DNA of 64,000 bases from Pirellulaceae bacterium (GTDB lineage Bacteria; Planctomycetota; Planctomycetia; Pirellulales; Pirellulaceae), in NCBI GenBank assembly GCA_026004775.1, contig BPJU01000012.1, positions 124,001 to 188,000 on the forward strand. The letters are read 5' to 3'. This document shows positions 1 through 64,000 of the stretch, in pieces. The position numbers and the translations under genes are program-made. The notes below the pieces were generated by a model. It was not told the origin of the DNA. It searched no databases and saw only the letters and a list, made by a program, of their open reading frames with translations. Position 1 is the first letter of the stretch. Each line of letters starts with the position of its first letter.

Positions 1-319
1 ATGGTGCCCCGGTATTCAACTCCTCCAATTGCAAGTCCCACGTTATATTGCGCACGCTCCGCAGCGCGATGGCACCGCTAGTGGGATGGATTTCGTAAAT
101 CCCCATAACTCGCGATTGTGCCGCAATCACCGCCAGAAACCTGCCGGACTCCCCTGCCAAAGGAACGGCGATGATGTCATGCGACCTGGCGGCGGGCTGT
201 TCGATTTGAGCCATCACCGTCGATCGATCAGATAACCACAACCCGATCAGCCCCGCCAACACTCCACCACCAACGGCGCCCACCAGCATACCGCGCATAC
301 TCCGCCTCCCTACATCCAT
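1..319 (-). CDS. Small planctomycete-type membrane-anchored protein, 3' end cut by window
   Basis: This reading frame is open from an ATG at 319 to the window edge, so only the first 106 residues are visible. The start follows a GGAG eight bases upstream. Residues 8-27 form a glycine-rich hydrophobic segment (MRGMLVGAVGGGVLAGLIG), consistent with a signal anchor. The rest is soluble and ends in a conserved-looking stretch (YEIHP, SVRNITWDLQLEELNTG). I recall similar WDLQLEE-type small proteins as common in planctomycetes, without an assigned function. No catalytic motif is visible. The gene lies alone in view and is divergent from the channel operon at 884. The reading frame is convincing; the function is unknown. 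Confidence 0.6.
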   Translation of the reverse strand, partial: MDVGRRSMRGMLVGAVGGGVLAGLIGLWLSDRSTVMAQIEQPAARSHDIIAVPLAGESGRFLAVIAAQSRVMGIYEIHPTSGAIALRSVRNITWDLQLEELNTGAP

Positions 320-883
320 TGCTCCGATCGCCCTTAACTACATTCTAGACGCTTAAGCCGTCGTTGCAAGAATTTGCGCCGCCGATCGCGGCCTGGCCCT
401 TACGGCCCGTAAACGGCCAACCATTCCGCCAAGGAAAAAGCTAAAAGAACCTCTGGGAAGCACGACTAGAACTAATAGCGGTCAGGCATAAGCAACAAAG
501 GCGGGAGTCCGTGCCGCGATCCGCAAGCCGTCGCCGGAGGCTGTCACAACCGCCGAACTCTCCGTGCAAAAAACACGAGGGCTCGGCGGAATCCAATCCG
601 CCGAGCCCTTCTTCCCCCCTGGGACGGTGATAGAGCCATCTTGAGTTCCCACAGACCCAAGAGGCCACACCGGACGGTTTTGCGGGGCTTAAGTCGGTTC
701 GCCGCCGTTGGAATTCAAGCGGGCGGGCGAACGAGCCGTAACGTTTATCGTCCAAACCTGGCAAATTCTTTCGGTTGTCCCAAGTTTTTTGTTTCGGATC
801 GCAATTCGTGTTGGAAAGATTGCAGCGACTCGGTAAATTTTGCCGATCTACAGGCCGGCGGCCGTAACAAGGAGACAACCGGC
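320..883. other. Intergenic region with a strong hairpin and no supported gene
   Basis: These 564 bases separate the leftward small gene from the rightward channel operon. Reading frames here carry no start signal or recognisable protein. A strong stem-loop lies at 579-608. The stretch 620-880 must hold the promoter and leader of the channel operon; I could not choose a convincing -35/-10 pair. A ribosome site AAGGAG at 869-874 belongs to the gene at 884. Confidence 0.5.
579..608. terminator. Perfect 12-bp stem-loop, possible bidirectional terminator
   Basis: GGGCTCGGCGGA (579-590) and TCCGCCGAGCCC (597-608) form a perfect 12-bp stem with a six-base loop. On the plus strand it is followed by TTCTT. 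On the minus strand it is followed by TCGTG and then six T residues. Either direction could terminate, but no gene runs into it on either strand. It may end an unrecognised small RNA. Confidence 0.5.
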
Positions 884-2218
884 GTGAAACGGATGGCGAC
901 AGGAGGTGGTTGGCGTCAAGTAGCGGCGATGGTTGGCTGGCCGGTGCTGTGGGGAGGGGCTGCGGCCAGCCTGTTTTACGCGGCGCTTTATCGTGGTTCG
1001 ATCCATCTGCCGCTGCTGGAGCGCTACTGCACGGGTCACCCGATATCCGTAGCGGAAGTGGTGCTGTTTTTTGTCGGGTTGGCCGCACTGCTGGTCAAGA
1101 GCAGCGAGCTTTTCCGGCAGACGATCTACACCCGACAACTACCGCTTGAGCCGGCCGGGACTGAGTCGGAAGAGCCGGAACAAGCCGGCCGCTGGATGGA
1201 GCTGTTGGAATCGGACCCTGGAGGGTTGCAGCGATCGTGGCTGGCACAGCGCGTCTACAGCGGTTTGGCGCACGTAGCCCGCACGGGAGTCGGCGGGCTG
1301 GAAGACACGCTGCACCGGTTGGCCGCCAAAGCCGAAGAGCGCCAGCACGAAAGTTATTCGCTGGTCCGCATTGTTATTTGGGCCATCCCGATGCTGGGGT
1401 TTCTCGGCACGGTGATCGGTATTGCGCGCGCTTTGGGTGGGCTCGATCCGGAACAGCTAGCCACCGCGCCGGCTCAAGCCATGCAGGGTCTGCTGGCCGG
1501 ACTGTACGTAGCCTTTGACACGACGGCACTGGCCTTGACCTTGTCCATCGCATTGATGTTCCTCCAGTTTCCGGTGGAACGCATCGAAAGCCAGTTGCTC
1601 GAGCAGATCGGCCAGCGGACGGCCGAACTTCTGGTAGGAAGGTTTGCCGGCTCGGGCAGCTACCAGGACCCGCAACTGGCCGCCATGGAGCGGATGAGTT
1701 ACGCGGTGATCCGGACGGCGGAGAACCTTGTCAAGCGGCAAGCGGAGCTTTGGCAGGCCAGCTTCGAAGAAGTTCGCCAGGCGTGGCGGCAGCATTGGGA
1801 TCGTGCCGGTGCCACGCTCCAGCAGGCGCTGGCCAGCGCGTTGGATTCGGTGCTGGGCCAGCACCGAGAGGAGCTAGCTCAACTGGAAAAAGACGTCGCC
1901 GAAAAAACGGCGGCTCAGTGGCAGGCATGGCTGGTGGAACTGCACCAGAACCAGAGGCTCCTCCAACAGCAACTCGAATCGGCTCAACAGCAACTGGCCC
2001 TGCTGGAACGCCTCACCACGGCCACCGGCGACCTGTTGCGGCTGGAGGATGCGTTGAATGCCAATTTGGAGCAACTAGCCGGGGCCAAACATTTCGAGGA
2101 GACGGTCATGAGTTTGGCGGCAGCCATCCAACTGCTTACCGCCCGACTCCAGCCGCCGCATGAGCTGCGGCGGGTCGAACTGCGGCCCGGCTCCCGGCCC
2201 GAAGAACGCGCAGCATGA
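884..2218 (+). CDS. MotA/TolQ/ExbB-family proton-channel protein with long coiled-coil tail
   Basis: The 444-residue protein is an inner-membrane channel subunit of the family that couples ion flow to mechanical work. The GTG start at 884 is chosen because AAGGAG lies nine bases upstream. Hydrophobic segments occur near residues 16-36 and 55-73. The family core follows: a segment with the motif PMLGFLGTVIGI and a last segment around ALALTLSIALMFL. The C-terminal 200 residues are Gln/Leu/Glu-rich and predicted coiled coil, much longer than in TolQ or ExbB. The gene overlaps the next by ATGA, so translation is probably coupled. The two downstream proteins each have one N-terminal membrane segment and are the likely stator partners. 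Family assignment is firm; the substrate or output is unknown. Confidence 0.85.
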   Translation: MKRMATGGGWRQVAAMVGWPVLWGGAAASLFYAALYRGSIHLPLLERYCTGHPISVAEVVLFFVGLAALLVKSSELFRQTIYTRQLPLEPAGTESEEPEQAGRWMELLESDPGGLQRSWLAQRVYSGLAHVARTGVGGLEDTLHRLAAKAEERQHESYSLVRIVIWAIPMLGFLGTVIGIARALGGLDPEQLATAPAQAMQGLLAGLYVAFDTTALALTLSIALMFLQFPVERIESQLLEQIGQRTAELLVGRFAGSGSYQDPQLAAMERMSYAVIRTAENLVKRQAELWQASFEEVRQAWRQHWDRAGATLQQALASALDSVLGQHREELAQLEKDVAEKTAAQWQAWLVELHQNQRLLQQQLESAQQQLALLERLTTATGDLLRLEDALNANLEQLAGAKHFEETVMSLAAAIQLLTARLQPPHELRRVELRPGSRPEERAA

Positions 2219-3708
2219 TCGGTCGTTCACGCCTTTCCCAACCGTCCCTGTCGCTCTTTCCTTTCCTGGCCGTGCTTATCTGTACGATGGGCGCGCTGGT
2301 GATGTTGCTGGTACTGGTGGTCGAACAGGCCAAACTTTCCAGCCGGCAAAACGAGCAAGACTCACAGCTAGCGGCCGAGTTGGAGCAGGTTCGTTTCGCT
2401 GTGGAAGACCAGACGTGGCGTCGCGACGTTCTGGAACAACAGCGACAAGAATTGTTGCGGCAATTAGCCGATCAGCGGGCGCATCTTGCGCATCTGGAAG
2501 CGCACATCCGCGAGCTGGAAGAAGAGCTGGAGCGTGTCCGGATCGAAGTTGAGCAGTGGCAAAAGCTCGCCCACAACCAGCACCTGGACACGGAAAGTCT
2601 GGCGAGCCGGCAACGAGAATTGGAAGCGGCGGTGGCCGAGGCACGGGAGGCTCTGGAAGAAGCGCGCCGCCGCGCTGCCGGCCGCCAACCCACCTTTGCC
2701 ATCATTCCTTATCCGGGCCCCAACGGCACGACGCGGCGGCCCATTTACATCGAATGTACTAAAGATGCGGTGATTCTACGGCCGGAAAACATCGTGCTCA
2801 AAGCCGAAGATTTCGATGACCCGCTCGGGGCAGGCAACCCGCTGGATGCGGCCCTGCGCACCGCAGCCCGTTACTACCGGCAACTTGCGCCGGACGGTTC
2901 CGAACAGCCCTACCCGCTTCTGGTCGTGCGTCCCGACGGGGTGCTGGCCTACGCCGCGGCTCGCCAGGCCATGGTCAGCTGGGAGGAAGAGTTCGGCTAT
3001 GAGTTAGTTTCTGCGGAGTTGATTCTGGAATACCCGCCGCCCGACCCGCATCTGGTAAAGCTCCTGGAGCAGGCGGTCCAGGAGGCCCGCCAGCGACAAT
3101 GGGCCCTGCGCCGGGCGATGCCCGCCAGAAGCCGCGCAGCCGGTTTCGTTGTTAGCGCACGACGAGGCGGTGTCGTCCCCATCGACGGCCTGCCTCTAGG
3201 CACCGCACAGCGCCCTCCCAAAGACCGTCCCAACCCCGGTGCTACCCGTGAGCCGGCCACGCCGCCAGCCCCTTCCCCCACCGCCACGCAACCGGCGCAA
3301 AACACCCAAAGTTTTGCCGGCGGCGTTCCCGGCGGCCCCCATTCGTTCGGGTCACTGGCCAAAACGCGTGGATCGGACTGGGCCGTGGAAAAACGCGCCA
3401 CCGGAGCCACCGCCTACCGGCGGCCGGTGCGAGTCGTCTGCCAGAAAGAAGCTCTGATTCTGATGCCCGATCCCGGTTCGACCACGGCGCCCGAACCCAT
3501 CCCGTTCGGTGACGATCCGACTGCGGCCGTCGACCGCTTCGTCGAAGCTCTCCGGCGCCGTGTCCGCCAGTGGGGGACCCCTCCCTTGGGAGGCTACTGG
3601 CAACCGCAATTGATCATCGACGTGGCTCCCGATGCCCAGGCCCGCTACGAGTTGCTGGACATCTTGCTGGATGACAGTGGCCTGGAATTAAAAAGGACAA
3701 CCCCGTGA
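2215..3708 (+). CDS. ExbD-like single-TM coiled-coil protein with duplicated periplasmic domain
   Basis: The start overlaps the upstream stop as ATGA. The 497-residue protein has one membrane segment (about 12-36, LFPFLAVLICTMGALVM), a Gln/Glu-rich coiled coil (about 45-155), then two related domains separated by a Pro/Thr/Ala-rich linker (about 325-390). Both domains open with a similar pattern, RRPIYIECTKDAVIL near 180 and YRRPVRVVCQKEALIL near 400, which suggests an internal duplication. The topology matches ExbD/TolR, but the acidic residue that those proteins carry in the membrane segment is absent; alanine or leucine occupies that part. It probably forms a hetero-complex with the flanking proteins. 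Function is inferred from context only. Confidence 0.7.
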   Translation: MIGRSRLSQPSLSLFPFLAVLICTMGALVMLLVLVVEQAKLSSRQNEQDSQLAAELEQVRFAVEDQTWRRDVLEQQRQELLRQLADQRAHLAHLEAHIRELEEELERVRIEVEQWQKLAHNQHLDTESLASRQRELEAAVAEAREALEEARRRAAGRQPTFAIIPYPGPNGTTRRPIYIECTKDAVILRPENIVLKAEDFDDPLGAGNPLDAALRTAARYYRQLAPDGSEQPYPLLVVRPDGVLAYAAARQAMVSWEEEFGYELVSAELILEYPPPDPHLVKLLEQAVQEARQRQWALRRAMPARSRAAGFVVSARRGGVVPIDGLPLGTAQRPPKDRPNPGATREPATPPAPSPTATQPAQNTQSFAGGVPGGPHSFGSLAKTRGSDWAVEKRATGATAYRRPVRVVCQKEALILMPDPGSTTAPEPIPFGDDPTAAVDRFVEALRRRVRQWGTPPLGGYWQPQLIIDVAPDAQARYELLDILLDDSGLELKRTTP

Positions 3709-4721
3709 AGAACCGCTCCGAGGACAATCTCACACCAGGTCAAGATTCGTTTTTGGACGTGGTCGCCAATTTGGTGGGGATCCTTATCATTCTGGTGATG
3801 ATCGTAGGCGTTCAGGCTCGAGCCGCCTATGTCAAGCACGGCGAACCGCAAGCGTCGCAGCAGTTGGTTCGCCAGCGTGAAACGGCCGCTGCTCTACAAG
3901 CCGCGGGCGATCAGATGGAGCAAGAAATCAACGCGTTGGCCGCTCGCCTCCAACGCTATCAACTGGAGATGGCGTACCGCGAAAAAGAGCGCGACAAGTT
4001 CCTGTTGCTGTTGACAGCCGCTCGGCAACAGTTGGACAGCGCCAAACAACAGCTCGATCAAAGCCAGCGCCGGCAACTGGAGCAAGCCACCCGCGTCGCT
4101 GAACTCGAAAAAGAACTGCTCTCTCTCCAGCAAGCCCGTGATGCACTGGCCAACACCGAAACCAAACCATCGATCATCGAACATCTTCCTACACCGATGG
4201 CCAAGACCGTCTTTGGCAAAGAGCTGCATGTGCGGCTGTTGAAAGGCTATGTGACCGTGCTGCCCTGGGACGAGATTATTGCCCGGTTGAAGGAGGCGGC
4301 TGAACAGCAGGTGTGGAAACTGCGCGAGGTACCTTCGTTGACGGACGAGACCGGCCCGGTGGGCGGTTTTCGGATCCGATACACGCTGGTGGTAGTCGAG
4401 GACGCGATCGAGACGAAGGTCGGCCCCGTGGTGCAGCGCCGCGCACAGCTCGATCATTTTGAACTGGTGCCGACCAGCGAACAGTTGGGAGAGCCACTGG
4501 AAAAAGCTCTCCAGCCCGATTCGCAATTTTCGGCTCATTTGGCGCTGGCTGACCCGCGGTTGACCACGGTAACCGTGTGGGTTTACCCGGACAGTTTCGA
4601 TGAGTTTCGGCGGCTCCGACATCACGTCTATCAAAAAGGCTACCTCACCGCAGCACGGCCTTTGCCGTTCGACGTTTTGATCGGCGGCTCACCCTACGGC
4701 AGCCGCTCGGCAGCCCAGTAA
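3705..4721 (+). CDS. ExbD/TolR-like single-TM coiled-coil protein with conserved Asp
   Basis: This 338-residue protein starts inside the end of its neighbour (GTGA overlap at 3705). The N-terminus holds one membrane segment, residues 16-38, beginning FLDVVANLVGILIILVM. Asp18 sits where ExbD and TolR carry the proton-conducting aspartate. A coiled coil follows (about 45-145), rich in Gln and Arg. A globular C-terminal domain of about 180 residues contains LLKGYVTVLPWDEII and a strongly beta pattern; it matches nothing I know by name. With the two upstream genes it makes a three-gene proton-channel module. The pairing of one Asp-bearing and one Asp-less partner is unusual. No terminator was recognised downstream. 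Confidence 0.7.
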   Translation: MKNRSEDNLTPGQDSFLDVVANLVGILIILVMIVGVQARAAYVKHGEPQASQQLVRQRETAAALQAAGDQMEQEINALAARLQRYQLEMAYREKERDKFLLLLTAARQQLDSAKQQLDQSQRRQLEQATRVAELEKELLSLQQARDALANTETKPSIIEHLPTPMAKTVFGKELHVRLLKGYVTVLPWDEIIARLKEAAEQQVWKLREVPSLTDETGPVGGFRIRYTLVVVEDAIETKVGPVVQRRAQLDHFELVPTSEQLGEPLEKALQPDSQFSAHLALADPRLTTVTVWVYPDSFDEFRRLRHHVYQKGYLTAARPLPFDVLIGGSPYGSRSAAQ

Positions 4722-5052
4722 TACTGGTTGTCGAAGTGGGCTGTACCCGATCTGAAAGGGCGGTCTTCCGAGAAACCTGAACTTGGGTTAGAACTCACGG
4801 AGGGCCGCTACGACGACTTCAGATGAAATCAAGAGTGTCGTGAAACAGTTGACTTTGTATTTGCCAAAAGAAGTCAAGACACAGCGTTTCCGTTTCCGCG
4901 GGCATAGGCTCACGGCTCAATCGATGTCGCCGATTTCGCGGCTCGATCGCGCTATCATCTTTCTTTATTACGCCGCATTAAAGGAATGCCGCACATCATT
5001 CGGTCCGAGTCCGCCGATCAACAAAGCCGCGTAGCGGCGTCTCCACAATTAG

Positions 5053-5072
5053 CCTAGGGCGTAAGCCCTAGG
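5053..5072. repeat. 8-bp palindrome CCTAGGGC / GCCCTAGG
   Basis: CCTAGGGC at 5053-5060 and GCCCTAGG at 5065-5072 flank the loop GTAA. It is compact and lacks a T-tract, so it looks like an interspersed repeat hairpin rather than a terminator. Confidence 0.6.
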
Positions 5073-5166
5073 ACCCCAAGACATCGACGTTAATTTCCAA
5101 GCGGCGAAGGACCGCACTCCATTGATGCGGAAGCCTTGCGATCCTGCGGCGAGCGGATTGTTCGTC

Positions 5167-5352
5167 GTAGCGGAACACGCTAGCCGTTCGCGCCAGCGAA
5201 CGGCGCAAGTGTTCCGACATTCAAAATGGAAGGAGCGGGGCGAACTCTGGCGCCTTCTGCGCGGTGGAAGACTCGGGCGCCTGATGCAGAATTTTTCGTT
5301 CGGAAGTCCTACGGCGGCTGCTGGCGCAGCCGCCTGGCGACTTCCGCTACGA
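5167..5352. repeat. Hairpin repeat, copy 1 of a 204-bp tandem
   Basis: The copy begins GTAGCGGAACACGC and ends CTTCCGCTACGA. It holds two long inverted repeats. The first pairs CGGAACAC...CCGTTCGC (from 5171) with GCGAACGG...GTGTTCCG (to 5216). The second pairs GGAAGTC...GGCGGCTGC with GCAGCCGCC...GACTTCC near 5302-5345. Copy 2 lies exactly 204 bases downstream, nearly identical. A diverged copy lies at 41123. No transposase is present, so a REP- or MITE-like element is possible. Confidence 0.85.
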
Positions 5353-5370
5353 CTCCTGATCCACCCGATC

Positions 5371-5632
5371 GTAGCGGAACACGCTAGCCGTTCGCGCCAG
5401 CGAACGGCGCAAGTGTTCCGACATTCAAAATGGAAGGAGCGGGGCGAACTCTGGCGCCTTCTGCGCGGTGGAAGACTCTGGCGCCTGATGCGGAATTTCT
5501 CGTTCGGAAGTCTTACGGCGGCTGCTGGCGCAGCCGCCTGGCGACTTCCGCTACGAGCAAAGCTCAAGATCGTTTTGCACCGGTTTGAACCATCAACTTG
5601 GGTAACCCACACGGCCGGGACGGCCGTGCCAC
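5371..5632. repeat. Hairpin repeat, copy 2 with extended 3' part
   Basis: This copy matches copy 1 over 186 bases and then continues through GAGCAAAGCTCAAGATCG to a third palindrome, ACGGCCGGGACGGCCGT, ending near 5632. The same three-hairpin order recurs at 41123-41388, so the full element is about 265 bases and copy 1 is a partial duplicate. Confidence 0.85.
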
Positions 5633-5727
5633 ACACAGCGTGCCACACACAGCGTGCCACCACGCAACGGATGGGAACTCCCTCAGCCTCGGCTACTCGG
5701 TAGGGGAAAGGCAACTGCCATGGGAAA

Positions 5728-6204
5728 TGGCAATCCACGGGCGAGGCAGCTTACCTGGAACTCGGGCCACGTTTTTGCTGTGAAGGCCTGCATGTCAGGC
5801 CGATGGGCGCGCTACAGTACATTTTCCTCAGGCAGAGCGACTTCGCCGAGAGCGGAGCGGGAAGCAACAATCTGTCGGTGGATTCGTCGCAAACTCACTC
5901 CCTTCGCGGCATTCTGGGCGGCCAGGCATACTGGCAACATCCAACAGCCGCCGGCCTGCTGATTCCCGATCTGCATGCCCAATGGATTCATGAATTCCTC
6001 GACACGCACAGCACGGTTTTGGTGAACGTGGCGCCTGCGGTTACGGTTCCAGGGCTGGACCCGGGGCGGGATTTTGCGCTGCTCGGCGTCGGAATTACCG
6101 CGGCACGATCGGAACGAGTTCGCTGGTACTTTGCCTACGACGTGCAGGTAAATGACCGCCAGGTATTCCACATAGGCGCAGGGGTTCTCGAGTGGACTTG
6201 GTAA
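5728..6204 (+). pseudogene. Remnant of an autotransporter outer-membrane beta-barrel
   Basis: The frame reads TGEAAYLELGPRF, RPMGALQYIFLRQ, FAESGAGSNNLSVDSS, then HAQWIHEFLDT, GRDFALLGVGITAA and VRWYFAYDVQV, ending ...GVLEWTW and a stop. This is the order and spacing of the last two thirds of an autotransporter barrel, including an aromatic C-terminal residue as outer-membrane proteins usually have. An ATG exists at 5803, but barrel homology begins upstream of it at about 5728 with no start or signal peptide, and a TAG lies at 5701. The passenger and the first strands are missing; repeats occupy their place. I infer a 5'-truncated pseudogene rather than a functional short barrel. Confidence 0.65.
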
Positions 6205-6276
6205 GAAAACTTCCTGCTTTGCCCCGTTGCTCACACCGCCACCGCTTATGAGCGCTGAAACAATCTGAAGCTCGCC

Positions 6277-7641
6277 TCATAAGGCAGTTTGCCTTGTGAA
6301 CTCCTCAATCGCCTCATAGACGGCCTCCATCAACTGATCGATCTGCTCGTGGCGGATTGCCAAAGGGGGCATGATGACGATCACCGAGCCGAGCGGCCGC
6401 AAGAAGACGTTACGCTGTTTGGCCCGCTGGCAAACCTGCCACCCCACACGTTCATGCCACGCAAACGGTTCGCCCGTCACCTTGTCCTTCACCAACTCGA
6501 TCCCCGCCATCAAACCGCACTGCCGCACATCGCCCACCACCGGCAACTCGGCGATCCGCGCAAGATGCTCTTCCAGCCGCCGGCACTTGGGCGGCAACTG
6601 TTCTAATACGTGCTCCTCTTCGAATATTTCCAGCGAAGCCAGTGCCACAGCCGCCGCCAGCGGATTGCCGGCATAGGTATGGCCGTGATAAAACATTCGG
6701 CCCGAACCATAATCACCGAGGAACGCTTGATAGATATCGTCTGTGACCAGGGTGGCCGACATCGGCAAGTAGCCGGCCGTCAGACCTTTGCCCAGGCACA
6801 ATATATCCGGCGCAACATTTTCCTGCTGGCATGCAAACATGGTACCCGTTCGGCCGAATCCCACCGCCACTTCATCGGCAATCAATAGCACATCGTACTG
6901 TTGCGTGATGCGCCGCGCGGCGGCCAGGAAACCGGGCGGGTGGCGCACCATGCCGGCTGCACATTGCATCAGCGGCTCAATGATCACCGCGGCAATCTCC
7001 TGGTGACGGCTCCGCAGCAGCCGCTCCAACTGCTCCAGATACCAGCCGGCAGCCTCTTCCAGCGACATCCCTTTCGGTCTCCGGTAACTGTCAGGTACCG
7101 GCAGGCGAAAGACCTCAAAAAGCAGCGGCCGGAAAAGGGCATGGAAGCGAGCCACTCCGCCGACACTGGCCGCGCCCAGCGTGTCGCCATGATAAGCATC
7201 TTCGAAGGCCACGAAGCGTGTCTTGGACGGCCGCGAGGGATGGCACTGCTGCCAGTATTGAAACGCGATTTTCAGTGCCGCCTCGACGGCACACGCCCCG
7301 TCCCCCGAAAAGAAGACATGCTCCAGGCCGGGCGGTGCCAACTGGACCAGCCGATAGGCCAACTCGGCCGCCGGCAGATTCCCCATACCCAGCGACGTCA
7401 CATGCGCCACTTTTTCCAGTTGGTCGCAGATGGCCCGGTTCAGTTTCGGATGATTATGGCCGTGGATATTGCACCACAGACTGCTCACACCGTCCAGCCA
7501 GCGCCGCCCCTGCACATCAATCAGTTCGCAACCTTCGGCTCGCACGATCAGCCACGGCTCATATTCCTGCATCTGAGTGAATGCGTGCCAGACGTGCTCC
7601 CGATCCCAGCGCGCAAACTGTTCGAACTCCATTCCACCCAT
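6277..7641 (-). CDS. bioA: Adenosylmethionine-8-amino-7-oxononanoate aminotransferase
   Basis: The enzyme converts KAPA to DAPA in biotin synthesis, using S-adenosylmethionine as amino donor and pyridoxal phosphate as cofactor. The 454-residue protein shows the HVWHAFTQMQ opening typical of BioA, the PLP phosphate site GDGACAVEAALK, the aspartate in ADEVAVGFGRTG and the Schiff-base lysine in CLGKGLTAG. The ATG at 7641 follows GGGTGG six bases upstream. A GTG at 7665 and an ATG at 7632 are alternatives. No other biotin gene is in the window. It lies directly after the SAM-hydrolase-type genes, which share the substrate SAM. Confidence 0.92.
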   Translation of the reverse strand: MGGMEFEQFARWDREHVWHAFTQMQEYEPWLIVRAEGCELIDVQGRRWLDGVSSLWCNIHGHNHPKLNRAICDQLEKVAHVTSLGMGNLPAAELAYRLVQLAPPGLEHVFFSGDGACAVEAALKIAFQYWQQCHPSRPSKTRFVAFEDAYHGDTLGAASVGGVARFHALFRPLLFEVFRLPVPDSYRRPKGMSLEEAAGWYLEQLERLLRSRHQEIAAVIIEPLMQCAAGMVRHPPGFLAAARRITQQYDVLLIADEVAVGFGRTGTMFACQQENVAPDILCLGKGLTAGYLPMSATLVTDDIYQAFLGDYGSGRMFYHGHTYAGNPLAAAVALASLEIFEEEHVLEQLPPKCRRLEEHLARIAELPVVGDVRQCGLMAGIELVKDKVTGEPFAWHERVGWQVCQRAKQRNVFLRPLGSVIVIMPPLAIRHEQIDQLMEAVYEAIEEFTRQTAL

Positions 7642-7658
7642 CGGATACCACCCGACGA

Positions 7659-7946
7659 TTACCACTCGATCACTACCGGCTGGCCCAGTTCGATACCCAA
7701 CAGTTCGCGGGCGCTCATCCCGACCACGCGCAATTGCAAATATCCGCCGGCGGCCAGCACGGCCAGGAACGTGGCATGAGGCTCTTGATGCACCTCGTCA
7801 TACAAACCAAAAGTCTCATGCGGATCGCACCACACGCGTACCTTGTCGCTGCGTGGAGCGTCTTGCAACAGGGCAACAGAGATATCCGTAATGGCGTCGC
7901 CCTGCTCCGTAAAACCCACCACTTTTCCTGTGATGCGAACCGACAC
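7659..7946 (-). CDS. Stand-alone C-terminal domain of the SAM hydrolase (DUF62) family
   Basis: The 95-residue protein can be laid along the C-terminal half of its upstream neighbour: GKVVGFTEQGDAITDIS matches VLLVDHFGNLLTDLT, and the end LGIELGQPVVIEW matches YQLAAGDVVRVEW. That is the beta-barrel domain of SAM hydrolase/halogenase-fold enzymes. The N-terminal domain, with the SAM-binding aspartates, is missing, so it cannot act alone as the enzyme is known to. The GTG start at 7946 is chosen for GGGAGG eight bases upstream; a GTG at 7955 is possible. It sits 17 bases before bioA and 262 after the full-length paralog. A ligand-binding or regulatory role is only a guess. Confidence 0.6.
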   Translation of the reverse strand: MSVRITGKVVGFTEQGDAITDISVALLQDAPRSDKVRVWCDPHETFGLYDEVHQEPHATFLAVLAAGGYLQLRVVGMSARELLGIELGQPVVIEW

Positions 7947-8208
7947 GATGCACACCTCCCGGCAATGCGTATCGAGCTATCGGGGAACTTGGGTCCACCA
8001 CAGTCGTTTTTCGGACCGCACGCCTCACCAGATAAAACCTCCGGAATTGTAAACCGTATCGCCCATCCTGGAAACTTGCAGCCCCACGAAAAAGGTGCCG
8101 CGGCACCCGAAGGCCCTCGCCATGCGGAATTGAAGCCGCCAACCGGATCTGGGCCTCGCCATCTACGAGCCGCCGTGCTTCGCGCCCGGCGAGTAGTCGA
8201 ACGCCAGA

Positions 8209-9015
8209 TCACTCGTCCCCGCAGTGCCACTCGACCCGCACCACGTCACCCGCCGCAAGCTGGTAGTCAGCAGCCGCGTTTCCTTGCACCACGGCCACCT
8301 CGAATCGTCCCTGCGACCCGAACAGCCCGACCAGCGTTCCTGCCGGAGCCTCGCCATACGTGCGCACCACCCGGAACGACTGGCCGCCCGGCAACGATCC
8401 TCCCACCAGATGCGCCCGGCGCTGGGCCACCATGGCTTGCGTCAAATCCGTCAACAAATTTCCGAAGTGGTCCACCAACAACACATGAGCCTCTACGAAG
8501 CCGTGGTGCCACTGGGGTCGAGGCCAGGGGAACCGCTGCCAGGTGTTGGTCGGCGAGCCGAGTTCCAACGGTGATACGCCGTTTACCAGGTGCGCCGCCA
8601 CCGGAGCCATGATATCGCGGCCATGAAAGGTACTCGAAACGTCACGGTTCCAATATTCCGGCCTGTCCAGCACCACCACCAGTTCCGGAGGATCACGTTC
8701 CGCCCACAAACTGATTACGCCGTTGTCCGGGCCGACAAACCATTGATCTTTCAAACGGGCTGCCAGCAACCGCCGCTCGGTGCCTACTCCCGGATCCACA
8801 ACCGCCACATGAACCGTTTCCGGCGGAAACCAGAAACACGAGTCATGCAACAGTATTGCAGCTTGACGTACATCTTGCGGGCCGATGTTGTGAGACAGGT
8901 CAACCACGGCTGCCTGAGGCGCCCGCCGCGCCAATACGGCTTTCATTTGCGCCACATAGGGGCTATCCAGTCCGAAGTCGGTCGTGAGAGTAATCCAACG
9001 CCGAGCGGCACTCAT
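8209..9015 (-). CDS. S-adenosyl-L-methionine hydrolase (adenosine-forming), DUF62 family
   Basis: This 268-residue protein belongs to the fold shared by SAM hydrolases and SAM-dependent halogenases. The N-terminal domain shows TLTTDFGLDSPYVAQMKAV, DLSHNIGPQDV and AVVDPGVGTERR, with VGPDNGVIS further on. The C-terminal barrel contains VDHFGNLLTDL and GSQGRFEVAVVQGNAA. Members hydrolyse SAM to adenosine and methionine, or install halides in rare cases. The ATG at 9015 overlaps the stop of gatB as ATGA, so the gene is translationally coupled to the amidotransferase operon. Reaction assignment rests on family. Confidence 0.85.
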   Translation of the reverse strand: MSAARRWITLTTDFGLDSPYVAQMKAVLARRAPQAAVVDLSHNIGPQDVRQAAILLHDSCFWFPPETVHVAVVDPGVGTERRLLAARLKDQWFVGPDNGVISLWAERDPPELVVVLDRPEYWNRDVSSTFHGRDIMAPVAAHLVNGVSPLELGSPTNTWQRFPWPRPQWHHGFVEAHVLLVDHFGNLLTDLTQAMVAQRRAHLVGGSLPGGQSFRVVRTYGEAPAGTLVGLFGSQGRFEVAVVQGNAAADYQLAAGDVVRVEWHCGDE

Positions 9016-10490
9016 TCGCTTTGCTCGATCAATTCCAAACAGATCCGCTGTACTTCTGCCGGATTCACATTGGGATTGCGCTTTTTGGCTTGCCCGACCA
9101 AAGCTCCCACAGCTTGCCGTTTGCCGGCACGCACATCGGCAGCGATGCGAGGATTCGCCTCGACCAATTGCCGGCACAACTCCCGCAACTGGTTGCTGCT
9201 CACGCTCTGGATCCCCAGCGCGGCGATCGCCTGCTCCAGCTTCTCGCCCCGCTGCACCATCCGCTCCAACACTTCCCGAGCGCGACTGGTGATGAGTTGT
9301 CCGTCGCCGACTTGCCGCAACAATTCCGCCAACTCATCCGCCGCCACCGGATATTGCTCGATACCGATATGCCGCTCGTTCAACACCCGCAGCACATCCT
9401 GTTGGATCCAGTTAGCCGCACGGCGTGCGTCGCCGCATTGCCGGGCAACCTGCTCGAAATAAGCCACCACGGCCTTGCCCTGGTTGACCAGCACGTCGCT
9501 GGCGTATGCGTCTAGGCCGTACTGCTGTTCCAGCCGCTTGCGTAGCGCCCCGGGCAACTCCCCCATCTCATCCCGCAGCCGCTCGATCTGGTGAGCCGGG
9601 ATCGTTACTTCCGCCAGGTCCGGATCCGGAAAATAGCGATAATCGCTGGATTCTTCCTTGCGGCGCTGAGCCACCGTCACTTCGGCCTGGTCATCCCAGC
9701 CGCGTGTTTGTTTGGGCGCATTTTCCTTGGTAAGACCTGTGGCCTGCCATTCTACATATTGCCGCTCCGCCTCATACTGCAATGCCCGCTCTACCGCCCG
9801 AAAACTATTCATATTTTTCACTTCCACGATCGGCGTGGCTACCATACCAGACGCAGTCGGGATGTGAATATTGATATTGGCATCGACCCGCAAACTACCT
9901 TCCTGCATGTTGCAGTCGGAAACTTCCAAGTATAAGAGCAACAATTTGAGTTCGCTCAGGAACGTCTTGGCTTCCAGAGGCGAACGGATATCCGGCTCGG
10001 TGACAATTTCCAACAACGGTGTTCCGGCGCGATTCAGATCGATCCGGCTATCGGCAACGCCTGCCGCTTCATCGTGCAGACTCTTTCCCGCATCTTCTTC
10101 CAAATGTGCCCGTCGGATACGAATCGGCTTCGGGGCGAATCGGCCTGCCGGATCCGCGATCTCCAGATAGCCATTTGTGGCAAGAGGCAGGTCGTATTGG
10201 CTGATTTGATAGCCTTTGGGCAGATCCGGATAAAAGTAGTTTTTTCGATCCCATTTGGTGCGGGGAGGGATCCGGCACTGGAGCGCCACAGCCGTGCGCA
10301 GTGCCAGCTCGAACGCCCGCCGATTCATCACCGGCAAGGCGCCCGGCAGTCCCAGGCATACGGGGCAGGTCTGGGTGTTGGGGGGAGCTCCGAAGGTGGT
10401 CGGGCAGCGGCAGAACAGTTTGGTGCGTGTCAGGAGCTGCACGTGTACTTCCAGACCGATCACGATCGTATAGGGTACCGCCTGGCTCAC
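9012..10490 (-). CDS. gatB: Aspartyl/glutamyl-tRNA amidotransferase subunit B
   Basis: GatB recognises misacylated Glu-tRNA(Gln) or Asp-tRNA(Asn) and, with GatA and GatC, amidates it. The family opening IGLEVHVQL is at the N-terminus, followed by the zinc-site cysteines (FCRC and TCPVCLGLPG), DRKNYFYPDLPKGYQISQ and DYRYFPDPDL. The C-terminal tail domain (GKRQAVGALVGQAKKRN) is intact. The GTG at 10490 overlaps the gatA stop as GTGA and has GGAGG eight bases upstream, so upstream starts are rejected. The 492-residue length is normal. Its presence implies that this organism makes Gln-tRNA and/or Asn-tRNA indirectly. Confidence 0.96.
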   Translation of the reverse strand: MSQAVPYTIVIGLEVHVQLLTRTKLFCRCPTTFGAPPNTQTCPVCLGLPGALPVMNRRAFELALRTAVALQCRIPPRTKWDRKNYFYPDLPKGYQISQYDLPLATNGYLEIADPAGRFAPKPIRIRRAHLEEDAGKSLHDEAAGVADSRIDLNRAGTPLLEIVTEPDIRSPLEAKTFLSELKLLLLYLEVSDCNMQEGSLRVDANINIHIPTASGMVATPIVEVKNMNSFRAVERALQYEAERQYVEWQATGLTKENAPKQTRGWDDQAEVTVAQRRKEESSDYRYFPDPDLAEVTIPAHQIERLRDEMGELPGALRKRLEQQYGLDAYASDVLVNQGKAVVAYFEQVARQCGDARRAANWIQQDVLRVLNERHIGIEQYPVAADELAELLRQVGDGQLITSRAREVLERMVQRGEKLEQAIAALGIQSVSSNQLRELCRQLVEANPRIAADVRAGKRQAVGALVGQAKKRNPNVNPAEVQRICLELIEQSE

Positions 10491-11983
10491 AATGCCGGCC
10501 TCCGCTTGTGCCAATCGGTTCGCTGCTGGAATTGGTGAGCCAATTGCAGCAGCCGTTTTTCGCGAAACCATGGCGCCTGTAGTTGCAGGCCGATCGGCAA
10601 ACCATTTTCATCGAACCCGCACGGCAAAGACAAAGCCGGCACTCCCGCCAGATTCGCCCCCACCGTAAACAGATCTTCCAGATACATGGCCAGCGGATCG
10701 GCCAGCTTTTCGCCGAAGCGGAAGGCGGTTGAGGGGGTTGTCGGGCCGGCCAGCACATCCACCCGCTCGAACGCCCGCTCGTAGTCGGCTCGGATCAGCC
10801 GCCGCACCCGCAGCGCTTTTACGTAATAGCGATCTTGATAGCCGGCACTGAGGGCGAACGTGCCGAGCATAATCCGCCGTTTGACTTCCAGGCCGAACCC
10901 CTGGCTGCGACTTGCCCGATAGACCCGCACCAAACGCGAGGCATCTTGCCGGCCCTCGTTACCGTCACCCGCCGGCAGGCTTTCGTCGCATCGCAAACCG
11001 TAGTGCATGCCGTCGTATCGAGCCAGATTGCTGGACGCTTCGCAGGGCGCCACCAGGTAATAGGCGGCGATGGCATAGGGCGAGTGCGGCATCGTCACCT
11101 CCACCAACTCGGCACCCATCTGGGCCAGCACGTCCAGTGCTTGGCGAACGGCCCCGGCGATCGAAGGCGACAATCCCGATTCGAAATGTTCCCGAATCAC
11201 CCCTATCCGCAGCCGGCCAAGCGGAGCATCCAACCCTTGATGGTAAGCTTCAGCCGCAACGGGAGCCGACGTCGAGTCGCGGGGATCGTGCCCTGCCAGC
11301 ACCGACAACAACAACGCCACATCTTCGGCAGTTCGGGCCATCGGTCCTACCTGGTCCAAACTACTGGCGTAGGCCACCAGGCCATAGCGGCTGACACGAC
11401 CGTAGGTCGGTTTCAGGCCGACGACGCCGCAGAAGGCGGCCGGCTGGCGGATGGAACCTCCGGTGTCCGTTCCTACCGATAACGGCACTTGGCCGGCCGC
11501 CAGACAGGCAGCCGCGCCGCCGCTGGAGCCGCCCGGCACTCGCGACAAGTCCCACGGGTTACGGGTGGGAAAGAAGGCCGAGTTCTCGGTGGAGCTGCCC
11601 ATGGCGAACTCGTCCAGGTTGGTCTTGCCGACCAACACGGCGCCGGCCGCCCGCAGCCGCTCGATCACCGTCGCATCATACGGCGGGCGGAACTCGGCCA
11701 ACATCCGCGAACCACACGTGGTCGGTTCCCCCCGCACGCACAGCACGTCCTTCACGGCAATGGGCAAACCGGCCAACAAACCGAGTTCTTCGCCACGCCG
11801 CCGCCGTTCGTCAATCGATCGGGCCTCGACCCGTGCCTGCTCGGGCCGCAAATGAAGAAACGCCCGCACCCTGCTGTCCGTTCGCTCGATCGCCTGGAAA
11901 GCCGCATCGACAAGCTCCACCGCACTGACACGGCCTTCGGCCAACCAGCGCAACCATTCGATGGCCGAGCGCTCCTGCCACAC
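10487..11983 (-). CDS. gatA: Aspartyl/glutamyl-tRNA amidotransferase subunit A
   Basis: GatA is the amidase that releases ammonia from glutamine for the GatCAB complex. The Lys-Ser-Ser triad is visible: the lysine in AVKDVLCVRG, the cis-serine in VGTDTGGSIRQPA and the nucleophile within the same loop, preceded by the signature GGSSGGAAA. VGLKPTYGRVSRYGL follows, as in all GatA. The GTG at 11983 is chosen for AGGAG seven bases upstream; a GTG at 12037 would add 18 residues with no ribosome site. It gives 498 residues. It sits between gatC and gatB with coupled translation into gatB. Confidence 0.96.
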   Translation of the reverse strand: MWQERSAIEWLRWLAEGRVSAVELVDAAFQAIERTDSRVRAFLHLRPEQARVEARSIDERRRRGEELGLLAGLPIAVKDVLCVRGEPTTCGSRMLAEFRPPYDATVIERLRAAGAVLVGKTNLDEFAMGSSTENSAFFPTRNPWDLSRVPGGSSGGAAACLAAGQVPLSVGTDTGGSIRQPAAFCGVVGLKPTYGRVSRYGLVAYASSLDQVGPMARTAEDVALLLSVLAGHDPRDSTSAPVAAEAYHQGLDAPLGRLRIGVIREHFESGLSPSIAGAVRQALDVLAQMGAELVEVTMPHSPYAIAAYYLVAPCEASSNLARYDGMHYGLRCDESLPAGDGNEGRQDASRLVRVYRASRSQGFGLEVKRRIMLGTFALSAGYQDRYYVKALRVRRLIRADYERAFERVDVLAGPTTPSTAFRFGEKLADPLAMYLEDLFTVGANLAGVPALSLPCGFDENGLPIGLQLQAPWFREKRLLQLAHQFQQRTDWHKRRPAL

Positions 11984-12057
11984 CGCCCTGCTCCTGTGAG
12001 GAAACCGACCGAACTCAATACGCGGCAGTTCCGGCACAACGACTCAGAAGGGCACGC

Positions 12058-12348
12058 TCAAAGCACCGCCGGCACAAGAAAGAACTCACCATCCTTTTTG
12101 GGAGCGTTGGCCAACGCCTCTTGTCGCTCAAGACACGGCCCGGGAACATCGTCGGCAAAGACATCGGTAAGGTCCAGAGCATGCGCCATGGGTTGAACAC
12201 TCTCGGTGTCCAGCTCGTCCAGACGCTCCACATACGCGAGAATCTCGGCCAGATCCGACGCCAGACGCTGGATCAGTTGGTCGTCCAGCTCCAGCCGAGC
12301 CAGTTCGGCGATGTGCCGCACCAACGCGGGATTGATTTCTACCGGCAC
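12058..12348 (-). CDS. gatC: Aspartyl/glutamyl-tRNA amidotransferase subunit C
   Basis: GatC is the small belt subunit that stabilises GatA-GatB. This 96-residue protein has the family helix pattern VRHIAELARLELDD, then ILAYVERLDELDTE and the C-terminal FLVPAVL, like the usual FxVPxVL ending. The GTG at 12348 has GGAAGGA seven bases upstream. It is the first gene of the gatCAB operon; the gap to gatA is 74 bases. Confidence 0.95.
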   Translation of the reverse strand: MPVEINPALVRHIAELARLELDDQLIQRLASDLAEILAYVERLDELDTESVQPMAHALDLTDVFADDVPGPCLERQEALANAPKKDGEFFLVPAVL

Positions 12349-12394
12349 GTTGCAATCCTTCCATCCGCCGTGGGCCGGGCCACCTGAGGCCAAC

Positions 12395-12682
12395 TTAACC
12401 GGCCGGCGCCGAGCGCGCCGCTACCGGTTCCAGGCTGAACGGTTTGCGGCGGACCGCTTTCTGAACCGCCCCGCTTCTCAGGCATTGCGTGCAGACACGC
12501 ATCGTCTTGGTGGCGCCGCTGGCCGTCGTGACCTTCATCCGCTGCAAATTCGGGCGGAACTTCCGGCGGGAAATACCGGTCACCTTCTTGCCAACCCCGC
12601 CCAAATATTTGGCTTTGCCCCTTGTCTGAATTTGATTGCCCATTTGGGGCGTCTTGCCACAAATCTCGCAATGCTGAGCCAT
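12395..12682 (-). CDS. rpmB: Ribosomal protein bL28
   Basis: The 95-residue protein begins MAQHCEICGK and contains NLQRMKV and VCTQCLRSG. The two CxxC pairs form the zinc-ribbon (C+) type of L28. The ATG at 12682 is preceded by GGAGAT. A longer upstream frame adds 30 unrelated residues and is rejected. The C-terminus is extended by roughly 15-20 residues (FSLEPVAARSAPAG) compared with the usual protein. The gene precedes gatC by 46 bases on the same strand and could be co-transcribed with it. Confidence 0.95.
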   Translation of the reverse strand: MAQHCEICGKTPQMGNQIQTRGKAKYLGGVGKKVTGISRRKFRPNLQRMKVTTASGATKTMRVCTQCLRSGAVQKAVRRKPFSLEPVAARSAPAG

Positions 12683-12816
12683 GATGGGATCTCCACACGC
12701 CACGCAGGGCTGTACCTGCTTGTCGCACGAACTGTCCGATTGTCGGTCCTGTTGAACAGCTGACCCGGCCACACGCCCCCAATCCTAAGGACAGACGGCC
12801 GGTAGCCGAAACCTTA

Positions 12817-12844
12817 ATAATATCAGTTGGCCGGTTTTGCTCAA
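12817..12844 (-). promoter_or_regulatory. Sigma70-type promoter for rpmB
   Basis: On the minus strand TTGAGC (12844-12839) is followed after 16 bases by TATTAT (12822-12817). The -35 box matches consensus at four of six positions and the -10 box at five of six. Transcription would start near 12810. Confidence 0.5.
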
Positions 12845-12966
12845 GGTCCGAATCGGGCTTTATCACCATCGGGCGGGTTGACGGGGGTGGCCTGTACCCG
12901 CGTGTCGTTGTGTGGTGTGTGGTCTGCGGGGGTACGTGGTTACCTGAATGTATGATCCGGGCGGCC

Positions 12967-12996
12967 TTGTCGTCTTAAGTCGAACCGGTGTATCAT
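12967..12996 (+). promoter_or_regulatory. Possible sigma70-type promoter for rpmE
   Basis: TTGTCG (12967-12972), an 18-base spacer, then TATCAT (12991-12996). The alternative -10 CATAAT overlaps it. Transcription would start near 13003, leaving a leader of about 60 bases before rpmE. Confidence 0.4.
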
Positions 12997-13060
12997 AATA
13001 GCTTGCGAAATTTGCTCGCTAACCAACCTTGGGTAAGCCCCACAACGGAGGTCATCCAAC

Positions 13061-13309
13061 ATGAAAGAAGGAATCCACCCCCCGTACTACGAAACGGTGG
13101 TCCGCTGCGGGTGCGGCGAAACATTCGTTACCCGCAGTACGCGAAAAGAGCTGAAAGTGGACATTTGTAGCTCGTGCCACCCGTTCTACACCGGCAAGCT
13201 GAAATACGTCGACACGGCCGGCCGGATCGAGAAGTTCCAAAGCAAGTTCGGCTCGACCGCCATCGCCAGCCTCCAGCCGAAAAAGGCCAAGAAGAAAAAA
13301 TCGAGCTAG
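13061..13309 (+). CDS. rpmE: Ribosomal protein bL31 (zinc-binding type)
   Basis: The 82-residue protein opens [11 protein letters not shown], as L31 does. Cys16, Cys18, Cys37 and Cys40 (CGC and CSSCH) are the zinc ligands of the C+ form. FYTGK is also conserved. The C-terminal tail is lysine-rich (KKAKKKKSS). GGAGG lies ten bases before the ATG. A terminator-like hairpin follows at 13327. In many bacteria the C+ form is replaced by a zinc-free paralog under zinc limitation; no paralog is in this window. Confidence 0.96.
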
Positions 13310-13326
13310 CTGGTGCAAACTGCGGG

Positions 13327-13368
13327 GCGTCGTGCTGGCCGGATACGGGCGTGCACGGCGCTCTTTTT
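13327..13368 (+). terminator. Rho-independent terminator after rpmE
   Basis: GCGTCGTGC (13327-13335) pairs with GCACGGCGC (13353-13361) over nine positions with one G-T wobble, and TCTTTTT follows. It would separate rpmE from prfA transcription, although prfA starts only 25 bases later, so read-through or a promoter inside it must serve prfA. Confidence 0.55.
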
Positions 13369-13393
13369 CTAGGTCCGTAGCGGATCGACGAGC

Positions 13394-14491
13394 ATGTCCG
13401 CGAGTGTTTCCTTGCGCGAGGAATTGGATCAGAAGCTGGCCCGTTTCGAAGAACTCGAACGGCAAATGCAGGATCCTGCCGTTCTGGCCGACTCGACGCG
13501 TGTCGGGGCACTGATGCGTGAGCACGGTGCACTGGCCCGCGTGGCGCTCAAGTACCGCGCTTTTAAGAAAGTCAACCAGGAACTGGCCGAACTAGCCGAA
13601 ATGGCTCGCAGTCATGATGCCGAAGAGCGAGCCTTGGCCGAGGAGGAGATCGACAGGCTGCGTGCCGAACGAGAAAAGCTGTGGGATGATCTGCTGACGC
13701 TCACCGCCGGCGGGGAAGACGCCAATCGCACCCGATGCGTGCTGGAAATCCGCGCAGGTACCGGAGGCGAAGAAGCCGCTCTGTTCGTCCGTGACCTTTT
13801 CGAAATGTACAAGAAGCACGCGGAACGCAAAGGCTGGAAAGTCGAGATCCTCGATACCAGCCCCACCGAACTGGGCGGTTTCAAAGAGGTGATCATGGCT
13901 ATCGAGGGCGAAGGCGTCTATCGCGAACTTCGTTACGAAAGCGGCGGCCATCGCGTCCAGCGCGTACCAGAAACCGAAGCCAAAGGGCGTATCCACACGT
14001 CAGCCGCCACCGTGGCGGTGCTGCCCGAACCGGAAGACGTCGAAATCGAACTGAAGCCGGAAGATTACCGAAAAGACATCTTCTGCGCCAGCGGCCCCGG
14101 CGGTCAGCATGTCAACAAGACCGCCTCGGCCGTACGTCTGACCCACTACGCCACGGGAATCGTCGTCTCGATCCAGGACGAAAAAAGCCAGCACAAGAAT
14201 TTGGCCAAGGCACTGCGTGTGCTGAAGTCGCGTTTGTACGAGTACTATCGCAGCCAGGAGGAGGCAAAGCGGGCCGAGGAGCGGCGTAGCATGGTCGGCA
14301 GTGGGGACCGCAGCCAGCGCATCCGCACCTATAACTTCCCGGAAAACCGCGTCACCGACCACCGCGTCCCCGGCCTGACACTCTATAAGCTGGATCAAAT
14401 ACTGGCCGGCGACTTGCAACCCATTACCGACGCCCTGATCGAATACGATCGCCAGATGCTGCGCGATCAAATGGGCAGCGACTTGGATTAA
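13394..14491 (+). CDS. prfA: Peptide chain release factor 1
   Basis: RF1 reads UAA and UAG and triggers peptide release. The 365-residue protein has an N-terminal helical domain, [20 protein letters not shown], the [10 protein letters not shown] segment and the catalytic GGQ loop in [49 protein letters not shown] and the end of the protein follow the RF1 pattern rather than RF2; no programmed frameshift is present. The glutamine of GGQ is the substrate for the PrmC methylase encoded next door, 21 bases downstream, a common pairing. Confidence 0.97.
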
Positions 14492-14512
14492 AGACGATGT
14501 GGGGTCCGACGG

Positions 14513-15511
14513 ATGAGCGGGACACCCGAAGTTTGGACCGTAGGACGTCTGTTGGCCTGGACAAGCGACTACTTGGCCCGCCACGGTTCGCCCACGCCTC
14601 GCCTGGATGCCGAATTGCTGTTGGCCCATGTGCGACAATGCCCGCGGATCGGCCTCTACACGCACTTTGGTGAAGAAGTCGCTACCGAACAACGAGAAGC
14701 ATTCAAAGAACTGATTCGACGGCGGGCTCGCGGTGAACCCGTCGCCTACCTGACGGGCCACAAAGAGTTTTATTCGCTGTCGTTCGAAGTGACCCCCGAC
14801 GTGCTGGTGCCTCGTCCGGAAACCGAAGGTGTTCTGGAAGCGGTGCTCGACCGGGCTCGTCCCATGCTCCAGCACCAGCCGCAGCTTGCGCTGGCCGACG
14901 TGGGAACCGGCAGCGGCATATTGGCTGTCTGCGCCGCGCGCTTCTTGCCCAACGTTCACGTGACGGCGATCGACGTATCGGCCGAGGCGATTGCGGTGGC
15001 CCAGCGCAACGCCCAGCGGCACCAGGTAGCCGACCGCATCGATTTCCGCGTTGGGGATCTGTTGCAATGCCTCCCGCCCGAGACACGGTTCGACATCGTG
15101 ATGAGCAATCCGCCGTATGTAGCCGAGCACGAATTCGAGACGCTGCCACCGGACGTGCGCTGCTTTGAACCACGACGCGCACTGGTGGCCGGGCCGACCG
15201 GCATGGAAATCATCCAGCGGTTGGTTGAGCAAAGCCCGTGCTACCTGCGACCAGGCGGATGGCTGGTGATGGAAATCAGCCCCATGCTGGACGACTCGGT
15301 ACGAAGACTGTTCTGCGAGAATGCCGGTTGGCGGCATCTCGAGGTGCTGCCGGATTTGGCCGGCCACGCGCGCGTCGTTGCCGCTCAATACCTGCCGGCC
15401 GCATCCGCCGCCGCATCCGATTCGGATCCCGTTATGCCGGAAACCTCGGAAAACGACCGACCCGAGTCCAAGGTTGCCGAGGCCGAAGACTCGGATCGAG
15501 CCGAAACCTGA
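14513..15511 (+). CDS. prmC: Release factor glutamine methyltransferase with C-terminal extension
   Basis: PrmC methylates the GGQ glutamine of RF1 and RF2 using SAM. The N-terminal helical domain (about 1-75) is followed by VPRPETEGVLEAVL, the SAM-binding loop ADVGTGSGILAV and the catalytic NPPYV. Normal PrmC ends near RVVAAQYL, about residue 290. Here an acidic, Ser/Ala/Glu-rich tail of about 40 residues continues. This tail is exactly the part that overlaps the convergent GGDEF gene, so it may have arisen by stop-codon loss or be constrained by the opposite strand. The core assignment is firm. Confidence 0.95.
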   Translation: MSGTPEVWTVGRLLAWTSDYLARHGSPTPRLDAELLLAHVRQCPRIGLYTHFGEEVATEQREAFKELIRRRARGEPVAYLTGHKEFYSLSFEVTPDVLVPRPETEGVLEAVLDRARPMLQHQPQLALADVGTGSGILAVCAARFLPNVHVTAIDVSAEAIAVAQRNAQRHQVADRIDFRVGDLLQCLPPETRFDIVMSNPPYVAEHEFETLPPDVRCFEPRRALVAGPTGMEIIQRLVEQSPCYLRPGGWLVMEISPMLDDSVRRLFCENAGWRHLEVLPDLAGHARVVAAQYLPAASAAASDSDPVMPETSENDRPESKVAEAEDSDRAET

Positions 15512-16737
15512 ACCACATGCCCCTTTACCCCGAGAGGCTCGGCGGGGACCAGGCGAGGCTCTTCGTCCTGGAACAGACACGTTCGGTTTCTTCCTTTGCG
15601 GCGAACCTCCTCCAGCGCCACGCGGAGTCTCGCTTCGACCTCGGCCAGCGACTCTCCGCGACGCCAGGCCGCCACCGCACAACTGATCGTGACTTCGTAG
15701 GGGGTGTCCCCCAGATTGAACGAACTGGCCTCGACCGTTTGCCGCAGCCGTTCTGCTACTCGCCCCGCACTGGCCAAGTCCGTGCCACCCAGGATCACCA
15801 AGAAGGTCGCTCCGCCCAGCCGTCCCATGCGATCGAAACCGCGTTCCGAACGCAATTGCTGCGCGGCGAATTCACTCAAAGCGTTCACGAACTGCTCACC
15901 CAAGTACAGACCTTTTTGCTGTTGCATGCGGCGAAAGCGGTCCACGTCAAACAGCACCAATGAAACCGGCCTGTCGGCCGACACCGCATCCCAAAAACCC
16001 GCCGCTTCCCGCTCCAATCCCAGCCGATTCCACAACTGGGTGTGCCGCTCATGTAACAGATCCTCGTCCAGCCCGCTCCATCGTCCGCTCTGCCGGTAAT
16101 AATCCGCCAGCCAGCGTTGCATCACGTCCCGCAGTGTGTGTAACAGTTCCGAAACGGCGACAATGCAGTCGCGAGTCTCTTCGGTGTGTGCCCAGGGTCG
16201 CTCTTGATATCCCTGCGAAAAGTACCGGGCCACGTCGCACAATTGGCGAGCGACATCCGACCACAATTCGCCCATCCCGGCCACCTCTTTATCCGACCCG
16301 TCCCGCGGCAGACGCTGGGCAATGGCAGCCCCGTCCTGGAGCATATGCACGATCTCGGAAGCGAGTTCCAACACCCGCAGCAAATACCCCTCGCTTCCGG
16401 ACGATGTTCCGGGCTGCGCCAACTGTTGATCCAGCTCCAGCAGTTTTTCCAAGGCGCCGGTTGTCGAAAAGAGCACCGTCCACGCCAGCCGTTCCGAGGG
16501 CGGGCCGTTTTGCCGGACACGACCACCCAGCCGCGTCCAGCTTTGCATAAACTGATCCACGACGTGATAAGGCGCTGTGTGCTCCAGCTCCTGGCCCTTC
16601 CCATCGCCGGATGGGGAGAGATTGTGTTGTTCAATCCGAGCCAAACGTTTTTGATACCAAACGGCCCACAGCCACCCAACAGCGATATTGAGTGCGGCAG
16701 TCAGACAAACGAACAATATCAGGTGTGAGCCGCTCAT
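15385..16737 (-). CDS. Membrane-anchored degenerate GGDEF protein with intact I-site
   Basis: The 450-residue protein has one N-terminal membrane segment (6-26), a helical region of unknown type (50-225) and a GGDEF domain (about 226-390). Residues visible include the metal-site aspartate in LFDVDRFRRMQ (Asp264). The catalytic signature is GGATF at 308-312 instead of GGDEF, which removes the two acidic residues needed for synthesis. The inhibitory RxxD motif, RGFD at 299-302, lies five residues before it, exactly the I-site spacing. A c-di-GMP receptor rather than a cyclase is therefore likely. The C-terminal 60 residues are Ser/Ala-rich and overlap prmC by 127 bases tail to tail. The nearest same-strand gene upstream is galE, 53 bases away. 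Confidence 0.85.
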   Translation of the reverse strand: MSGSHLILFVCLTAALNIAVGWLWAVWYQKRLARIEQHNLSPSGDGKGQELEHTAPYHVVDQFMQSWTRLGGRVRQNGPPSERLAWTVLFSTTGALEKLLELDQQLAQPGTSSGSEGYLLRVLELASEIVHMLQDGAAIAQRLPRDGSDKEVAGMGELWSDVARQLCDVARYFSQGYQERPWAHTEETRDCIVAVSELLHTLRDVMQRWLADYYRQSGRWSGLDEDLLHERHTQLWNRLGLEREAAGFWDAVSADRPVSLVLFDVDRFRRMQQQKGLYLGEQFVNALSEFAAQQLRSERGFDRMGRLGGATFLVILGGTDLASAGRVAERLRQTVEASSFNLGDTPYEVTISCAVAAWRRGESLAEVEARLRVALEEVRRKGRNRTCLFQDEEPRLVPAEPLGVKGHVVQVSARSESSASATLDSGRSFSEVSGITGSESDAAADAAGRY

Positions 16738-16790
16738 CGATCCGTTTTCCTATCCAGTTTGGCCGGCCGGGTCGTGTTTGGAGTGCCCCT

Positions 16791-17777
16791 CTAGCGGTCT
16801 TCGTATCCTCTCGGAAACCGGCGGTGAAATGCCCAGGCGGTCGCGACGATGTCTTCGATTTTCTGGTATCGGGGAGTCCACCCGAGCATTTCCCGAGCCA
16901 GCCGGGAGTCGGCTACCAATACGGGCGGATCACCGGGGCGGCGAGGCCCGATGCGGGTGGGAATCGGATGTCCGGTAACGTGGCGGCACGCTTCGATCAC
17001 TTGTCGGACCGAATAACCGACGCCGATGCCCAGGTTCAATTTCCACACCTGTCTCGGTTGCAGCCGTTCGAGCGCCGCCAGATGGGCCTCGGCCAAATCC
17101 TCCACATGAACATAATCTCGAACACAGGTGCCGTCCTGGGTGGGGTAGTCATCACCGAAAATCACCAATTCGTCCCGCCGTCCCAGGGCCACTTGCAACG
17201 CCAGCGGGATCAGATGTGTCTCCGGATCGTGGTCTTCCCCCAAACTCCCATCGGCCGCCGCCCCGGCCGCATTGAAATAGCGCAGCGCCGCCGCCGCCCA
17301 ACCGTAAGCACGCGCATAATCGTCCAACATCCGCTCAAAACAATATTTCGTAAAACCGTAAGGGTTGATGGGCCTCTGCGGTGCCTGTTCCGGTATGGGC
17401 ACCGTTTCCGGAATCCCGTAAGTAGCCGTGGTACTGGAAAAAACGATTTTGCTGACGTCCGATTGGCGCATCGCCTCCAGCAAACTAATACCGGCGGCCA
17501 GATTGTTCACATAGTAAAGCGCCGGATCGGCTACCGATTCACCTACCAGAGCGTAGGCAGCAAAATGCATGACGGCTTCTATTTGCCTGTCCCGCATCAC
17601 CGCTGCCAGGTGCCGCGTGTCGGAAATATCGCCGAATATCAGCAGCTCTTCCGGTACGGCCCGCCGGTGTCCTCGAGACAAATTGTCATAGACCCACACC
17701 TCGTGGCCCTGCCGTAACAACGCCCGCACGGCGTGCGATCCCACATAACCCGCCCCACCCGTCACCAATATCCTCAT
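16791..17777 (-). CDS. galE: UDP-glucose 4-epimerase
   Basis: An extended short-chain dehydrogenase that interconverts UDP-glucose and UDP-galactose through bound NAD. The dinucleotide loop GGAGYVGSHAV opens the protein. YDNLSRGH, the catalytic Ser/Thr in FSSTTATYG and the YxxxK pair in NPYGFTKYCFE are present. Further landmarks are LRYFNAAGA, LIPLALQVALG, GTCVRDYVHVEDLAEAH and LNLGIGVGYSVRQVI. The 328-residue length is normal. The ATG at 17777 begins MRILVTGG. It precedes the GGDEF gene by 53 bases on the same strand and may share its transcript. It serves surface-polysaccharide or galactose metabolism. Confidence 0.94.
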   Translation of the reverse strand: MRILVTGGAGYVGSHAVRALLRQGHEVWVYDNLSRGHRRAVPEELLIFGDISDTRHLAAVMRDRQIEAVMHFAAYALVGESVADPALYYVNNLAAGISLLEAMRQSDVSKIVFSSTTATYGIPETVPIPEQAPQRPINPYGFTKYCFERMLDDYARAYGWAAAALRYFNAAGAAADGSLGEDHDPETHLIPLALQVALGRRDELVIFGDDYPTQDGTCVRDYVHVEDLAEAHLAALERLQPRQVWKLNLGIGVGYSVRQVIEACRHVTGHPIPTRIGPRRPGDPPVLVADSRLAREMLGWTPRYQKIEDIVATAWAFHRRFPRGYEDR

Positions 17778-18215
17778 GACAGTGATTTCCCGTATCCCAC
17801 GTGCTTTTTCCGGTGCTCTTTTGCGACTGCCGTCCCTATTCCCGAATGTCGACTCTTAGCCTGGCCTGGCCAAGCCGGCACAAGGGCCTCGACTTCCCGT
17901 TTCCATGGCAATCTACCTTCTAATCGTATCACAGGCTGCGCAAGAACAGCGAGCGCACTGGCCACAACCGGGACTTGAACAGCTCAAGTTCAACAAGCAA
18001 TGCAGCCTTTTCAGCAATAAAGCTCACCTCGAGCCTGCGCATCGAAAATGTATCGACCTTACGGAATATTCTTTGGCTTCCGAAAGTACTAATCGAATCG
18101 GCTAACCCGCGCGCCGGCTATCACACATCCCATTACCCACCCGTAGCATCAAAGTCGGCGAACCTGGTGCGTCGAAGCATATCTTGAGAACTACATCCGG
18201 CAGTCAGGAACACCT
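17778..18215. other. Intergenic region between galE and xer, no recognised element
   Basis: These 438 bases separate two divergent genes and must hold both promoters. I see no convincing promoter pair, RNA gene or repeat. A tRNA-like TTCAAGT at about 17975 on the minus strand lacks a matching T-stem. Confidence 0.5.
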
Positions 18216-19187
18216 ATGGTGGAGAAATTGCCATCCGTTCGCGTGACCATCCAGAAAGGCGCTCGTCTCGGCCAACAGCCAACCGCCACTAGCGAGCGGG
18301 GTAACGAATACTGGGCGGGGTCATTCGTAGATTATCTTCGCACGGAGTGCCGCTTGTCGGACAATACCGTGCAAGCCTATCGCCGGGACATGGAACATTT
18401 TCTTGCCTGGTGGGGCCAAAGGTCGCTGGCCGAACTGGACACGGCCCGGCTTACCGACTATCTGGGTTGGTTGAACGACCGGCAATTGGCGGCGACGTCA
18501 GTAGCACGCCACATCGTTTCCCTGCGGATGTTTTTCCGGTATTTGCAACTGGAAGGGGTGGTGACCAAGAATCCCGTGGAATTGCTTTCCACACCGCGCA
18601 CCTGGGAACGGGTTCCCTCCGTCCTGTCGGCCGAACAGATCGAAGAGTTCCTGAAGGCCCCGGGGCCGGCCGATCCTTTTTGGCGGCGGGACCGCGCCCT
18701 GCTCGAATTGCTCTATGCCACCGGATGTCGGGTTTCGGAGTGCTCGAACCTGACTATTCGCGACACGCATCTGGAACAACGGTATTGTCGCTGCCGTGGC
18801 AAAGGCAACAAAGAACGACTCGTGCCGCTCAATCTGCCGGCCGTAGAGGCCATTCAGGCGTATCTGGCTGAGGAGCGGCCGGCGCTGGCTGCCCGGCAAC
18901 CCGCACCTCCCGATTGGCTACTGCTTTCGCGAAGCGGCCGCCGATTGCGGCGCGAAGCGATCTGGGAGCTGGTCAAGAAATACGCGGCACGGGCCGGCCT
19001 GCCACCCACCATCACACCTCATACCCTGCGCCACAGCTTCGCCACCCATCTCCTGGCCGGCGGCGCCGATCTGCGACAAGTGCAAGAAATGCTGGGCCAC
19101 GCCAATATCCGCACTACCCAGATTTACACCCACGTCGACCTGTCCCGTCTGAAGCGCATCCACCAGCGCTATCACCCGCGAGGCTAA
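18216..19187 (+). CDS. xerD: Tyrosine recombinase XerC/XerD type
   Basis: The 323-residue protein is a Xer recombinase that resolves chromosome dimers at dif. The N-terminal SAM-like DNA-binding domain spans about 33-120 (SFVDYLRTECRLSDNTVQAYRR is cut here to FVDYLRTECRLSDNT). The catalytic residues are Arg172 in ATGCRVSE, the lysine in GKGNKER, His269 and Arg272 in PHTLRHSFATHLL, His295 in GHANIRT and Tyr304 in QIYTHVD. AGGAA precedes the ATG by six bases. A 30-residue N-terminal extension is present. Whether it is XerC or XerD cannot be decided by eye; XerD is my preference. No integrated element or att site is visible beside it. Confidence 0.88.
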   Translation: MVEKLPSVRVTIQKGARLGQQPTATSERGNEYWAGSFVDYLRTECRLSDNTVQAYRRDMEHFLAWWGQRSLAELDTARLTDYLGWLNDRQLAATSVARHIVSLRMFFRYLQLEGVVTKNPVELLSTPRTWERVPSVLSAEQIEEFLKAPGPADPFWRRDRALLELLYATGCRVSECSNLTIRDTHLEQRYCRCRGKGNKERLVPLNLPAVEAIQAYLAEERPALAARQPAPPDWLLLSRSGRRLRREAIWELVKKYAARAGLPPTITPHTLRHSFATHLLAGGADLRQVQEMLGHANIRTTQIYTHVDLSRLKRIHQRYHPRG

Positions 19188-19413
19188 AAGCTCCCGAACC
19201 ATTGTTCGCGGACCGATCGGAGTGGTGCACCAAAAAGTTTTCCGACGGAACAAAATCGGACAGACGGCACGTCCCGCCGTGGCAATGGCGGCTATCGCCG
19301 AAGGCATGCTGCCGCGGCATTCCCATGAGAGAGCCCGGCAATGCGGTTCAGGACACCCATCCACCGCGTCCCAACACCACGCCGTGCATCCACCTCGATT
19401 CCGCTTGACCGTC

Positions 19414-20880
19414 TTATGCCAGCAGTTTTTCTACCACACGACCTCCGACATCCGTCAGCCGGAAATCGCGCCCTTGGAAACGAAATGTCAATCGCGTATG
19501 GTCCAACCCCAGAAGATGCAGGATCGTGGCTTGCAGGTCGTGAACGTGGATTCGGTCTTCCACCGGATAGTAGCCGATCTCATCCGTCTTGCCGACGGTC
19601 TGGCCCACGCGTATACCGCCGCCGGCGAGCCACATCGTAAACGCTTCGATATGATGATCGCGCCCCATGAAGTCACGAGGTTCGCCCTGCGGCGTACGTC
19701 CGAATTCGCCACCCCAAATGACCAGTGTTTCGTCGAGCAGACCGCGTCGTTTCAGGTCCAGGATCAATGCGGCACAGGGCTGGTCCACTTCACGGCAGCG
19801 AGCCTCCAGCGCCTCACCCAGATCTGTCCCCTTATTGCCGTGATGGTCCCAGTCGGTGTGATAAAGCTGCACGAACCGCACGCCGCGTTCGACCAGCCGG
19901 CGGGCCAACAAGCAATTATTGGCAAACGAAACGCGTCCCGGTTCGGCCCCATACAGGCGCAACGTCTCGTCGGTCTCGTCCGACAGGTCCATCAGTTCCG
20001 GAGCACTGACCTGCATGCGGAAAGCCAGTTCGTAAGAAGCGATCCGCGTCAGGATTTCCGGATCGGCCGTATGGTCGAAACGCAAGCGATTCAGATCCTG
20101 GACGGCCCGCGTAAACGCCTCTTGCCGCGCGCGATTGATCCCTGACGGAGAGCTCAAATACAAAATCGGCTCTCCCGTGGAGCGGAACGGCACCCCTTGG
20201 AAGCTGGTGGGCAGAAAGCCGCTGGACCACAGAGCGGCGCCGCCGCGAGGCCCCCGCGGCCCGGACTGTAACACCACAAAACCGGGCAATTCCTGCGATT
20301 CACTTCCCAGGCCGTAGGTGATCCAGCTTCCCATGCTGGGACGGCCGGAAAACTGGGGCGAGCCGGTGTTCATGAACAACTTGGCCGGCCCATGATTGAA
20401 CACGTCCGTGGCCATGGTACGGATGATGCACAATTCATCCCCCACGGCATGCAGATGGGGCAGCAATTCGCTCATCTCGGCGCCCGATTCGCCTCGCTTC
20501 GAGAATTTGCGAGGCGACGCCAGCAGCGTGGCGTCTTTCTTGATAAAGGCAAACCGCTTGTTCTCGACGAACGACGGCGGAATCACCTGACCGTGCAACT
20601 CCTGGAGTTTCGGTTTGTAATCGAAGAGATCCAATTGGCTCGGCCCACCGGCCATGAACAAAAAAATCACGCTTCGAGCTCGCGCCGGAAAATGAGGTGG
20701 GCGAGGTGCCATCGGAGACGCCACAGGCGAGGCACCTTCGGCCTGTGACAAACAGGCCAGCGCGATGGCTCCCAGCCCAATCGGGCCGCTTGCCAAGAAC
20801 TGCCGGCGCGTCGCCATCCAAGGATCCAAAACCGTTTGCCCAGGCCACTGACCACGGGCACTTTGTTGTGCTTCAGCCAT
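19414..20880 (-). CDS. DUF1501 family exported protein
   Basis: DUF1501 proteins are sulfatase/alkaline-phosphatase-fold proteins of unknown reaction, abundant in planctomycetes. The ATG at 20880 has GGAG eight bases upstream and gives 488 residues. A Tat-like signal follows (ATRRQFLASGPIGLGAIALA). Family landmarks are FLFMAGGPSQLDLFDYKP, MATDVFNHGPAKLFMNTG, PGFVVLQSG, the metal-site-like YHTDWDHHG and VIWGGEFGRTP, and GRDHH. It lies 54 bases after the DUF1549/DUF1553 gene; this pair recurs across the phylum, and both products are predicted exported. Its substrate is unknown. Confidence 0.92.
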   Translation of the reverse strand: MAEAQQSARGQWPGQTVLDPWMATRRQFLASGPIGLGAIALACLSQAEGASPVASPMAPRPPHFPARARSVIFLFMAGGPSQLDLFDYKPKLQELHGQVIPPSFVENKRFAFIKKDATLLASPRKFSKRGESGAEMSELLPHLHAVGDELCIIRTMATDVFNHGPAKLFMNTGSPQFSGRPSMGSWITYGLGSESQELPGFVVLQSGPRGPRGGAALWSSGFLPTSFQGVPFRSTGEPILYLSSPSGINRARQEAFTRAVQDLNRLRFDHTADPEILTRIASYELAFRMQVSAPELMDLSDETDETLRLYGAEPGRVSFANNCLLARRLVERGVRFVQLYHTDWDHHGNKGTDLGEALEARCREVDQPCAALILDLKRRGLLDETLVIWGGEFGRTPQGEPRDFMGRDHHIEAFTMWLAGGGIRVGQTVGKTDEIGYYPVEDRIHVHDLQATILHLLGLDHTRLTFRFQGRDFRLTDVGGRVVEKLLA

Positions 20881-20934
20881 CGCTGCTGCTCCGCATTTTG
20901 CCTTCACGCACAATGCACCCCAACCGGCACCACA

Positions 20935-23478
20935 TCATTCGCGCGTGACAAACTCATCCAGATTCATCAGTACCCGCACCACGCTGGTCCACGCTGCCCA
21001 TCGCGCCCATTCTTGAGTATCCATGCCCTTGGGCTCTCCCAAAAGTTGTGCAGCCGCCTGCGGCTCGCGAACAAACTCTTCGTACTGCTCGGCGTAGAAA
21101 CGCAACAGCCGCCCCAATTCCAGGGAAGTCGGCCGCCGTACCAGACAGCGGCGGAAAACCAACTCCAACCGGTCCCGGTCTGAGCTGACTGCCGGATCGG
21201 CTAATGCCTGCCGAGCCAACTCCCGAGCACACTCGATAATCAACACATCGTTAGCCAAGGCCAAAGCCTGTAGCGGCGTATTGGACCGGATCCGCCGGGT
21301 ACACGTGGCGTTGGCATCCGGAAAGTCGAACACCACCAGCGCCGGATGGGGACTGGATCGCCACAAGTATGTGTACATGGCCCGTCGATACCGATCAGCC
21401 CCAGTGGCCGTAGGCCAAGGTTTCTTGTCCTGAGTGAAATCGAAGACACCCTCCGGCTGCGGCGGATAGACACTCGGGCCGCCGATCACTCGTGTCCACA
21501 ACCCGCTGGCCGACAAGGCCGAATCACGAATCAGTTCGGCATCCAGCCGCACACGGTTCTGTCGGGCCCACCAGAGGTTGCGCGGATCATTATGGGAGGA
21601 CGCGAAATGGCGCGAACTTTGCCGATACGCAGCCGAAGTCACGATCAACCGGTGCAGTCTCTTCAGATCCCAATCTTCCTGAAAACGGGCAGCCAGCCAG
21701 TCCAGTAGTTCCGGGTGGGAAGGCGGCGAGCCTTGAGTGCCGAAATCGTTTTCTGTTTCCACCAGGCCCCTTCCGAAAAAGTCCTGCCAAGCCCGATTCA
21801 CAGCCACTCGAGCCGTCAGCGGATTGCGTCGATCGACCAGCCATCGAGCCAGATCCAACCGATCGGCCACCAGTTGTCGGGCTTCCAAGGGAGGCAGCAC
21901 GGCTGGCACGTTCGGCTGCACTTGAGCTCCAGGCCGAAGAAAGTCGCCGCGAACCAATACATGCGTCTGCCGCCGCGACGCCCGCTCGCGCATCACCAGC
22001 GTCGTAGCAAACTCGGGTATCTGCCGCCGCAGACGTTCTACCTCCTCTAACACCGGAAACTGCTGGCGTGTCGACGGCAATCGCTTGAAATAATCGAACA
22101 AATGCCGATTCAGCTCGGGTGTGCGATCCTGCCGTGCCAGTTGAATCGCATTCAACACCTGGAAAGGCAACTTTTGCTTCTCTTCTTCGGTCAACTGTTG
22201 TTCCCATAACATTTCCGCTTTTTCCAACTCGGGCTGCAATTCCTTGAGTTGGGCTTCCAACCGAGCGATCTGCTGCCGCAGTTCCGCGGCACGCTGTGGC
22301 TCACCTGCCCGAATCTGGTCCTCGGTCGGCACCTCAATCTGCGGCTCGTCCGCATTGTTAAAAAAGGCGTAGAATTCGTAGTATTCGCGCTGGGAAATGG
22401 GGTCATACTTGTGATCGTGACACTGCGCGCAGCCGATCGTCAGACCGAGAAAAACCGTTCCGGTGGTATTGACCCGATCGACCGTACGCTCCACCCGAAA
22501 CTGCTCCGGATCCGTCCCGCCCTCTTCGTTGAAAAGCGTGTTGCGATGAAAACCCGTGGCCACCAGTTGCTCCAGGGTCGGCGAGGGCAACAAGTCTCCG
22601 GCCAGTTGTTCGATGACAAACTGATCGTAAGGAAGATTCCGGTTCAAAGCACGAATCACCCAGTCACGATACGGCCAGATCTGACGAGGCATGTCGCGGG
22701 TATAGCCATTCGAGTCGGCGTAGCGGGCAAGATCGAGCCACCTTCGGGCCCAGCGCTCCCCGTAATGCGGTGAAGCCAGCAGGCGGTCCACTACCTTTTC
22801 ATACGCATCCGGACTGGTGTCGGCCAGGAAAGCCTCTACCTCCTCCGGCGCTGGCAGCACGCCAATCAGATCCAAATAGACACGCCGCAATAACACTTCC
22901 GGCTCAGCTTCCTCGGAAGGTTCCAAGCCGTGTTGCTGCATCGCATGGTACACGAAACAGTCCACCGGCTGGCGGCTCCACCCCGCATCGCCGATCGGAA
23001 CGGCTGCCCGCCGAATGGGCTGGAAAGCCCAGTGCGGGGAATCGCGTTTCGTAGGGGCTTGAGGCTCGTCATCCGGACCGGGAGCCCCGGCAGCAATCCA
23101 GGCACGAAGCACGTCCCGCTCTCGCACACCCAGTTGCGGTTCGTCGTCCGGCGGCATCGGTGCGAATCGATCGTCCTGCCGGCCAATCGCCTTCAGGATC
23201 GGACTGTCCGCCGGACGTTCCCGCACAACCGCCGGACCGCTGATGCCACCGCGCAAGATACCGGTGCGACTATCCAACCTCAAATCGGCCTCACACCGCT
23301 GCGGACCGTGGCACCGCACGCAGTACTGATCCAGGATCGGCCGAACTTCGGTTTGGTAGTCTGCCGGAGCGGCAGGCGGCAAGGCCCACACCCAACTGCC
23401 GGCAACACTCCCCGCCACAAAGGCAACAGCCAGCCACAGCACCCTTCTTACCCGGCTGTGAAAATTCGTAGCATACAT
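20935..23478 (-). CDS. PSCyt1-DUF1549-DUF1553 exported protein
   Basis: A large planctomycete protein with an N-terminal planctomycete cytochrome-c-like domain (YCVRCHGPQ, with LRLDS after it), then DUF1549 (PYGERWARRW-like block HYGERWARRWLDLARYADS and GCAQCHDHKYDPI) and a C-terminal DUF1553 (WLVDRRNPLTARVAVNRAWQ, FGTQGSPPSHPELLDWLA). The CxxCH-type motif suggests heme attachment. A signal sequence (VLWLAVAFVAGSVAGSWVWA) follows the ATG at 23478; ATGs at 23508 and 23550 are alternatives and none has a clear ribosome site. It is the first gene of the pair with DUF1501. Its function is undetermined. Confidence 0.9.
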   Translation of the reverse strand: MYATNFHSRVRRVLWLAVAFVAGSVAGSWVWALPPAAPADYQTEVRPILDQYCVRCHGPQRCEADLRLDSRTGILRGGISGPAVVRERPADSPILKAIGRQDDRFAPMPPDDEPQLGVRERDVLRAWIAAGAPGPDDEPQAPTKRDSPHWAFQPIRRAAVPIGDAGWSRQPVDCFVYHAMQQHGLEPSEEAEPEVLLRRVYLDLIGVLPAPEEVEAFLADTSPDAYEKVVDRLLASPHYGERWARRWLDLARYADSNGYTRDMPRQIWPYRDWVIRALNRNLPYDQFVIEQLAGDLLPSPTLEQLVATGFHRNTLFNEEGGTDPEQFRVERTVDRVNTTGTVFLGLTIGCAQCHDHKYDPISQREYYEFYAFFNNADEPQIEVPTEDQIRAGEPQRAAELRQQIARLEAQLKELQPELEKAEMLWEQQLTEEEKQKLPFQVLNAIQLARQDRTPELNRHLFDYFKRLPSTRQQFPVLEEVERLRRQIPEFATTLVMRERASRRQTHVLVRGDFLRPGAQVQPNVPAVLPPLEARQLVADRLDLARWLVDRRNPLTARVAVNRAWQDFFGRGLVETENDFGTQGSPPSHPELLDWLAARFQEDWDLKRLHRLIVTSAAYRQSSRHFASSHNDPRNLWWARQNRVRLDAELIRDSALSASGLWTRVIGGPSVYPPQPEGVFDFTQDKKPWPTATGADRYRRAMYTYLWRSSPHPALVVFDFPDANATCTRRIRSNTPLQALALANDVLIIECARELARQALADPAVSSDRDRLELVFRRCLVRRPTSLELGRLLRFYAEQYEEFVREPQAAAQLLGEPKGMDTQEWARWAAWTSVVRVLMNLDEFVTRE

Positions 23479-23660
23479 GGCGGCAACACGCAGGTTCGGA
23501 TAGCTCATACCAAGCACGGTCCCCCGAGGGCAGGTTTTTGGGGCAAGCATGCGCTCGGCAAGGGAGGCGTTCGGGTTGACAACCCTTAAGTATCCGATAC
23601 CGGCAGCCGCTATGCAACCGAAATCCTGGGCAAACGCGCGGCAACGAACCGGTCGCGCAG

Positions 23661-24956
23661 CTAGCTATCTTCAACCCCGTGGATTGTCGATCGAGCCGCC
23701 ACGGGCCACAGCGGCCAGCCCGTCTGATGCTCGATTTCCAGCAGCCGATTGTATTTGGCCAGCCGATCGGACTGGGCAAGCGAACCGACTTTGATCGAGT
23801 GGCCCCAGGCCACCGCCAGGTCTGCCAGCCAATGGTCTTCGGTTTCGCCGCTGCGAGCGCTGACGCAAACATGCCAGCCGGCGTCGTGGGCCAGCCGCCA
23901 AGCGGAAGCCGCTTCACTGAGCGTACCTATCTGATTGACTTTCAACAGCAGCCCGCCGGCCGCACCGAGGCGGATGGCTTGTTCGATCCGCGCCGGCTGC
24001 GTGCACAAAAGATCGTCGCCGATGATAACCAGCTTGGCACCCAGTTTCTGCTGGAGGATCGGCCAGTGCTCCCAGTCGTTCTCCGCCAAACCATCCTCGA
24101 TACTAACCAATGGAAACCTTTCACTCCACTTTTCCAGCCGCGCGATGAGCTTTTCCGCATCACAAGATTCGTCGTCCAGGATGTAGGTCGTGTCTTTTAC
24201 AAAATGCGTGGCGGCAATGTCGACGGCCAGTGACATGTCCCGTCCGGGTGTCAGTCCGGCGCGCTCGATCGATCGCACGGCATCATCCAGCATCGCTTCA
24301 CTGGAAGGAAAGTCAGGAGCCAAGCCGCCTTCATCGGCCTTCAGCGGACGGACACCGTAGCGTTCCCGGCACCAGCGAACCGCTTCTTGATAGACCGAGA
24401 AAACCATGGCCAGGCAATCGTCGATGGTAGCGGCATGGGGAACGAGCATCACATCCTGTAGGGAGACTTGCCGGCCGGCGTGACACCCTCCACTAAACAG
24501 ATTGACGGAAGGCCGTGGCAATCGCGCTGCCCGGAACCCGACCATGTCAGAAGCGTACTCATACAACGGTATACCGCGACAAGCGGCCGACGCTCGGGCA
24601 AAGGCCAGCGAAACGGCCAGAATGGCGTTCGCCCCCAGACGCTCTTTTCTGCCGGTGCCATCCAGTTCGATCAGCGCTGCGTCAAGCTCCTTTTGATGCG
24701 CGAAGCTGCGTCCGACGAGAGCCCTTGCGATCGTGCCGCGGACGTTGGCGACGGCTTTGCGGCACCCCCAACCACCGTAACGATGTGGTTCTCCGTCCCG
24801 CAGTTCCATCGCTTCTGCCGTACCGGTGGACGCCCCGGCCGGTACGGACGCCACACCCTTGTGTCCTGTGTTCAACACTACCGCTGCCTCGACAGTGGGC
24901 CGGCCGCGGCTATCCAGGATTTCACGTGCATCGACCTGTTGCACCACCGCTTCCAT
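23661..24956 (-). CDS. eno: Divergent enolase-family protein
   Basis: The 431-residue protein has the enolase fold along its whole length. Conserved: ILDSRGRPTVEA, the loop PAGASTG, His159 in GGCHAG, Glu209 in DEGGLAPD, the metal aspartate Asp246, the metal residues in SIEDGLAENDW and IGDDLLCTQ, the lysine in LLLKVNQIGTL and SGETEDHWLADLAV. Changed: the second acidic catalytic position, normally QEF, is QDV (Asp168), and the histidine normally in SHRSGETED is alanine (Ala367, SARSGETED). Both normally support catalysis, so activity on 2-phosphoglycerate is doubtful. The ATG directly abuts the stop of the upstream kinase gene. It may be a specialised paralog; the housekeeping enolase is not in this window. 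The symbol denotes family only. Confidence 0.75.
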   Translation of the reverse strand: MEAVVQQVDAREILDSRGRPTVEAAVVLNTGHKGVASVPAGASTGTAEAMELRDGEPHRYGGWGCRKAVANVRGTIARALVGRSFAHQKELDAALIELDGTGRKERLGANAILAVSLAFARASAACRGIPLYEYASDMVGFRAARLPRPSVNLFSGGCHAGRQVSLQDVMLVPHAATIDDCLAMVFSVYQEAVRWCRERYGVRPLKADEGGLAPDFPSSEAMLDDAVRSIERAGLTPGRDMSLAVDIAATHFVKDTTYILDDESCDAEKLIARLEKWSERFPLVSIEDGLAENDWEHWPILQQKLGAKLVIIGDDLLCTQPARIEQAIRLGAAGGLLLKVNQIGTLSEAASAWRLAHDAGWHVCVSARSGETEDHWLADLAVAWGHSIKVGSLAQSDRLAKYNRLLEIEHQTGWPLWPVAARSTIHGVEDS

Positions 24957-26000
24957 TCACGCTGGCTCCTTGTGGCATGCAATGGCTTGAAGAAACTGCC
25001 GGATGACGCCGGAAACCGTCGAGACGTTTTTCCGTATAAGCGATAGTACCGCTTGGCGCTGCCGCTGCCGCTCGCCGGCCGAGAGATACTCCAGTTGCGA
25101 ACGACCTGCCACGCGCGCCAACAAGCAAGCGGTCAGGTGCCGTGCCGCGCGGCGGTTGAATCCCCGCCACCAGGCCACTTTCCGCACCTCGTGGCTGTAT
25201 ACCTCCCAGAACAGCCCGGCGGACCGCGCAAAGTCCCGCCGCTTCGCCACTACGTGGTGTGCCTTACTCAATAAGTGCGTCACAGCAAAGCCGACGTCAA
25301 AGGCCGGATCCCCCCAATGGATCACTTCATGATCGAGCAGTACCATGCGATCGCGATAAACCAGAATGTTTTTGGGACTGTAATCACCGTGCACGGCCGT
25401 TATACTTGTGTCGCGAGTTTCCTCAACCAAACAGGTGAGAAACTGCGCCGCCTCCGGAACCTGACCAGCCGTGTATTCATAATACGGCTCTAAACGCAAC
25501 GACTCGAAAAACGTTTTGTCTTGCAACACCGGCTGCCATTCATCCGAATTCTTCCATGCTTGAACATGAATAGTAGATAACATTTTCGCGAAATCTACTA
25601 CTCTGTTTTCATGAAGATTGCCTGCCAGCAATTGTTGCTTCCAATTTTTCGCTTCGGCTGGCACTGCGTGCATCGCCAGCAAAAAGTTGCTCCGGTCCAG
25701 AAATACCGGGGCAGGAATATGCTGGGCTCCCAGCAGGCGCCGCAACAGGCACAACCCCAGCCACTCCCGCTCGATCCGTTCCGGAGCACTGTACCAATCA
25801 ACCTCCACCCGCAGCTTGGGAAGCGCTTGCTTCAAGACCCAAGCCCGCCGCGGCGGGTGCTCCACCAGCACCGTGCGGTTCGATACCCCACCGCGAAGCA
25901 CTCGAGCTCGAAACGGCTCGTTCGCCCCCAGCCTTCCCGTGGTGACCAGGTATTCGTGAAGCAGTTTACTGTCTTCAATGTCTATTACATCTTCACGCAT
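24957..26000 (-). CDS. Aminoglycoside-phosphotransferase-fold kinase
   Basis: The 347-residue protein is an APH/choline-kinase-fold small-molecule kinase. Visible are the lysine in AWVLKQALPKLRV, the catalytic loop AVHGDYSPKNILV and the metal site LLDHEVIHWGDPAFDVGF. The remainder is helical with no membrane segment. Its stop TGA is followed without a gap by the ATG of the enolase-like gene, so the two are translated together. The substrate cannot be read from the sequence; homoserine, methylthioribose and aminoglycoside kinases share this fold. The coupling hints at a pathway in which a phosphorylated sugar acid or similar compound is then dehydrated, which is inference. Confidence 0.8.
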   Translation of the reverse strand: MREDVIDIEDSKLLHEYLVTTGRLGANEPFRARVLRGGVSNRTVLVEHPPRRAWVLKQALPKLRVEVDWYSAPERIEREWLGLCLLRRLLGAQHIPAPVFLDRSNFLLAMHAVPAEAKNWKQQLLAGNLHENRVVDFAKMLSTIHVQAWKNSDEWQPVLQDKTFFESLRLEPYYEYTAGQVPEAAQFLTCLVEETRDTSITAVHGDYSPKNILVYRDRMVLLDHEVIHWGDPAFDVGFAVTHLLSKAHHVVAKRRDFARSAGLFWEVYSHEVRKVAWWRGFNRRAARHLTACLLARVAGRSQLEYLSAGERQRQRQAVLSLIRKNVSTVSGVIRQFLQAIACHKEPA

Positions 26001-26316
26001 GCCAGTCTCGTCGCAAAGCCGCGTCTATCACAGCGCTGACAGGACACCGTCCCCATGGCTAAGATACCCGGCTGCGAACCCGGTTGTCACGGGCACACTC
26101 TGTGTGCCGGCAGCCGACCGGATCCACATCGAGTCGATTGGCGGCTGCTCGAGCCACTGGCAGTGGTCCCGTGGCGTCGGGCGGCTGGCGGCCACAAAAG
26201 ATGCGCGGGAGAAAACACCTCGCTTTTATCTTTTCCAGCGCACGAAAACGGCATTGTGGGCAACAAGCCGTGGCGAACTCAGTGCACAGTTTAACCCGCG
26301 GCTGCGGTGCAGCCGA
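26001..26316. other. Intergenic region, nothing recognised
   Basis: 316 bases between two genes of the same strand. A short palindrome, GGGCACACTCTGTGTGCC, lies near 26091. No tRNA, promoter or gene could be supported. Confidence 0.45.
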
Positions 26317-28953
26317 TCATTGGCGCTGAGTCGGGTCATCGATGAACGCTTTAATAGCCGGAAGCTGAATCGCCAGCCAATCGGCGCGCTCCAGTTGCTT
26401 GGCGCGGTGCCAAAGCTCGTCAAGTGTCTGATGGACCGCGGCCTGATCGTCCGGTGAGAACCGCGACTCGACGGCCGCCAGCTCCTCGGCCAGCCTCTTG
26501 GCATATTGATCCGCCTGTTGCTCCCGGCCCAAAGCCAGTTCGGCACTCAGCAGAGCGGCCAGCGTGCGGATACGACCGGCCTGGGGTTCGAACTGATCGT
26601 GTATTTCCATTGCCTGGTGATAATAGCTGGCGGCGTCGTCATAACGCTTTTGGTAATAGAGACAGTCGCCCAGAGCCTGGAGAGCTTCGGCGTACGGCTG
26701 CGATTTCTTGCCGGTCCGGCCCGCAACAACATCCAGCCACTTGCGGGCCCAGCTTTCGGCTTCGGCGTAGCGACCGGTAGTTTGCAAAGCCGTGATCAGA
26801 TCCTGAACCACTTGCGATGCCCACGTTTGTCGAAAGCCGGTTTCTTCCAGGAGCAGAGCTGTTTCTTGAAGTTGTTCGACGGCAAGATCCATTCGCCGGG
26901 TGGCCCAGTACGCGGATGCCAGGCCCGCCATGGCGACGAGCGTATCCGGATGGCGGCTTCCCAAGGTGTTGCGGCGCCGCTGCACGACGTCCGCCCTTAA
27001 ACGAATGGACTGCTCGAAGTCACCCAGTTGCTGGTAAGCCTCCGCCAGGTTGTTCATCATGCTCAACGTATATGGGTGATTGGGTCCCAATTTTTCACCG
27101 ATTCGCTGGAGGTAGTCTTCCAGCAGTGGGATTGCCAATTCCCAGGTACCATCGGCGGCGTATGCCGCTGCCAGGTTGCTCAGCGCCACGAATGATTCGG
27201 CATGATCGACCCCCAGTCGATCCGCGGTCAACCGGTAACATTGCTCCAAGAGCGGTATCGCCTCAGCAACGCGTCCGGCGCGGGTGTAAAGAACCGCCAG
27301 GTCGTTCATGGTTACCAGGGTTGCCGGATCGGTATTCCCGAGTTGTTCTTTGCGCCGTTCGAGCGTCTCTTCCAACAATTGAATGGCTTCCGGCAGGCGC
27401 CCTGCCTGGCCGTAGGCCATTCCCAGGCGACTTGCGGTTTCCAGCGTTTCCGGATCATTTTCCCCGAGCCGTGTGCGGCGCGTTTGATGCGCTTTCTCGA
27501 AAAGCTCGACAGCGTCTTGGGGATAGCCGAGGCTGACCAGGGATTGAGCCAGCCGATGTTGCATCGTGGCCACGACAAGCGGGTCGCCCACGGCCTCGCC
27601 TTCCAATTGCCGGGCGGCGGTGCGCAGTCGTTCGGCTAATACTGCTTCCAAGGGTTCGCCGCTGTCGCGTACTTGCCGCAGATCCAGATCGGCAAAAATG
27701 GCGGTGATGATCTGGTTGCTTTTTTCGACCTGAGTCAGCCGTTTCTGGGCTTGCATGCGAGCCTCGGCTTCGGCCTGCCGAGCTTCAGCTTCCGCTCGAC
27801 GTGCTTGATCAGCCTGGCGGCGCAAAAGTTCGGCGCGGACACCGAGGCCCACGGAGATCAGCAACCCCACCAGCAGGCTGACGGCCAAGCCGATCCAGAC
27901 GCGTCGGCGTTTTCGCTGCTCTTTTTCACGTACCAGAGCTTCGGCACGAGCCAATTCGGCTCGGCGAGCCCGTTCCTCGGCCGCATGGCGGATACGGGCC
28001 ACCGCCTCGGCCACCGCCGCCCCGTCGGAAGGTCGCTGGCTCGGCTCAGCAGCCAGGCACTTTCGGCACAACTCGACCCACTCGGCTTCGGCTCCACAAC
28101 GTTCCAGTCGTTCGTATGCTTCCTGAAGTTCACCGGCAGCGACTTGGCGGCGTACCTGCTCGGCGGTGCGGCCCACGACCGGCGGTTCACCCGTCAAAAT
28201 GTGGCAAAGTATGGCTCCCAGGGCGAACACGTCACTGGGCGGTGCTAAACGATCGATTTCCCCCCGCGCCTGCTCCGGAGCCATGTAGGATGGGGTGCCC
28301 AGCACCGAGCCGACTTGTGTGGCAGCGACGGGTGCAGCGCACGTTTCATCCAGCAACGTGGCGAGCGATTCTAACTCCGGTTCGATCTTCTCACCGGCAG
28401 GGGCATTCGAGTGTAGCTGCTTGGCGATCCCCCAATCCATGACCTGCACTTCGCCGAAGGCCCCCACCATCACATTGCCGGGTTTCAAGTCGCGGTGAAT
28501 GATGCCCTGAGCATGGGCATAACCGACTGCCTGGCAAACCTGTTCGAAAATGGCTATGAAGCGCCCTCGGTCGTGGCTCAGCTCCGGCCGTTCGTCCAAT
28601 AAGCGTTTGAGCGTCGTGCCGGCAACCAACTTCATGGCCAAGAACGGCCGCCCATCGAGCATTTGCCCCAATTCGTGGACTGCCGGGATCCCCGGATGCT
28701 GCAACCGTCCCGTGATCCGAGCTTCAAAGCGGAAGCGTTCCACGGCCCGCGGAAAATCGCAATACTCAGGGCGCAACAATTTGATAGCGACCTCGCGCCC
28801 CAAGCGGACGTCAACCGCCCGATAAACCTCTCCCATCCCGCCTTGCCCGATCAGCTCGATCAATTCATAGCCAGGCGGCGCAGCGCACTTCACAGGGCTG
28901 GTAGGCTTACCAGAGGGTGATGGACCTGCCGGCAATGTTTCGTCGATGCTCAT
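26317..28953 (-). CDS. Membrane Ser/Thr protein kinase with TPR sensor domain
   Basis: The 878-residue protein has a PknB-type kinase domain at about 29-325: glycine loop IGQGGMGEVYRAV, Lys58 in VAIKLL, HRDLKPGNVM with Asp155, and DWG at 173-175 where most kinases have DFG, as is common in planctomycetes. The activation segment includes GTPSYMAPEQARG. An Arg/Glu-rich juxtamembrane helix precedes one membrane segment (352-373), then about 70 residues of coiled coil, then tetratricopeptide repeats (about 450-870) with several copies of the pattern LG..HP.TL. The TPR part would lie outside the cytoplasm. It stands alone, with a long structured leader and a promoter at 29210-29238. Confidence 0.92.
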   Translation of the reverse strand: MSIDETLPAGPSPSGKPTSPVKCAAPPGYELIELIGQGGMGEVYRAVDVRLGREVAIKLLRPEYCDFPRAVERFRFEARITGRLQHPGIPAVHELGQMLDGRPFLAMKLVAGTTLKRLLDERPELSHDRGRFIAIFEQVCQAVGYAHAQGIIHRDLKPGNVMVGAFGEVQVMDWGIAKQLHSNAPAGEKIEPELESLATLLDETCAAPVAATQVGSVLGTPSYMAPEQARGEIDRLAPPSDVFALGAILCHILTGEPPVVGRTAEQVRRQVAAGELQEAYERLERCGAEAEWVELCRKCLAAEPSQRPSDGAAVAEAVARIRHAAEERARRAELARAEALVREKEQRKRRRVWIGLAVSLLVGLLISVGLGVRAELLRRQADQARRAEAEARQAEAEARMQAQKRLTQVEKSNQIITAIFADLDLRQVRDSGEPLEAVLAERLRTAARQLEGEAVGDPLVVATMQHRLAQSLVSLGYPQDAVELFEKAHQTRRTRLGENDPETLETASRLGMAYGQAGRLPEAIQLLEETLERRKEQLGNTDPATLVTMNDLAVLYTRAGRVAEAIPLLEQCYRLTADRLGVDHAESFVALSNLAAAYAADGTWELAIPLLEDYLQRIGEKLGPNHPYTLSMMNNLAEAYQQLGDFEQSIRLRADVVQRRRNTLGSRHPDTLVAMAGLASAYWATRRMDLAVEQLQETALLLEETGFRQTWASQVVQDLITALQTTGRYAEAESWARKWLDVVAGRTGKKSQPYAEALQALGDCLYYQKRYDDAASYYHQAMEIHDQFEPQAGRIRTLAALLSAELALGREQQADQYAKRLAEELAAVESRFSPDDQAAVHQTLDELWHRAKQLERADWLAIQLPAIKAFIDDPTQRQ

Positions 28954-29076
28954 ATAATTTTACCAGAAACAACTAGCCCCCTGGTTGCATAAAAACCGTG
29001 GATCTTGAGATGAAAATTATTAGTTTTCCCGGGAAATATTGCAGTTTGTGCCGACGGATTCTCGTTCCCGTAACCC

Positions 29077-29136
29077 TTACATTCCGTGAGGCTCGACAAA
29101 ATCGATTGCTATCACATTTTTTCCCAAAAATGCCAC
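29077..29136 (-). CDS. Possible 19-residue leader peptide upstream of the kinase gene
   Basis: A GTG at 29136 is preceded by AAGGAGG with six bases between, the strongest ribosome site in this region, and opens a 19-codon frame (VAFLGKNVIAIDFVEPHGM). It ends 123 bases before the kinase ATG, which itself lacks a visible ribosome site. The strong promoter at 29210-29238 reads through it. The frame may be chance, since the G-rich site also forms part of a hairpin. Confidence 0.3.
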   Translation of the reverse strand: MAFLGKNVIAIDFVEPHGM

Positions 29137-29142
29137 AAAAAA

Positions 29143-29180
29143 ACCTCCTTGGCATTCCAGGCGTCTAACTAGTAGGAGGT
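29143..29180 (-). promoter_or_regulatory. Leader hairpin pairing ACCTCCT with the AGGAGGT ribosome site
   Basis: On the minus strand ACCTCCT (29180-29174) is perfectly complementary to AGGAGGT (29149-29143), with 24 bases between, and a run of T follows at once. The structure could hide the ribosome site of the short leader frame, or act as a weak attenuator through its T-run. It lies about 25 bases into the predicted transcript. Confidence 0.45.
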
Positions 29181-29209
29181 ATACGCTAAGAAGGTGGTTC
29201 TCGCTACGA

Positions 29210-29238
29210 AATATAGCCGCTACTCGGTCCGTTGTAAA
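29210..29238 (-). promoter_or_regulatory. Strong sigma70-type promoter for the kinase-TPR gene
   Basis: TTTACA (29238-29233), a 17-base spacer and TATATT (29215-29210) on the minus strand each match consensus at five of six positions. Transcription would begin near 29203, giving a leader of about 250 bases before the kinase start at 28953. Confidence 0.6.
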
Positions 29239-29388
29239 GCCTATGCCGGCATGCCGCCCCAATGGAAGCGCGGAGCTCTTCGCGTCCTTTCTTGGGCTAG
29301 TCATCTTCCACGAGTTTTTAGCCAACGTTCAACTCGTCAAGCAGCTTGCCTGCTGCTTGGCGTATCAACGGAGCCACGCTCCAGCCTG

Positions 29389-29591
29389 CTAAAGTGAAGT
29401 TATCCCCAGGTAAATACCTTCGGGCTCGCCGCTGTAATGGAAGTAGATTTCGTAAGCCCTGCCGGGAACCGAGATAGAACGCGTACTATCAGGGAAACAG
29501 TAAAATGGTTGCTTTTTGCGCCGAAGCGCAGCTCGAAGGCGACCGTATAGCCGTCCAAATTCCTGATGCGCACCTCGCTGCGTCCGGCCAA
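29389..29591 (-). pseudogene. Frameshifted remnant of a small planctomycete domain
   Basis: One frame reads EVRIRNLDGYTVAFELRF and SNHFTV; at about 29495 the sense moves to the next frame, PDSTRSISVPGRAYEIYF followed by HYSGEPEGIYLG, and stops. Together they match a widespread small-domain pattern that I recall as IKNxNxYxVxVxLRSG...FTVP...VPxGxYxIYFxYSxxPxxLFQGDxFTL. The usual continuation (NNNGVEIQIV) is lost to a stop. A one-base deletion and the truncation mark it as decayed. The family is from memory and has no assigned function. Confidence 0.5.
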
Positions 29592-29830
29592 TTCGGTCCG
29601 AGATCATCTTTGCGTTGTCTTCCCGTCTTCTCCCGGCCTCTGGCACCGGGGGCCCATCGCACCACCAGCGGCAAACGAGCCGATATCATCCGCTCTTGTT
29701 GACCGGTGGCCTACCGGAGGGCAGCGCGACTTTCCGCCTTTCACTGCCACTTTGCACTTGATTTCATCTTGACCTCTGATTCGGCATCTGGTATTGCCCG
29801 CTTGGGGTGGAGAAGCCGGGGGTCGTCCCG

Positions 29831-30649
29831 ATGATGGCGCAATTCGATCTTGGAACGGCAAGTCGCCGGACACAGCCATGGAAAGCCGTACCGCCTGTCG
29901 GGACGGGCTGCCTGTCGTGCGCCTTGCACCTTACATGCCAACGCAGCGGCGCTGCCGGCCGGCTCCGCCTTCGCTCGCAATTTCTCGATTCTCTCAAGTG
30001 CATACTTCTGATAACAACGTTGCTTGTCAGCGAAGGCTGCAACCTGCTGCGATCACGCTACGCCATGAATGATCCTGTCTATGCGGAACAGTACGTCGAG
30101 GGTGCCCAATGGCCAGACCTGCCAGGAAAACTCAAACAAGCACTCGACGCGCGCTTCGCGGACAACCTGAACGGTTATGTCGTAGGCATGGGCGCCCAAA
30201 CTCGCCTCACTGCCGACATACTGGTCGGCGCCGAACTGGGCGCCGAATCCTACATCAGCGATTCATTCTCCACACGCTCCGGCATCGCCGCATACCTAAA
30301 CCCACACGATTACTACTTCGCTGTCGATGCCGGCGTGCGATTTCAACCCCCTGTACGCCTGGCTCCTTTCGCTGGGCTAGGTACCTTCCACGGCATCAGC
30401 CGCTGGCCCACCTTGGCCTCCCGAAGCCCCTCCGATGAAGAAACAACCGTTTCCTTTTCCGATTCAAGCTCTTCCGACTCCCAACCCTTGCACCTCATCC
30501 ATGCAGTCTATCCGGAAATCGGCGCCCATTTCTGGATCGATGGAAAAAGGCGTATTACTCTCTTTGGCCGTTATCTGATTACCTCCGAGGGCCGCAGCTC
30601 CGACCAGTGGTTCATAGGCGGCAACATCACCTGGTTCAAAAGATGGTAA
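29831..30649 (+). CDS. Predicted exported beta-rich, possibly outer-membrane protein
   Basis: The 272-residue frame contains a hydrophobic segment ending ILLITTLLVSEGC, which looks like a lipoprotein signal with an imperfect lipobox, although it lies about 80 residues after the ATG used here. No good start exists nearer: a TTG at 29924 would put it after 38 residues. After the cysteine come NPVYAEQY-like residues and alternating beta segments (YVVGMGAQTRLTADILVGAE, YFAVDAGVRFQPP, LFGRYLITSEG), ending in an aromatic FKRW. I infer a small barrel or envelope protein. A Ser-rich linker (SFSDSSSSDS) is near residue 205. No family was recognised. The start is uncertain. Confidence 0.55.
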   Translation: MMAQFDLGTASRRTQPWKAVPPVGTGCLSCALHLTCQRSGAAGRLRLRSQFLDSLKCILLITTLLVSEGCNLLRSRYAMNDPVYAEQYVEGAQWPDLPGKLKQALDARFADNLNGYVVGMGAQTRLTADILVGAELGAESYISDSFSTRSGIAAYLNPHDYYFAVDAGVRFQPPVRLAPFAGLGTFHGISRWPTLASRSPSDEETTVSFSDSSSSDSQPLHLIHAVYPEIGAHFWIDGKRRITLFGRYLITSEGRSSDQWFIGGNITWFKRW

Positions 30650-31911
30650 GAACTCACCGTGCGCATCCGGTAGTGCTGTCCCAAGTAGAGAATCGTTCGG
30701 CCGGTGCCCAAGACAGCGCGTGCCGCTGCCAATCGTGGTAAAAAATGGTAACCCTTCACGGTCAGAAAATGAGCGGAAACGTCGTTACCCACTACGTGGC
30801 TGCGCGCAACACTGGAGAATCGACCGTACGGTTCCTCCCATCCAGGCCGCTGGCCTGGTCTAAACTCCCACCCACGCCGTTGGGCTGGGCTAAACAAAAG
30901 GCGGCCCTTCAAGCGGCTGGTGGCGCGCCAATAACAACACGCTCGTCGCCTTGCTTGCTGCTTGCGGAAAAAACCACTCCCTCCCTCCCCCCTCATGCGG
31001 TGGGAGATGGAGTAGGGTATTTCCATTTGCCGCCAGCAAGGGCATTCGGTGTTCGAGTATCTATCCCAGACGGTGAGGAACCGGTTTGCCGGACTCCCGG
31101 CGCCTTCTCTGCTGCCGGCGCTGGGTAGCTCATAAGCCACAGTCGCCTCCGGCCTGGAGCGCCGACGTTGTTTCACGCTGGAACGGCACAGAGGTTTTTA
31201 ACTCCTGCACATATGAGACTTGGCCAACCCGAACGGCCTTTCGCATATCGAGTCGACGGCGGTGTACACTGGTCAGCCAATCGCGGTTGTTGGCCAAGCA
31301 AACGTGAACGGTTACGTGGCTTGTTGTCGTCATTAGTAACTATGTACCGGCCATCCCGCGGCGGCCCGTGGATCGGGACGCAATGGACCATTTCTTGCCG
31401 ACCGAGTTCGACGAAAGGATGAGCAAGCTGATTGCATCACCAGCCATACCAGTGACGCGGCCTGTCACATGCAGCCAGCCGTTTGTCGAGCCGTGTGTCA
31501 TTCGATCAGCTCGTGGCGGGTGGTCATCCTGATAAACAGCAGCGGAACGCCCCGAGAAGACCTGAGTGTCATCGTTGACTTGCCGAACTGCCCGTCCCAA
31601 GCAACTCAGGCCGGTAACGGGAGTGTGGCAGCAGAGTCGCAGAATGGCAGATTAGTATACAGGCTCGATTTTGATATGGGCCCTGGGCGAATACTGCGTC
31701 AGGCCAAATAGAACTGCCTGCCTGGTCAAGCTCGAACGGCGGTGTGCCAAGCTAAGCTGGCGGCGAGTGCCGTCTGGTTCCTGCTCATCGGGACGGTGTT
31801 TGAGACACGGTGCCGGCAATCCGACCCAAGGCTTCAGCCGGATGCACACCAAAGCGATTACCGCCTTGCCGAAAGGCACGACAACCCTCAGAAAAAAGAA
31901 CAGTTATCGCA
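30650..31911. other. 1.26 kb without a supported gene
   Basis: No reading frame here has a ribosome site together with a recognisable protein. A stretch near 30850-30900 (CCACCCACGCCGTTGGGCTGGG) resembles repeat tails in planctomycete genomes as I recall them. At 31515-31700 a plus-strand frame reads VVILINSSGTPREDLSVIVDLPN, vaguely like the tail of a DUF11/CARDB-type beta domain. The region looks like eroded DNA. Confidence 0.5.
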
Positions 31912-33216
31912 TCACGGAACGACGCCGTCCGGCAGCTTTCCCAACCGGATGGCGGGAGGTGCCGGACGATTCGGCGACTGTTCGGCCACCAGATCCGGCA
32001 CGGGCAAGATGCTTGCCAAAGCAGCGGTCTGGCGGGTGGCAGGAACTTGATGCACCGACTGAGGCACCAGCACGCGGATCAGGTTCACGACCGGGACCAC
32101 GGAACCATCGTCTCGAGCAAGCGGCGCGTCGCCTCTCCACAGGATTACACTGTCCTTGCCGTTGCCGGAAATGATTAGATTCGAGCCTTGCAACGTGAAT
32201 GAGACATCCATCGCTCGAAATTCCACGCGGTCCTCTAAATTCTGGCTCTTATCAAGCTCCCAATGCAAAAACCGACTTGCCGCTTCCAACAACGAACTAC
32301 TGACTACTCCCTTCTCAACGACAAGCCGACCGCGGCATTCACACAATCGTCCGTCGACACATCTCATGTTTTCAACACGCAATTCGGCACTACCACTTAT
32401 CATGTGATGCGGGAATTGCTCGGTAACAAGTCGGTGCAGATCGACATTACGAAAGCTGCCTGTAAGACTTTCTATTTGCCACCCGCCCGACACAATGGTG
32501 GAACGTATCACTCCCTGAAACTCACAATCGTTGCCCATCATCGCAATATGAGGCAGCCACGCCGAAGCCAACCATACGGGAAACCAGCGGCCACGAGTAT
32601 CAATAGTACACTTCAGCAAACCGAAGTCGGCGTTTTGATCGCGCGTCAGTTGGATTTCCAACGTATGGTCATCCGGGGCACCGTCCGGCGTGCACCAAAT
32701 GGAAAGCGAGGGACTCGTTTTGTTAGCATCGAAACGGCAGGCGGCATGCACAAAAGAGAATTTTCGACTACCACCATTCAAAGTTGCGTGCTTCACCCGT
32801 ATATGAACATTGCCTTGCCACGGTATCTGGCCTTGTTCCATCTGCCGGCACAAAGCCACGGCACCGTGAGCAAGCATGTCGCTCGTCAGTTGCGGATAAT
32901 CCACCTCGATGGTCCACTGGTTTTCGGCATCGCGAGCAAGTCGCAACCGGTGGACGTGGGCAGCCGGCTGCTTGCGGCCTGCCTGATAAAGGGCCAATTG
33001 CTCGAACTGTACGCCGTCTCGACAAAGCTCCATCCGTTGCGCCGCGGCCGCCATCTGAAGATGATCGATACACCATCGGCGTAACCGTTGTTGCCAGGCT
33101 TCCATTCTTCGAGCCTGCGTCGTGTGAAGTGCCCACCATCCGTGCAGCAGCGTTACAGACACGATCGCTCCCAGGAAGAGGGCGCCGCACATGCGCCGCC
33201 GTGTCATCCTTGCCAT
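31912..33216 (-). CDS. AsmA-like membrane-anchored protein of unknown function
   Basis: The 434-residue protein starts at an ATG with GGAGG eight bases upstream. One N-terminal membrane segment (about 8-29) is followed by a long, beta-rich extracytoplasmic region. The stretch GSAELRVENMRCVDGRLCECRGRL and the preceding IESLTGSFRNVDLHRLV resemble the repeating layers of AsmA/YhdP-type lipid-transfer proteins, but this is a pattern impression. Several cysteines occur in pairs (CRDG, CTPDG, CECRG). The C-terminal 60 residues are Pro/Ala-rich. It follows aroC by 36 bases on the same strand and could be in its operon. Confidence 0.65.
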   Translation of the reverse strand: MARMTRRRMCGALFLGAIVSVTLLHGWWALHTTQARRMEAWQQRLRRWCIDHLQMAAAAQRMELCRDGVQFEQLALYQAGRKQPAAHVHRLRLARDAENQWTIEVDYPQLTSDMLAHGAVALCRQMEQGQIPWQGNVHIRVKHATLNGGSRKFSFVHAACRFDANKTSPSLSIWCTPDGAPDDHTLEIQLTRDQNADFGLLKCTIDTRGRWFPVWLASAWLPHIAMMGNDCEFQGVIRSTIVSGGWQIESLTGSFRNVDLHRLVTEQFPHHMISGSAELRVENMRCVDGRLCECRGRLVVEKGVVSSSLLEAASRFLHWELDKSQNLEDRVEFRAMDVSFTLQGSNLIISGNGKDSVILWRGDAPLARDDGSVVPVVNLIRVLVPQSVHQVPATRQTAALASILPVPDLVAEQSPNRPAPPAIRLGKLPDGVVP

Positions 33217-33252
33217 CGGTCACGCCTCCGTACCTTGCTTTCGAGTCGCATC

Positions 33253-34392
33253 CTATCGTTGTCGAGCCAGTTCCAGGAATTGCTCGTACCGAGCGCGGAT
33301 TTCCGTCAAGCTGTCGTTGCCGAACTTCTCGGTCCATGCCCGGGCCACTTCGAAGGCTACCACGCATTCGACGATGATGGCGGCAGCCGGTACGGCACAG
33401 ACATCGCTCCGCTCGTAGGCCGCCGATTCGGGTTGTTTGGTGGTGAGGTTGACCGATTCCAAGGGACGAGCCAGCGTGCTGATCGGCTTTTTGGCAGCCC
33501 GAATCACCAGCGGTTGCCCGTTGGTCATCCCGGCTTCTAAACCCCCGGCGTTGTTCGTCGGCCTGACAAAGCCAAGATGCGGCAGATGGCGCTGTTGGGG
33601 ATCGAACCGGATCGGGTCGTGGACTTGCGAACCACGTCGCCGCGCCGCCTCAAAACCGAGCCCGATCTCTACTCCCTTGATTGCCTGGACGGACATCACG
33701 GCTTGGGCCAGCCGTCCATCGAGTTTGCGATCCCATTGGGTATGCGTGCCCAAACCGAAGGGCACGCCTTCGACCCGCACTTCGACAACGCCTCCTAAGG
33801 TGTCGCCTTGCCGCCCCGCCTCATCGATCAACGCTTTGACTTCCTCGTCGCGTTCGGGCTGCAACGAATACACAGCGCTGCTGTCGCGCAAAGCGCGATG
33901 TTCGGCGATCGATCCCTCAGGCACCGCCAATCGCAGGCCACCCAACTCCACCACATACCCGAGCACCTCGATGCCGAATTGGGCCAGCAGTTGTTTGGTA
34001 AGCGATCCGACGGCGACCCGTGCGGCGGTTTCCCGAGCACTGGCCCGTTCCAGCACTCCTCGAATCGACCCCAGATACTTCAACGCTCCCGTCAGATCGC
34101 CATGCCCGGGTCGAGGCCGCTCCAGGTCCTCCAAACGCTCCAGCTTCGCATCGCGATTCGTGATCTGCAGAGCGATGGGACTGCCGATCGTGGTTTGTTT
34201 CCAGATTCCCGAAAGAATCTCGACGTGGTCCTGCTCGATCCGCTGCCGCCCCCCGCGACCATAGCCGCCCTGGCGGCGGCGCAAGTCGGCATCGATCGCC
34301 GCGGTATCAATCCGCAGTCCCGCCGGGAACCCGTCCAAGATTGCCACTAAGGCGGGCCCGTGCGATTCACCCGCCGTCCAATACCGCAACAT
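33253..34392 (-). CDS. aroC: Chorismate synthase
   Basis: The enzyme makes chorismate from 5-enolpyruvylshikimate-3-phosphate with reduced FMN, the last common step of aromatic synthesis. The ATG at 34392 gives the canonical start MLRYWTAGESHGPALVAI. RRRQGGYGRGGRQ, the histidine in PGHGDLTGALKY, RASARETAARVA, GDTLGGVVEVRVEGVPFGLGT and MTNGQPLVIRAAKKPIST all match. Near the end, RSDVCAVPAAAIIVECVVA is the usual conserved block. The 379-residue length is normal. The downstream gene begins 36 bases after its stop. Confidence 0.96.
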   Translation of the reverse strand: MLRYWTAGESHGPALVAILDGFPAGLRIDTAAIDADLRRRQGGYGRGGRQRIEQDHVEILSGIWKQTTIGSPIALQITNRDAKLERLEDLERPRPGHGDLTGALKYLGSIRGVLERASARETAARVAVGSLTKQLLAQFGIEVLGYVVELGGLRLAVPEGSIAEHRALRDSSAVYSLQPERDEEVKALIDEAGRQGDTLGGVVEVRVEGVPFGLGTHTQWDRKLDGRLAQAVMSVQAIKGVEIGLGFEAARRRGSQVHDPIRFDPQQRHLPHLGFVRPTNNAGGLEAGMTNGQPLVIRAAKKPISTLARPLESVNLTTKQPESAAYERSDVCAVPAAAIIVECVVAFEVARAWTEKFGNDSLTEIRARYEQFLELARQR

Positions 34393-34544
34393 GTCTCGCC
34401 TGTAGTAGAACCCCCGCTCCGCACGCCCGGGCAAACGCCGCCCTGTTCCGGCAACCCCGCAACCGCCGCGGCCGGCTCAGAAAACCGCCCGCCCGAACCG
34501 TCACCTCGTCTGTGCGGAATTGTACCGGCAGACGGTTATCACTC

Positions 34545-35564
34545 CTAGGCCGTTTCACCGACACCCTTCGCCTTGCGGGAAGAAGAATCGCCGGAGCCGC
34601 ACGCATTTTTCGAGGAAGCTCTACCGCGCAGCAACCAATAATCCACCAACAACGTGTCCAGGATCAACTGCGCTATATGGTAGGCCACCATCGGGAGGAT
34701 GCTTGCTCCCAATTCCATGGAGACGCGGACTCCCACCATCAGGGTTTTCTGACTGCCGGCAAAGCCGACGGCGATCCGGTCGGCCCGCGAAAGCCCCATC
34801 CAGCCTCCCAGCAACATTCCGATTCCGAATGCGGCCAAGTGAATCGAAACCACAGCCGCCACCGTTGCCACCACCGACAACGCCAGAAATGTCACCGTGG
34901 CCCCAGAGAGCATCCGGCCCATCTGCACCGAGCCAAGAAACACCATCACCAGGATACCCATCTGTGCCAAAGTATTCAGTTCGATCTTGCGGAGCGTACT
35001 CCACCTTCCGATTCGGGGTATCAGCCGAAGCAATTGTGCCAGGGCCATCGGCAAGACGACCAACAGCGCCAAGGTGCGCCCCAGTCCCGAAAACGAAACG
35101 CTGTCGGCGACCCACTGGTGACCGCCGGTGATCCAGAGCCAGAACGGTGTCAGCAGGAAGCACAAGAGATTCGTCACCACCGTGACAATCAGCGATACGG
35201 CATCGTTTCCGCCGGCACGCCGTGTCCAAACGGAGGCCGAAGCCAATGTGCAGGGGGTGGCTGCCGCAACCAGCAATCCATCCCGAAGGTCATTCGGGAA
35301 AAAATAGGCCACGGCCCACGCCATCAGCGGCACCGTCCCCATGTTGACGGACGCCGCCAACAGGCTGGCCCACGGATAACGGATCGCCTGCCAGATAGTA
35401 CTGGCATCCAGCGGCAGTGCCATAACAAACAGTACGCCGGCAACCACTCCATCACGCAACCAACCGTGCTCCAGCACCGGCTCGGCTCTGCGCCACAACA
35501 GACAGCCGCTCACCAGCGAGCCGATCAGCAACGCCAAAAACCAATTCCGCAGCAGCAACCTCAT
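34545..35564 (-). CDS. Bile acid:sodium symporter-like membrane carrier
   Basis: The 339-residue protein has about nine to ten hydrophobic segments and matches the SBF-like (YfeH/PF13593) group of the bile acid:Na+ symporter superfamily. Supporting features are the paired helices with LVAAATPCTLASASVWTRRAGGND, a crossover segment typical of the family, and VGFAGSQKTLMVGVRVS near the end. The C-terminal tail is charged and cytoplasmic. The substrate is unknown; relatives move sulfur compounds, arsenite or organic acids. No ribosome site is clear before the ATG. It lies 152 bases upstream of aroC on the same strand. Confidence 0.82.
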   Translation of the reverse strand: MRLLLRNWFLALLIGSLVSGCLLWRRAEPVLEHGWLRDGVVAGVLFVMALPLDASTIWQAIRYPWASLLAASVNMGTVPLMAWAVAYFFPNDLRDGLLVAAATPCTLASASVWTRRAGGNDAVSLIVTVVTNLLCFLLTPFWLWITGGHQWVADSVSFSGLGRTLALLVVLPMALAQLLRLIPRIGRWSTLRKIELNTLAQMGILVMVFLGSVQMGRMLSGATVTFLALSVVATVAAVVSIHLAAFGIGMLLGGWMGLSRADRIAVGFAGSQKTLMVGVRVSMELGASILPMVAYHIAQLILDTLLVDYWLLRGRASSKNACGSGDSSSRKAKGVGETA

Positions 35565-35690
35565 CGCGCGTACGCCATTGCTCCAGAGGCAAAGCTTCCA
35601 GCACTCGGTTTCGCGGAAGCATAGCCGATCCTCCCAGCACCGTTAAAGAGGCGGCCGCCCATACCGTTCCACCCCAATCAGTGCCGCTGG

Positions 35691-36272
35691 TCAGCGCCCC
35701 ATGTCAAGCGTCGTGCCGCCGACGAGCAACGCACCGAGAATGGTGGCCCCAACAAGCAAGCACATCACGACGGCCATGCGCAGCGTCGCCGTGCGGGTAA
35801 GTCGGCAGAATCGCGGTCCCAGCGTATGCCAAAAGCCAAGTCCGGCCACAGCGGCCACGCCGCCAGTTAACAAGCACATCCATCGTGGAGTGCCCAGGCG
35901 CACGGCGTCCGCGGCATCCCCAGCCTCAACCAGGCTCCCCCCTGCCCAATAAGTACCGTTGGCCACCAGGCAGAACCCAACAAAGAATCGAATCAGCGGT
36001 TCACCAGGCAACCGCCCCCAATGCCAGAAATACCAAACTAAAACGGGCACAACGGACCCGACCACCAGTCCAGCCCATGTTACGACCAAGGGCCGAGGAT
36101 TGTGTATGAGTTCCGTATAAGAAAACCGCCACGGATCAATAACAACTCGGGCTATTCTGCCTCCGGTCAATAGCGCGGCAACAACATGACCCGATTCATG
36201 CAGATACATCATCCACAACCAGCATAAATACAGATAAGAAATCAAGAACAGCGCCATCGAAAATTGTTTCAT
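35691..36272 (-). CDS. M50-like integral membrane metalloprotease
   Basis: The 193-residue protein is almost entirely hydrophobic, with about five to six membrane segments. A zinc motif HEXXH, MYLHESGHVVAALLTGG (HESGH at 25-29), lies in the second half of the first segments, as in M50B-type site-2 proteases of minimal size. The second zinc ligand motif, usually NxxPxxxxDG or similar, is not obvious; GDAADAVRLG around 128-137 could supply the aspartate. Without it, function is uncertain. It is alone, 126 bases before the downstream symporter gene. It might cleave a membrane-bound regulator. Confidence 0.7.
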   Translation of the reverse strand: MKQFSMALFLISYLYLCWLWMMYLHESGHVVAALLTGGRIARVVIDPWRFSYTELIHNPRPLVVTWAGLVVGSVVPVLVWYFWHWGRLPGEPLIRFFVGFCLVANGTYWAGGSLVEAGDAADAVRLGTPRWMCLLTGGVAAVAGLGFWHTLGPRFCRLTRTATLRMAVVMCLLVGATILGALLVGGTTLDMGR

Positions 36273-36357
36273 GCGCGTCGCTTACCGCCTCGCCGACACA
36301 GGCCGTTTTCTGTTATCACTTCTACAACACATCCGGAACCAGGCGTGGCACGGACGG

Positions 36358-37719
36358 TCAAACCTTGTCAGGTGTCGGATGTATCCACGGTTTCCGGTAC
36401 GGCCTTTCCAGCAGCCGGCATGCCTCGTCATCGCCTACCACTTGCTGGCTGACAGGATCCCAGGTGAGCGTGCGCTTCAGTTGCATCGCCACATTGGCCA
36501 GGATACAGCAGGCGCTTGAAATATAACCCTCTTCGATGTCGGCTACCGGACGGGAGCGTTCGTCAATTGCCTTGAGAAAGTCCTGCTGGTGACGGCGATT
36601 GGCCGCAGCTACATGCAGCTCGATGTCCGGTTCGGTGCGGTCCTCCGGATACTGTTCCAGCTCAATGAGCGCCTCACCCGCCAACGTCGGTTCTGATTTT
36701 CCCGCTGGAATGAACTCATACCGTTGCACACTGGCCTTCAGCGTTCCTTTCTCGCCATAGAAGAATGCTGCCCAGGGGTAACGAGGATCGGGCGGATTGC
36801 CCCAAGTGCGATGAGTCCACACGACTTGCAGATCTTCATAGTCGAACACCGCTGTCTGGGTATCCGGAATGTTGGCGATGCTATCGTGTTCGACAAGGAT
36901 ACCACCCGCGGAACTGATGCGTTTGGGCCAGCCCAAGTCCAGCATCCACCGCACCATGTCGAGCATGTGGATGCACATGTCGCCCATGATGCCGTTGCCA
37001 TATTCCCAGAAAAGTCGCCAGCGGCGCGGGTGCACCAGCGGGTTATAGGGCCGCATGGGAGCCGGTCCCGTCCACATGTCGTAATCCAAATAGTCCGGCG
37101 GTTCACTGTTCTCCGCCTTGGCGTTACGCCCCATGCCGTAGTAGCAGAATATTTCGACGTGCGCTACTCGGCCCAGCAAACCCTCCTGGACGACGCGCTG
37201 CCGAGCTTCCACCAGGTGCGGGGTGCTCCGCCGTTGCGTGCCGACTTGAACCACTCGGCCGTATTTCCGAGCCGCCGCCACCATGGCTCGGCCTTCAACA
37301 ATGTCCACGCTGATCGGTTTCTGCACGTAGACGTCAGCACCGCGCTTTACGGCAGCGATCATCGGCAACGCATGCCAGTGGTCCGGGGTACCCACCAGCA
37401 CGATTTCCGGCTGCTGCTCGTCCAAGAGTTTCCGATAGTCGGTGTACGTGGGAGGCTTTTTTGCCGAACGTTGCCGCTGGGAGACCATGTCGGCAGCCTG
37501 AGCGAGCATCCGGCGGTCCACGTCACACAGCCCAACTACTTCCACCGGAGCAACCTGGATCAACCGAAACAAGTCACACTTGCCATACCAACCGCAGCCG
37601 ATCAGTGCCACGCGCCGCGGGCGCTGCCGCTCCTGGACCGCCCAGGTAGCCCGCCCAGCCGCCCCCAACAACGCGGCCGCCGACACCGACTTCAACCAAC
37701 CACGGCGATCTGTCCGCAT
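36358..37719 (-). CDS. Gfo/Idh/MocA-family oxidoreductase with Tat signal
   Basis: The 453-residue protein begins MRTDRRGWLKSVSAAALLGA, a twin-arginine signal, and continues with a Rossmann domain (VALIGCGWYGKCDL, VVGLCDVD). The family's EKP motif reads QKP in DVYVQKPISVD, followed by RVVQVGTQRRS. The C-terminal half has the usual large beta-sheet domain (GNGIMGDMCIHMLDMVRWML). GGGAGG precedes the ATG by seven bases; an upstream start at 37737 is rejected. Exported members in planctomycetes are thought to act on sugars or sugar derivatives with bound NAD(P). The substrate is unknown. The gap to pgi upstream is 31 bases. Confidence 0.9.
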   Translation of the reverse strand: MRTDRRGWLKSVSAAALLGAAGRATWAVQERQRPRRVALIGCGWYGKCDLFRLIQVAPVEVVGLCDVDRRMLAQAADMVSQRQRSAKKPPTYTDYRKLLDEQQPEIVLVGTPDHWHALPMIAAVKRGADVYVQKPISVDIVEGRAMVAAARKYGRVVQVGTQRRSTPHLVEARQRVVQEGLLGRVAHVEIFCYYGMGRNAKAENSEPPDYLDYDMWTGPAPMRPYNPLVHPRRWRLFWEYGNGIMGDMCIHMLDMVRWMLDLGWPKRISSAGGILVEHDSIANIPDTQTAVFDYEDLQVVWTHRTWGNPPDPRYPWAAFFYGEKGTLKASVQRYEFIPAGKSEPTLAGEALIELEQYPEDRTEPDIELHVAAANRRHQQDFLKAIDERSRPVADIEEGYISSACCILANVAMQLKRTLTWDPVSQQVVGDDEACRLLERPYRKPWIHPTPDKV

Positions 37720-37750
37720 GTTCGTCCCTCCCCACACCTCATTCCGCCCT

Positions 37751-39157
37751 TCAACGCCCTAACCGCCGATACATGGCCTTCTTGTAAGCTTCCACCCCCG
37801 GTTGACCATAGGGATTGACACCGATCAAGCGGCCCTCCACCACCGTAGCCAACATCAACATCTGCAACAGTTGACCCAGGTAAAACTCGTTGATCGCCGG
37901 CAGATGGATATCGACCGTGGGACGGCCCGCCTGCTGGAGCGCCTCGTTGGTTCCCCACACGGCTGCCTCCATGATTTGCGGCAGCGATCGCTCAGCCAAG
38001 TCATTCAACCCGTCTTCGTCCGCTGGGCGTCGCCCTACCAGCAACGGATCCGTCCTCCACTCGTGCACGATAAGATTGGTGAAGAGTTTGTCGCGGCGCC
38101 CTTCCTGGTGCTGCTGCGCCCGAGAATGCAGGTCCCGCGTGTTGACCGCGGTGATCGGAGTCGCCCCTTTTTCCTGTTTTCCGAGACTTTCGGACAACAG
38201 TTGATCATACCACAGTCCCACGGCCTCCAACGCTTTCGACCAGACACACAGAACGCGTATGGTCCTCCCCTGCTCTTCGGCACAATGGCAGATATTGACG
38301 TAATCCAACACCGCATTGGCTCCGGGTGGCGCCGTGCGAAAATGTTCCGTCATCGCGGCCGCCCCCTCCAACAACGCCACCACGTTGATTCCCAGTACCG
38401 CGGCCGGCAACAGCCCCACCGCCGATAATACCGAAAAACGCCCGCCCACTCCCTCAGGAACCGGCAGGATATCCTGGCAGCCAAGAGCCTGGCACATCTG
38501 GGCCAGCTTGCTGCCCGGCCCGGTGATCGGGACGACCAGGTCGGCCAGCCGCTCCGAACCGACGCTGGTTTCCAGAGCTTGCAAAAAGATGCGGAACGCC
38601 ACGGCGGTTTCCAAGGTGGTACCGCTTTTGCTGACGACGATGATCGCCCAGCGGTCATCCAGCGAGCGAGCCGGGCGTCCGGCCCCCAGCAACTCCAGCA
38701 GCCCGCGCATCGCATCGTTGTCGACATTGTTTCCTTCGAAGTACAGACGCGGTTTTCCCCCGCGCTGCCCGCGCGACAGTTCATTGAAATAGGGCTGGCA
38801 GCACGCCTCCATCAACGCCCGCGCTCCCATGTACGAACCGCCGATGCCCAGCAACACCACACGGTCGACGGTTTCCTGGAGCCGCCGAGCGATTTTCAAC
38901 ACCCGCCCCAATTCGCTCTGTTCGCGGCGCTGTTGATATTCGGCAAGCAACCGCTCAGGCATATCCAAGAAAGCCGCATCCAGCGGCTGTTTTTCGGGCG
39001 GAACGTCCCCCGATCGCAACAGCTCCATGTCCGTAACCGCCACTTCGTCCCGCACAGCAAGCATCTTCTCGTGAAGCGCTTCGTAAACACGCCGCTCGAT
39101 GCCGGTGCCTTTTCCCATCGCCCCTGTGGGATCAACCCGCACGAATTGGTCCACCAT
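37751..39157 (-). CDS. pgi: Glucose-6-phosphate isomerase
   Basis: The enzyme interconverts glucose-6-phosphate and fructose-6-phosphate. The 468-residue protein shows two sugar-isomerase subdomains with VLLGIGGSYMGARALMEA, the phosphate loop VVSKSGTTLETAVAF, the VPEGVGGRFSVLSAVGLLP signature and the catalytic-glutamate-bearing region further on. The C-terminal VNPYGQPGVEAYKK holds the active-site lysine. AGGAG precedes the ATG by nine bases. The length is on the short side, as in the bacterial Firmicute-like form. It sits divergent from apgM and 31 bases before an oxidoreductase gene on the same strand. Confidence 0.94.
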   Translation of the reverse strand: MVDQFVRVDPTGAMGKGTGIERRVYEALHEKMLAVRDEVAVTDMELLRSGDVPPEKQPLDAAFLDMPERLLAEYQQRREQSELGRVLKIARRLQETVDRVVLLGIGGSYMGARALMEACCQPYFNELSRGQRGGKPRLYFEGNNVDNDAMRGLLELLGAGRPARSLDDRWAIIVVSKSGTTLETAVAFRIFLQALETSVGSERLADLVVPITGPGSKLAQMCQALGCQDILPVPEGVGGRFSVLSAVGLLPAAVLGINVVALLEGAAAMTEHFRTAPPGANAVLDYVNICHCAEEQGRTIRVLCVWSKALEAVGLWYDQLLSESLGKQEKGATPITAVNTRDLHSRAQQHQEGRRDKLFTNLIVHEWRTDPLLVGRRPADEDGLNDLAERSLPQIMEAAVWGTNEALQQAGRPTVDIHLPAINEFYLGQLLQMLMLATVVEGRLIGVNPYGQPGVEAYKKAMYRRLGR

Positions 39158-39234
39158 CGATGCTTCTCCTGTATCGCCGGCGATTCACCACCCTCACTTC
39201 ATCGAGCAGTCGATCATGACGGTTCCCCAGCGAA

Positions 39235-39441
39235 TCATCTCCCTACCGAATCGTGCAAACCACGCGCGACAAGCACAAAATCGTTCCCCCGGTCAGCATA
39301 GACGTTTCGCCCGGGCTTGGCTACCGGGAGTCGTTCGAGCAGCATGCCCACTTTGTCCGCCTGGGCCGCTAGCGTAATATCAAGGCGGGTTTTGCATCTT
39401 GCCGGTACGCTGCCAAAGTGAATGCGGACGGTGTGGCCCAA
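39235..39441 (-). CDS. Possible small hypothetical protein or remnant
   Basis: A frame with coding-like codon use reads VRIHFGSVPARCKTRLDITL then ADKVGMLLERLPVAKPGR and FVLVARGLHD before its stop. The only nearby start is a TTG at 39441 with no ribosome site, and the frame otherwise runs open into apgM. It overlaps the region where the apgM promoter should be. It may be a decayed or very short gene; nothing similar is known to me. Confidence 0.25.
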   Translation of the reverse strand: MGHTVRIHFGSVPARCKTRLDITLAAQADKVGMLLERLPVAKPGRNVYADRGNDFVLVARGLHDSVGR

Positions 39442-39502
39442 GCGCGGCGATGCCGGGGATTCCGGCCCTAAAACGTAACTGTCAGCACACCGAGGAGTGC
39501 GT

Positions 39503-40708
39503 ATGGACCTGCATGAATTGACTCGAGAGCTTCTGGTGCGCAACACCACCAAGATCGTGCTGCTGGTTGCCGACGGCCTGGGAGGGCTGCCGATGACTCC
39601 CGATGGGAAGACCGAACTGGAATCCGCTCGCCGGCCGAACCTGGATGCTCTAGCTCGCCGTGGCGTGCAGGGAGCCAGCATCCCGGTGTTGCCGGGGATC
39701 AGCCCGGGCAGTGGGCCGGGGCATTTGGCCCTGTTCGGATACGATCCGTTGCGCTACCGGATCGGCCGCGGAGCGCTGGAAGCGACCGGCATCGGCTTTC
39801 GCCTCCAGCCGGGTGACGTGGCGGTTCGCTGCAACTTCTGCACGCTCGATGCCCAAGGCCGGATAATCGATCGGCGGGCCGGCCGCATCGCCACCGAAGA
39901 ATCCGCCAAGCTGGTCCAAGCGCTGCAGCAAATCCGCGTTGAAGGAGCCGAATTGTTTGTCGAGCCGGTCAAGGAACATCGGTTCGTCCTTGTTTTCCGT
40001 GGCACAGGCTTGGGTGAGCGAGTCAGCGACACCGACCCGCAGGCCGTAGGCGCTTTGCCGCTGGAACCCGTGGGTGAAGATGAGCCGAGTCGGCGCACCG
40101 CTCAACTGGCTCGCCAGTTTCTGGAACAAGCCCGCGGCATCCTGGCATCGCATCCCCAAGCCAACTTTCTCACGATGCGCGGTTTTGCGCTGCGTCCGGA
40201 ATTGCCCGGCTACCAGGAGGTATACGGACTGCGGGCTGCGGCGATCGCCGTTTACCCCATGTATAAGGGGCTGGCCTCGCTGGTAGGGATGGAAATATTA
40301 GGTCCGTGTCAAACATTGGATGAACAAATAGATCTGTTGGCGAAGCACTGGCAAGAATACGACTTTTTCTTTATCCATTTCAAATACACGGACAGCACCG
40401 GCGAAGACGGGAATTTTGAGGAAAAAGTACGCCGTATCGAGCAGTTGGATGAGGTGATTCCGCGTATCACGGCACTTCATCCCGATGTCCTGATCGTAAC
40501 GGGAGATCATAGCACCCCGAGTTTCTTGCGAAGTCACAGTTGGCACCCGGTGCCCACGTTGTTGGTATCGAACTGCTGCCGGCCCGACGGGCACACGGAA
40601 TTCCACGAAAAGACCGCGATTCGTGGCGGTCTGGGACACTTCGAGGCGAAGTATCTGATGACGCTCGCCCTGGCTAACGCCGGGCGGTTGAGCAAATTCG
40701 GGGCGTAG
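39503..40708 (+). CDS. apgM: Cofactor-independent phosphoglycerate mutase, archaeal type
   Basis: The 401-residue protein belongs to the alkaline-phosphatase superfamily and interconverts 3- and 2-phosphoglycerate using two metal ions. Landmarks are VLLVADGLGGLPM with the first metal aspartate, the nucleophile-serine region PGISPGSGPGHLALFGYDP, FCTLDAQGRIIDRRAGRI and FIHFKYTDSTGEDGN. The metal-binding end is VIVTGDHSTPS with HSWHPVP and GGLGHFEAKYLM. The ATG at 39503 follows AGGAG by five bases; a GTG at 39497 is possible. This archaeal-type mutase, not GpmI, is the only mutase in view. It is divergent from pgi. Confidence 0.94.
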   Translation: MDLHELTRELLVRNTTKIVLLVADGLGGLPMTPDGKTELESARRPNLDALARRGVQGASIPVLPGISPGSGPGHLALFGYDPLRYRIGRGALEATGIGFRLQPGDVAVRCNFCTLDAQGRIIDRRAGRIATEESAKLVQALQQIRVEGAELFVEPVKEHRFVLVFRGTGLGERVSDTDPQAVGALPLEPVGEDEPSRRTAQLARQFLEQARGILASHPQANFLTMRGFALRPELPGYQEVYGLRAAAIAVYPMYKGLASLVGMEILGPCQTLDEQIDLLAKHWQEYDFFFIHFKYTDSTGEDGNFEEKVRRIEQLDEVIPRITALHPDVLIVTGDHSTPSFLRSHSWHPVPTLLVSNCCRPDGHTEFHEKTAIRGGLGHFEAKYLMTLALANAGRLSKFGA

Positions 40709-40721
40709 CAACGGTAGGCGT

Positions 40722-40778
40722 TGGCCACAGAGGACACAGGTATTCGGGTTAGCCACAGAGGGCACAGAGGGCACAGAG
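40722..40778. repeat. Short direct repeats GCCACAGAGGxCACAGAG
   Basis: GCCACAGAGGACACAGG is followed by GCCACAGAGGGCACAGAGG and GCACAGAG. Such repeats are frequent in planctomycete intergenic DNA in my memory; no function is known. Confidence 0.6.
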
Positions 40779-41122
40779 AATGTTTGACTGGCCCGTTGGA
40801 CTGAGTTAGTAAAAACGGGTGCCTTTGGGGACGGATGGTGGTTGACCGGTTTGGTCACATGGGCTAGTGTGCTGCCAGCGCGAATAATCTGGTCCACTAC
40901 GAAAAAGTCCAAGGCCACGCCCGCTCTATTCTCCACGTGGTTGGCAGGTTGACGCTGTGGAGTTCGAACACTGCGTGGAATCCACACCACGCCTGAGTGT
41001 TGCTCACAGGGTTGGTTGGACACGCGCCGGGCCATTGTTACCAATTGGTTGTACCTGTGTGTAGTAAGTTTATGCCCGGCTACTAGGAGCAACCGCCGCT
41101 GCCGTATGGCATCCACCCGATG

Positions 41123-41388
41123 GTAGCGGAACACGCTAGCCGTTCGCGTAAGCGAACGGCGCAAGTGTTCCGACTATTCGAACGGGAAGCAGCGGCTCGG
41201 ACGCTTGCCCGATCTGCGGGGTGGTCGAGGACGGGGGCGCCTGGTGGGGAATTTTTGGTTCGGAAGTCTTGCGGCGGCTGCTGGCGCAGCCGCCTGGCGA
41301 CTTCCGATACGAGCAGACTTCAAGATCGTTACACATCGGTCTGAACCAGCATCTTGGGTGACCCACACGGCCGGGACGGCCGTGCCAC
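41123..41388. repeat. Diverged full copy of the 5.2-kb hairpin element
   Basis: The copy begins GTAGCGGAACACGC and keeps all three palindromes in the same order: CGGAACAC/GTGTTCCG, GGCGGCTGC/GCAGCCGCC and ACGGCCGGGACGGCCGT. The centre differs from the 5.2-kb copies while the stems are conserved. That pattern of stem conservation with loop and spacer change suggests selection on, or spread of, the hairpins. Confidence 0.8.
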
Positions 41389-41397
41389 TATACAGGC

Positions 41398-41441
41398 GGA
41401 AGTCTTGCAGCCGACGCTGGCGCGTCGGCTTGGCGACTTCC
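41398..41441. repeat. Extra hairpin of the same type
   Basis: GGAAGTCTTGCAGCCGACGC and GCGTCGGCTTGGCGACTTCC form the two arms. It has the same end sequence as the second hairpin of the neighbouring element but a different centre, so it looks like an independently evolved copy. Confidence 0.7.
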
Positions 41442-41565
41442 ACGACAGATCACCACATCCCATTCCTCGCTTCATAGCTGCGGAGCCCGGCGCTCCTCGC
41501 GTTTTCCGCTATTGTAGCCCTGCCATAGTTATTCACATGGAGTTTAGCCCGAACCGATTCGGGGC

Positions 41566-42096
41566 TCAGATCAGATCCTGGCGGCGTTTGGGGCGCTTGC
41601 GGGTCAAGCGACACTGTTCGCAGATCCCGGTGATAATCAGCCGGTGGCTGAGGACGCGGAACTTGTGCTGAGCAGCTATGGCGTCTCGCCACCGCAAAAA
41701 CTCGTCACTGCGAAACTCAATCAACCGCCGGCACTGCTTGCAGTAAAGATGGTCGTGTTGCGGATAACCGTAATCGTGCTCGTAAACGGCCCGCCCATCC
41801 AGCTCGAATCGGCGCAATAGCCCCGCATCGACAAGCTCGTTGAGCGTCCGGTAAACGGTCGGACGGCTGACGAATCCTGGCTGCCCCCGCCGTGGTAACC
41901 GCTCGATAAGCGAGTCCGCATCGAAGTGCTCGTGATGGCTGAACACCAAATCGACCAGCGCCCGCCGCTGCTCGGTGTTGCGCATCCCTTTGCTTTGTAA
42001 ATACTCCTCGAACCGCTCCTGCGGCGTCAGCGCCACTTCCACTTTGCCCAGTGGCGCTTCTTCAGGAACGGATTGACGCGATACAGAAGAACTCAT
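41566..42096 (-). CDS. Fur-family metal-dependent repressor
   Basis: The 176-residue protein has a winged-helix DNA-binding domain (about 25-105) with RPTVYRTLNELVDAG, followed by the metal-binding dimer domain: HDHLYCKQC, CxxC again in ICEQC, and HEHFDADS in the first part. Two CxxC pairs suggest a structural zinc site; HxH residues supply the regulatory site. The ATG at 42096 is chosen; a GTG at 42126 has no ribosome site either. Whether it responds to iron, zinc or peroxide cannot be told. No transporter gene is nearby. Its own promoter at 42161-42166 is a candidate for autoregulation. Confidence 0.88.
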   Translation of the reverse strand: MSSSVSRQSVPEEAPLGKVEVALTPQERFEEYLQSKGMRNTEQRRALVDLVFSHHEHFDADSLIERLPRRGQPGFVSRPTVYRTLNELVDAGLLRRFELDGRAVYEHDYGYPQHDHLYCKQCRRLIEFRSDEFLRWRDAIAAQHKFRVLSHRLIITGICEQCRLTRKRPKRRQDLI

Positions 42097-42160
42097 GACA
42101 ACCAACACAAGCCGATTTGTCCCCACTGCCCATCCATACCCACCTTTGGTTCAACCACAT

Positions 42161-42166
42161 ATTATA
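42161..42166 (-). promoter_or_regulatory. Candidate -10 box of the Fur gene
   Basis: A perfect TATAAT on the minus strand lies 65 bases before the ATG. The -35 position (TTTTCC after 17 bases) is weak, as in promoters that need an activator or that overlap a repressor site. Confidence 0.4.
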
Positions 42167-42407
42167 CGCACCGGCCTGCCGCCGGAAAACCTCTGGCACA
42201 TCCTGCCGGCGTCTTGAGTCTTGCAAAAAAGCCCTTCATCGCGACGTCAAGCGCGGCCATCCAACCGCAGTAAACCACCAGCGCCGACTCAATTGTTGGA
42301 AAAAAAGCTCTTCATTTTTACGTGGTGAACGGCGGCAAAGTGGCAATCGAGCGCTGCCACGTCTTGAATGGACATTAGCTTGAGTCCATCCGACCGGACC
42401 GCGCCGT

Positions 42408-42683
42408 TCAGGCCAGCCGATCCAGCAAGCGGCTCACAGCGATCTCCAGCTTTTCGGGTGTCTCATACGTGCCAGCCTCGATCTGGGCGCGGATGGCCGC
42501 CACACGGTCGGCGCGGATGCCGGCCGCATCGCGCGATTGACTCAACTGCTGCGCTTCAGCCGAAATATCCAGTTCATCCACACCCGACAAAGCCACCGGC
42601 TGGGCAGATGAACCTGCCGGCGAACGGTGCGGGGGATTGATCGGTTGCGCACTGTGGATATGCATGGGTCCATAAACGTGCAT
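42408..42683 (-). CDS. flgM: FlgM-like anti-sigma-28 factor
   Basis: The 91-residue protein ends in the FlgM helix pattern IRADRVAAIRAQIEAGTY, then TPEKLEIAVSRLLDRL, which in other bacteria binds and holds the flagellar sigma factor. The N-terminus, MHVYGPMHIHSAQPI, is like that of other planctomycete FlgM proteins as I remember them. AAGGAG lies ten bases before the ATG. No flagellar gene or FliA is in the window, so it stands as an orphan regulator. Its action on a sigma factor is inferred from family. Confidence 0.8.
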   Translation of the reverse strand: MHVYGPMHIHSAQPINPPHRSPAGSSAQPVALSGVDELDISAEAQQLSQSRDAAGIRADRVAAIRAQIEAGTYETPEKLEIAVSRLLDRLA

Positions 42684-42764
42684 GGCAAACCACTCCTTTC
42701 CTTCAGTCCCTGCTTCCTTCCGTAGATCCCTCTTCCTAGATTCAACCCTACGAACCGACAACGA

Positions 42765-42968
42765 TCAAGCGCAAAACGCGCTGCGGCGCGGTTTCCCGCA
42801 GCCCGGCGAGCCGTCCGACAATGACTGGAACAGTTTTACGGACGGCCCAACCACGGCCAAGTATCGAGCGTCGCAGTTCCGTGTCCAGAACCGGCCGTCC
42901 GTTGCCAGAAGATCAAAGACTTGGCGACCACATGGTTGGATATCGGCAACCGGTTCGAACCACTCCAT
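42765..42968 (-). CDS. Possible small hypothetical protein
   Basis: A 67-residue frame (MEWFEPVADIQPCGRQVFDL...) starts at an ATG with GGAGG six bases upstream, a good ribosome site. Codon use is unremarkable. The product has one Cys-rich C-terminus (GCGKPRRSAFCA). No family was recognised. It lies 81 bases before flgM on the same strand. It may be chance. Confidence 0.35.
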   Translation of the reverse strand: MEWFEPVADIQPCGRQVFDLLATDGRFWTRNCDARYLAVVGPSVKLFQSLSDGSPGCGKPRRSAFCA

Positions 42969-43342
42969 GCCCAACCTCCGCAACCTTCTTATGCCGGCCA
43001 GGGTTACTGTAGCGTCTGATCAACTCGTGTCGCTTGAGTCCGGCTGCACCATGTATACGCAGCAGAGGGGCTTACCGACGACTCGCCGGGACCGTTCTCC
43101 GCTTGTGCCATGCTCGTCCTGCCGCCACGTGTTGCAGGGCGGACAAAGTCGCGCCACTTTACCCAGCCGTTGTGAGCCCAACAAGTCCAACATGGAGAAT
43201 TCCTCACAAACCGGCAAAACCAGGCAATCCAGGAAAACCGTCGTGCCCACTTTGTGGACACACTGCCCGATGTCGGTACCCCGCTCGCGAACACTCCGTT
43301 CATTCGCGGGGCGGGCGGACGGATTTCAGCGCCGGCCTTGAC
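42969..43342. other. Intergenic region without a supported gene
   Basis: 374 bases after sixA. A minus-strand frame at 43020-43250 (VGTTVFLDCLVLPVCEEFSM...) has no ribosome site. Nothing else is visible. Confidence 0.4.
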
Positions 43343-43867
43343 TTAGCCGGCGGCGTCTCTGGCCCGAGCTTCCCCTCGCTCGTCGGGCGGGCTCCAGACA
43401 TCCAGCAGCCGGCCCTCGGTGTCCAGCGACAACTCGGACCAATCGTCAATAGGAAGCACAATGCGTGCCAATCCCGCCGTTGGCAGCGGGACCGGCTGTC
43501 GGACCAGATGGGCGGCCAATTGTTCCCAGCACGGGTTGTGTCCCACGACAAGCAAGGTGATGGGGGAAAACGGCACCTTGCGGAGCAGTTGCACCACTTG
43601 TTCGGGTTGAGCGTTGTAGAGTTCCGGATATAAGAGTCGCAAGGGTTTGGATTTCAAGGCACGTGCTACGCGGCGGGCCGTAGCGCGAGCGCGTCGCGCG
43701 GTGGAAGCGACGATAAGATCGGGCAGGCAGGGCAGGCCACGCAGGTGCTTGCCCACCGCACGTGCCTGGCGACGTCCCAGCCGCGTCAAAGGGCGTTCAT
43801 GGTCCGGCAAATCCGGCACATCTTTTTCGGCCTTGCCATGTCGCAGCAACAACAGGTAACGGCTCAT
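43343..43867 (-). CDS. sixA: SixA-type phosphohistidine phosphatase
   Basis: A histidine-phosphatase-superfamily member of 174 residues that removes phosphate from phosphohistidine in signalling proteins. The catalytic RHG is in LLLLRHGKAEKD; TRLGRRQARAVGKHL and IVASTARRARATA provide the arginine pocket, and VVGHNPCWEQLA holds the second histidine. AGGAA precedes the ATG by eight bases. It follows ppk by 64 bases on the same strand. SixA next to polyphosphate genes is recurrent in several phyla as I recall; a role on a phosphate-sensing phosphorelay is a guess. Confidence 0.88.
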   Translation of the reverse strand: MSRYLLLLRHGKAEKDVPDLPDHERPLTRLGRRQARAVGKHLRGLPCLPDLIVASTARRARATARRVARALKSKPLRLLYPELYNAQPEQVVQLLRKVPFSPITLLVVGHNPCWEQLAAHLVRQPVPLPTAGLARIVLPIDDWSELSLDTEGRLLDVWSPPDERGEARARDAAG

Positions 43868-43931
43868 TCCAGGAATTCCTTACAAACGGAGGGGAAATTC
43901 TACAGCACGCGTTTCCCTGGGCAACTCTCTT

Positions 43932-46049
43932 TCAGCCGGACGGCTGGGCGCGAAACGGTTCGAAAGCGACTCGCCGGCTTTTTTCGGCCCGCCGCAGCGC
44001 CTCACAGGCTCTCTCATACAGCAACTCCTGACTGCGCACCGGACGACCTCGCTGCCGCACCGGAACATACGAACCGTCCGGCAACAGGCGGCGAGCCTTG
44101 ACGTTGTCGCGGAAGTAGGCCCGCAAGATTTCCAGCAGTTTCCGGCGGCAGGCCGGATCTTCCACCGGCACCAGTAACTCGATCCGCCCGTCGAAATTCC
44201 GTGGCATCCAATCGGCACTGGAAATGTACAGCCGCTCGTCGCCGCCGTGGTAAAAATAGAGAATCCGTGCATGTTCCAGAAACCGATCGACGATACTGAC
44301 CACCGTGATATTCTCGCTCAACCCCGGCACACCTGGTCGCAGACAACAGATGCCGCGCACATTCAACTCGACACGCACTTTGGCCTGGGAGGCTCGATAG
44401 AGGGCGTCGATGATCTGCGGGTCGACCAGGGCATTGAGCTTGGCACGGATCAGCGCCTTTTGGCCGTCCTGGCGGCGTTGGATCTCGCCGTCGATCAGCT
44501 CCAGCAACTTTTCGCGCAGTCCGAAAGGCGCCGCCTGAAGTTTCCTCAATTCCGGAGCCTGGGCATAGCCGCTGATGGCATGAAAAAAACTACTGGCTTC
44601 CGCTCCCAGATCTTCATCCGTGGTCAGCAAACTGATGTCGCTGTAAATACGCGCGGTGATCTCATTGTAGTTGCCGGTGCCGAAATGCACGTAGCGCTGG
44701 ATGCCATGAGGTTCACGCCTTACGATGATGCAAAGTTTGGCGTGCGTCTTGAAACCTTTGATTCCATAAATGACCTGAACGGAACTCTGTTCGAGGTTAC
44801 GAGCCCATTCGATGTTGCGCTCTTCATCGAAACGGGCGCGCAGTTCGACAATCGCCGTTACCCGCTTGCCATTCTCTGCCGCTCGCCGTAAAGCGGCCAC
44901 GATGGGACTGTTCCGGCTGGTGCGATAGAGCGTTTGTTTGATCGCCAGTACATTCGGATCATCGGCGGCTTCTTCCAGCAGCCGCACCACCGGCTCGAAA
45001 CTTTCGTACGGGTGGCACAGGACAATCGGCCGGCGTGCCAGGATGTCGAACATGCTGGTACGCGGATCGATCTCCGCGGCCGGCTTCGGGGGCCATGGCG
45101 GAAATTTGAGATGCTCAAAACCGGGCAATTCCGCCAGGTGGTGGAACGCGCCCAAATCGAGCGGCCCAGGTACACGCACCACGTCCTCGTCCCGCACGCC
45201 CACGCAGTCCTGCAAGAACCGACACAACTCGTCGGTCGCCTCCGCCGCCAACTCCATCCGCACGCATGGACTCACTTTCCGAGCATTGAGCACCTCGATC
45301 ATTTCCGAAACAAGATCGGCGGCCTGATCTTCCTGGATCGCCAGGTCCGCATTGCGGGTAATGCGGAAGGCAGCACATTCGACCACCTGCTGTCCCGGGA
45401 AAAACGCCTCGGCCAACATCCAAATGGCGTCCTCCAGCAACACATAGGTGTAGCCGGAGTCGGAGGGGACCGCCAGGAAACGCTGGTTGGAACGGCCCAG
45501 CGGAATTACTGCATATCGATAACCGGACTGTCCCTTCTCGGGAGCCAGCCGCAAACAGAGATTCAGTGCCAGCGGCATCAGCAGCGGAAAATCTTCCGGG
45601 CCATGCACCGCCATCGGCGTGTGCACCGCCAGCAACTCGTCCCGAAACAACCGATCGATCCATTGCTTCTGGCGCACCGTGGCCAACCCCGGCCGAATGC
45701 GGCAAATTCGTTCTTGTTCCAGCTTCGGTTCCAGCTCTTCCAGAAAACAGCGGTATTGCTCCTCCACCATGCGGCGATAGCGGGCGGCGATAGCAGCCAA
45801 CTGCTCGTCGGCCGTAAGCCCCGCCGGGTCAGGACGCGTATTGCCCTGATCTCGCAAGAGCTGCAATCCGCCAACACGTACCATGAAGAATTCGTCGAGG
45901 TTGGTACTGGTGATGGCCAGGAACCGCACCCGCTCCAGCAGGGGCGTTTGCGGATCATGAGCCTCATCCAACACGCGCTGGTTGAATTCCAGCCAGCTCA
46001 ACTCCCGATTGAAATACCGCGCGTCCTTCGCTTGTATCGGCATCGGCAT
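43932..46049 (-). CDS. ppk1: Polyphosphate kinase 1
   Basis: The enzyme makes polyphosphate from ATP. The 705-residue protein shows the N-domain RYFNRELSWLEFNQRVLDEA, DEFFMVRVGGL, the head domain and two PLD-fold catalytic domains: KQTLYRTSRNSPIV, YGIKGFKTHAKLCIIVRRE with the phosphorylated histidine, HFGTGNYNE, and LYISSADWMPRNFDGRIE. The ATG at 46049 is chosen; 46043 and a GTG at 46082 are alternatives. It follows ppx by about 260 bases and precedes sixA. Confidence 0.95.
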   Translation of the reverse strand: MPMPIQAKDARYFNRELSWLEFNQRVLDEAHDPQTPLLERVRFLAITSTNLDEFFMVRVGGLQLLRDQGNTRPDPAGLTADEQLAAIAARYRRMVEEQYRCFLEELEPKLEQERICRIRPGLATVRQKQWIDRLFRDELLAVHTPMAVHGPEDFPLLMPLALNLCLRLAPEKGQSGYRYAVIPLGRSNQRFLAVPSDSGYTYVLLEDAIWMLAEAFFPGQQVVECAAFRITRNADLAIQEDQAADLVSEMIEVLNARKVSPCVRMELAAEATDELCRFLQDCVGVRDEDVVRVPGPLDLGAFHHLAELPGFEHLKFPPWPPKPAAEIDPRTSMFDILARRPIVLCHPYESFEPVVRLLEEAADDPNVLAIKQTLYRTSRNSPIVAALRRAAENGKRVTAIVELRARFDEERNIEWARNLEQSSVQVIYGIKGFKTHAKLCIIVRREPHGIQRYVHFGTGNYNEITARIYSDISLLTTDEDLGAEASSFFHAISGYAQAPELRKLQAAPFGLREKLLELIDGEIQRRQDGQKALIRAKLNALVDPQIIDALYRASQAKVRVELNVRGICCLRPGVPGLSENITVVSIVDRFLEHARILYFYHGGDERLYISSADWMPRNFDGRIELLVPVEDPACRRKLLEILRAYFRDNVKARRLLPDGSYVPVRQRGRPVRSQELLYERACEALRRAEKSRRVAFEPFRAQPSG

Positions 46050-46308
46050 GGTCAACCCAAATCCCCAAGACCTTCCGGCCACTCGCTATCCGCAGGCATC
46101 TATCAGGTGCCCCCTCATTCGGGAAACGTGTTCTCAAGAAAGGAGCCACCTGCGCCGGTCGAAGCCATTATGTTAAGTGCCCCGTTAGCGCGATCAAGCG
46201 CGCGGGAAAGCGACAGTGAGCTGCAACCGCGAGCTCGAGTTTGGCCACGCATGCTTGTCCGGCACTTTGCCCCGGGCTGTGCCCCACACACTCGATGTTT
46301 GGCCGGCC

Positions 46309-47907
46309 CTAGTTGTCGGCCGGCTCGCGCCGCGGGAGCACCTGCACTCCCATCCCAAATGTCTCCTCAAACAGAGTGCTGTTCTGTCTCATTGCCAATT
46401 GTTCCAACGCCAGATTCTCCACCCCGCCTACATAAATCACCAAGCTGTTGTCTTCCATCACGCATTCCACGTCTCGAACCCGCTGGGTGCGGGATTCATC
46501 CAGAGCGATTGCCAGTCGCAGCAGCGAGGCCATGGCCGCCACAGCCACGCGGTCATCCCGGCTTAACGCCGCATATTCGGCGTGTGTCGGCTGGGGTGAC
46601 GAGCGACGGTGGTAGCGGGCCGTCAAGGCAACCAACAACAGGTCCTGACGGCTCAAACCAAACAGCTCGCTGTTCCGGATCAAATACAGTGCATGTTTGT
46701 GATGGCTGCGCACGTTGACAAATTGCCCGATTTCGTGCAACAGAGCCGCCACGTACAGAATCACTTCGTGACGCGGACTTAATTTGTGCAACCCGCGCAA
46801 CTGGCGGAACAATGTCCGCGACAATTCCGCCACATGCCGGGCGTGGGGCTCATCAAAACTGTAACGCCTTCCCAGATCCAGCGCCGAGCGGATGATCTGT
46901 TCGCTGAAATCCCGCGACCAGTGCCGCTGGACCGCCATCTCCTGAAGCAGCCCGTCGCGGAGGTTAACGGAGCTAACCAGCAGATAAGGCCGCTGGAAAG
47001 CTTGGGCCAAGTGCCAATACGACAGCAAGGCAGCCCCCAGCGTTTCGGCTTCCGGCCATGGAACATGGTAGCGCTGCACGATCTCTTCATCCGTAAGGCG
47101 CGTGATCTTGCCGGCCAGAGACTCCAGCGCTTCGACCGGCAACCGCACCAGGCGATCGGCCGAAAAATCGTCCACCAACCGCGACGCCGCCCAACGCACG
47201 TCCCCGCCCAGAGCCACCAGTTCTACCGATTCTCCCTGCAAGACGTTGGAGACCTGTTTGCGAATCTGGTGGACGACGCGCTGGATGTGAGACTCCATCA
47301 ATTCGCGGATGCGTCGAGTCGGCGCGTGGAGGTTTTCGATCGTCTTGCGCAGCCGCAAGGACCCCAGACGGTATGTGGCGGCAAACACCACGTCGCCTCC
47401 GCGCACCATCAACAGTTCAGTACTTCCTCCACCAACTTCCGTGACCAGAGCGCGTGCCGACGCCAGCGCGGCATCTTCACGCAACTGCGGTTCGATTCCC
47501 AGATACGTGATCCGGTTGACCTCCGCCTCATCCAACGGCTCCACTTCCAGACCTGTGGCGATGTAGACGCGATCCAGGAACGCCAGGCGATTGCGGGCTT
47601 CGCGAACAGCACTGGTCGCCACGACACGAATCTGGCTGGGAGAATCGATCTGATATTCTTCCAGAATCGAGCGATAGCTGCGCAACACCCGCACACACTC
47701 TTCGATCGTACTGCGAGCAATGGTGCCGCCGGTGAACGTGTCCTTTCCCAGACTGACGGCTTGAGCCAAGGTTTCCAGTTTGCGGACATGGCCGTCTTGG
47801 CCGATCTCGGCGACCGCCAGCCGGATTGAGGTTGTGCCGATATCGATAACAGCAGCCGTGCGGAGCGAACGCTCCGTAACCGCTGCCGCCTTTGTCACCT
47901 GGTTCAT
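46309..47907 (-). CDS. ppx: Exopolyphosphatase/GppA family protein with HD domain
   Basis: The 532-residue protein combines an ASKHA-fold Ppx/GppA domain (about 17-320) with a C-terminal HD domain. Visible are AAVIDIGTTSIRLAV, VVATSAVREARN, and the phosphate loop EVGGGSTELLMV. The HD part includes YVAALLHEIGQFVN and HHKHALYLI. Its target is long-chain polyphosphate or guanosine pentaphosphate; the sequence alone does not decide. It lies between the ROK kinase and ppk1 genes, all reading the same way with gaps of 75 and about 260 bases, which suits a polyphosphate turnover unit. Confidence 0.9.
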   Translation of the reverse strand: MNQVTKAAAVTERSLRTAAVIDIGTTSIRLAVAEIGQDGHVRKLETLAQAVSLGKDTFTGGTIARSTIEECVRVLRSYRSILEEYQIDSPSQIRVVATSAVREARNRLAFLDRVYIATGLEVEPLDEAEVNRITYLGIEPQLREDAALASARALVTEVGGGSTELLMVRGGDVVFAATYRLGSLRLRKTIENLHAPTRRIRELMESHIQRVVHQIRKQVSNVLQGESVELVALGGDVRWAASRLVDDFSADRLVRLPVEALESLAGKITRLTDEEIVQRYHVPWPEAETLGAALLSYWHLAQAFQRPYLLVSSVNLRDGLLQEMAVQRHWSRDFSEQIIRSALDLGRRYSFDEPHARHVAELSRTLFRQLRGLHKLSPRHEVILYVAALLHEIGQFVNVRSHHKHALYLIRNSELFGLSRQDLLLVALTARYHRRSSPQPTHAEYAALSRDDRVAVAAMASLLRLAIALDESRTQRVRDVECVMEDNSLVIYVGGVENLALEQLAMRQNSTLFEETFGMGVQVLPRREPADN

Positions 47908-47982
47908 AGAACACGCATACTTTGGACACCGCCGGGTCGGAGTGTGCGGTACGGGTCGGAACGGCAGTTCGGGTACCGGAAA

Positions 47983-48978
47983 TCAGCCGACGGGTTCGGC
48001 CGCGCTGTGCCGTTTTTCGGCCCATGCCGCTGCCCCTAGGGCCGTGGCATCGTCACCCAGTTGCGCCGGCTTGACTTCGAACAAGTCCCGATAGGCCGGC
48101 ATCAATGCCTCGCGCGCCGCCTGATGCACTGTCTGCACATACCACGCCGGCATGGCCTCGACCAACCCACCCCCCAATACTACCACCTCCGGGGCCAACA
48201 GATGCACCAGGGCGGCCACGCCCAGGCCTAGAGCTCGAGCCGCATGGCGCACAATCTGCTCGACCACCGTGTCGCCCAAGGCGATCGCTTCCGCCAGTAC
48301 TCCGCTACGGATATCTTCCACGGCCGTGCCGGCCAGGCGTCGCAAGTGCGGCGCATCACCCCGGTAGGCCGCCCGTGCCGCTTCCGAAGCAATGGCCAAC
48401 CGGCTCGCCACCGCCTCCAAACAACCACGGCCACCACATCCGCATAGCGGCCCGTCCGGCAAAACACGGATGTGACCGATCTCCATGGCCGACACGCTGT
48501 GCCCCCGCAGGATCTCTCCTTGATATACGCAGCCACCGCCGATTCCGGTTCCCGGAAAAATACCAACTGCGGTGCGGGCGCCCCGAGCTGCCCCGAATCG
48601 CCACTCGGCATACACCCCCAAATCCACATCGTTCGCCACCTCGACCGGACACCCGAACCGATCTTCCAGACGCTTGCGCACCGGCACATGGCGCCAGCCT
48701 AAATTGATCGCCTCGTGCACGACTCCTTCTTCCAACTGCACGGGCCCCGGGCAACCAACCCCGATCCCAGCTAACCGCTGCCGTTCGACCCCCGCTTCAT
48801 CCAGAAGTTCCTCGATCATCTCCATAATCCGATTCAGGCCGGCCTGTTCCCCTTCGTGCCCCTTGGACTTTTTGCGCTTCCGCGCAAGCGGCTGGAACTG
48901 GCCATCGAAAAGCACCGCCAGCATCTTCGTTCCGCCCAGGTCGAACCCAACCCAGCAGGGATCATCCGGAATAGCCAT
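47983..48978 (-). CDS. ROK-family sugar kinase (glucokinase-like)
   Basis: The 331-residue kinase phosphorylates a hexose, probably glucose. The ATP loop is GFDLGGTKMLAVLFD; VANDVDLGVYAEW supplies the catalytic aspartate; FPGTGIGGGCVYQGEI, EIGHIRVLPDG and the zinc motif CGCGGRGCLEAVAS are the ROK signature. AAGGAG lies nine bases before the ATG at 48978. It begins the ROK-ppx-ppk1-sixA row. Known polyphosphate glucokinases are ROK proteins too, and the neighbourhood invites that idea, but the GTGIGGG loop matches ATP-dependent glucokinases. Confidence 0.9.
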   Translation of the reverse strand: MAIPDDPCWVGFDLGGTKMLAVLFDGQFQPLARKRKKSKGHEGEQAGLNRIMEMIEELLDEAGVERQRLAGIGVGCPGPVQLEEGVVHEAINLGWRHVPVRKRLEDRFGCPVEVANDVDLGVYAEWRFGAARGARTAVGIFPGTGIGGGCVYQGEILRGHSVSAMEIGHIRVLPDGPLCGCGGRGCLEAVASRLAIASEAARAAYRGDAPHLRRLAGTAVEDIRSGVLAEAIALGDTVVEQIVRHAARALGLGVAALVHLLAPEVVVLGGGLVEAMPAWYVQTVHQAAREALMPAYRDLFEVKPAQLGDDATALGAAAWAEKRHSAAEPVG

Positions 48979-49125
48979 TGGTCCAAACTCCTTGCAGAGC
49001 CATCGGCTTGCCCACCGCCTTAAGTCTACCTCAAAGTGCCGGCCGAAAAACCACCGCACCCTGCCCTACAAGACGGCCAAAGGACTGGCGGTCCCTTCCG
49101 GCAACCCACATCGGCCAGCCATTTG

Positions 49126-49905
49126 CTAATCGGCGGGAAGCACAAAAAGCCTTTGCTGCACTTGCTGGGCCGGCCAGCCAAGCCGTCTCAAAGCAAACTC
49201 CCGCAATTCGGCCGCCGGTTGGGACGATGCAAGAAGAAGTTGAAAAGGAACCGGCATCTGAAAGAGGCGCGCCGCATGCGTTTCCAGGGCTGCCAGCAGG
49301 CCGTGTCGTTCTTTAACCACGCGATCCATGTCGTCCCACGCCACCCACTCCAGATACGGCCTCAGCCGTTCGTCGTTCAAGAACGCCGGAAGCTCCTCAG
49401 GATCAGCCACCCAAAGATGGGGGACAGATTCCCTCGCCGTAGGCCAAGCCGCCGAAGAAGGGCCATTCCATGGTCCCACGACAACCAGCCCCTGCATCCC
49501 CAGTTGCCGGCACACGCGGTTCAAGCTTTCGTAAGCCTGTTGGCAGGCCGAAGCATCGCGGCATACCAGGAGCCCATCCTGGCCACGGGCGGCCACAGCA
49601 AACAGACTGCACGCGCGCAGCACGGTGCTCTTACCCGAGGAGGCCGGCCCGGCCACGATCAGCGTACAGCGACTCAATGCCGGCCCCGTATAGGAGCCTG
49701 CGTGTGGTTCTCCGATAAGTCCCACCAGTTCCTGATATTGATTGTGGCTTGCCCGAAGCGCCGCCAACTGCTGCGGGCGAAGAGGGGTCACGTCGCAATA
49801 CAATTCATAAACGGCAGAATCCATAGCCCCGAGCCTGGTATCCCTTTTGTTTCCCCGACAAACATACGGCGGCACAACCTCCCCATTGCTGCCGTCAATG
49901 ATCAC
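49126..49905 (-). CDS. Small P-loop NTPase, last gene of the tubulin-like cluster
   Basis: The 259-residue protein holds a Walker A loop, VAGPASSGKSTVL (86-94), and a Walker-B-like EWVAWDDMDRVV (about 187-197). An N-terminal PLRPQQLAAL resembles a helicase Q-type opening. The length suits one RecA-like domain; the second motor domain of a helicase is absent. It looks like half of a DEAD/DEAH ATPase turned to another purpose, which is inference. Its GTG start overlaps the stop of the 722-residue gene as GTGA. An ATG at 49824 is an alternative. No sensor or arginine-finger motif was seen. The ROK gene begins 147 bases downstream. Confidence 0.6.
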   Translation of the reverse strand: MIIDGSNGEVVPPYVCRGNKRDTRLGAMDSAVYELYCDVTPLRPQQLAALRASHNQYQELVGLIGEPHAGSYTGPALSRCTLIVAGPASSGKSTVLRACSLFAVAARGQDGLLVCRDASACQQAYESLNRVCRQLGMQGLVVVGPWNGPSSAAWPTARESVPHLWVADPEELPAFLNDERLRPYLEWVAWDDMDRVVKERHGLLAALETHAARLFQMPVPFQLLLASSQPAAELREFALRRLGWPAQQVQQRLFVLPAD

Positions 49906-52070
49906 TTACGTTTCAGGCGGTCCGGGCGTGCTTGAGACAGCGGTAGGCGATGGTTGCCCATCATTCGATTCAGTGGAAGCCGCTCGAACAATAGCCCCAC
50001 CAACGGGAGTTGATCGGGTATGTATTGCCAGGCCCGCACCTCGCCAATGCGATCGGAAAACTCACTGGCCACTCTGTCTCGTGTCGGCCAGCGCTCGTGC
50101 GCAAAGAAAAACATTTTCGGGCGTCCGTCGGGCTGGTAACCGCTGGGCCAGGAAGTACTGGCAAAACCCAAATAATTGGCCTGAAAAACCGTCTTGCGAA
50201 ACCGGTCGGCAAACAGGTCACTGATCTTATTGCTCAATTCCCGCAGCAATGCCGTAAACAACACCCTGGTGGCCTCACAGGTCATCTGTCGCAAATCAGC
50301 CGCCAACTCCCGCGCCCAACGGTGGTGGGCCGACTCGCTTTCAGCCCCTCCTTGTCGAACGTCTTGCCAGTACGGCCGCCACCGCTGGATCACGAACGAA
50401 TCCCGTTTCTCGCGTAACCATTCAACGAAACTGCTTTCATGGGAACCCTCGATAGCCCGGACTAATTCGGAACGATCAACCAGGAATGACCAGTTCATTT
50501 CCGCGCGGATATCCCGCGCCTGTATCAGTTTCGGTTCGAGTTTCGACTGATCCCAGTCGGATAGGGAAGAACGGAAACCGATCCAATATTGGGTGGGGTC
50601 CCAGCGAGCCTGTTGATACAACGATTGCCAGATGTCACTCATCCGCCGGCGCCACTGGCAAGCAGCCGCATGAAAACGGAGCTGCCGGCGTAGTTTTAGC
50701 GCCGCGGTACTGATACGAAGAGCCAACCGAGCTTGACGGAGCCTAAGACCGGTTATTTGCCGCCGCAGGAGTTTTTCTGAATTGCGTTGCCGGAGCCAGC
50801 GGCGCCAACCCAGCAAAGCCAGGCCTCCCCAGCCCACCACCAGCGCGCCCACGGCACCGGCGACAGCTACGTTTGTATCGGCCCGCCGCTGGAGCTCAAC
50901 GTAGGCCAAGGCGCTCACCCCCAGCACCAGGCCGGCCAATACCGGCCAGAGTGTCTTCCACCAGCCGAAAGGTTTCTTGGCAGCCGCTTCGCGCCACCGC
51001 AGAAGCTCGCGTGTCACCGCCGCGTGTTGCGTCAGCGCCTCGCGCCATTCGTCCCACACCGATTGCATGGCGTCGGCGTTTTGTTGCAAGACCGGCAACT
51101 TGCCCTGAGCCCATCCGGTCATATAGGCAGGGTCGCTGGACAATTGATCCCAAAGCTGGGACTCCAGATCATGCCACGCTTCAGGCCATGGGCCGTCCGC
51201 GCCTCGGACGTGCTTCTGCCACAATTCTGCCACATCCGCGGCTCCCGTCGGCTCAGGGAGTTCCGGCAGCCGAGCCCCAGAAAAAGTTGGTTTTCCGGCG
51301 TGGAGTAATTTGGCCAGCAGATCCAATTCCCATTCGTTGTCCCGCAGGAGCTCTTCTTTCAATTCCATGGTTAACCGATAACCGCGCCACGCGTTGACGC
51401 CATGGAAGTCTTCCAATGCTGGAGACTGAAGGATCGCCAGCAACAGAGTTCCCACTGCATACGGCCAAATGTAAGACGCGTGCAGGATTCGCTGCCGGTC
51501 ATCACGTTCCAAACAACGCGTCATCAAGAAGACGGCCCGGAACGAACATATGTCATTGGACTCGGTCCATGCAAACAGCACGTTTTCTTCTTCAGGCAAC
51601 AGCTCCCTTTCGGCCACCACCACTAGTACGTGTCGCACGTGGCAGGCGCGATTGGCAAGAGCGTCCTCCAGATACTTGCGGAAGTTCCAATAGCTGGCCA
51701 GCTTCGCCTCGATATTTGCCACCCTGGCCCCCTCACACTGCCCGACGTGGGGCTCCCTGCCCGGCATCCCTTCACGCCCGCCGGACGACGGCTCCAGAGT
51801 ATCCCCTTGCGGCAACACCACCAGGCAAACGCACGTATCGTCTCCCAGACGCCCCAGGATGGTCTCTCGCCCGGCCTGGCCCAGCGAACGCCATGTAGGG
51901 CTGTCCGGCTGGAACCAGTCCAATGAGATGCGGACACAGCCATCCGGCTGCGGTTCGATGAGCAACTCCTCGGGAGCTTTCAGTTCATGAAACAAACCGG
52001 GCAGGTCGCTTTCGTCGACCAGCCTTCGATAAATGGAATCTTCGGTTACCAGCACGATGCGTTTCGGCAT
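49902..52070 (-). CDS. Two-TM protein of the tubulin-like cluster, unknown family
   Basis: The 722-residue protein has a mixed N-terminal region (1-215), a helical middle (230-365), two adjacent membrane segments (about 372-391 and 401-421) and a C-terminal region of 300 residues. The C-terminal part is rich in Arg, Trp and Gln and probably helical. No known motif was found; there is a possible short GxGGxG-like GGREGMPG in a loop. The start is an ATG with AAGGC close by, 14 bases after the stop of the tubulin-like gene, and it overlaps the P-loop gene at the other end. Tight packing implies a shared role. The middle TM pair would place both halves on one side of the membrane. Confidence 0.65.
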   Translation of the reverse strand: MPKRIVLVTEDSIYRRLVDESDLPGLFHELKAPEELLIEPQPDGCVRISLDWFQPDSPTWRSLGQAGRETILGRLGDDTCVCLVVLPQGDTLEPSSGGREGMPGREPHVGQCEGARVANIEAKLASYWNFRKYLEDALANRACHVRHVLVVVAERELLPEEENVLFAWTESNDICSFRAVFLMTRCLERDDRQRILHASYIWPYAVGTLLLAILQSPALEDFHGVNAWRGYRLTMELKEELLRDNEWELDLLAKLLHAGKPTFSGARLPELPEPTGAADVAELWQKHVRGADGPWPEAWHDLESQLWDQLSSDPAYMTGWAQGKLPVLQQNADAMQSVWDEWREALTQHAAVTRELLRWREAAAKKPFGWWKTLWPVLAGLVLGVSALAYVELQRRADTNVAVAGAVGALVVGWGGLALLGWRRWLRQRNSEKLLRRQITGLRLRQARLALRISTAALKLRRQLRFHAAACQWRRRMSDIWQSLYQQARWDPTQYWIGFRSSLSDWDQSKLEPKLIQARDIRAEMNWSFLVDRSELVRAIEGSHESSFVEWLREKRDSFVIQRWRPYWQDVRQGGAESESAHHRWARELAADLRQMTCEATRVLFTALLRELSNKISDLFADRFRKTVFQANYLGFASTSWPSGYQPDGRPKMFFFAHERWPTRDRVASEFSDRIGEVRAWQYIPDQLPLVGLLFERLPLNRMMGNHRLPLSQARPDRLKRK

Positions 52071-52084
52071 GCCTTGGGTCCCAA

Positions 52085-55000
52085 CTACTGGTCTTGTTCT
52101 TTCAAGAGGTCGTTGGCGTAGTCGATCAGTTGCTGCCAGATGTCTCTGGCTTGATCGTCATCACGAGCCACTTCACGACTTCGGTCACCGAGCCACTGCC
52201 GGTAGTCGGTGAGGAGCTTTTTGTATTTGGGGGTGCCACTGGCGATGTCGATCCGCCGCAGAACTTGATCCCAGAACAGGCGAGCTTCTTTCAGGATACG
52301 GTCGCGGTAGTTACGGCCGACGTCTCCTTTCTCCGCATCGTCACCTTTGAGCACGCGGAAACAGCTGGCGATTCCCGACTGGCGCGCCACCGCGTTGTCG
52401 CGATCCCAACCGGTCAAGCCTTGCATGGACGGATCGGTGCGTACGGCGTCCCCATCCAATTCCAAGGGTAATCGCGTGAAGCGGTACCAGTTACCTTTAT
52501 TGACGATCAGGGGCATGCTCCAGCCGAATTGCTCCAAGGCCCCCCGGAGCTGTTCCAAGTCGGGCGTCAGCCGGTCGTGACCGGGGAACAAAGCATAGAA
52601 AAGCGCCTCGATCGCCAGCCGCTCATTCTTTCTGGTAATCGTTTCCTCACTGACCCACGGACACCACCGATATCCTCGTATCTGCTCATCTTTCACATAC
52701 AGCGGATCCGTATAACCGAGGCCGCCGTTTCGGCCTCCCTCGAAGATCGTTGCACCATCTTCATTTTCTGCCTCGCGCAGCAGTTGCAGCACCTCGGGTT
52801 TGTTGTAATAGCGCAGCGATTCGATATCGTTCAACGAATCGACCCCTTGCGTCGAGTAGGCGAGCAGGAGGAACGGATTGGAGCCGCCCGTCCCTCCATC
52901 ACCTGAGGCTTCCGGGTAGACCTCCACATCTACGTAAGTTGCTCCTTCCTGCTGGAGCAGGGTCTGCACACGGTCTTTCAACCAGGCCCGGTCTGCGGTG
53001 CACGGAAGGAAAAGTGATACGTTGAATCGTTCGTCTTGTCTGCGGTTCAACACCCAGAACGGCTTGCAGGTTCGAGCCAACGACGCCGCCATGTGGCAGA
53101 ACATTTCCGTGACATTTTCGGGAAAGTCATATTCTACCTGATCGACGTCCTTGCGGCGCATCGGCTGGAATCCGAACATTTCTTTGAAACGTTGTTCCAA
53201 TTGGTATCTTTCATCGTCTGTCCAGTTTTCTTCCAACCGCCGCCGCCAAGCCGCCATGATATCTCTTACCACTCGCTGCAGTGAGAAATTCTCCGTGATA
53301 AAATCGACAGGTATACCTACGGTGGCGTCGACTTTGGATTGCAACTGTCGCAACAACTGGTCCCGCAGTGCTGTTGGATCCGAAGTACCGGGAAAGAAAA
53401 TCGCTTCCCGGAGAATAGCGGTGACGTCCGGGTGGATATGCACATACCGCTGTACCAGTTTCAGATCATCACCCTTGGCCAGTAGCGGCTTGAGCTCACG
53501 TCGATAAAACCGTTTTTCCGAAAACCTTTGGTCGATCGCTTCCTCCGGGCGGTCCGGTGGGCCGAACAACCGTTCGAAAGCAGTGGCGCCGCCGGCTTCG
53601 GCCAATTCCTGCTCGCTGGCCAGTTGGTAGCGTCGTTCCAGCCGGGTGGCCGTCTCGCGAGCGTTCCGCACGCGCTCGACCAACTGTTGCAACTGATCGA
53701 TCCATTTCTGGTACTGTTGCCGCAAGCGGGGACGAATCGCTGCGTATTGGGCGCGAAGGAGCGTGAATCGCGCCGTCTCGTTGATCTTCTTTTTTTCCTG
53801 ATCGCTGAACCGTATCCAAATGGCGGGAAGCTCCCGATTGGAAAATTCGCGAACCATCTGGGGCAGGTCTTGCCGTCCGAAACCGATCTCGGCAGGCAGT
53901 TCGTCGATTGCCGAGCGCAGTCCGGCGCAGAGCTGGAATACGAATTCGTCGACGCTCGTCAACGACGCGGTCTCGTCCAACAGCTTCTGCGCCATGTCGG
54001 TGGCCAGCCGCACCGGGTCGACCGGCAATGTAGCCAGAACTTCCTGAAAGGCGGCTTCCACCTGCTCCTCATCCTTCCGCTTGATCCCCTCGGCCAGGCG
54101 CACCGCATCGTCGACCTTCTGTTCGTTGAGGACCGTGGCCAGTTGATCAAGCCGGAATTTCATCTTGGCCTCGACTCGGGCCAGTACACGCTGGAGAAAC
54201 GTGCCATGCGGGTCGGGCTGGTAAGCCGGCAGAAATTCTTCCCGAGTCGGTATGCCCAAGGCCGTTTTTTCCCAGAACAAAGCGACACTCTGAGTAACTC
54301 GTGCAGCATCTCCTTCCAGCAGGCGGCGCACGGCAGCCATGCGTGCCAGTCTCTCGAAATAGCGTCGCAGCGAAACAGCCCCCACCTCGAAGGTGGCAGT
54401 GGCTACTCCCAAATACGAGAACCGCTGGTTGATCTGCGTGCGCGTGATGGCGCTTTTGGTAAGTGCCCCGTAAATACCGGCCGCCACCATTTCATAGTAC
54501 TGCTCATGGTTGGCCAATTGCGTCATCTGATTCTCTTTGAAAATCAGATAGGCGTGGTCCACCGGCGCCGCATTGTTGACATCCAACTCCAGATCGACCT
54601 TCAAGACGTCCGTTTCCGGATCCTGCGGCGATTCCAGATTCGGCAGCCGATATTGGAAGATCGCATCGCGATGGATATGACCTTTTTGGCGATTCAGCGT
54701 CCAGCAAGCAAGCTGCGACATGCCGGTCAACGAATTGACCATCATCGGTACCTGCAATTCAGTAATTTGCAGGAAAAGATCGCTGAATATACTGGCGTCA
54801 TACAGAAAGGCCCGCGGCGTCGGAGCGCGACCATAGCGGGAAAACAACTCGCGCAGCTTGAAGGCGATCAACTCCCACGAGCCACGGCCGGTTCCCCCGG
54901 CCAACCCCGCCACGATCACCAGATTGATGTCATCATACCGTCCCAGCCCCCCTTTGCGTCGCTGGATTTCGCGAATGAGATTCTCGAATTGTTGCTCGAT

Positions 55001-55450
55001 GTCGTGCAGTTTTTTCCATGTCAAAAAATACGACACAGGTGGGCACTGGCCGGCCCCATCACGCAAGGGGCGCACGGCCGGAGCACGGAACGGATCGGCG
55101 GCTCCCCGGTGCCACCAGTGTTCCAATAGCCGCATCTGAGGTTCACAGCCGAGCCGATCCCGGAAGGGGTCGACCATATACCGGTCCACCAGCGGTTGTA
55201 GATGGGTTTCCCCACTGGAAAGTGCGACCTGCATGATGTGCGGCAACTGCGGCATGCCTCGCAAGTGCTCGCGGACCGCGTTCTGAAACTGCTCGATCTC
55301 ATCGACGTCCGTGTCCACCACCACGTAATAAATGTCCCGATCCATACGGCGGCGCCACGACACATCTTCACTCAATAATTCGTTCAATCGCCGCAGCGTA
55401 CGAATCCCGGACCCACCACACCCAACCAGTACATGCACTTCACCCGCCAT
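52085..55450 (-). CDS. Tubulin/FtsZ-like GTPase-fold protein, large
   Basis: The 1121-residue protein has the marks of the tubulin/FtsZ superfamily in its first 200 residues: T1 loop VGCGGSGIRTL (9-19), VVVDTDVDE (44-51) as the T2/T3-like strand and loop, and the T4 signature AGGTGRGS (184-191), the superfamily's GGGTGS/T equivalent. Beyond this it differs from FtsZ: the T7 NxDFAD is not visible, and about 700 helical residues follow, with several long charged helices (about 430-520 and 570-680). The length is roughly three times FtsZ. GGAGC lies eight bases before the ATG. It sits between the VWA gene and the 722-residue gene. It agrees with the Tubulin_2/FtsZ-like family placed by Makarova and Koonin beside VWA genes, from memory. 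Confidence 0.8.
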   Translation of the reverse strand: MAGEVHVLVGCGGSGIRTLRRLNELLSEDVSWRRRMDRDIYYVVVDTDVDEIEQFQNAVREHLRGMPQLPHIMQVALSSGETHLQPLVDRYMVDPFRDRLGCEPQMRLLEHWWHRGAADPFRAPAVRPLRDGAGQCPPVSYFLTWKKLHDIEQQFENLIREIQRRKGGLGRYDDINLVIVAGLAGGTGRGSWELIAFKLRELFSRYGRAPTPRAFLYDASIFSDLFLQITELQVPMMVNSLTGMSQLACWTLNRQKGHIHRDAIFQYRLPNLESPQDPETDVLKVDLELDVNNAAPVDHAYLIFKENQMTQLANHEQYYEMVAAGIYGALTKSAITRTQINQRFSYLGVATATFEVGAVSLRRYFERLARMAAVRRLLEGDAARVTQSVALFWEKTALGIPTREEFLPAYQPDPHGTFLQRVLARVEAKMKFRLDQLATVLNEQKVDDAVRLAEGIKRKDEEQVEAAFQEVLATLPVDPVRLATDMAQKLLDETASLTSVDEFVFQLCAGLRSAIDELPAEIGFGRQDLPQMVREFSNRELPAIWIRFSDQEKKKINETARFTLLRAQYAAIRPRLRQQYQKWIDQLQQLVERVRNARETATRLERRYQLASEQELAEAGGATAFERLFGPPDRPEEAIDQRFSEKRFYRRELKPLLAKGDDLKLVQRYVHIHPDVTAILREAIFFPGTSDPTALRDQLLRQLQSKVDATVGIPVDFITENFSLQRVVRDIMAAWRRRLEENWTDDERYQLEQRFKEMFGFQPMRRKDVDQVEYDFPENVTEMFCHMAASLARTCKPFWVLNRRQDERFNVSLFLPCTADRAWLKDRVQTLLQQEGATYVDVEVYPEASGDGGTGGSNPFLLLAYSTQGVDSLNDIESLRYYNKPEVLQLLREAENEDGATIFEGGRNGGLGYTDPLYVKDEQIRGYRWCPWVSEETITRKNERLAIEALFYALFPGHDRLTPDLEQLRGALEQFGWSMPLIVNKGNWYRFTRLPLELDGDAVRTDPSMQGLTGWDRDNAVARQSGIASCFRVLKGDDAEKGDVGRNYRDRILKEARLFWDQVLRRIDIASGTPKYKKLLTDYRQWLGDRSREVARDDDQARDIWQQLIDYANDLLKEQDQ

Positions 55451-55514
55451 AATGTTGCTCCAGCAATACGCCTAGTTCGTGCCGTTCAATTCGCCGCTCG
55501 GTTACTCCCGACAA

Positions 55515-58500
55515 CTATCGATAGACCCATTGCCATGCACAGACTAACAGTACCGCTGCCACCGCCAAAAGCACCGTATGCAACACCCACGGCAGCACGC
55601 TGGATGACTCATCCAGCAGCAATTCCAGATATACATGCCGGTAATCCGCTTCGGGGCAACGGTGGTCTTTCAACTGGTAAATGATGCGGCGCTGGTCCTC
55701 CAAATAGGTATCGAACTGAACCTGTGGATTCCCCGTACCGGAAAACTCCACAACCGGCCGCAGGTCGCCGCCGGCTTTGACGCCCTGCACGGTCAGCCGT
55801 TCCCGACTCCCCTCTCCCGTCGCCCAATAGTCGTGCGTGCTACCCAGCAGGTTCGCCATAGGCACAACCGCTTTCTTGGAAACCCACCTCCAGTTCCGGG
55901 CCAAGCCGTGCGACGGACAATATTCATCCGGTGGCTTACCCAAGCTCCAAAGGATCTTCCAGGCACGGGGTTTATTGCCGCGAAGAAGATGCCAGCCCGC
56001 GCCCCATCCTGCCGCAACGGCAACCGCCAATAACACAAACAGGGCGTGATTGGGCCTGCGAAACACCTCGATCGAGAAGACCGCTTCGCTCCGAGGCGCC
56101 ACGTTTGTACCGTACTGGGTAGGCCCAATGGCAACCAATTCGATCCTTTTCTTGCCCGGTTCCTGAAATGTTAACGTATTCGTTTCGAGCTTCTTACCAT
56201 CCACGTACCACTCGTGTGCCACGACATCTCCAGTGGACTTGTTCTCCAGGTTGATCGTATCTCCGACGTAGACTCGTTGTGCCGGACGGCCGCCGACGAG
56301 CAGTTGTCCTTGAGCCTGGGGCGGCGTGGCGCTGACGCTGACGTTTATTTTTTCCTGAAACCGCCGATTCCCCTTCAAATACACGACTGCGGTCACCGGA
56401 AAATTGCCCGTCTGATCGTACGTATGCGATATTGTTACCCCCGACGGATTGCGTATCGCTGACGGATCTTGAATAACAAATTTATCTCCGTCGCCAAAAT
56501 CCCAGTCAACTTTTTCGACTCGGCCGGCGTCATTCACGCTAACCCGAAATTCCGCCGCCTTTCCGTAGGAAACCGCGTTAGGACCTTCCAGCTTGCCGCT
56601 GGGCACCGGATAGTCCACACGGTAGGTTACTTCATGCCGAGGCTCTTCCAGACGACAAAATGTCCCGGCCTCCTGATACGCGTCGCTGAGAATGCCGACA
56701 GCTTTTATTACAAATTCCTTGGCTGGGTAGGCATCGGCAAACACATGCTGGAATGTAGCTTTTCCGTCGACTACCGGGCAAATGACGTTCACGAGTGGCA
56801 TCGGGTCATTCGTATCCTGCGCAGGTGCAGCAGCGGCTTGCCCTGAACTTTGCCAGCCTGAAGAATTCGGCCCGGGTTGTTTCCCGGTTTCCTTACCGAC
56901 TTTTTCCCAGATCACAAACCTCACCTGTATGATCGCTCCCTGTACCGAGGCTTCAAACGTAGCAGGCTCGCCGTAGAGCAGCGTCTGTTCGGGCTGCGGC
57001 TTGGTGATAACCACGTTCGGACGCACATACACTTTGACCGAATATTCATCCGACTCCACCGCAGCCTGCTTGGAATAGCCGGCCAACTTGATTTTATGGT
57101 CGCCGTCTTTATCGAACCGAAATTCCAGCGACCACTCGTTCGTATTCGTGACCTGTTCGCCTTCATAGCGTACTCCGTCGACCCACCAATCCAGGCGCTC
57201 GATCGGACCGCGCGCCTTGGCTCGGAGCTGGCACAAGGTTTCCAGAAAAATCGGATGTTTCGGCGGGTCAAAAAGAACGGCCAATTCGATCACATTGATG
57301 TTTATGGACTTCGTGGTTGGCCCGCGCGGCGGCTCGCCTACCGTCACGCTTACCTGATACTGACCGGGCGCATGGTACGTGTGAGATGTTTCGTAGCCTG
57401 TGCCGCTGTGACCGTCACCAAAATCCCAAAGTACTTTTGCCCCCGATTCGACATTGACAAAGAACAGCACCGGCTTACCCACTACGAACGTCGCATCATC
57501 GCGCGGACGGATATCGAAAATCTGGATACGCTCCCCTTTTTGGAACTGAATCTCGACCCTGTCCGGCGCCTTGATGGTAAATGGATCCACGTCAGGATAT
57601 TTCAGCAGTAAAACACCCTGGTAGCTTTCCTCCAGGGAAAGTTGCTTTGGATTCTCAACTTCCAATTCTACCTCAATCGGTCCTTTCCGCAGTGCAAAAG
57701 GTGTGGCACGGACCCGTATGGGCTGATTACCGGCAGGCTGAAACTCTGCTTCAACGCGTACAGTGGGAGGAACGAGATCCCAAACCGCATTTTCTGCCAG
57801 GAATTCCAGGGTCAGGGTCTGGCGCGGTTCCAATACGGCGTTTCGCAAAACGTATTGGGAACGCACCAAACTCAATGGCAGAGGTGACTTGAATTGCCCT
57901 TCGCTGGCATTTGAAACACCGGGCAGGATATCCTTCAATGGAAGGCCGTCGCCGGGCGCACGCGTATAAAAGATCCACACATTTTTGTTCTGGTTGACAA
58001 TCTGTTGGAACTCGCGGGCAAGACTCTCAGGATTCCATTTCTTGGAACTCTCATCTTTGCCGTCCGTGTAGGCATAGACCCCCACCATGCGATTGGGATT
58101 TAATTGCGACAATCGCCGGGCCTCTTCAAACGCTTTAGCCAGAGTATCATAGAGTGCCGTCCCGCCGTCGGGCTTTCCAAAACCGTTCTGGATTTTTTCG
58201 ATCAGCGCTTGGCGATCCTGTTCTGTACGGAAAGGCGCCACCCACCCTGCCGGCACCTCGTGGTTGAAGACGGCAAGCCAGACGTGCGACCCAAGAGGAA
58301 TGCGCCGCACCAGGTCACATGCCTGCCGCTGCATCTCTTGCCAACGAGTTCGGCTGCCGTCGGGCAACGGTGTATTCATCGAGCCCGAATGATCGATCAC
58401 CAACAGGTACGCAATGGTAGGAGCTTCCTGCGCTGGTGCAGGATCTTGAGAAAAAGTCAAAGGGGAGGCCCAAAAGGCTGCCAACCCAAAACAGGTAGAT

Positions 58501-58727
58501 AGACAGATTGAAGCTGCTGCGGCCCATCGGCCCAATCCGCTTCGATTTACTGCCCGCCATCGGCTCACATTCGCATGAGCCCGCTGCTGCCGCGCCAATC
58601 CACCGCCCTGGTTACTGCTCAGACGATACAAGATTCTCATACGCCACACTTTTGCTGTGGTTAGAGCTTCGAACCGCCGGCCGCACGCCTTCCAGTCAAT
58701 GCTGGCATGCCCGCGCCTTCTCACCAC
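55515..58727 (-). CDS. Exported VWA-PKD membrane protein of the tubulin-like cluster
   Basis: The 1070-residue protein has a long N-terminus, then a signal-like hydrophobic segment (about 67-87), a von Willebrand A domain (about 105-285) and two PKD-type domains, near 417-475 (WDFGDGHSGTG) and 716-800 (DWDFGDGD). The MIDAS motif DHSGS is at 112-116, with the Thr in GGTALYDTL and the Asp in YTDGKD. Beta-rich segments lie between them. Two C-terminal membrane segments (894-912, 1046-1066) flank a soluble part of about 130 residues with a Cys-His pair (CPSHG). The GTG at 58727 follows GGAG by seven bases; an ATG at 58640 is an alternative. The VWA and PKD parts would face the periplasm. It probably links the cluster to the envelope. 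Confidence 0.78.
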   Translation of the reverse strand: MVRRRGHASIDWKACGRRFEALTTAKVWRMRILYRLSSNQGGGLARQQRAHANVSRWRAVNRSGLGRWAAAASICLSTCFGLAAFWASPLTFSQDPAPAQEAPTIAYLLVIDHSGSMNTPLPDGSRTRWQEMQRQACDLVRRIPLGSHVWLAVFNHEVPAGWVAPFRTEQDRQALIEKIQNGFGKPDGGTALYDTLAKAFEEARRLSQLNPNRMVGVYAYTDGKDESSKKWNPESLAREFQQIVNQNKNVWIFYTRAPGDGLPLKDILPGVSNASEGQFKSPLPLSLVRSQYVLRNAVLEPRQTLTLEFLAENAVWDLVPPTVRVEAEFQPAGNQPIRVRATPFALRKGPIEVELEVENPKQLSLEESYQGVLLLKYPDVDPFTIKAPDRVEIQFQKGERIQIFDIRPRDDATFVVGKPVLFFVNVESGAKVLWDFGDGHSGTGYETSHTYHAPGQYQVSVTVGEPPRGPTTKSININVIELAVLFDPPKHPIFLETLCQLRAKARGPIERLDWWVDGVRYEGEQVTNTNEWSLEFRFDKDGDHKIKLAGYSKQAAVESDEYSVKVYVRPNVVITKPQPEQTLLYGEPATFEASVQGAIIQVRFVIWEKVGKETGKQPGPNSSGWQSSGQAAAAPAQDTNDPMPLVNVICPVVDGKATFQHVFADAYPAKEFVIKAVGILSDAYQEAGTFCRLEEPRHEVTYRVDYPVPSGKLEGPNAVSYGKAAEFRVSVNDAGRVEKVDWDFGDGDKFVIQDPSAIRNPSGVTISHTYDQTGNFPVTAVVYLKGNRRFQEKINVSVSATPPQAQGQLLVGGRPAQRVYVGDTINLENKSTGDVVAHEWYVDGKKLETNTLTFQEPGKKRIELVAIGPTQYGTNVAPRSEAVFSIEVFRRPNHALFVLLAVAVAAGWGAGWHLLRGNKPRAWKILWSLGKPPDEYCPSHGLARNWRWVSKKAVVPMANLLGSTHDYWATGEGSRERLTVQGVKAGGDLRPVVEFSGTGNPQVQFDTYLEDQRRIIYQLKDHRCPEADYRHVYLELLLDESSSVLPWVLHTVLLAVAAVLLVCAWQWVYR

Positions 58728-59029
58728 TGCGGGGCTCCATCCCCGCCAATCTAACTAAAACGAATGCTATCCTTCAATAGTCTACGGATTTTTTGGCTGA
58801 TTCCTGACACGCTGTTCTGCCGTCGGCCAGAAAAACCCTTCGGAACAGGAAAAATCTACGGCTCGATCGAAGTTGGCGCAGGGAATTCGCCGCCCCCCTG
58901 AAGAACTGGACGGGCAAAGCCCTGCTTTGCCGTGGTCGATGCCCGCTCGATCCAACTGCCTACGCCCCGCCATGCGATAGGCGGCGCAGCGCCGGTGGCG
59001 AACCTACCGTCTGATCACAGCCACCGGCG
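58728..59029. other. Intergenic gap inside the cluster
   Basis: 302 bases separate the 234-residue gene and the VWA gene. It holds a short palindrome (GGGCAAAGCCCTGCTTTGCC, near 58911) and may contain a promoter, but I see no clear pair. The cluster is therefore probably two transcripts. Confidence 0.4.
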
Positions 59030-59734
59030 TCACGGCTTGACAAAGCGTTGGCGAAACTCCGGCTCGACTTCAAATCCCTGAAGCCACTCGTCCTTCAAGA
59101 CCGGATAAACAGTGCGCACCAGGACAGCGTTGGGCAGGTGAGAAACTTCCTGCCGGCGCCGTTCGGCCAACTTTTCCGGCAGATTCACCAGTTCCACACC
59201 CAGCTTGTATAGGCGAACCACTTTCTTCAGCGGTCGGTGGAAAACCAATCGAGGCGGCACAAGGAGCATTTCGGGGACGAATTGCAGGACCGGCTGCTGG
59301 CACAACTGCGCTCCGAGCTGTTGTGCCCAAGCGCGGATGTCGGACTCGGAGACCAGCATGCAATCCCTGCACACCATCACCGGCCTTCCCTCGAAGAAAT
59401 AAACCACCTCCAGTCGTTTCGGCAGATTCCGTTCCCACTCCTCCCGCAGCTCACCCAGCCAGATCAAGACCGCCACGGCGAGCGTCAGCAGGCTGAGCAG
59501 CGCTTCGGTGGGGGTCCACCAACCCAGCGAGCTCTCCTGCCAGGGCCGGATGACGGCGATCAGCAGCCCGCCCAGCACGAGCGCTCCGATCAGGACGCGC
59601 CACCAGCCCCGAATTACATCCGCCGCGCAAAACCGAATGATTTCCCATCGCGACAATCGCTGTAAGGATGGCGGTCCCGGGGAGGCTGCTGAGGTATTGG
59701 TAACGAGAGGCTCTGGGTTCTCCGGTAAGGTCAT
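59030..59734 (-). CDS. Two-TM protein at the head of the tubulin-like cluster
   Basis: The 234-residue protein has two membrane segments (about 44-62 and 77-93) and a C-terminal soluble domain of about 140 residues with a Cys pair (CRDCM). The soluble part has alternating charged helices and strands (LEVVYFFEGRPVMV, LVFHRPLKKVV). No family was recognised. GGGGA lies seven bases before the ATG at 59734. It reads toward the VWA gene with a 302-base gap. Membership in the system is inferred from strand and position only. Confidence 0.55.
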   Translation of the reverse strand: MTLPENPEPLVTNTSAASPGPPSLQRLSRWEIIRFCAADVIRGWWRVLIGALVLGGLLIAVIRPWQESSLGWWTPTEALLSLLTLAVAVLIWLGELREEWERNLPKRLEVVYFFEGRPVMVCRDCMLVSESDIRAWAQQLGAQLCQQPVLQFVPEMLLVPPRLVFHRPLKKVVRLYKLGVELVNLPEKLAERRRQEVSHLPNAVLVRTVYPVLKDEWLQGFEVEPEFRQRFVKP

Positions 59735-59903
59735 GACAGTTCCCCTTGACTGGGCAAGGGCCAGTCGCCGAAGCCACGTACAGGCCGACGGTAGGCGACC
59801 ATTGGCCGATCCGTCGATCGACCAGGTGCCGTCCGTCTATTGGTTGCACAATAAATACACCAATGGCGCTACATGTGGCCCGTGGGACAAAAGCGGCCTG
59901 GTC

Positions 59904-59932
59904 TTGCGATCCGCATACGCTGTCATTATAGT
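59904..59932 (+). promoter_or_regulatory. Sigma70-type promoter for rpmI
   Basis: TTGCGA (59904-59909), a 17-base spacer, then TATAGT (59927-59932). Transcription would start near 59939, giving a short 30-base leader. GGGAG lies six bases before the rpmI ATG. Confidence 0.55.
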
Positions 59933-59969
59933 TGTAGTTTTCGCGAGCAGAATGTATCGGGAGTAGGCC

Positions 59970-60173
59970 ATGCCCAAACAGAAAACCCATAAGGCTTCCA
60001 AGAAGCGATTTCGCTTGACGGCCACTGGTAAGGTGAAGCATCGCCAGTGTGGTACGAGCCACCTCAATACCAGGCTGAGCCCCAAACGGCGGCGGCGGTT
60101 ACGAGGCACCACCGTGCTCGATCCGACGCAGGCCCGCGCCATCCGTGTGGCGCTGAACGGGTACAGTTATTGA
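59970..60173 (+). CDS. rpmI: Ribosomal protein bL35
   Basis: The 67-residue protein begins MPKQKTHKASKKRFRLT and continues GKVKHRQ and SPKRRRRLRG, the L35 signature. It is very basic. It heads the rpmI-rplT-pheS-pheT group. In many bacteria infC precedes rpmI and carries the L20-controlled leader; no infC is upstream here, the neighbouring gene reads the other way and the leader is only about 30 bases. Confidence 0.96.
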   Translation: MPKQKTHKASKKRFRLTATGKVKHRQCGTSHLNTRLSPKRRRRLRGTTVLDPTQARAIRVALNGYSY

Positions 60174-60337
60174 ACTGGGCGGGTGGAGAGAGCCGCCCCA
60201 GGGGTAACCACCTTCTTGCAGATCGAAGCAACAAGATAGAAAACTAATCAGTTGATCCGTGCATCCGGGCAGGAAACATCGGTCCACGCACGGGCCGGGG
60301 CCTTGAAGATGCCGGACTGCCAAAAGGAGGCATTCTG

Positions 60338-60694
60338 ATGCGCACGCGTAAAGGTGCGGCACGGACACAAGCGCGCCGCCGGATCATGCGGCGAGCCAAA
60401 GGTTACGTGGGTGGCCGGCACCGGCTTTATCGCACGGCCAAGGAAGCGGTCGTCCGCGCCGGGGTTTATGCCTATCGGGATCGGCGGCGGCGACGGCGGG
60501 ATTTCCGGCGGCTGTGGATCATCCGACTCAGTGCCGCCGTGCGGCAGCGCGGCTTGAGCTACAGCCAGTTCATCTATGGTTTGGCGCGGAGCGGGATCGC
60601 TTTGAATCGCAAGATTCTCTCGGAAATGGCGATCCACGACCCCGCCTCTTTCGACGTCGTGGTTGCGCAGGTAAAAGAAGCGCTTTCGGCTTAA
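60338..60694 (+). CDS. rplT: Ribosomal protein bL20
   Basis: L20 binds 23S rRNA early in assembly. The 118-residue protein has GAARTQARRRIMRRAKGYVG, RTAKEAVVRAGVYAYRDRR and IIRLSAAVRQRGLSYSQF as expected. AGGAGG lies seven bases before the ATG. The gap of 164 bases after rpmI may hold an RNA element for L20 autoregulation, but I could not recognise one. pheS follows 21 bases later. Confidence 0.97.
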   Translation: MRTRKGAARTQARRRIMRRAKGYVGGRHRLYRTAKEAVVRAGVYAYRDRRRRRRDFRRLWIIRLSAAVRQRGLSYSQFIYGLARSGIALNRKILSEMAIHDPASFDVVVAQVKEALSA

Positions 60695-60715
60695 TAGCTG
60701 GCGGGCACCGGGCGG

Positions 60716-61735
60716 ATGTCGTTTGAGCGGTTCACGGCTGAGTTGGATGCGCTGTGGAGGGCGGCGAGCCAGGCGTTCAGCCAGGTGTCGGATCCGGCGG
60801 CGCTCGAGGCGGCGCGCGTGGAGTTCCTCGGAGCGCGCTCCGGGCGGCTCAAAGCGCTGCAAAAAATGCTGGCCGACATCCCGCCGCCCCAAAAACCCGA
60901 CGCCGGACGCCGCTTCAACCAGATCAAAAAAGAACTGGAAGAGGCTCTTCGCCAGGCACAACAGCGTCTGGGCAGCACCGCCGCGGCACGCTCCAGACGC
61001 CCTCCGCTGGATCCGACGCTGCCCGGCACGCGCGTCGGGCTGGGCAAGCTGCACCCGATCAGCCACACGATCGAAGAGCTCAAAGAGATCATGGGCCGCC
61101 TCGGATTCACGGTAGCCGACGGGCCGGAAGTCGAGGACGAGTGGCACAATTTCGAGGCTCTGAACATCCCGCCGGACCACCCGGCTCGCGATCCGCTCGA
61201 TAATTTCTATCTTTCCGTAGCCGGCCAGCTCTGCCAGCCGCCCCTGCTGCTTCGCAGCCAGACAAGCACGGTGCAAATCCGCGTCATGGAACGAATGCCG
61301 CCCCCGGTTCGCATCATCGCCCTGGGACGAGTTTACCGGCCTGACGAAGTGGACGCCACCCATTACCCGATGTTCCATCAAATGGAAGGCCTGATGGTGG
61401 ATCGCCACGTGACCATGGCCGACTTGAAGAGCACCTTGCGGCTCTTCGCCGCGGCTTATCTTGGCCAGGACGCACCGATCCGCTTTCGCCCGTCGTTTTT
61501 TCCATTTACCGAGCCGAGCGTGGAGGTGGATTTCCAGTGGGCCGGCGGCTGGATCGAGTTCGGCGGCGCAGGTATGGTCGACCCGGCCGTCCTGGCCGCC
61601 GTCGGGTATGATCCGGAACAAGTGACCGGCTTTGCCTTTGGTTTAGGGGTGGAACGGCTGTGCATGCGCCGCCACCAGATCCCTGATATTCGCGAGCTTT
61701 ACCGGAACGATGTGCGATTCCTCCGCCAGTTTTAA
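60716..61735 (+). CDS. pheS: Phenylalanyl-tRNA synthetase alpha subunit
   Basis: PheS carries the class II catalytic core. The 339-residue protein has an N-terminal coiled-coil arm (about 1-95), [19 protein letters not shown], the motif 2 region with [19 protein letters not shown] (cut), and motif 3 with [20 protein letters not shown]. It ends [14 protein letters not shown], the family's usual terminus. It pairs with pheT, which starts 25 bases after its stop. Confidence 0.97.
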
Positions 61736-61760
61736 CTTGCCTTGACGGCCAGGTCCGCCC

Positions 61761-63782
61761 ATGATCGTCTCCTGGAACTGGTTATCCGAGTACGTAGATT
61801 TGCCGGTAACGGCTGAAGAACTGACCGAACGGTTAGCGCTGGCCGGCTTGAATCACGAACAGACGCACCCGGTCGGGGACGATCTGGCGATCGATCTGGA
61901 GGTAACCAGCAATCGGCCCGACTGGATGAGCCATTTGGGTGTGGCTCGTGAGGTGTCGGCCCTGTGGGGTAAGGCTCTGCGGATGCCGAAGGCCGCGCCG
62001 CAGGCGACCCACCCGCCGATCGAACAGTTTGCCGAGGTATACGTCGACTGCCCGGAGCTTTGCCCGCAGTACTCGGCCCGTTTGATTCAAGGTGTCACCA
62101 TTGGTCCCAGCCCCGCATGGCTGGTAAAGCGGCTGACCACTTTGGGTGTCAAATCGATCAACAACGTGGTGGACATCACGAACTATGTGCTTTTCGAGTG
62201 TGGCCAGCCGCTGCATGCCTTCGACTTTGACAAGCTCCAGCGGCGTACGATCCGCGTGCGGCGGGCCGAGCCGGGTGAACAGATCCTGGCGATCGACCAC
62301 CGCATCTATCCGCTGGAACCGGATATGTGCGTCATTGCCGACGCGGTGCGTCCCGTGGCGATCGGCGGCGTGATGGGCGGCGCCGAAACCGAAGTGACCG
62401 AGCACACGCGGAATGTGCTGATCGAAGCGGCCGAATTCGCCCCGTTGTCGATCCGCTCCACGTCGCGCAAATTGCGCCTGCGCAGTCCGTCTTCCGAACG
62501 ATTCGAGCGGGGAGTCGATCCGGAGGGGGTCGATTGGGCCAGCCGGCGTTGCTGCGAACTGATCCTGGAACTGGCCGGCGGACAACTGTGCGAAGGAAGC
62601 ATCCACATAAGCGCCGCGCGACCGCCCAGAAATCCGATCGTGCTGAGGTTGAGCCAGTTGCCGCGTGTGTTGGGTATCGAAGTGCCGCGCGAAGAAGTGC
62701 GGCGCATCCTGGCAGCCTTGGGATGCGCTGAACAGCCCGCCCCCAGCGACACGTCGCTCTGTTTCTTTCCCCCCAGTTGGCGGCGAGATCTGGAGCGGGA
62801 AATCGACCTGGTTGAGGAAGTGGCGCGGATCCACGGCTACGACAAGATTCCGGAGGATACCGCGATACCGGTCCGTCCGGCCCCGTGTGACGAAAAAGAC
62901 CGCGTCCTGCAAAAGGTGCGTCACGTGCTGACCGCCGCCGGCTTTTTCGAAGCCCTGACCGTCAGCGCCATTCCGGAATCGTGGTCCGAAGCCTTTTCTC
63001 CCTGGACGAACCAGCCGGCTTTGGCCTGCCAAACACCGATGATCAAAGGCACCGACCGCCTGCGGCGAACGCTGGTGCCCAGCCTGTTGGCCGCCCGGGC
63101 GTACAATGAGAGCGTGGGGAACGAGTCGGCGGAGTTGTTCGAGACGGCTCGCGTCTATTTGCCGCAACCGGAACGGCTTCCCGATGAACCGCTGATGGTC
63201 GCGCTGACCAGCTCGCGCGGCTTCCACGATATCAAAGGCGTGCTGGAAGCCGTGCTGGAAGAACTCCATGTTGGCGACCCCCTGGAAGTAGAAGAATACG
63301 CCAGCGACTTCTTCGATCCCGGTACGGGATTCCGCTACCGACTGGCTGGACAATTGTGGGCTGTGCTTGGCGTCACCTCCGCGGCGACCAATCGGCTGTT
63401 CGGCCTGCGCCGGAGTTCGACCGTGGCGGAGTTTCAGTTCGAGCCTCTGGTACGTCTGGCCCACCTGGTGCCTCGTTATGTGCCGCTGGTGGCCTATCCT
63501 GCCATAGAACAGGACTTGAACCTGGTAATGGATGAAACGGTGCGGTGGGCGGAGTTGGAGCGGTCGATAAAGAGGGCGGGCGGAGAACTGCTCGAACGTG
63601 TGATGTATCGAGAAACTTACCGAGATCCGAAGACCGACGGCCCCGACAAGAAGCGCATTCTGATGCGGCTGACGCTGCGTTCCCGACACGGCACGTTGAC
63701 GACCGACGAGGCCAACTCGGTGCGGGACCAGATCGTGCGTGCGGTGGAGGCCGAGTGTGGGGCACGCTTGCTGGGCAGTTGA
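61761..63782 (+). CDS. pheT: Phenylalanyl-tRNA synthetase beta subunit lacking the tRNA-binding OB domain
   Basis: The 673-residue protein is about 115 residues shorter than usual. It starts normally (MIVSWNWLSEYVDLPVTAEEL, cut; GLNHEQTHPVGDD) and then passes straight to EVTSNRPDWMSHLGVAREV, which in standard PheT lies after a B2 EMAP-type domain of about 115 residues. So the whole OB-fold tRNA-binding domain is missing. The rest is standard: B3/B4 with YSARLIQGVTIGPSP and NVVDITNYVLFECGQPLHAFD, B5 with IEAAEFAPLSIR and the editing pocket region, the catalytic-like B6/B7, and the ferredoxin-like anticodon-binding C-terminus (DKKRILMRLTLRSRHGTLT). The deletion is in frame with no seam visible. 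Confidence 0.95.
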   Translation: MIVSWNWLSEYVDLPVTAEELTERLALAGLNHEQTHPVGDDLAIDLEVTSNRPDWMSHLGVAREVSALWGKALRMPKAAPQATHPPIEQFAEVYVDCPELCPQYSARLIQGVTIGPSPAWLVKRLTTLGVKSINNVVDITNYVLFECGQPLHAFDFDKLQRRTIRVRRAEPGEQILAIDHRIYPLEPDMCVIADAVRPVAIGGVMGGAETEVTEHTRNVLIEAAEFAPLSIRSTSRKLRLRSPSSERFERGVDPEGVDWASRRCCELILELAGGQLCEGSIHISAARPPRNPIVLRLSQLPRVLGIEVPREEVRRILAALGCAEQPAPSDTSLCFFPPSWRRDLEREIDLVEEVARIHGYDKIPEDTAIPVRPAPCDEKDRVLQKVRHVLTAAGFFEALTVSAIPESWSEAFSPWTNQPALACQTPMIKGTDRLRRTLVPSLLAARAYNESVGNESAELFETARVYLPQPERLPDEPLMVALTSSRGFHDIKGVLEAVLEELHVGDPLEVEEYASDFFDPGTGFRYRLAGQLWAVLGVTSAATNRLFGLRRSSTVAEFQFEPLVRLAHLVPRYVPLVAYPAIEQDLNLVMDETVRWAELERSIKRAGGELLERVMYRETYRDPKTDGPDKKRILMRLTLRSRHGTLTTDEANSVRDQIVRAVEAECGARLLGS

Positions 63783-63859
63783 CAGCCATTGTTCAGTGAT
63801 TTCTACCTCATGGTATTTTCATCCCTCCCATCTTCGCCAGCGAGAGCCGGCCCACGACT

Positions 63860-64000
63860 GTGACGTCCTTCCTGAAACGTTCCAGCAGATTCACGACACA
63901 AGTGGCACACACGTCTACGGCTGATAGAACCCAGCAGGAAAATCAGCCGGTTTGGCTCCCTCCAGCCGCCGCCGATTCTGTACGGATCCGGCGTATCCGA
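63860..64000 (+). CDS. Possible start of a gene running past the window end
   Basis: A GTG at 63860 opens a frame (VTSFLKRSSRFTTQVAHTST...) still open at 64000. No ribosome site is clear. The visible 47 residues are Ser/Thr-rich and polar with no recognisable domain. The true start and identity lie outside the window. Confidence 0.3.
   Translation, partial: MTSFLKRSSRFTTQVAHTSTADRTQQENQPVWLPPAAADSVRIRRIR

Follow-up and report, generated by a model that had tools for sequence, protein, structure and literature searches.

The FtsZl1 family (PF13809) was described in 2010 by Makarova and Koonin and was predicted to remodel membranes (PMC2875224). In the main text of that paper the proteins are about 1000 aa long and combine an N-terminal FtsZ-like domain carrying a GTP loop with a helical extension, without an identifiable T6-H7-T7 region; the published architecture continues from an extended coiled coil into a helical C-terminal domain. 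A VWA gene adjoins most, not all, members, OmpA is reported there 'in several genomes' only, and most of the other partners are lineage-specific, many of them with TM segments (PMC2875224). No experiments on any FtsZl1 protein were found in the open-licence literature.

The window, a stretch of 64,000 nucleotides from a Pirellulaceae bacterium, encodes a member of this family next to a VWA gene. The initial annotation had linked the locus to the systems of Makarova and Koonin, and the PF13809 match together with the VWA neighbour bears this out. The core of the system is not new, because FtsZl1 proteins are usually of this length and have a helical extension, a T7 that cannot be recognised and a VWA partner. 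The new part, on sequence evidence, is a rare and very divergent FtsZl1 branch with a fixed partner set.

The tubulin-like protein and its branch

The tubulin-like gene (52085..55450, minus strand) encodes 1121 aa, divided into a tubulin-like domain (residues ~1-355), a helical region with a long modelled helix at 550-616, and a mixed C-terminal part. The protein matches PF13809 (Tubulin_2) over residues 6-343 with an E-value of 2.9e-27 (96.3 bits, cut-off 27) and PF00091 with 22 bits, below the cut-off of 33; FtsZ_C and Tubulin_C gave no Pfam match at E<=1. The best structural match of residues 4-339 is gamma-tubulin (Z 17.4, rmsd 2.9, 190 aligned), with CetZ and FtsZ at Z about 15-16, a comparison that scarcely reaches beyond residue ~340. 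Foldseek searches with the model returned nothing at E<=0.001, several of the top rows being unrelated Rossmann folds, and a sequence search of solved structures gave nothing useful for this protein. The tubulin fold proposed earlier for the N-terminus is upheld by Pfam and by a second-look structural aligner. The structure model (pLDDT 62, pTM 0.39) is usable for the tubulin domain only; its low-confidence part shows the extension as a 67-residue helix with further helices and strands.

The T1 loop (GCGGSG, from residue 10) and the T4 loop (GGTGRG, from residue 185) are identical in the five sequences of alignment A2; L083 has the same T4 and reads GCGGTG at T1. Both loops are present as first annotated and are strictly kept across the branch. 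The T4 loop of the window protein, AGGTGRG, deviates from the GGGTG(S/T)G type of the family at the first (A) and sixth (R) positions. The T7 Asp pattern of FtsZ and tubulin is not recognisable: after the putative H7, placed by the model at a pLDDT near 50, there is an invariant Asn341 and no conserved Asp, and other VWA-type FtsZl1 have a longer stretch after H7. Because no such pattern can be recognised, hydrolysis or assembly, if any, is probably unlike that of FtsZ, and an FtsZ-like cycle may not occur. The giant size, the helical extension and the lack of a visible T7 had been presented as peculiarities; they are the usual state of the published FtsZl1 family.

These features bear on a somewhat doubtful reading, in which the tubulin fold no longer polymerises and serves as a nucleotide-gated signalling scaffold downstream of a VWA sensor. 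The unrecognisable T7 pattern and the shortened post-H7 stretch agree with it, and 'do not form filaments' is one of the three options offered by Makarova and Koonin (PMC2875224). However, T1 and T4 are strictly conserved in the divergent branch, and the same authors state that filament formation is common to every FtsZ-tubulin protein characterised (PMC2875224).

In the tree, the window protein lies on a long branch with full support, separate from kinase-fused FtsZl1. Omitted from the tree are L053, L063, L075, L080, L081, L084 and L097, in which the motif pattern failed, L091, L094, L095 and L096, removed by hand, and the fragment L102. FtsZl1 proteins are common in the bacterial family (162 of 241 genomes); the divergent type was detected in 2 of 392 genomes from the phylum, at E<=1e-20, and in one of the 52 family genomes searched (of about 241). 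In 196 genomes of the order, BLAST with the window protein recovered nothing but the protein itself although Pfam hits exist there, and the family therefore diverges fast. FtsZ was not found in the window bacterium, where the tubulin-like protein is the only tubulin-superfamily protein detected.

Partner genes and extent of the unit

All five minus-strand ORFs of the initial annotation are present. Its five-gene cluster is reduced to a unit of four genes, because no counterpart of the fifth gene, which encodes a 234-aa protein with two TM segments (59030..59734, minus strand), was found in the orthologous loci; a five-gene unit was rejected on the same ground. The stop of the 234-aa gene is separated by 389 bp from the likely ATG start of the VWA gene at 58640, or by 302 bp from a possible GTG start at 58727. 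A tblastn search of L100-L103, in which sequence upstream of the VWA gene is available for L100 and L103 only, found no relative of the 234-aa gene. Within the family, homologues occur in four other genomes, and neither of the two that carry orthologous cassettes is among these; in the regions read, no homologue lies beside a cassette gene. Within the unit the gap between the VWA and tubulin-like genes is 64 bp, and the tight spacing noted earlier for the last three genes was confirmed as a 14 bp gap between the tubulin-like and 722-aa genes and a 4-base overlap between the 722-aa and 259-aa genes.

The unit is flanked by pheS-pheT and ROK-ppx-ppk. The ROK-ppx-ppk block was rejected as a part of the unit: of the 8 ppx loci from relatives, 5 carry the block, and a comparison of 15 flank loci gave no cassette-gene match at E<=1e-8, a threshold that a strongly diverged 722-aa or 259-aa copy would escape. 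A mobile-element origin was discarded, as phage, plasmid and viral-contig collections gave no match; none of the flanking repeats listed was convincing, and promoter-like and terminator-like sites were fewer than the shuffle means.

The exported VWA-PKD protein (55515..58640, minus strand; ~1041 aa from the ATG) was delimited by Pfam (VWA_2, 4.6e-08; PKD_4, 3.9e-21), a hydropathy and motif scan, and alignment with five relatives. From N to C it consists of a hydrophobic segment, a VWA domain, PKD/Ig repeats, a TM segment, a loop of 129 residues, at about 887-1015, predicted to be cytoplasmic, and a second TM segment. The intact MIDAS (DHSGS by motif scan) and the two C-terminal hydrophobic segments are as the initial annotation had them. 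The C-terminal TM pair recurs in all five branch members scanned and is aligned in a sixth, L102. Judged by eye from the alignment, basic residues lie where the loop begins and at either end of the hairpin. With a mean pairwise identity of 0.23, the loop is conserved less well than the VWA domain, at 0.32.

In the 722-aa protein (49902..52070, minus strand), long soluble arms flank a central TM pair (373-391, 401-419); the protein matches no Pfam family, and its structure model, at pLDDT 36, is useless. Homologues stand at the equivalent position in L083 and L090, which match each other, in L100 (tblastn, 1e-8), in L103 (profile, 2.8e-54) and in G576 (profile, 1.5e-15). Proteins of similar size in other VWA loci (L086, L089, L092, L093) show no detectable homology and were rejected as members, sharing position, size and TM pair only.

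Other VWA-FtsZl1 loci bear on an unlikely alternative, a transport or lipid-trafficking machine in which a tubulin-like scaffold or switch moves lipids or proteins across the envelope. An MlaD (MCE) gene precedes the VWA gene in L062 (3.6e-10), L081 (8.5e-08) and L085 (4.6e-08), a T4SS coupling-protein-like ATPase occurs in the same gene run in L086 (1.6e-57) and L085 (2.8e-05), and transport or signalling was proposed by a reviewer of the 2010 paper (PMC2875224). However, L062, L085 and L086 sit on a different, distant branch, L081 is not in the tree, and neither MlaD nor a coupling protein was matched in the five proteins of the window at E<=1 (Pfam).

The 259-aa P-loop NTPase (49126..49905, minus strand) comprises one RecA-like lobe, with Walker A GPASSGKST, a Walker B-like WVAWDDMD read by eye, and the P-loop near residue 86. 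It matches Pfam DEAD at 2.8e-05, below the cut-off, and resembles proteins of L100, L101 and L103, with which, together with L083, it was aligned. Helicase_C gave no match at E<=1 in this protein and none at E<=0.1 in the relatives from L100 and L101. The half-helicase ATPase described earlier amounts to a single P-loop lobe, and these two long relatives likewise lack a Helicase_C match. The NTPase profile found weak P-loop matches among solved structures (best KaiC, 1.5e-4). The window NTPase is the P-loop lobe only, without the N-terminal membrane domain carried by its relatives, which may mean a partial reduction of the locus.

The order VWA-PKD, tubulin-like protein, 722-aa (2-TM) protein, P-loop NTPase is kept in all five loci with enough flank: the window, L083, L090 (= L101), L095 (= L103) and L100. 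The fragment L102 shows the VWA and tubulin-like genes only, in that order. The 2-TM profile matches 3 of 240 family genomes (that of the window, G430 and G576), all with the divergent tubulin type; it was built with sequences from two of them, the window genome and G430. The initial annotation had made absence of the VWA and 722-aa partners from most homologs one of its two refuting tests. Among the 38 FtsZl1 loci of the bacterial family examined, 36 are kinase-fused and lack that arrangement, but true orthologues in the branch keep both, and the P-loop partner as well.

A defence or conflict system, with an exported sensor, a tubulin-like core and a STAND- or helicase-like NTPase answering phage or stress, is very unlikely. 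The rare, patchy distribution given above would suit it, and the NTPase relatives scanned match AAA_16 and nSTAND models below the cut-off. Against it count the pheS-pheT and ROK-ppx-ppk flanks, the failure to find a relative in the phage, plasmid and viral-contig collections, and the PADLOC result, in which no model of the 2023 library matched strongly and the best, TerY against the VWA protein, reached E 0.0038.

Proposed function and comparison with known systems

At the level of sequence, the architecture is a tubulin-family domain with intact T1 and T4, a VWA-PKD protein, a TM-pair protein and a P-loop NTPase in conserved order; nucleotide use, assembly and membrane remodelling by the tubulin-like protein are what we infer from it. 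The preferred reading, put forward tentatively as quite possible, is that the four genes form a membrane-associated FtsZl1 system belonging to a rare and divergent branch, in which a membrane-anchored tubulin-like scaffold is coupled to an envelope VWA sensor. The VWA-PKD domain would sense or grip something outside the inner membrane, and the C-terminal TM pair would place the ~130-residue loop on the cytoplasmic side. The tubulin-like protein would bind nucleotide and assemble or switch shape at the membrane, held there by this loop and by the TM-hairpin protein, both arms of which are predicted to be cytoplasmic, and the P-loop NTPase would load or remodel the assembly. The outcome would be a nucleotide-regulated scaffold by which the cytoplasm is coupled to events in the envelope, with local membrane shaping as a plausible purpose. 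According to a published reviewer objection, something has to connect a tubulin-like protein inside the cytoplasm with a VWA domain outside it (PMC2875224); the VWA loop alone suggests such a link. The lower conservation of that loop, the unrecognisable T7 pattern, the low model confidence and the membrane domain missing from the window NTPase also count against the reading.

A bolder version is distinctly improbable: in a bacterium in which FtsZ is not detected, the giant with its unrecognisable T7 would form a new membrane-bound filament or lattice, assembled by the NTPase, anchored by the hairpin and under the external control of a metal-dependent VWA sensor. If true, it would be a planctomycete envelope cytoskeletal machine distinct from FtsZ, CetZ and TubZ. 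The compact four-gene unit with its defined partners is tractable for asking whether a divergent tubulin fold assembles, and what the tubulin-like protein does in cells without a findable FtsZ.

Compared with FtsZ, tubulin and CetZ, the window protein shares the N-terminal nucleotide-binding fold (Z about 15-17); it is much longer, its PF00091 match is sub-threshold and its T7 Asp pattern is not recognisable. The planctomycete kinase-fused proteins belong to the same FtsZl1 family, but carry a kinase domain at the N-terminus. Heuristic gene calls place a same-strand upstream gene of 365-610 aa at 32 of 36 kinase-fused loci, P-loop-like in both of the two tested. Neither OmpA nor a kinase was matched by Pfam in the window cassette. 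The absence of OmpA, which the initial annotation treated as a difference, is not notable, because the 2010 main text reports OmpA in several genomes only and other partners as mostly lineage-specific (PMC2875224). With the FtsZl1 family as described in that text, the locus shares size, the FtsZ-like N-terminus with GTP loop, a predicted helical extension, and VWA and lineage-specific TM neighbours; it differs in the separate long branch of its tubulin-like protein, in a VWA protein with two C-terminal TM segments, and in its two fixed partners, the 722-aa protein and the P-loop NTPase.

Tubulin-like protein and its branch

The five same-strand genes listed in the initial annotation at window positions 49126-59734 are all present on the minus strand. 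The 1121-aa product matches Tubulin_2 (PF13809; Pfam, E 2.9e-27, residues 6-343) and is a fitting member of the FtsZl1 family. An AlphaFold2 model was built from five sequences (mean pLDDT 62, pTM 0.39). Foldseek returned nothing for it at E<=0.001, the top rows mixing tubulins, FtsZ and unrelated Rossmann folds. A second structural aligner, which barely probed the region past residue 340, found counterparts of residues 4-339 among tubulins, CetZ and FtsZ; the best match was gamma-tubulin (Z 17.4, rmsd 2.9, 190 aligned), FtsZ scored a Z of about 15, and the tubulin superfamily filled all 50 rows shown. Profile and superposition thus bear out the tubulin fold proposed for the N-terminal part.

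A maximum-likelihood tree was built from 48 N-terminal domains, leaving out L053, L063, L075, L080, L081, L084, L091, L094-L097 and the fragment L102. In it the window protein and those of L083, L090, L103 and L100, FtsZl1 loci from other genomes, form one branch (support 100/100, length 3.25), which excludes the other VWA-linked members and the kinase-fused ones. Helix 315-332 of the model (pLDDT near 50) occupies what we take, from the place of H7 and T7 in FtsZ, to be the H7 position. Asn341, after this putative H7, is invariant across the branch; the alignment has no conserved Asp after H7 as placed by this low-pLDDT model. Because a T7 Asp is not recognizable, an FtsZ hydrolysis cycle is argued against, without proof.

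The four-gene cassette and its partner proteins

Gene order, domains and partner fidelity of the cassette were observed directly: the order VWA, tubulin-like, 2-TM, P-loop is kept in L083, L090, L095/L103 (one locus), L100 and the window (5/5), a count that omits L102, which is truncated within the tubulin-like gene. The proposed cluster of five genes stands for four of them. Matches to the fifth, a 234-aa gene at 59030-59734, occur in four other genomes of the window's family, two of them weak, and no cassette gene was seen beside them in the regions read, one of which spans only 5.6 kb.

The product of about 1040 aa was assigned VWA and PKD domains by Pfam. Hydropathy estimates, which underlie all TM and topology calls here, place two C-terminal TMs in 5/5 scanned branch VWA proteins (148-175 residues start to start), and the L102 protein aligns with this region. 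VWA proteins outside the branch (L062, L066, L081, L082, L085, L086, L089, L093) have at most one C-terminal TM (8/8; none in L085). The loop between the two TMs would be cytoplasmic, since basic residues (by eye) stand at its start; both arms of the 722-aa protein would be so too, its hairpin ends being basic (by eye).

The 722-aa and 234-aa products, described earlier as membrane proteins of no known family, indeed have no Pfam family above cut-off. The 2-TM proteins of the other four loci have about 770-800 aa and a central TM pair. Despite weak conservation (19-22% identity), the family link is firm, resting on tblastn (1e-8 to L100) and profile (2.8e-54 to L103) matches. The 722-aa profile matched 3/240 family genomes, all three with a tubulin of window type; two had fed the profile, and G576 had not.

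The 259-aa product has a P-loop with sub-threshold Pfam matches to DEAD, nSTAND and AAA. It lacks the N-terminal membrane region, with its four to six hydrophobic segments, found in the P-loop proteins of the other four loci. The L083 frame stops about 190 residues past the P-loop; the L100 and L101 (L090) proteins continue for several hundred residues with no detectable Helicase_C. PADLOC, NCBIfam and PHROGs gave nothing informative on function for the window proteins.

Distribution, genomic setting and neighbors

Tubulin_2 was matched in 162/241 genomes of the window's family, and in 184/397 genomes of the class and 9/199 across the phylum, samples drawn by the search tool whose counts are not prevalences. 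All 38 loci hand-chosen among family matches (L042-L079) matched Tubulin_2, and 36/38 also Pkinase (E<=1e-5); the VWA and 722-aa proteins, proposed as fixed partners, are so throughout the branch (5/5 loci) but not family-wide. The branch profile found the window type in 2/392 phylum genomes (E<=1e-20) and 1/52 family genomes (E<=0.001), the carriers G430 and G576 lying outside those 52. Four loci came from a contig scan that relied on a pair of short peptide patterns; two of them lie in Phycisphaeraceae MAGs and two in unplaced Planctomycetota MAGs. G576, a single contig, has three FtsZl1 genes: VWA-linked L082 and window-type L083, on separate branches, and L084, kinase-type by motif and outside the tree. 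In the window's genome a single Tubulin_2 gene was matched and PF00091 was not (E<=0.001); 13/14 control genomes have a PF00091 match. The relatives of the window protein point to a planctomycete as its source.

The cassette is flanked by pheS-pheT and by ROK kinase, Ppx and polyphosphate kinase genes (43932-49059). ROK-ppx-ppk is intact in 5/8 ppx loci of relatives and pheS-pheT in 5/7 pheT loci. No cassette gene was matched in these 15 loci; the cassette was therefore gained in the window or lost in the relatives. The window sequence is sister to a Phycisphaeraceae sequence, not to its two own-family members, a weak pairing (95/39) that hints at transfer. An Acido-Lenti-1 RNA (40.4 bits) lies at 5025-5072.

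In three VWA-FtsZl1 loci outside the branch or absent from the tree, MlaD (MCE lipid-transport) genes directly precede VWA (L062 13516-14394, L081 7808-8551, L085 13345-14445), a possible tie of such loci to phospholipid transport. T4SS coupling-protein-like ATPases share the gene run of VWA-FtsZl1 in L086 (14693-15970) and L085 (15202-17961). The neighbors of the kinase-fused FtsZl1 gene in L064 include a same-strand P-loop protein of 441 aa and a divergent FHA-EAL gene (5877-7001 and 7307-8632), hinting at c-di-GMP; genes alike in size and place recur in other loci. A transglutaminase-like protein follows the 2-TM gene in L093 (14256-15413) and, below cut-off, in L089 (7660-8793).

Proposed role and comparison with known FtsZl1 systems

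Most likely, the tubulin-like protein would serve as a scaffold anchored at the membrane, coupled to the external VWA domain as a sensor and tended by the P-loop NTPase; we infer its nucleotide use, assembly, contacts and membrane effect. A 2023 paper names the group FtsZ-like and keeps it out of the main trees (PMC9871819); two others give FtsZl1 among the listed entries of a Gemmata genome (PMC4672568) and name it alongside VWA (PMC5898192). No paper on the window-type branch or the four-gene set was found in the open-licence literature, and the branch with its fixed set may be undescribed. The cassette is not a new kind, because its tubulin-like protein belongs to FtsZl1, of which kinase-fused members in planctomycetes were recorded already by Makarova and Koonin in 2010 (PMC2875224).
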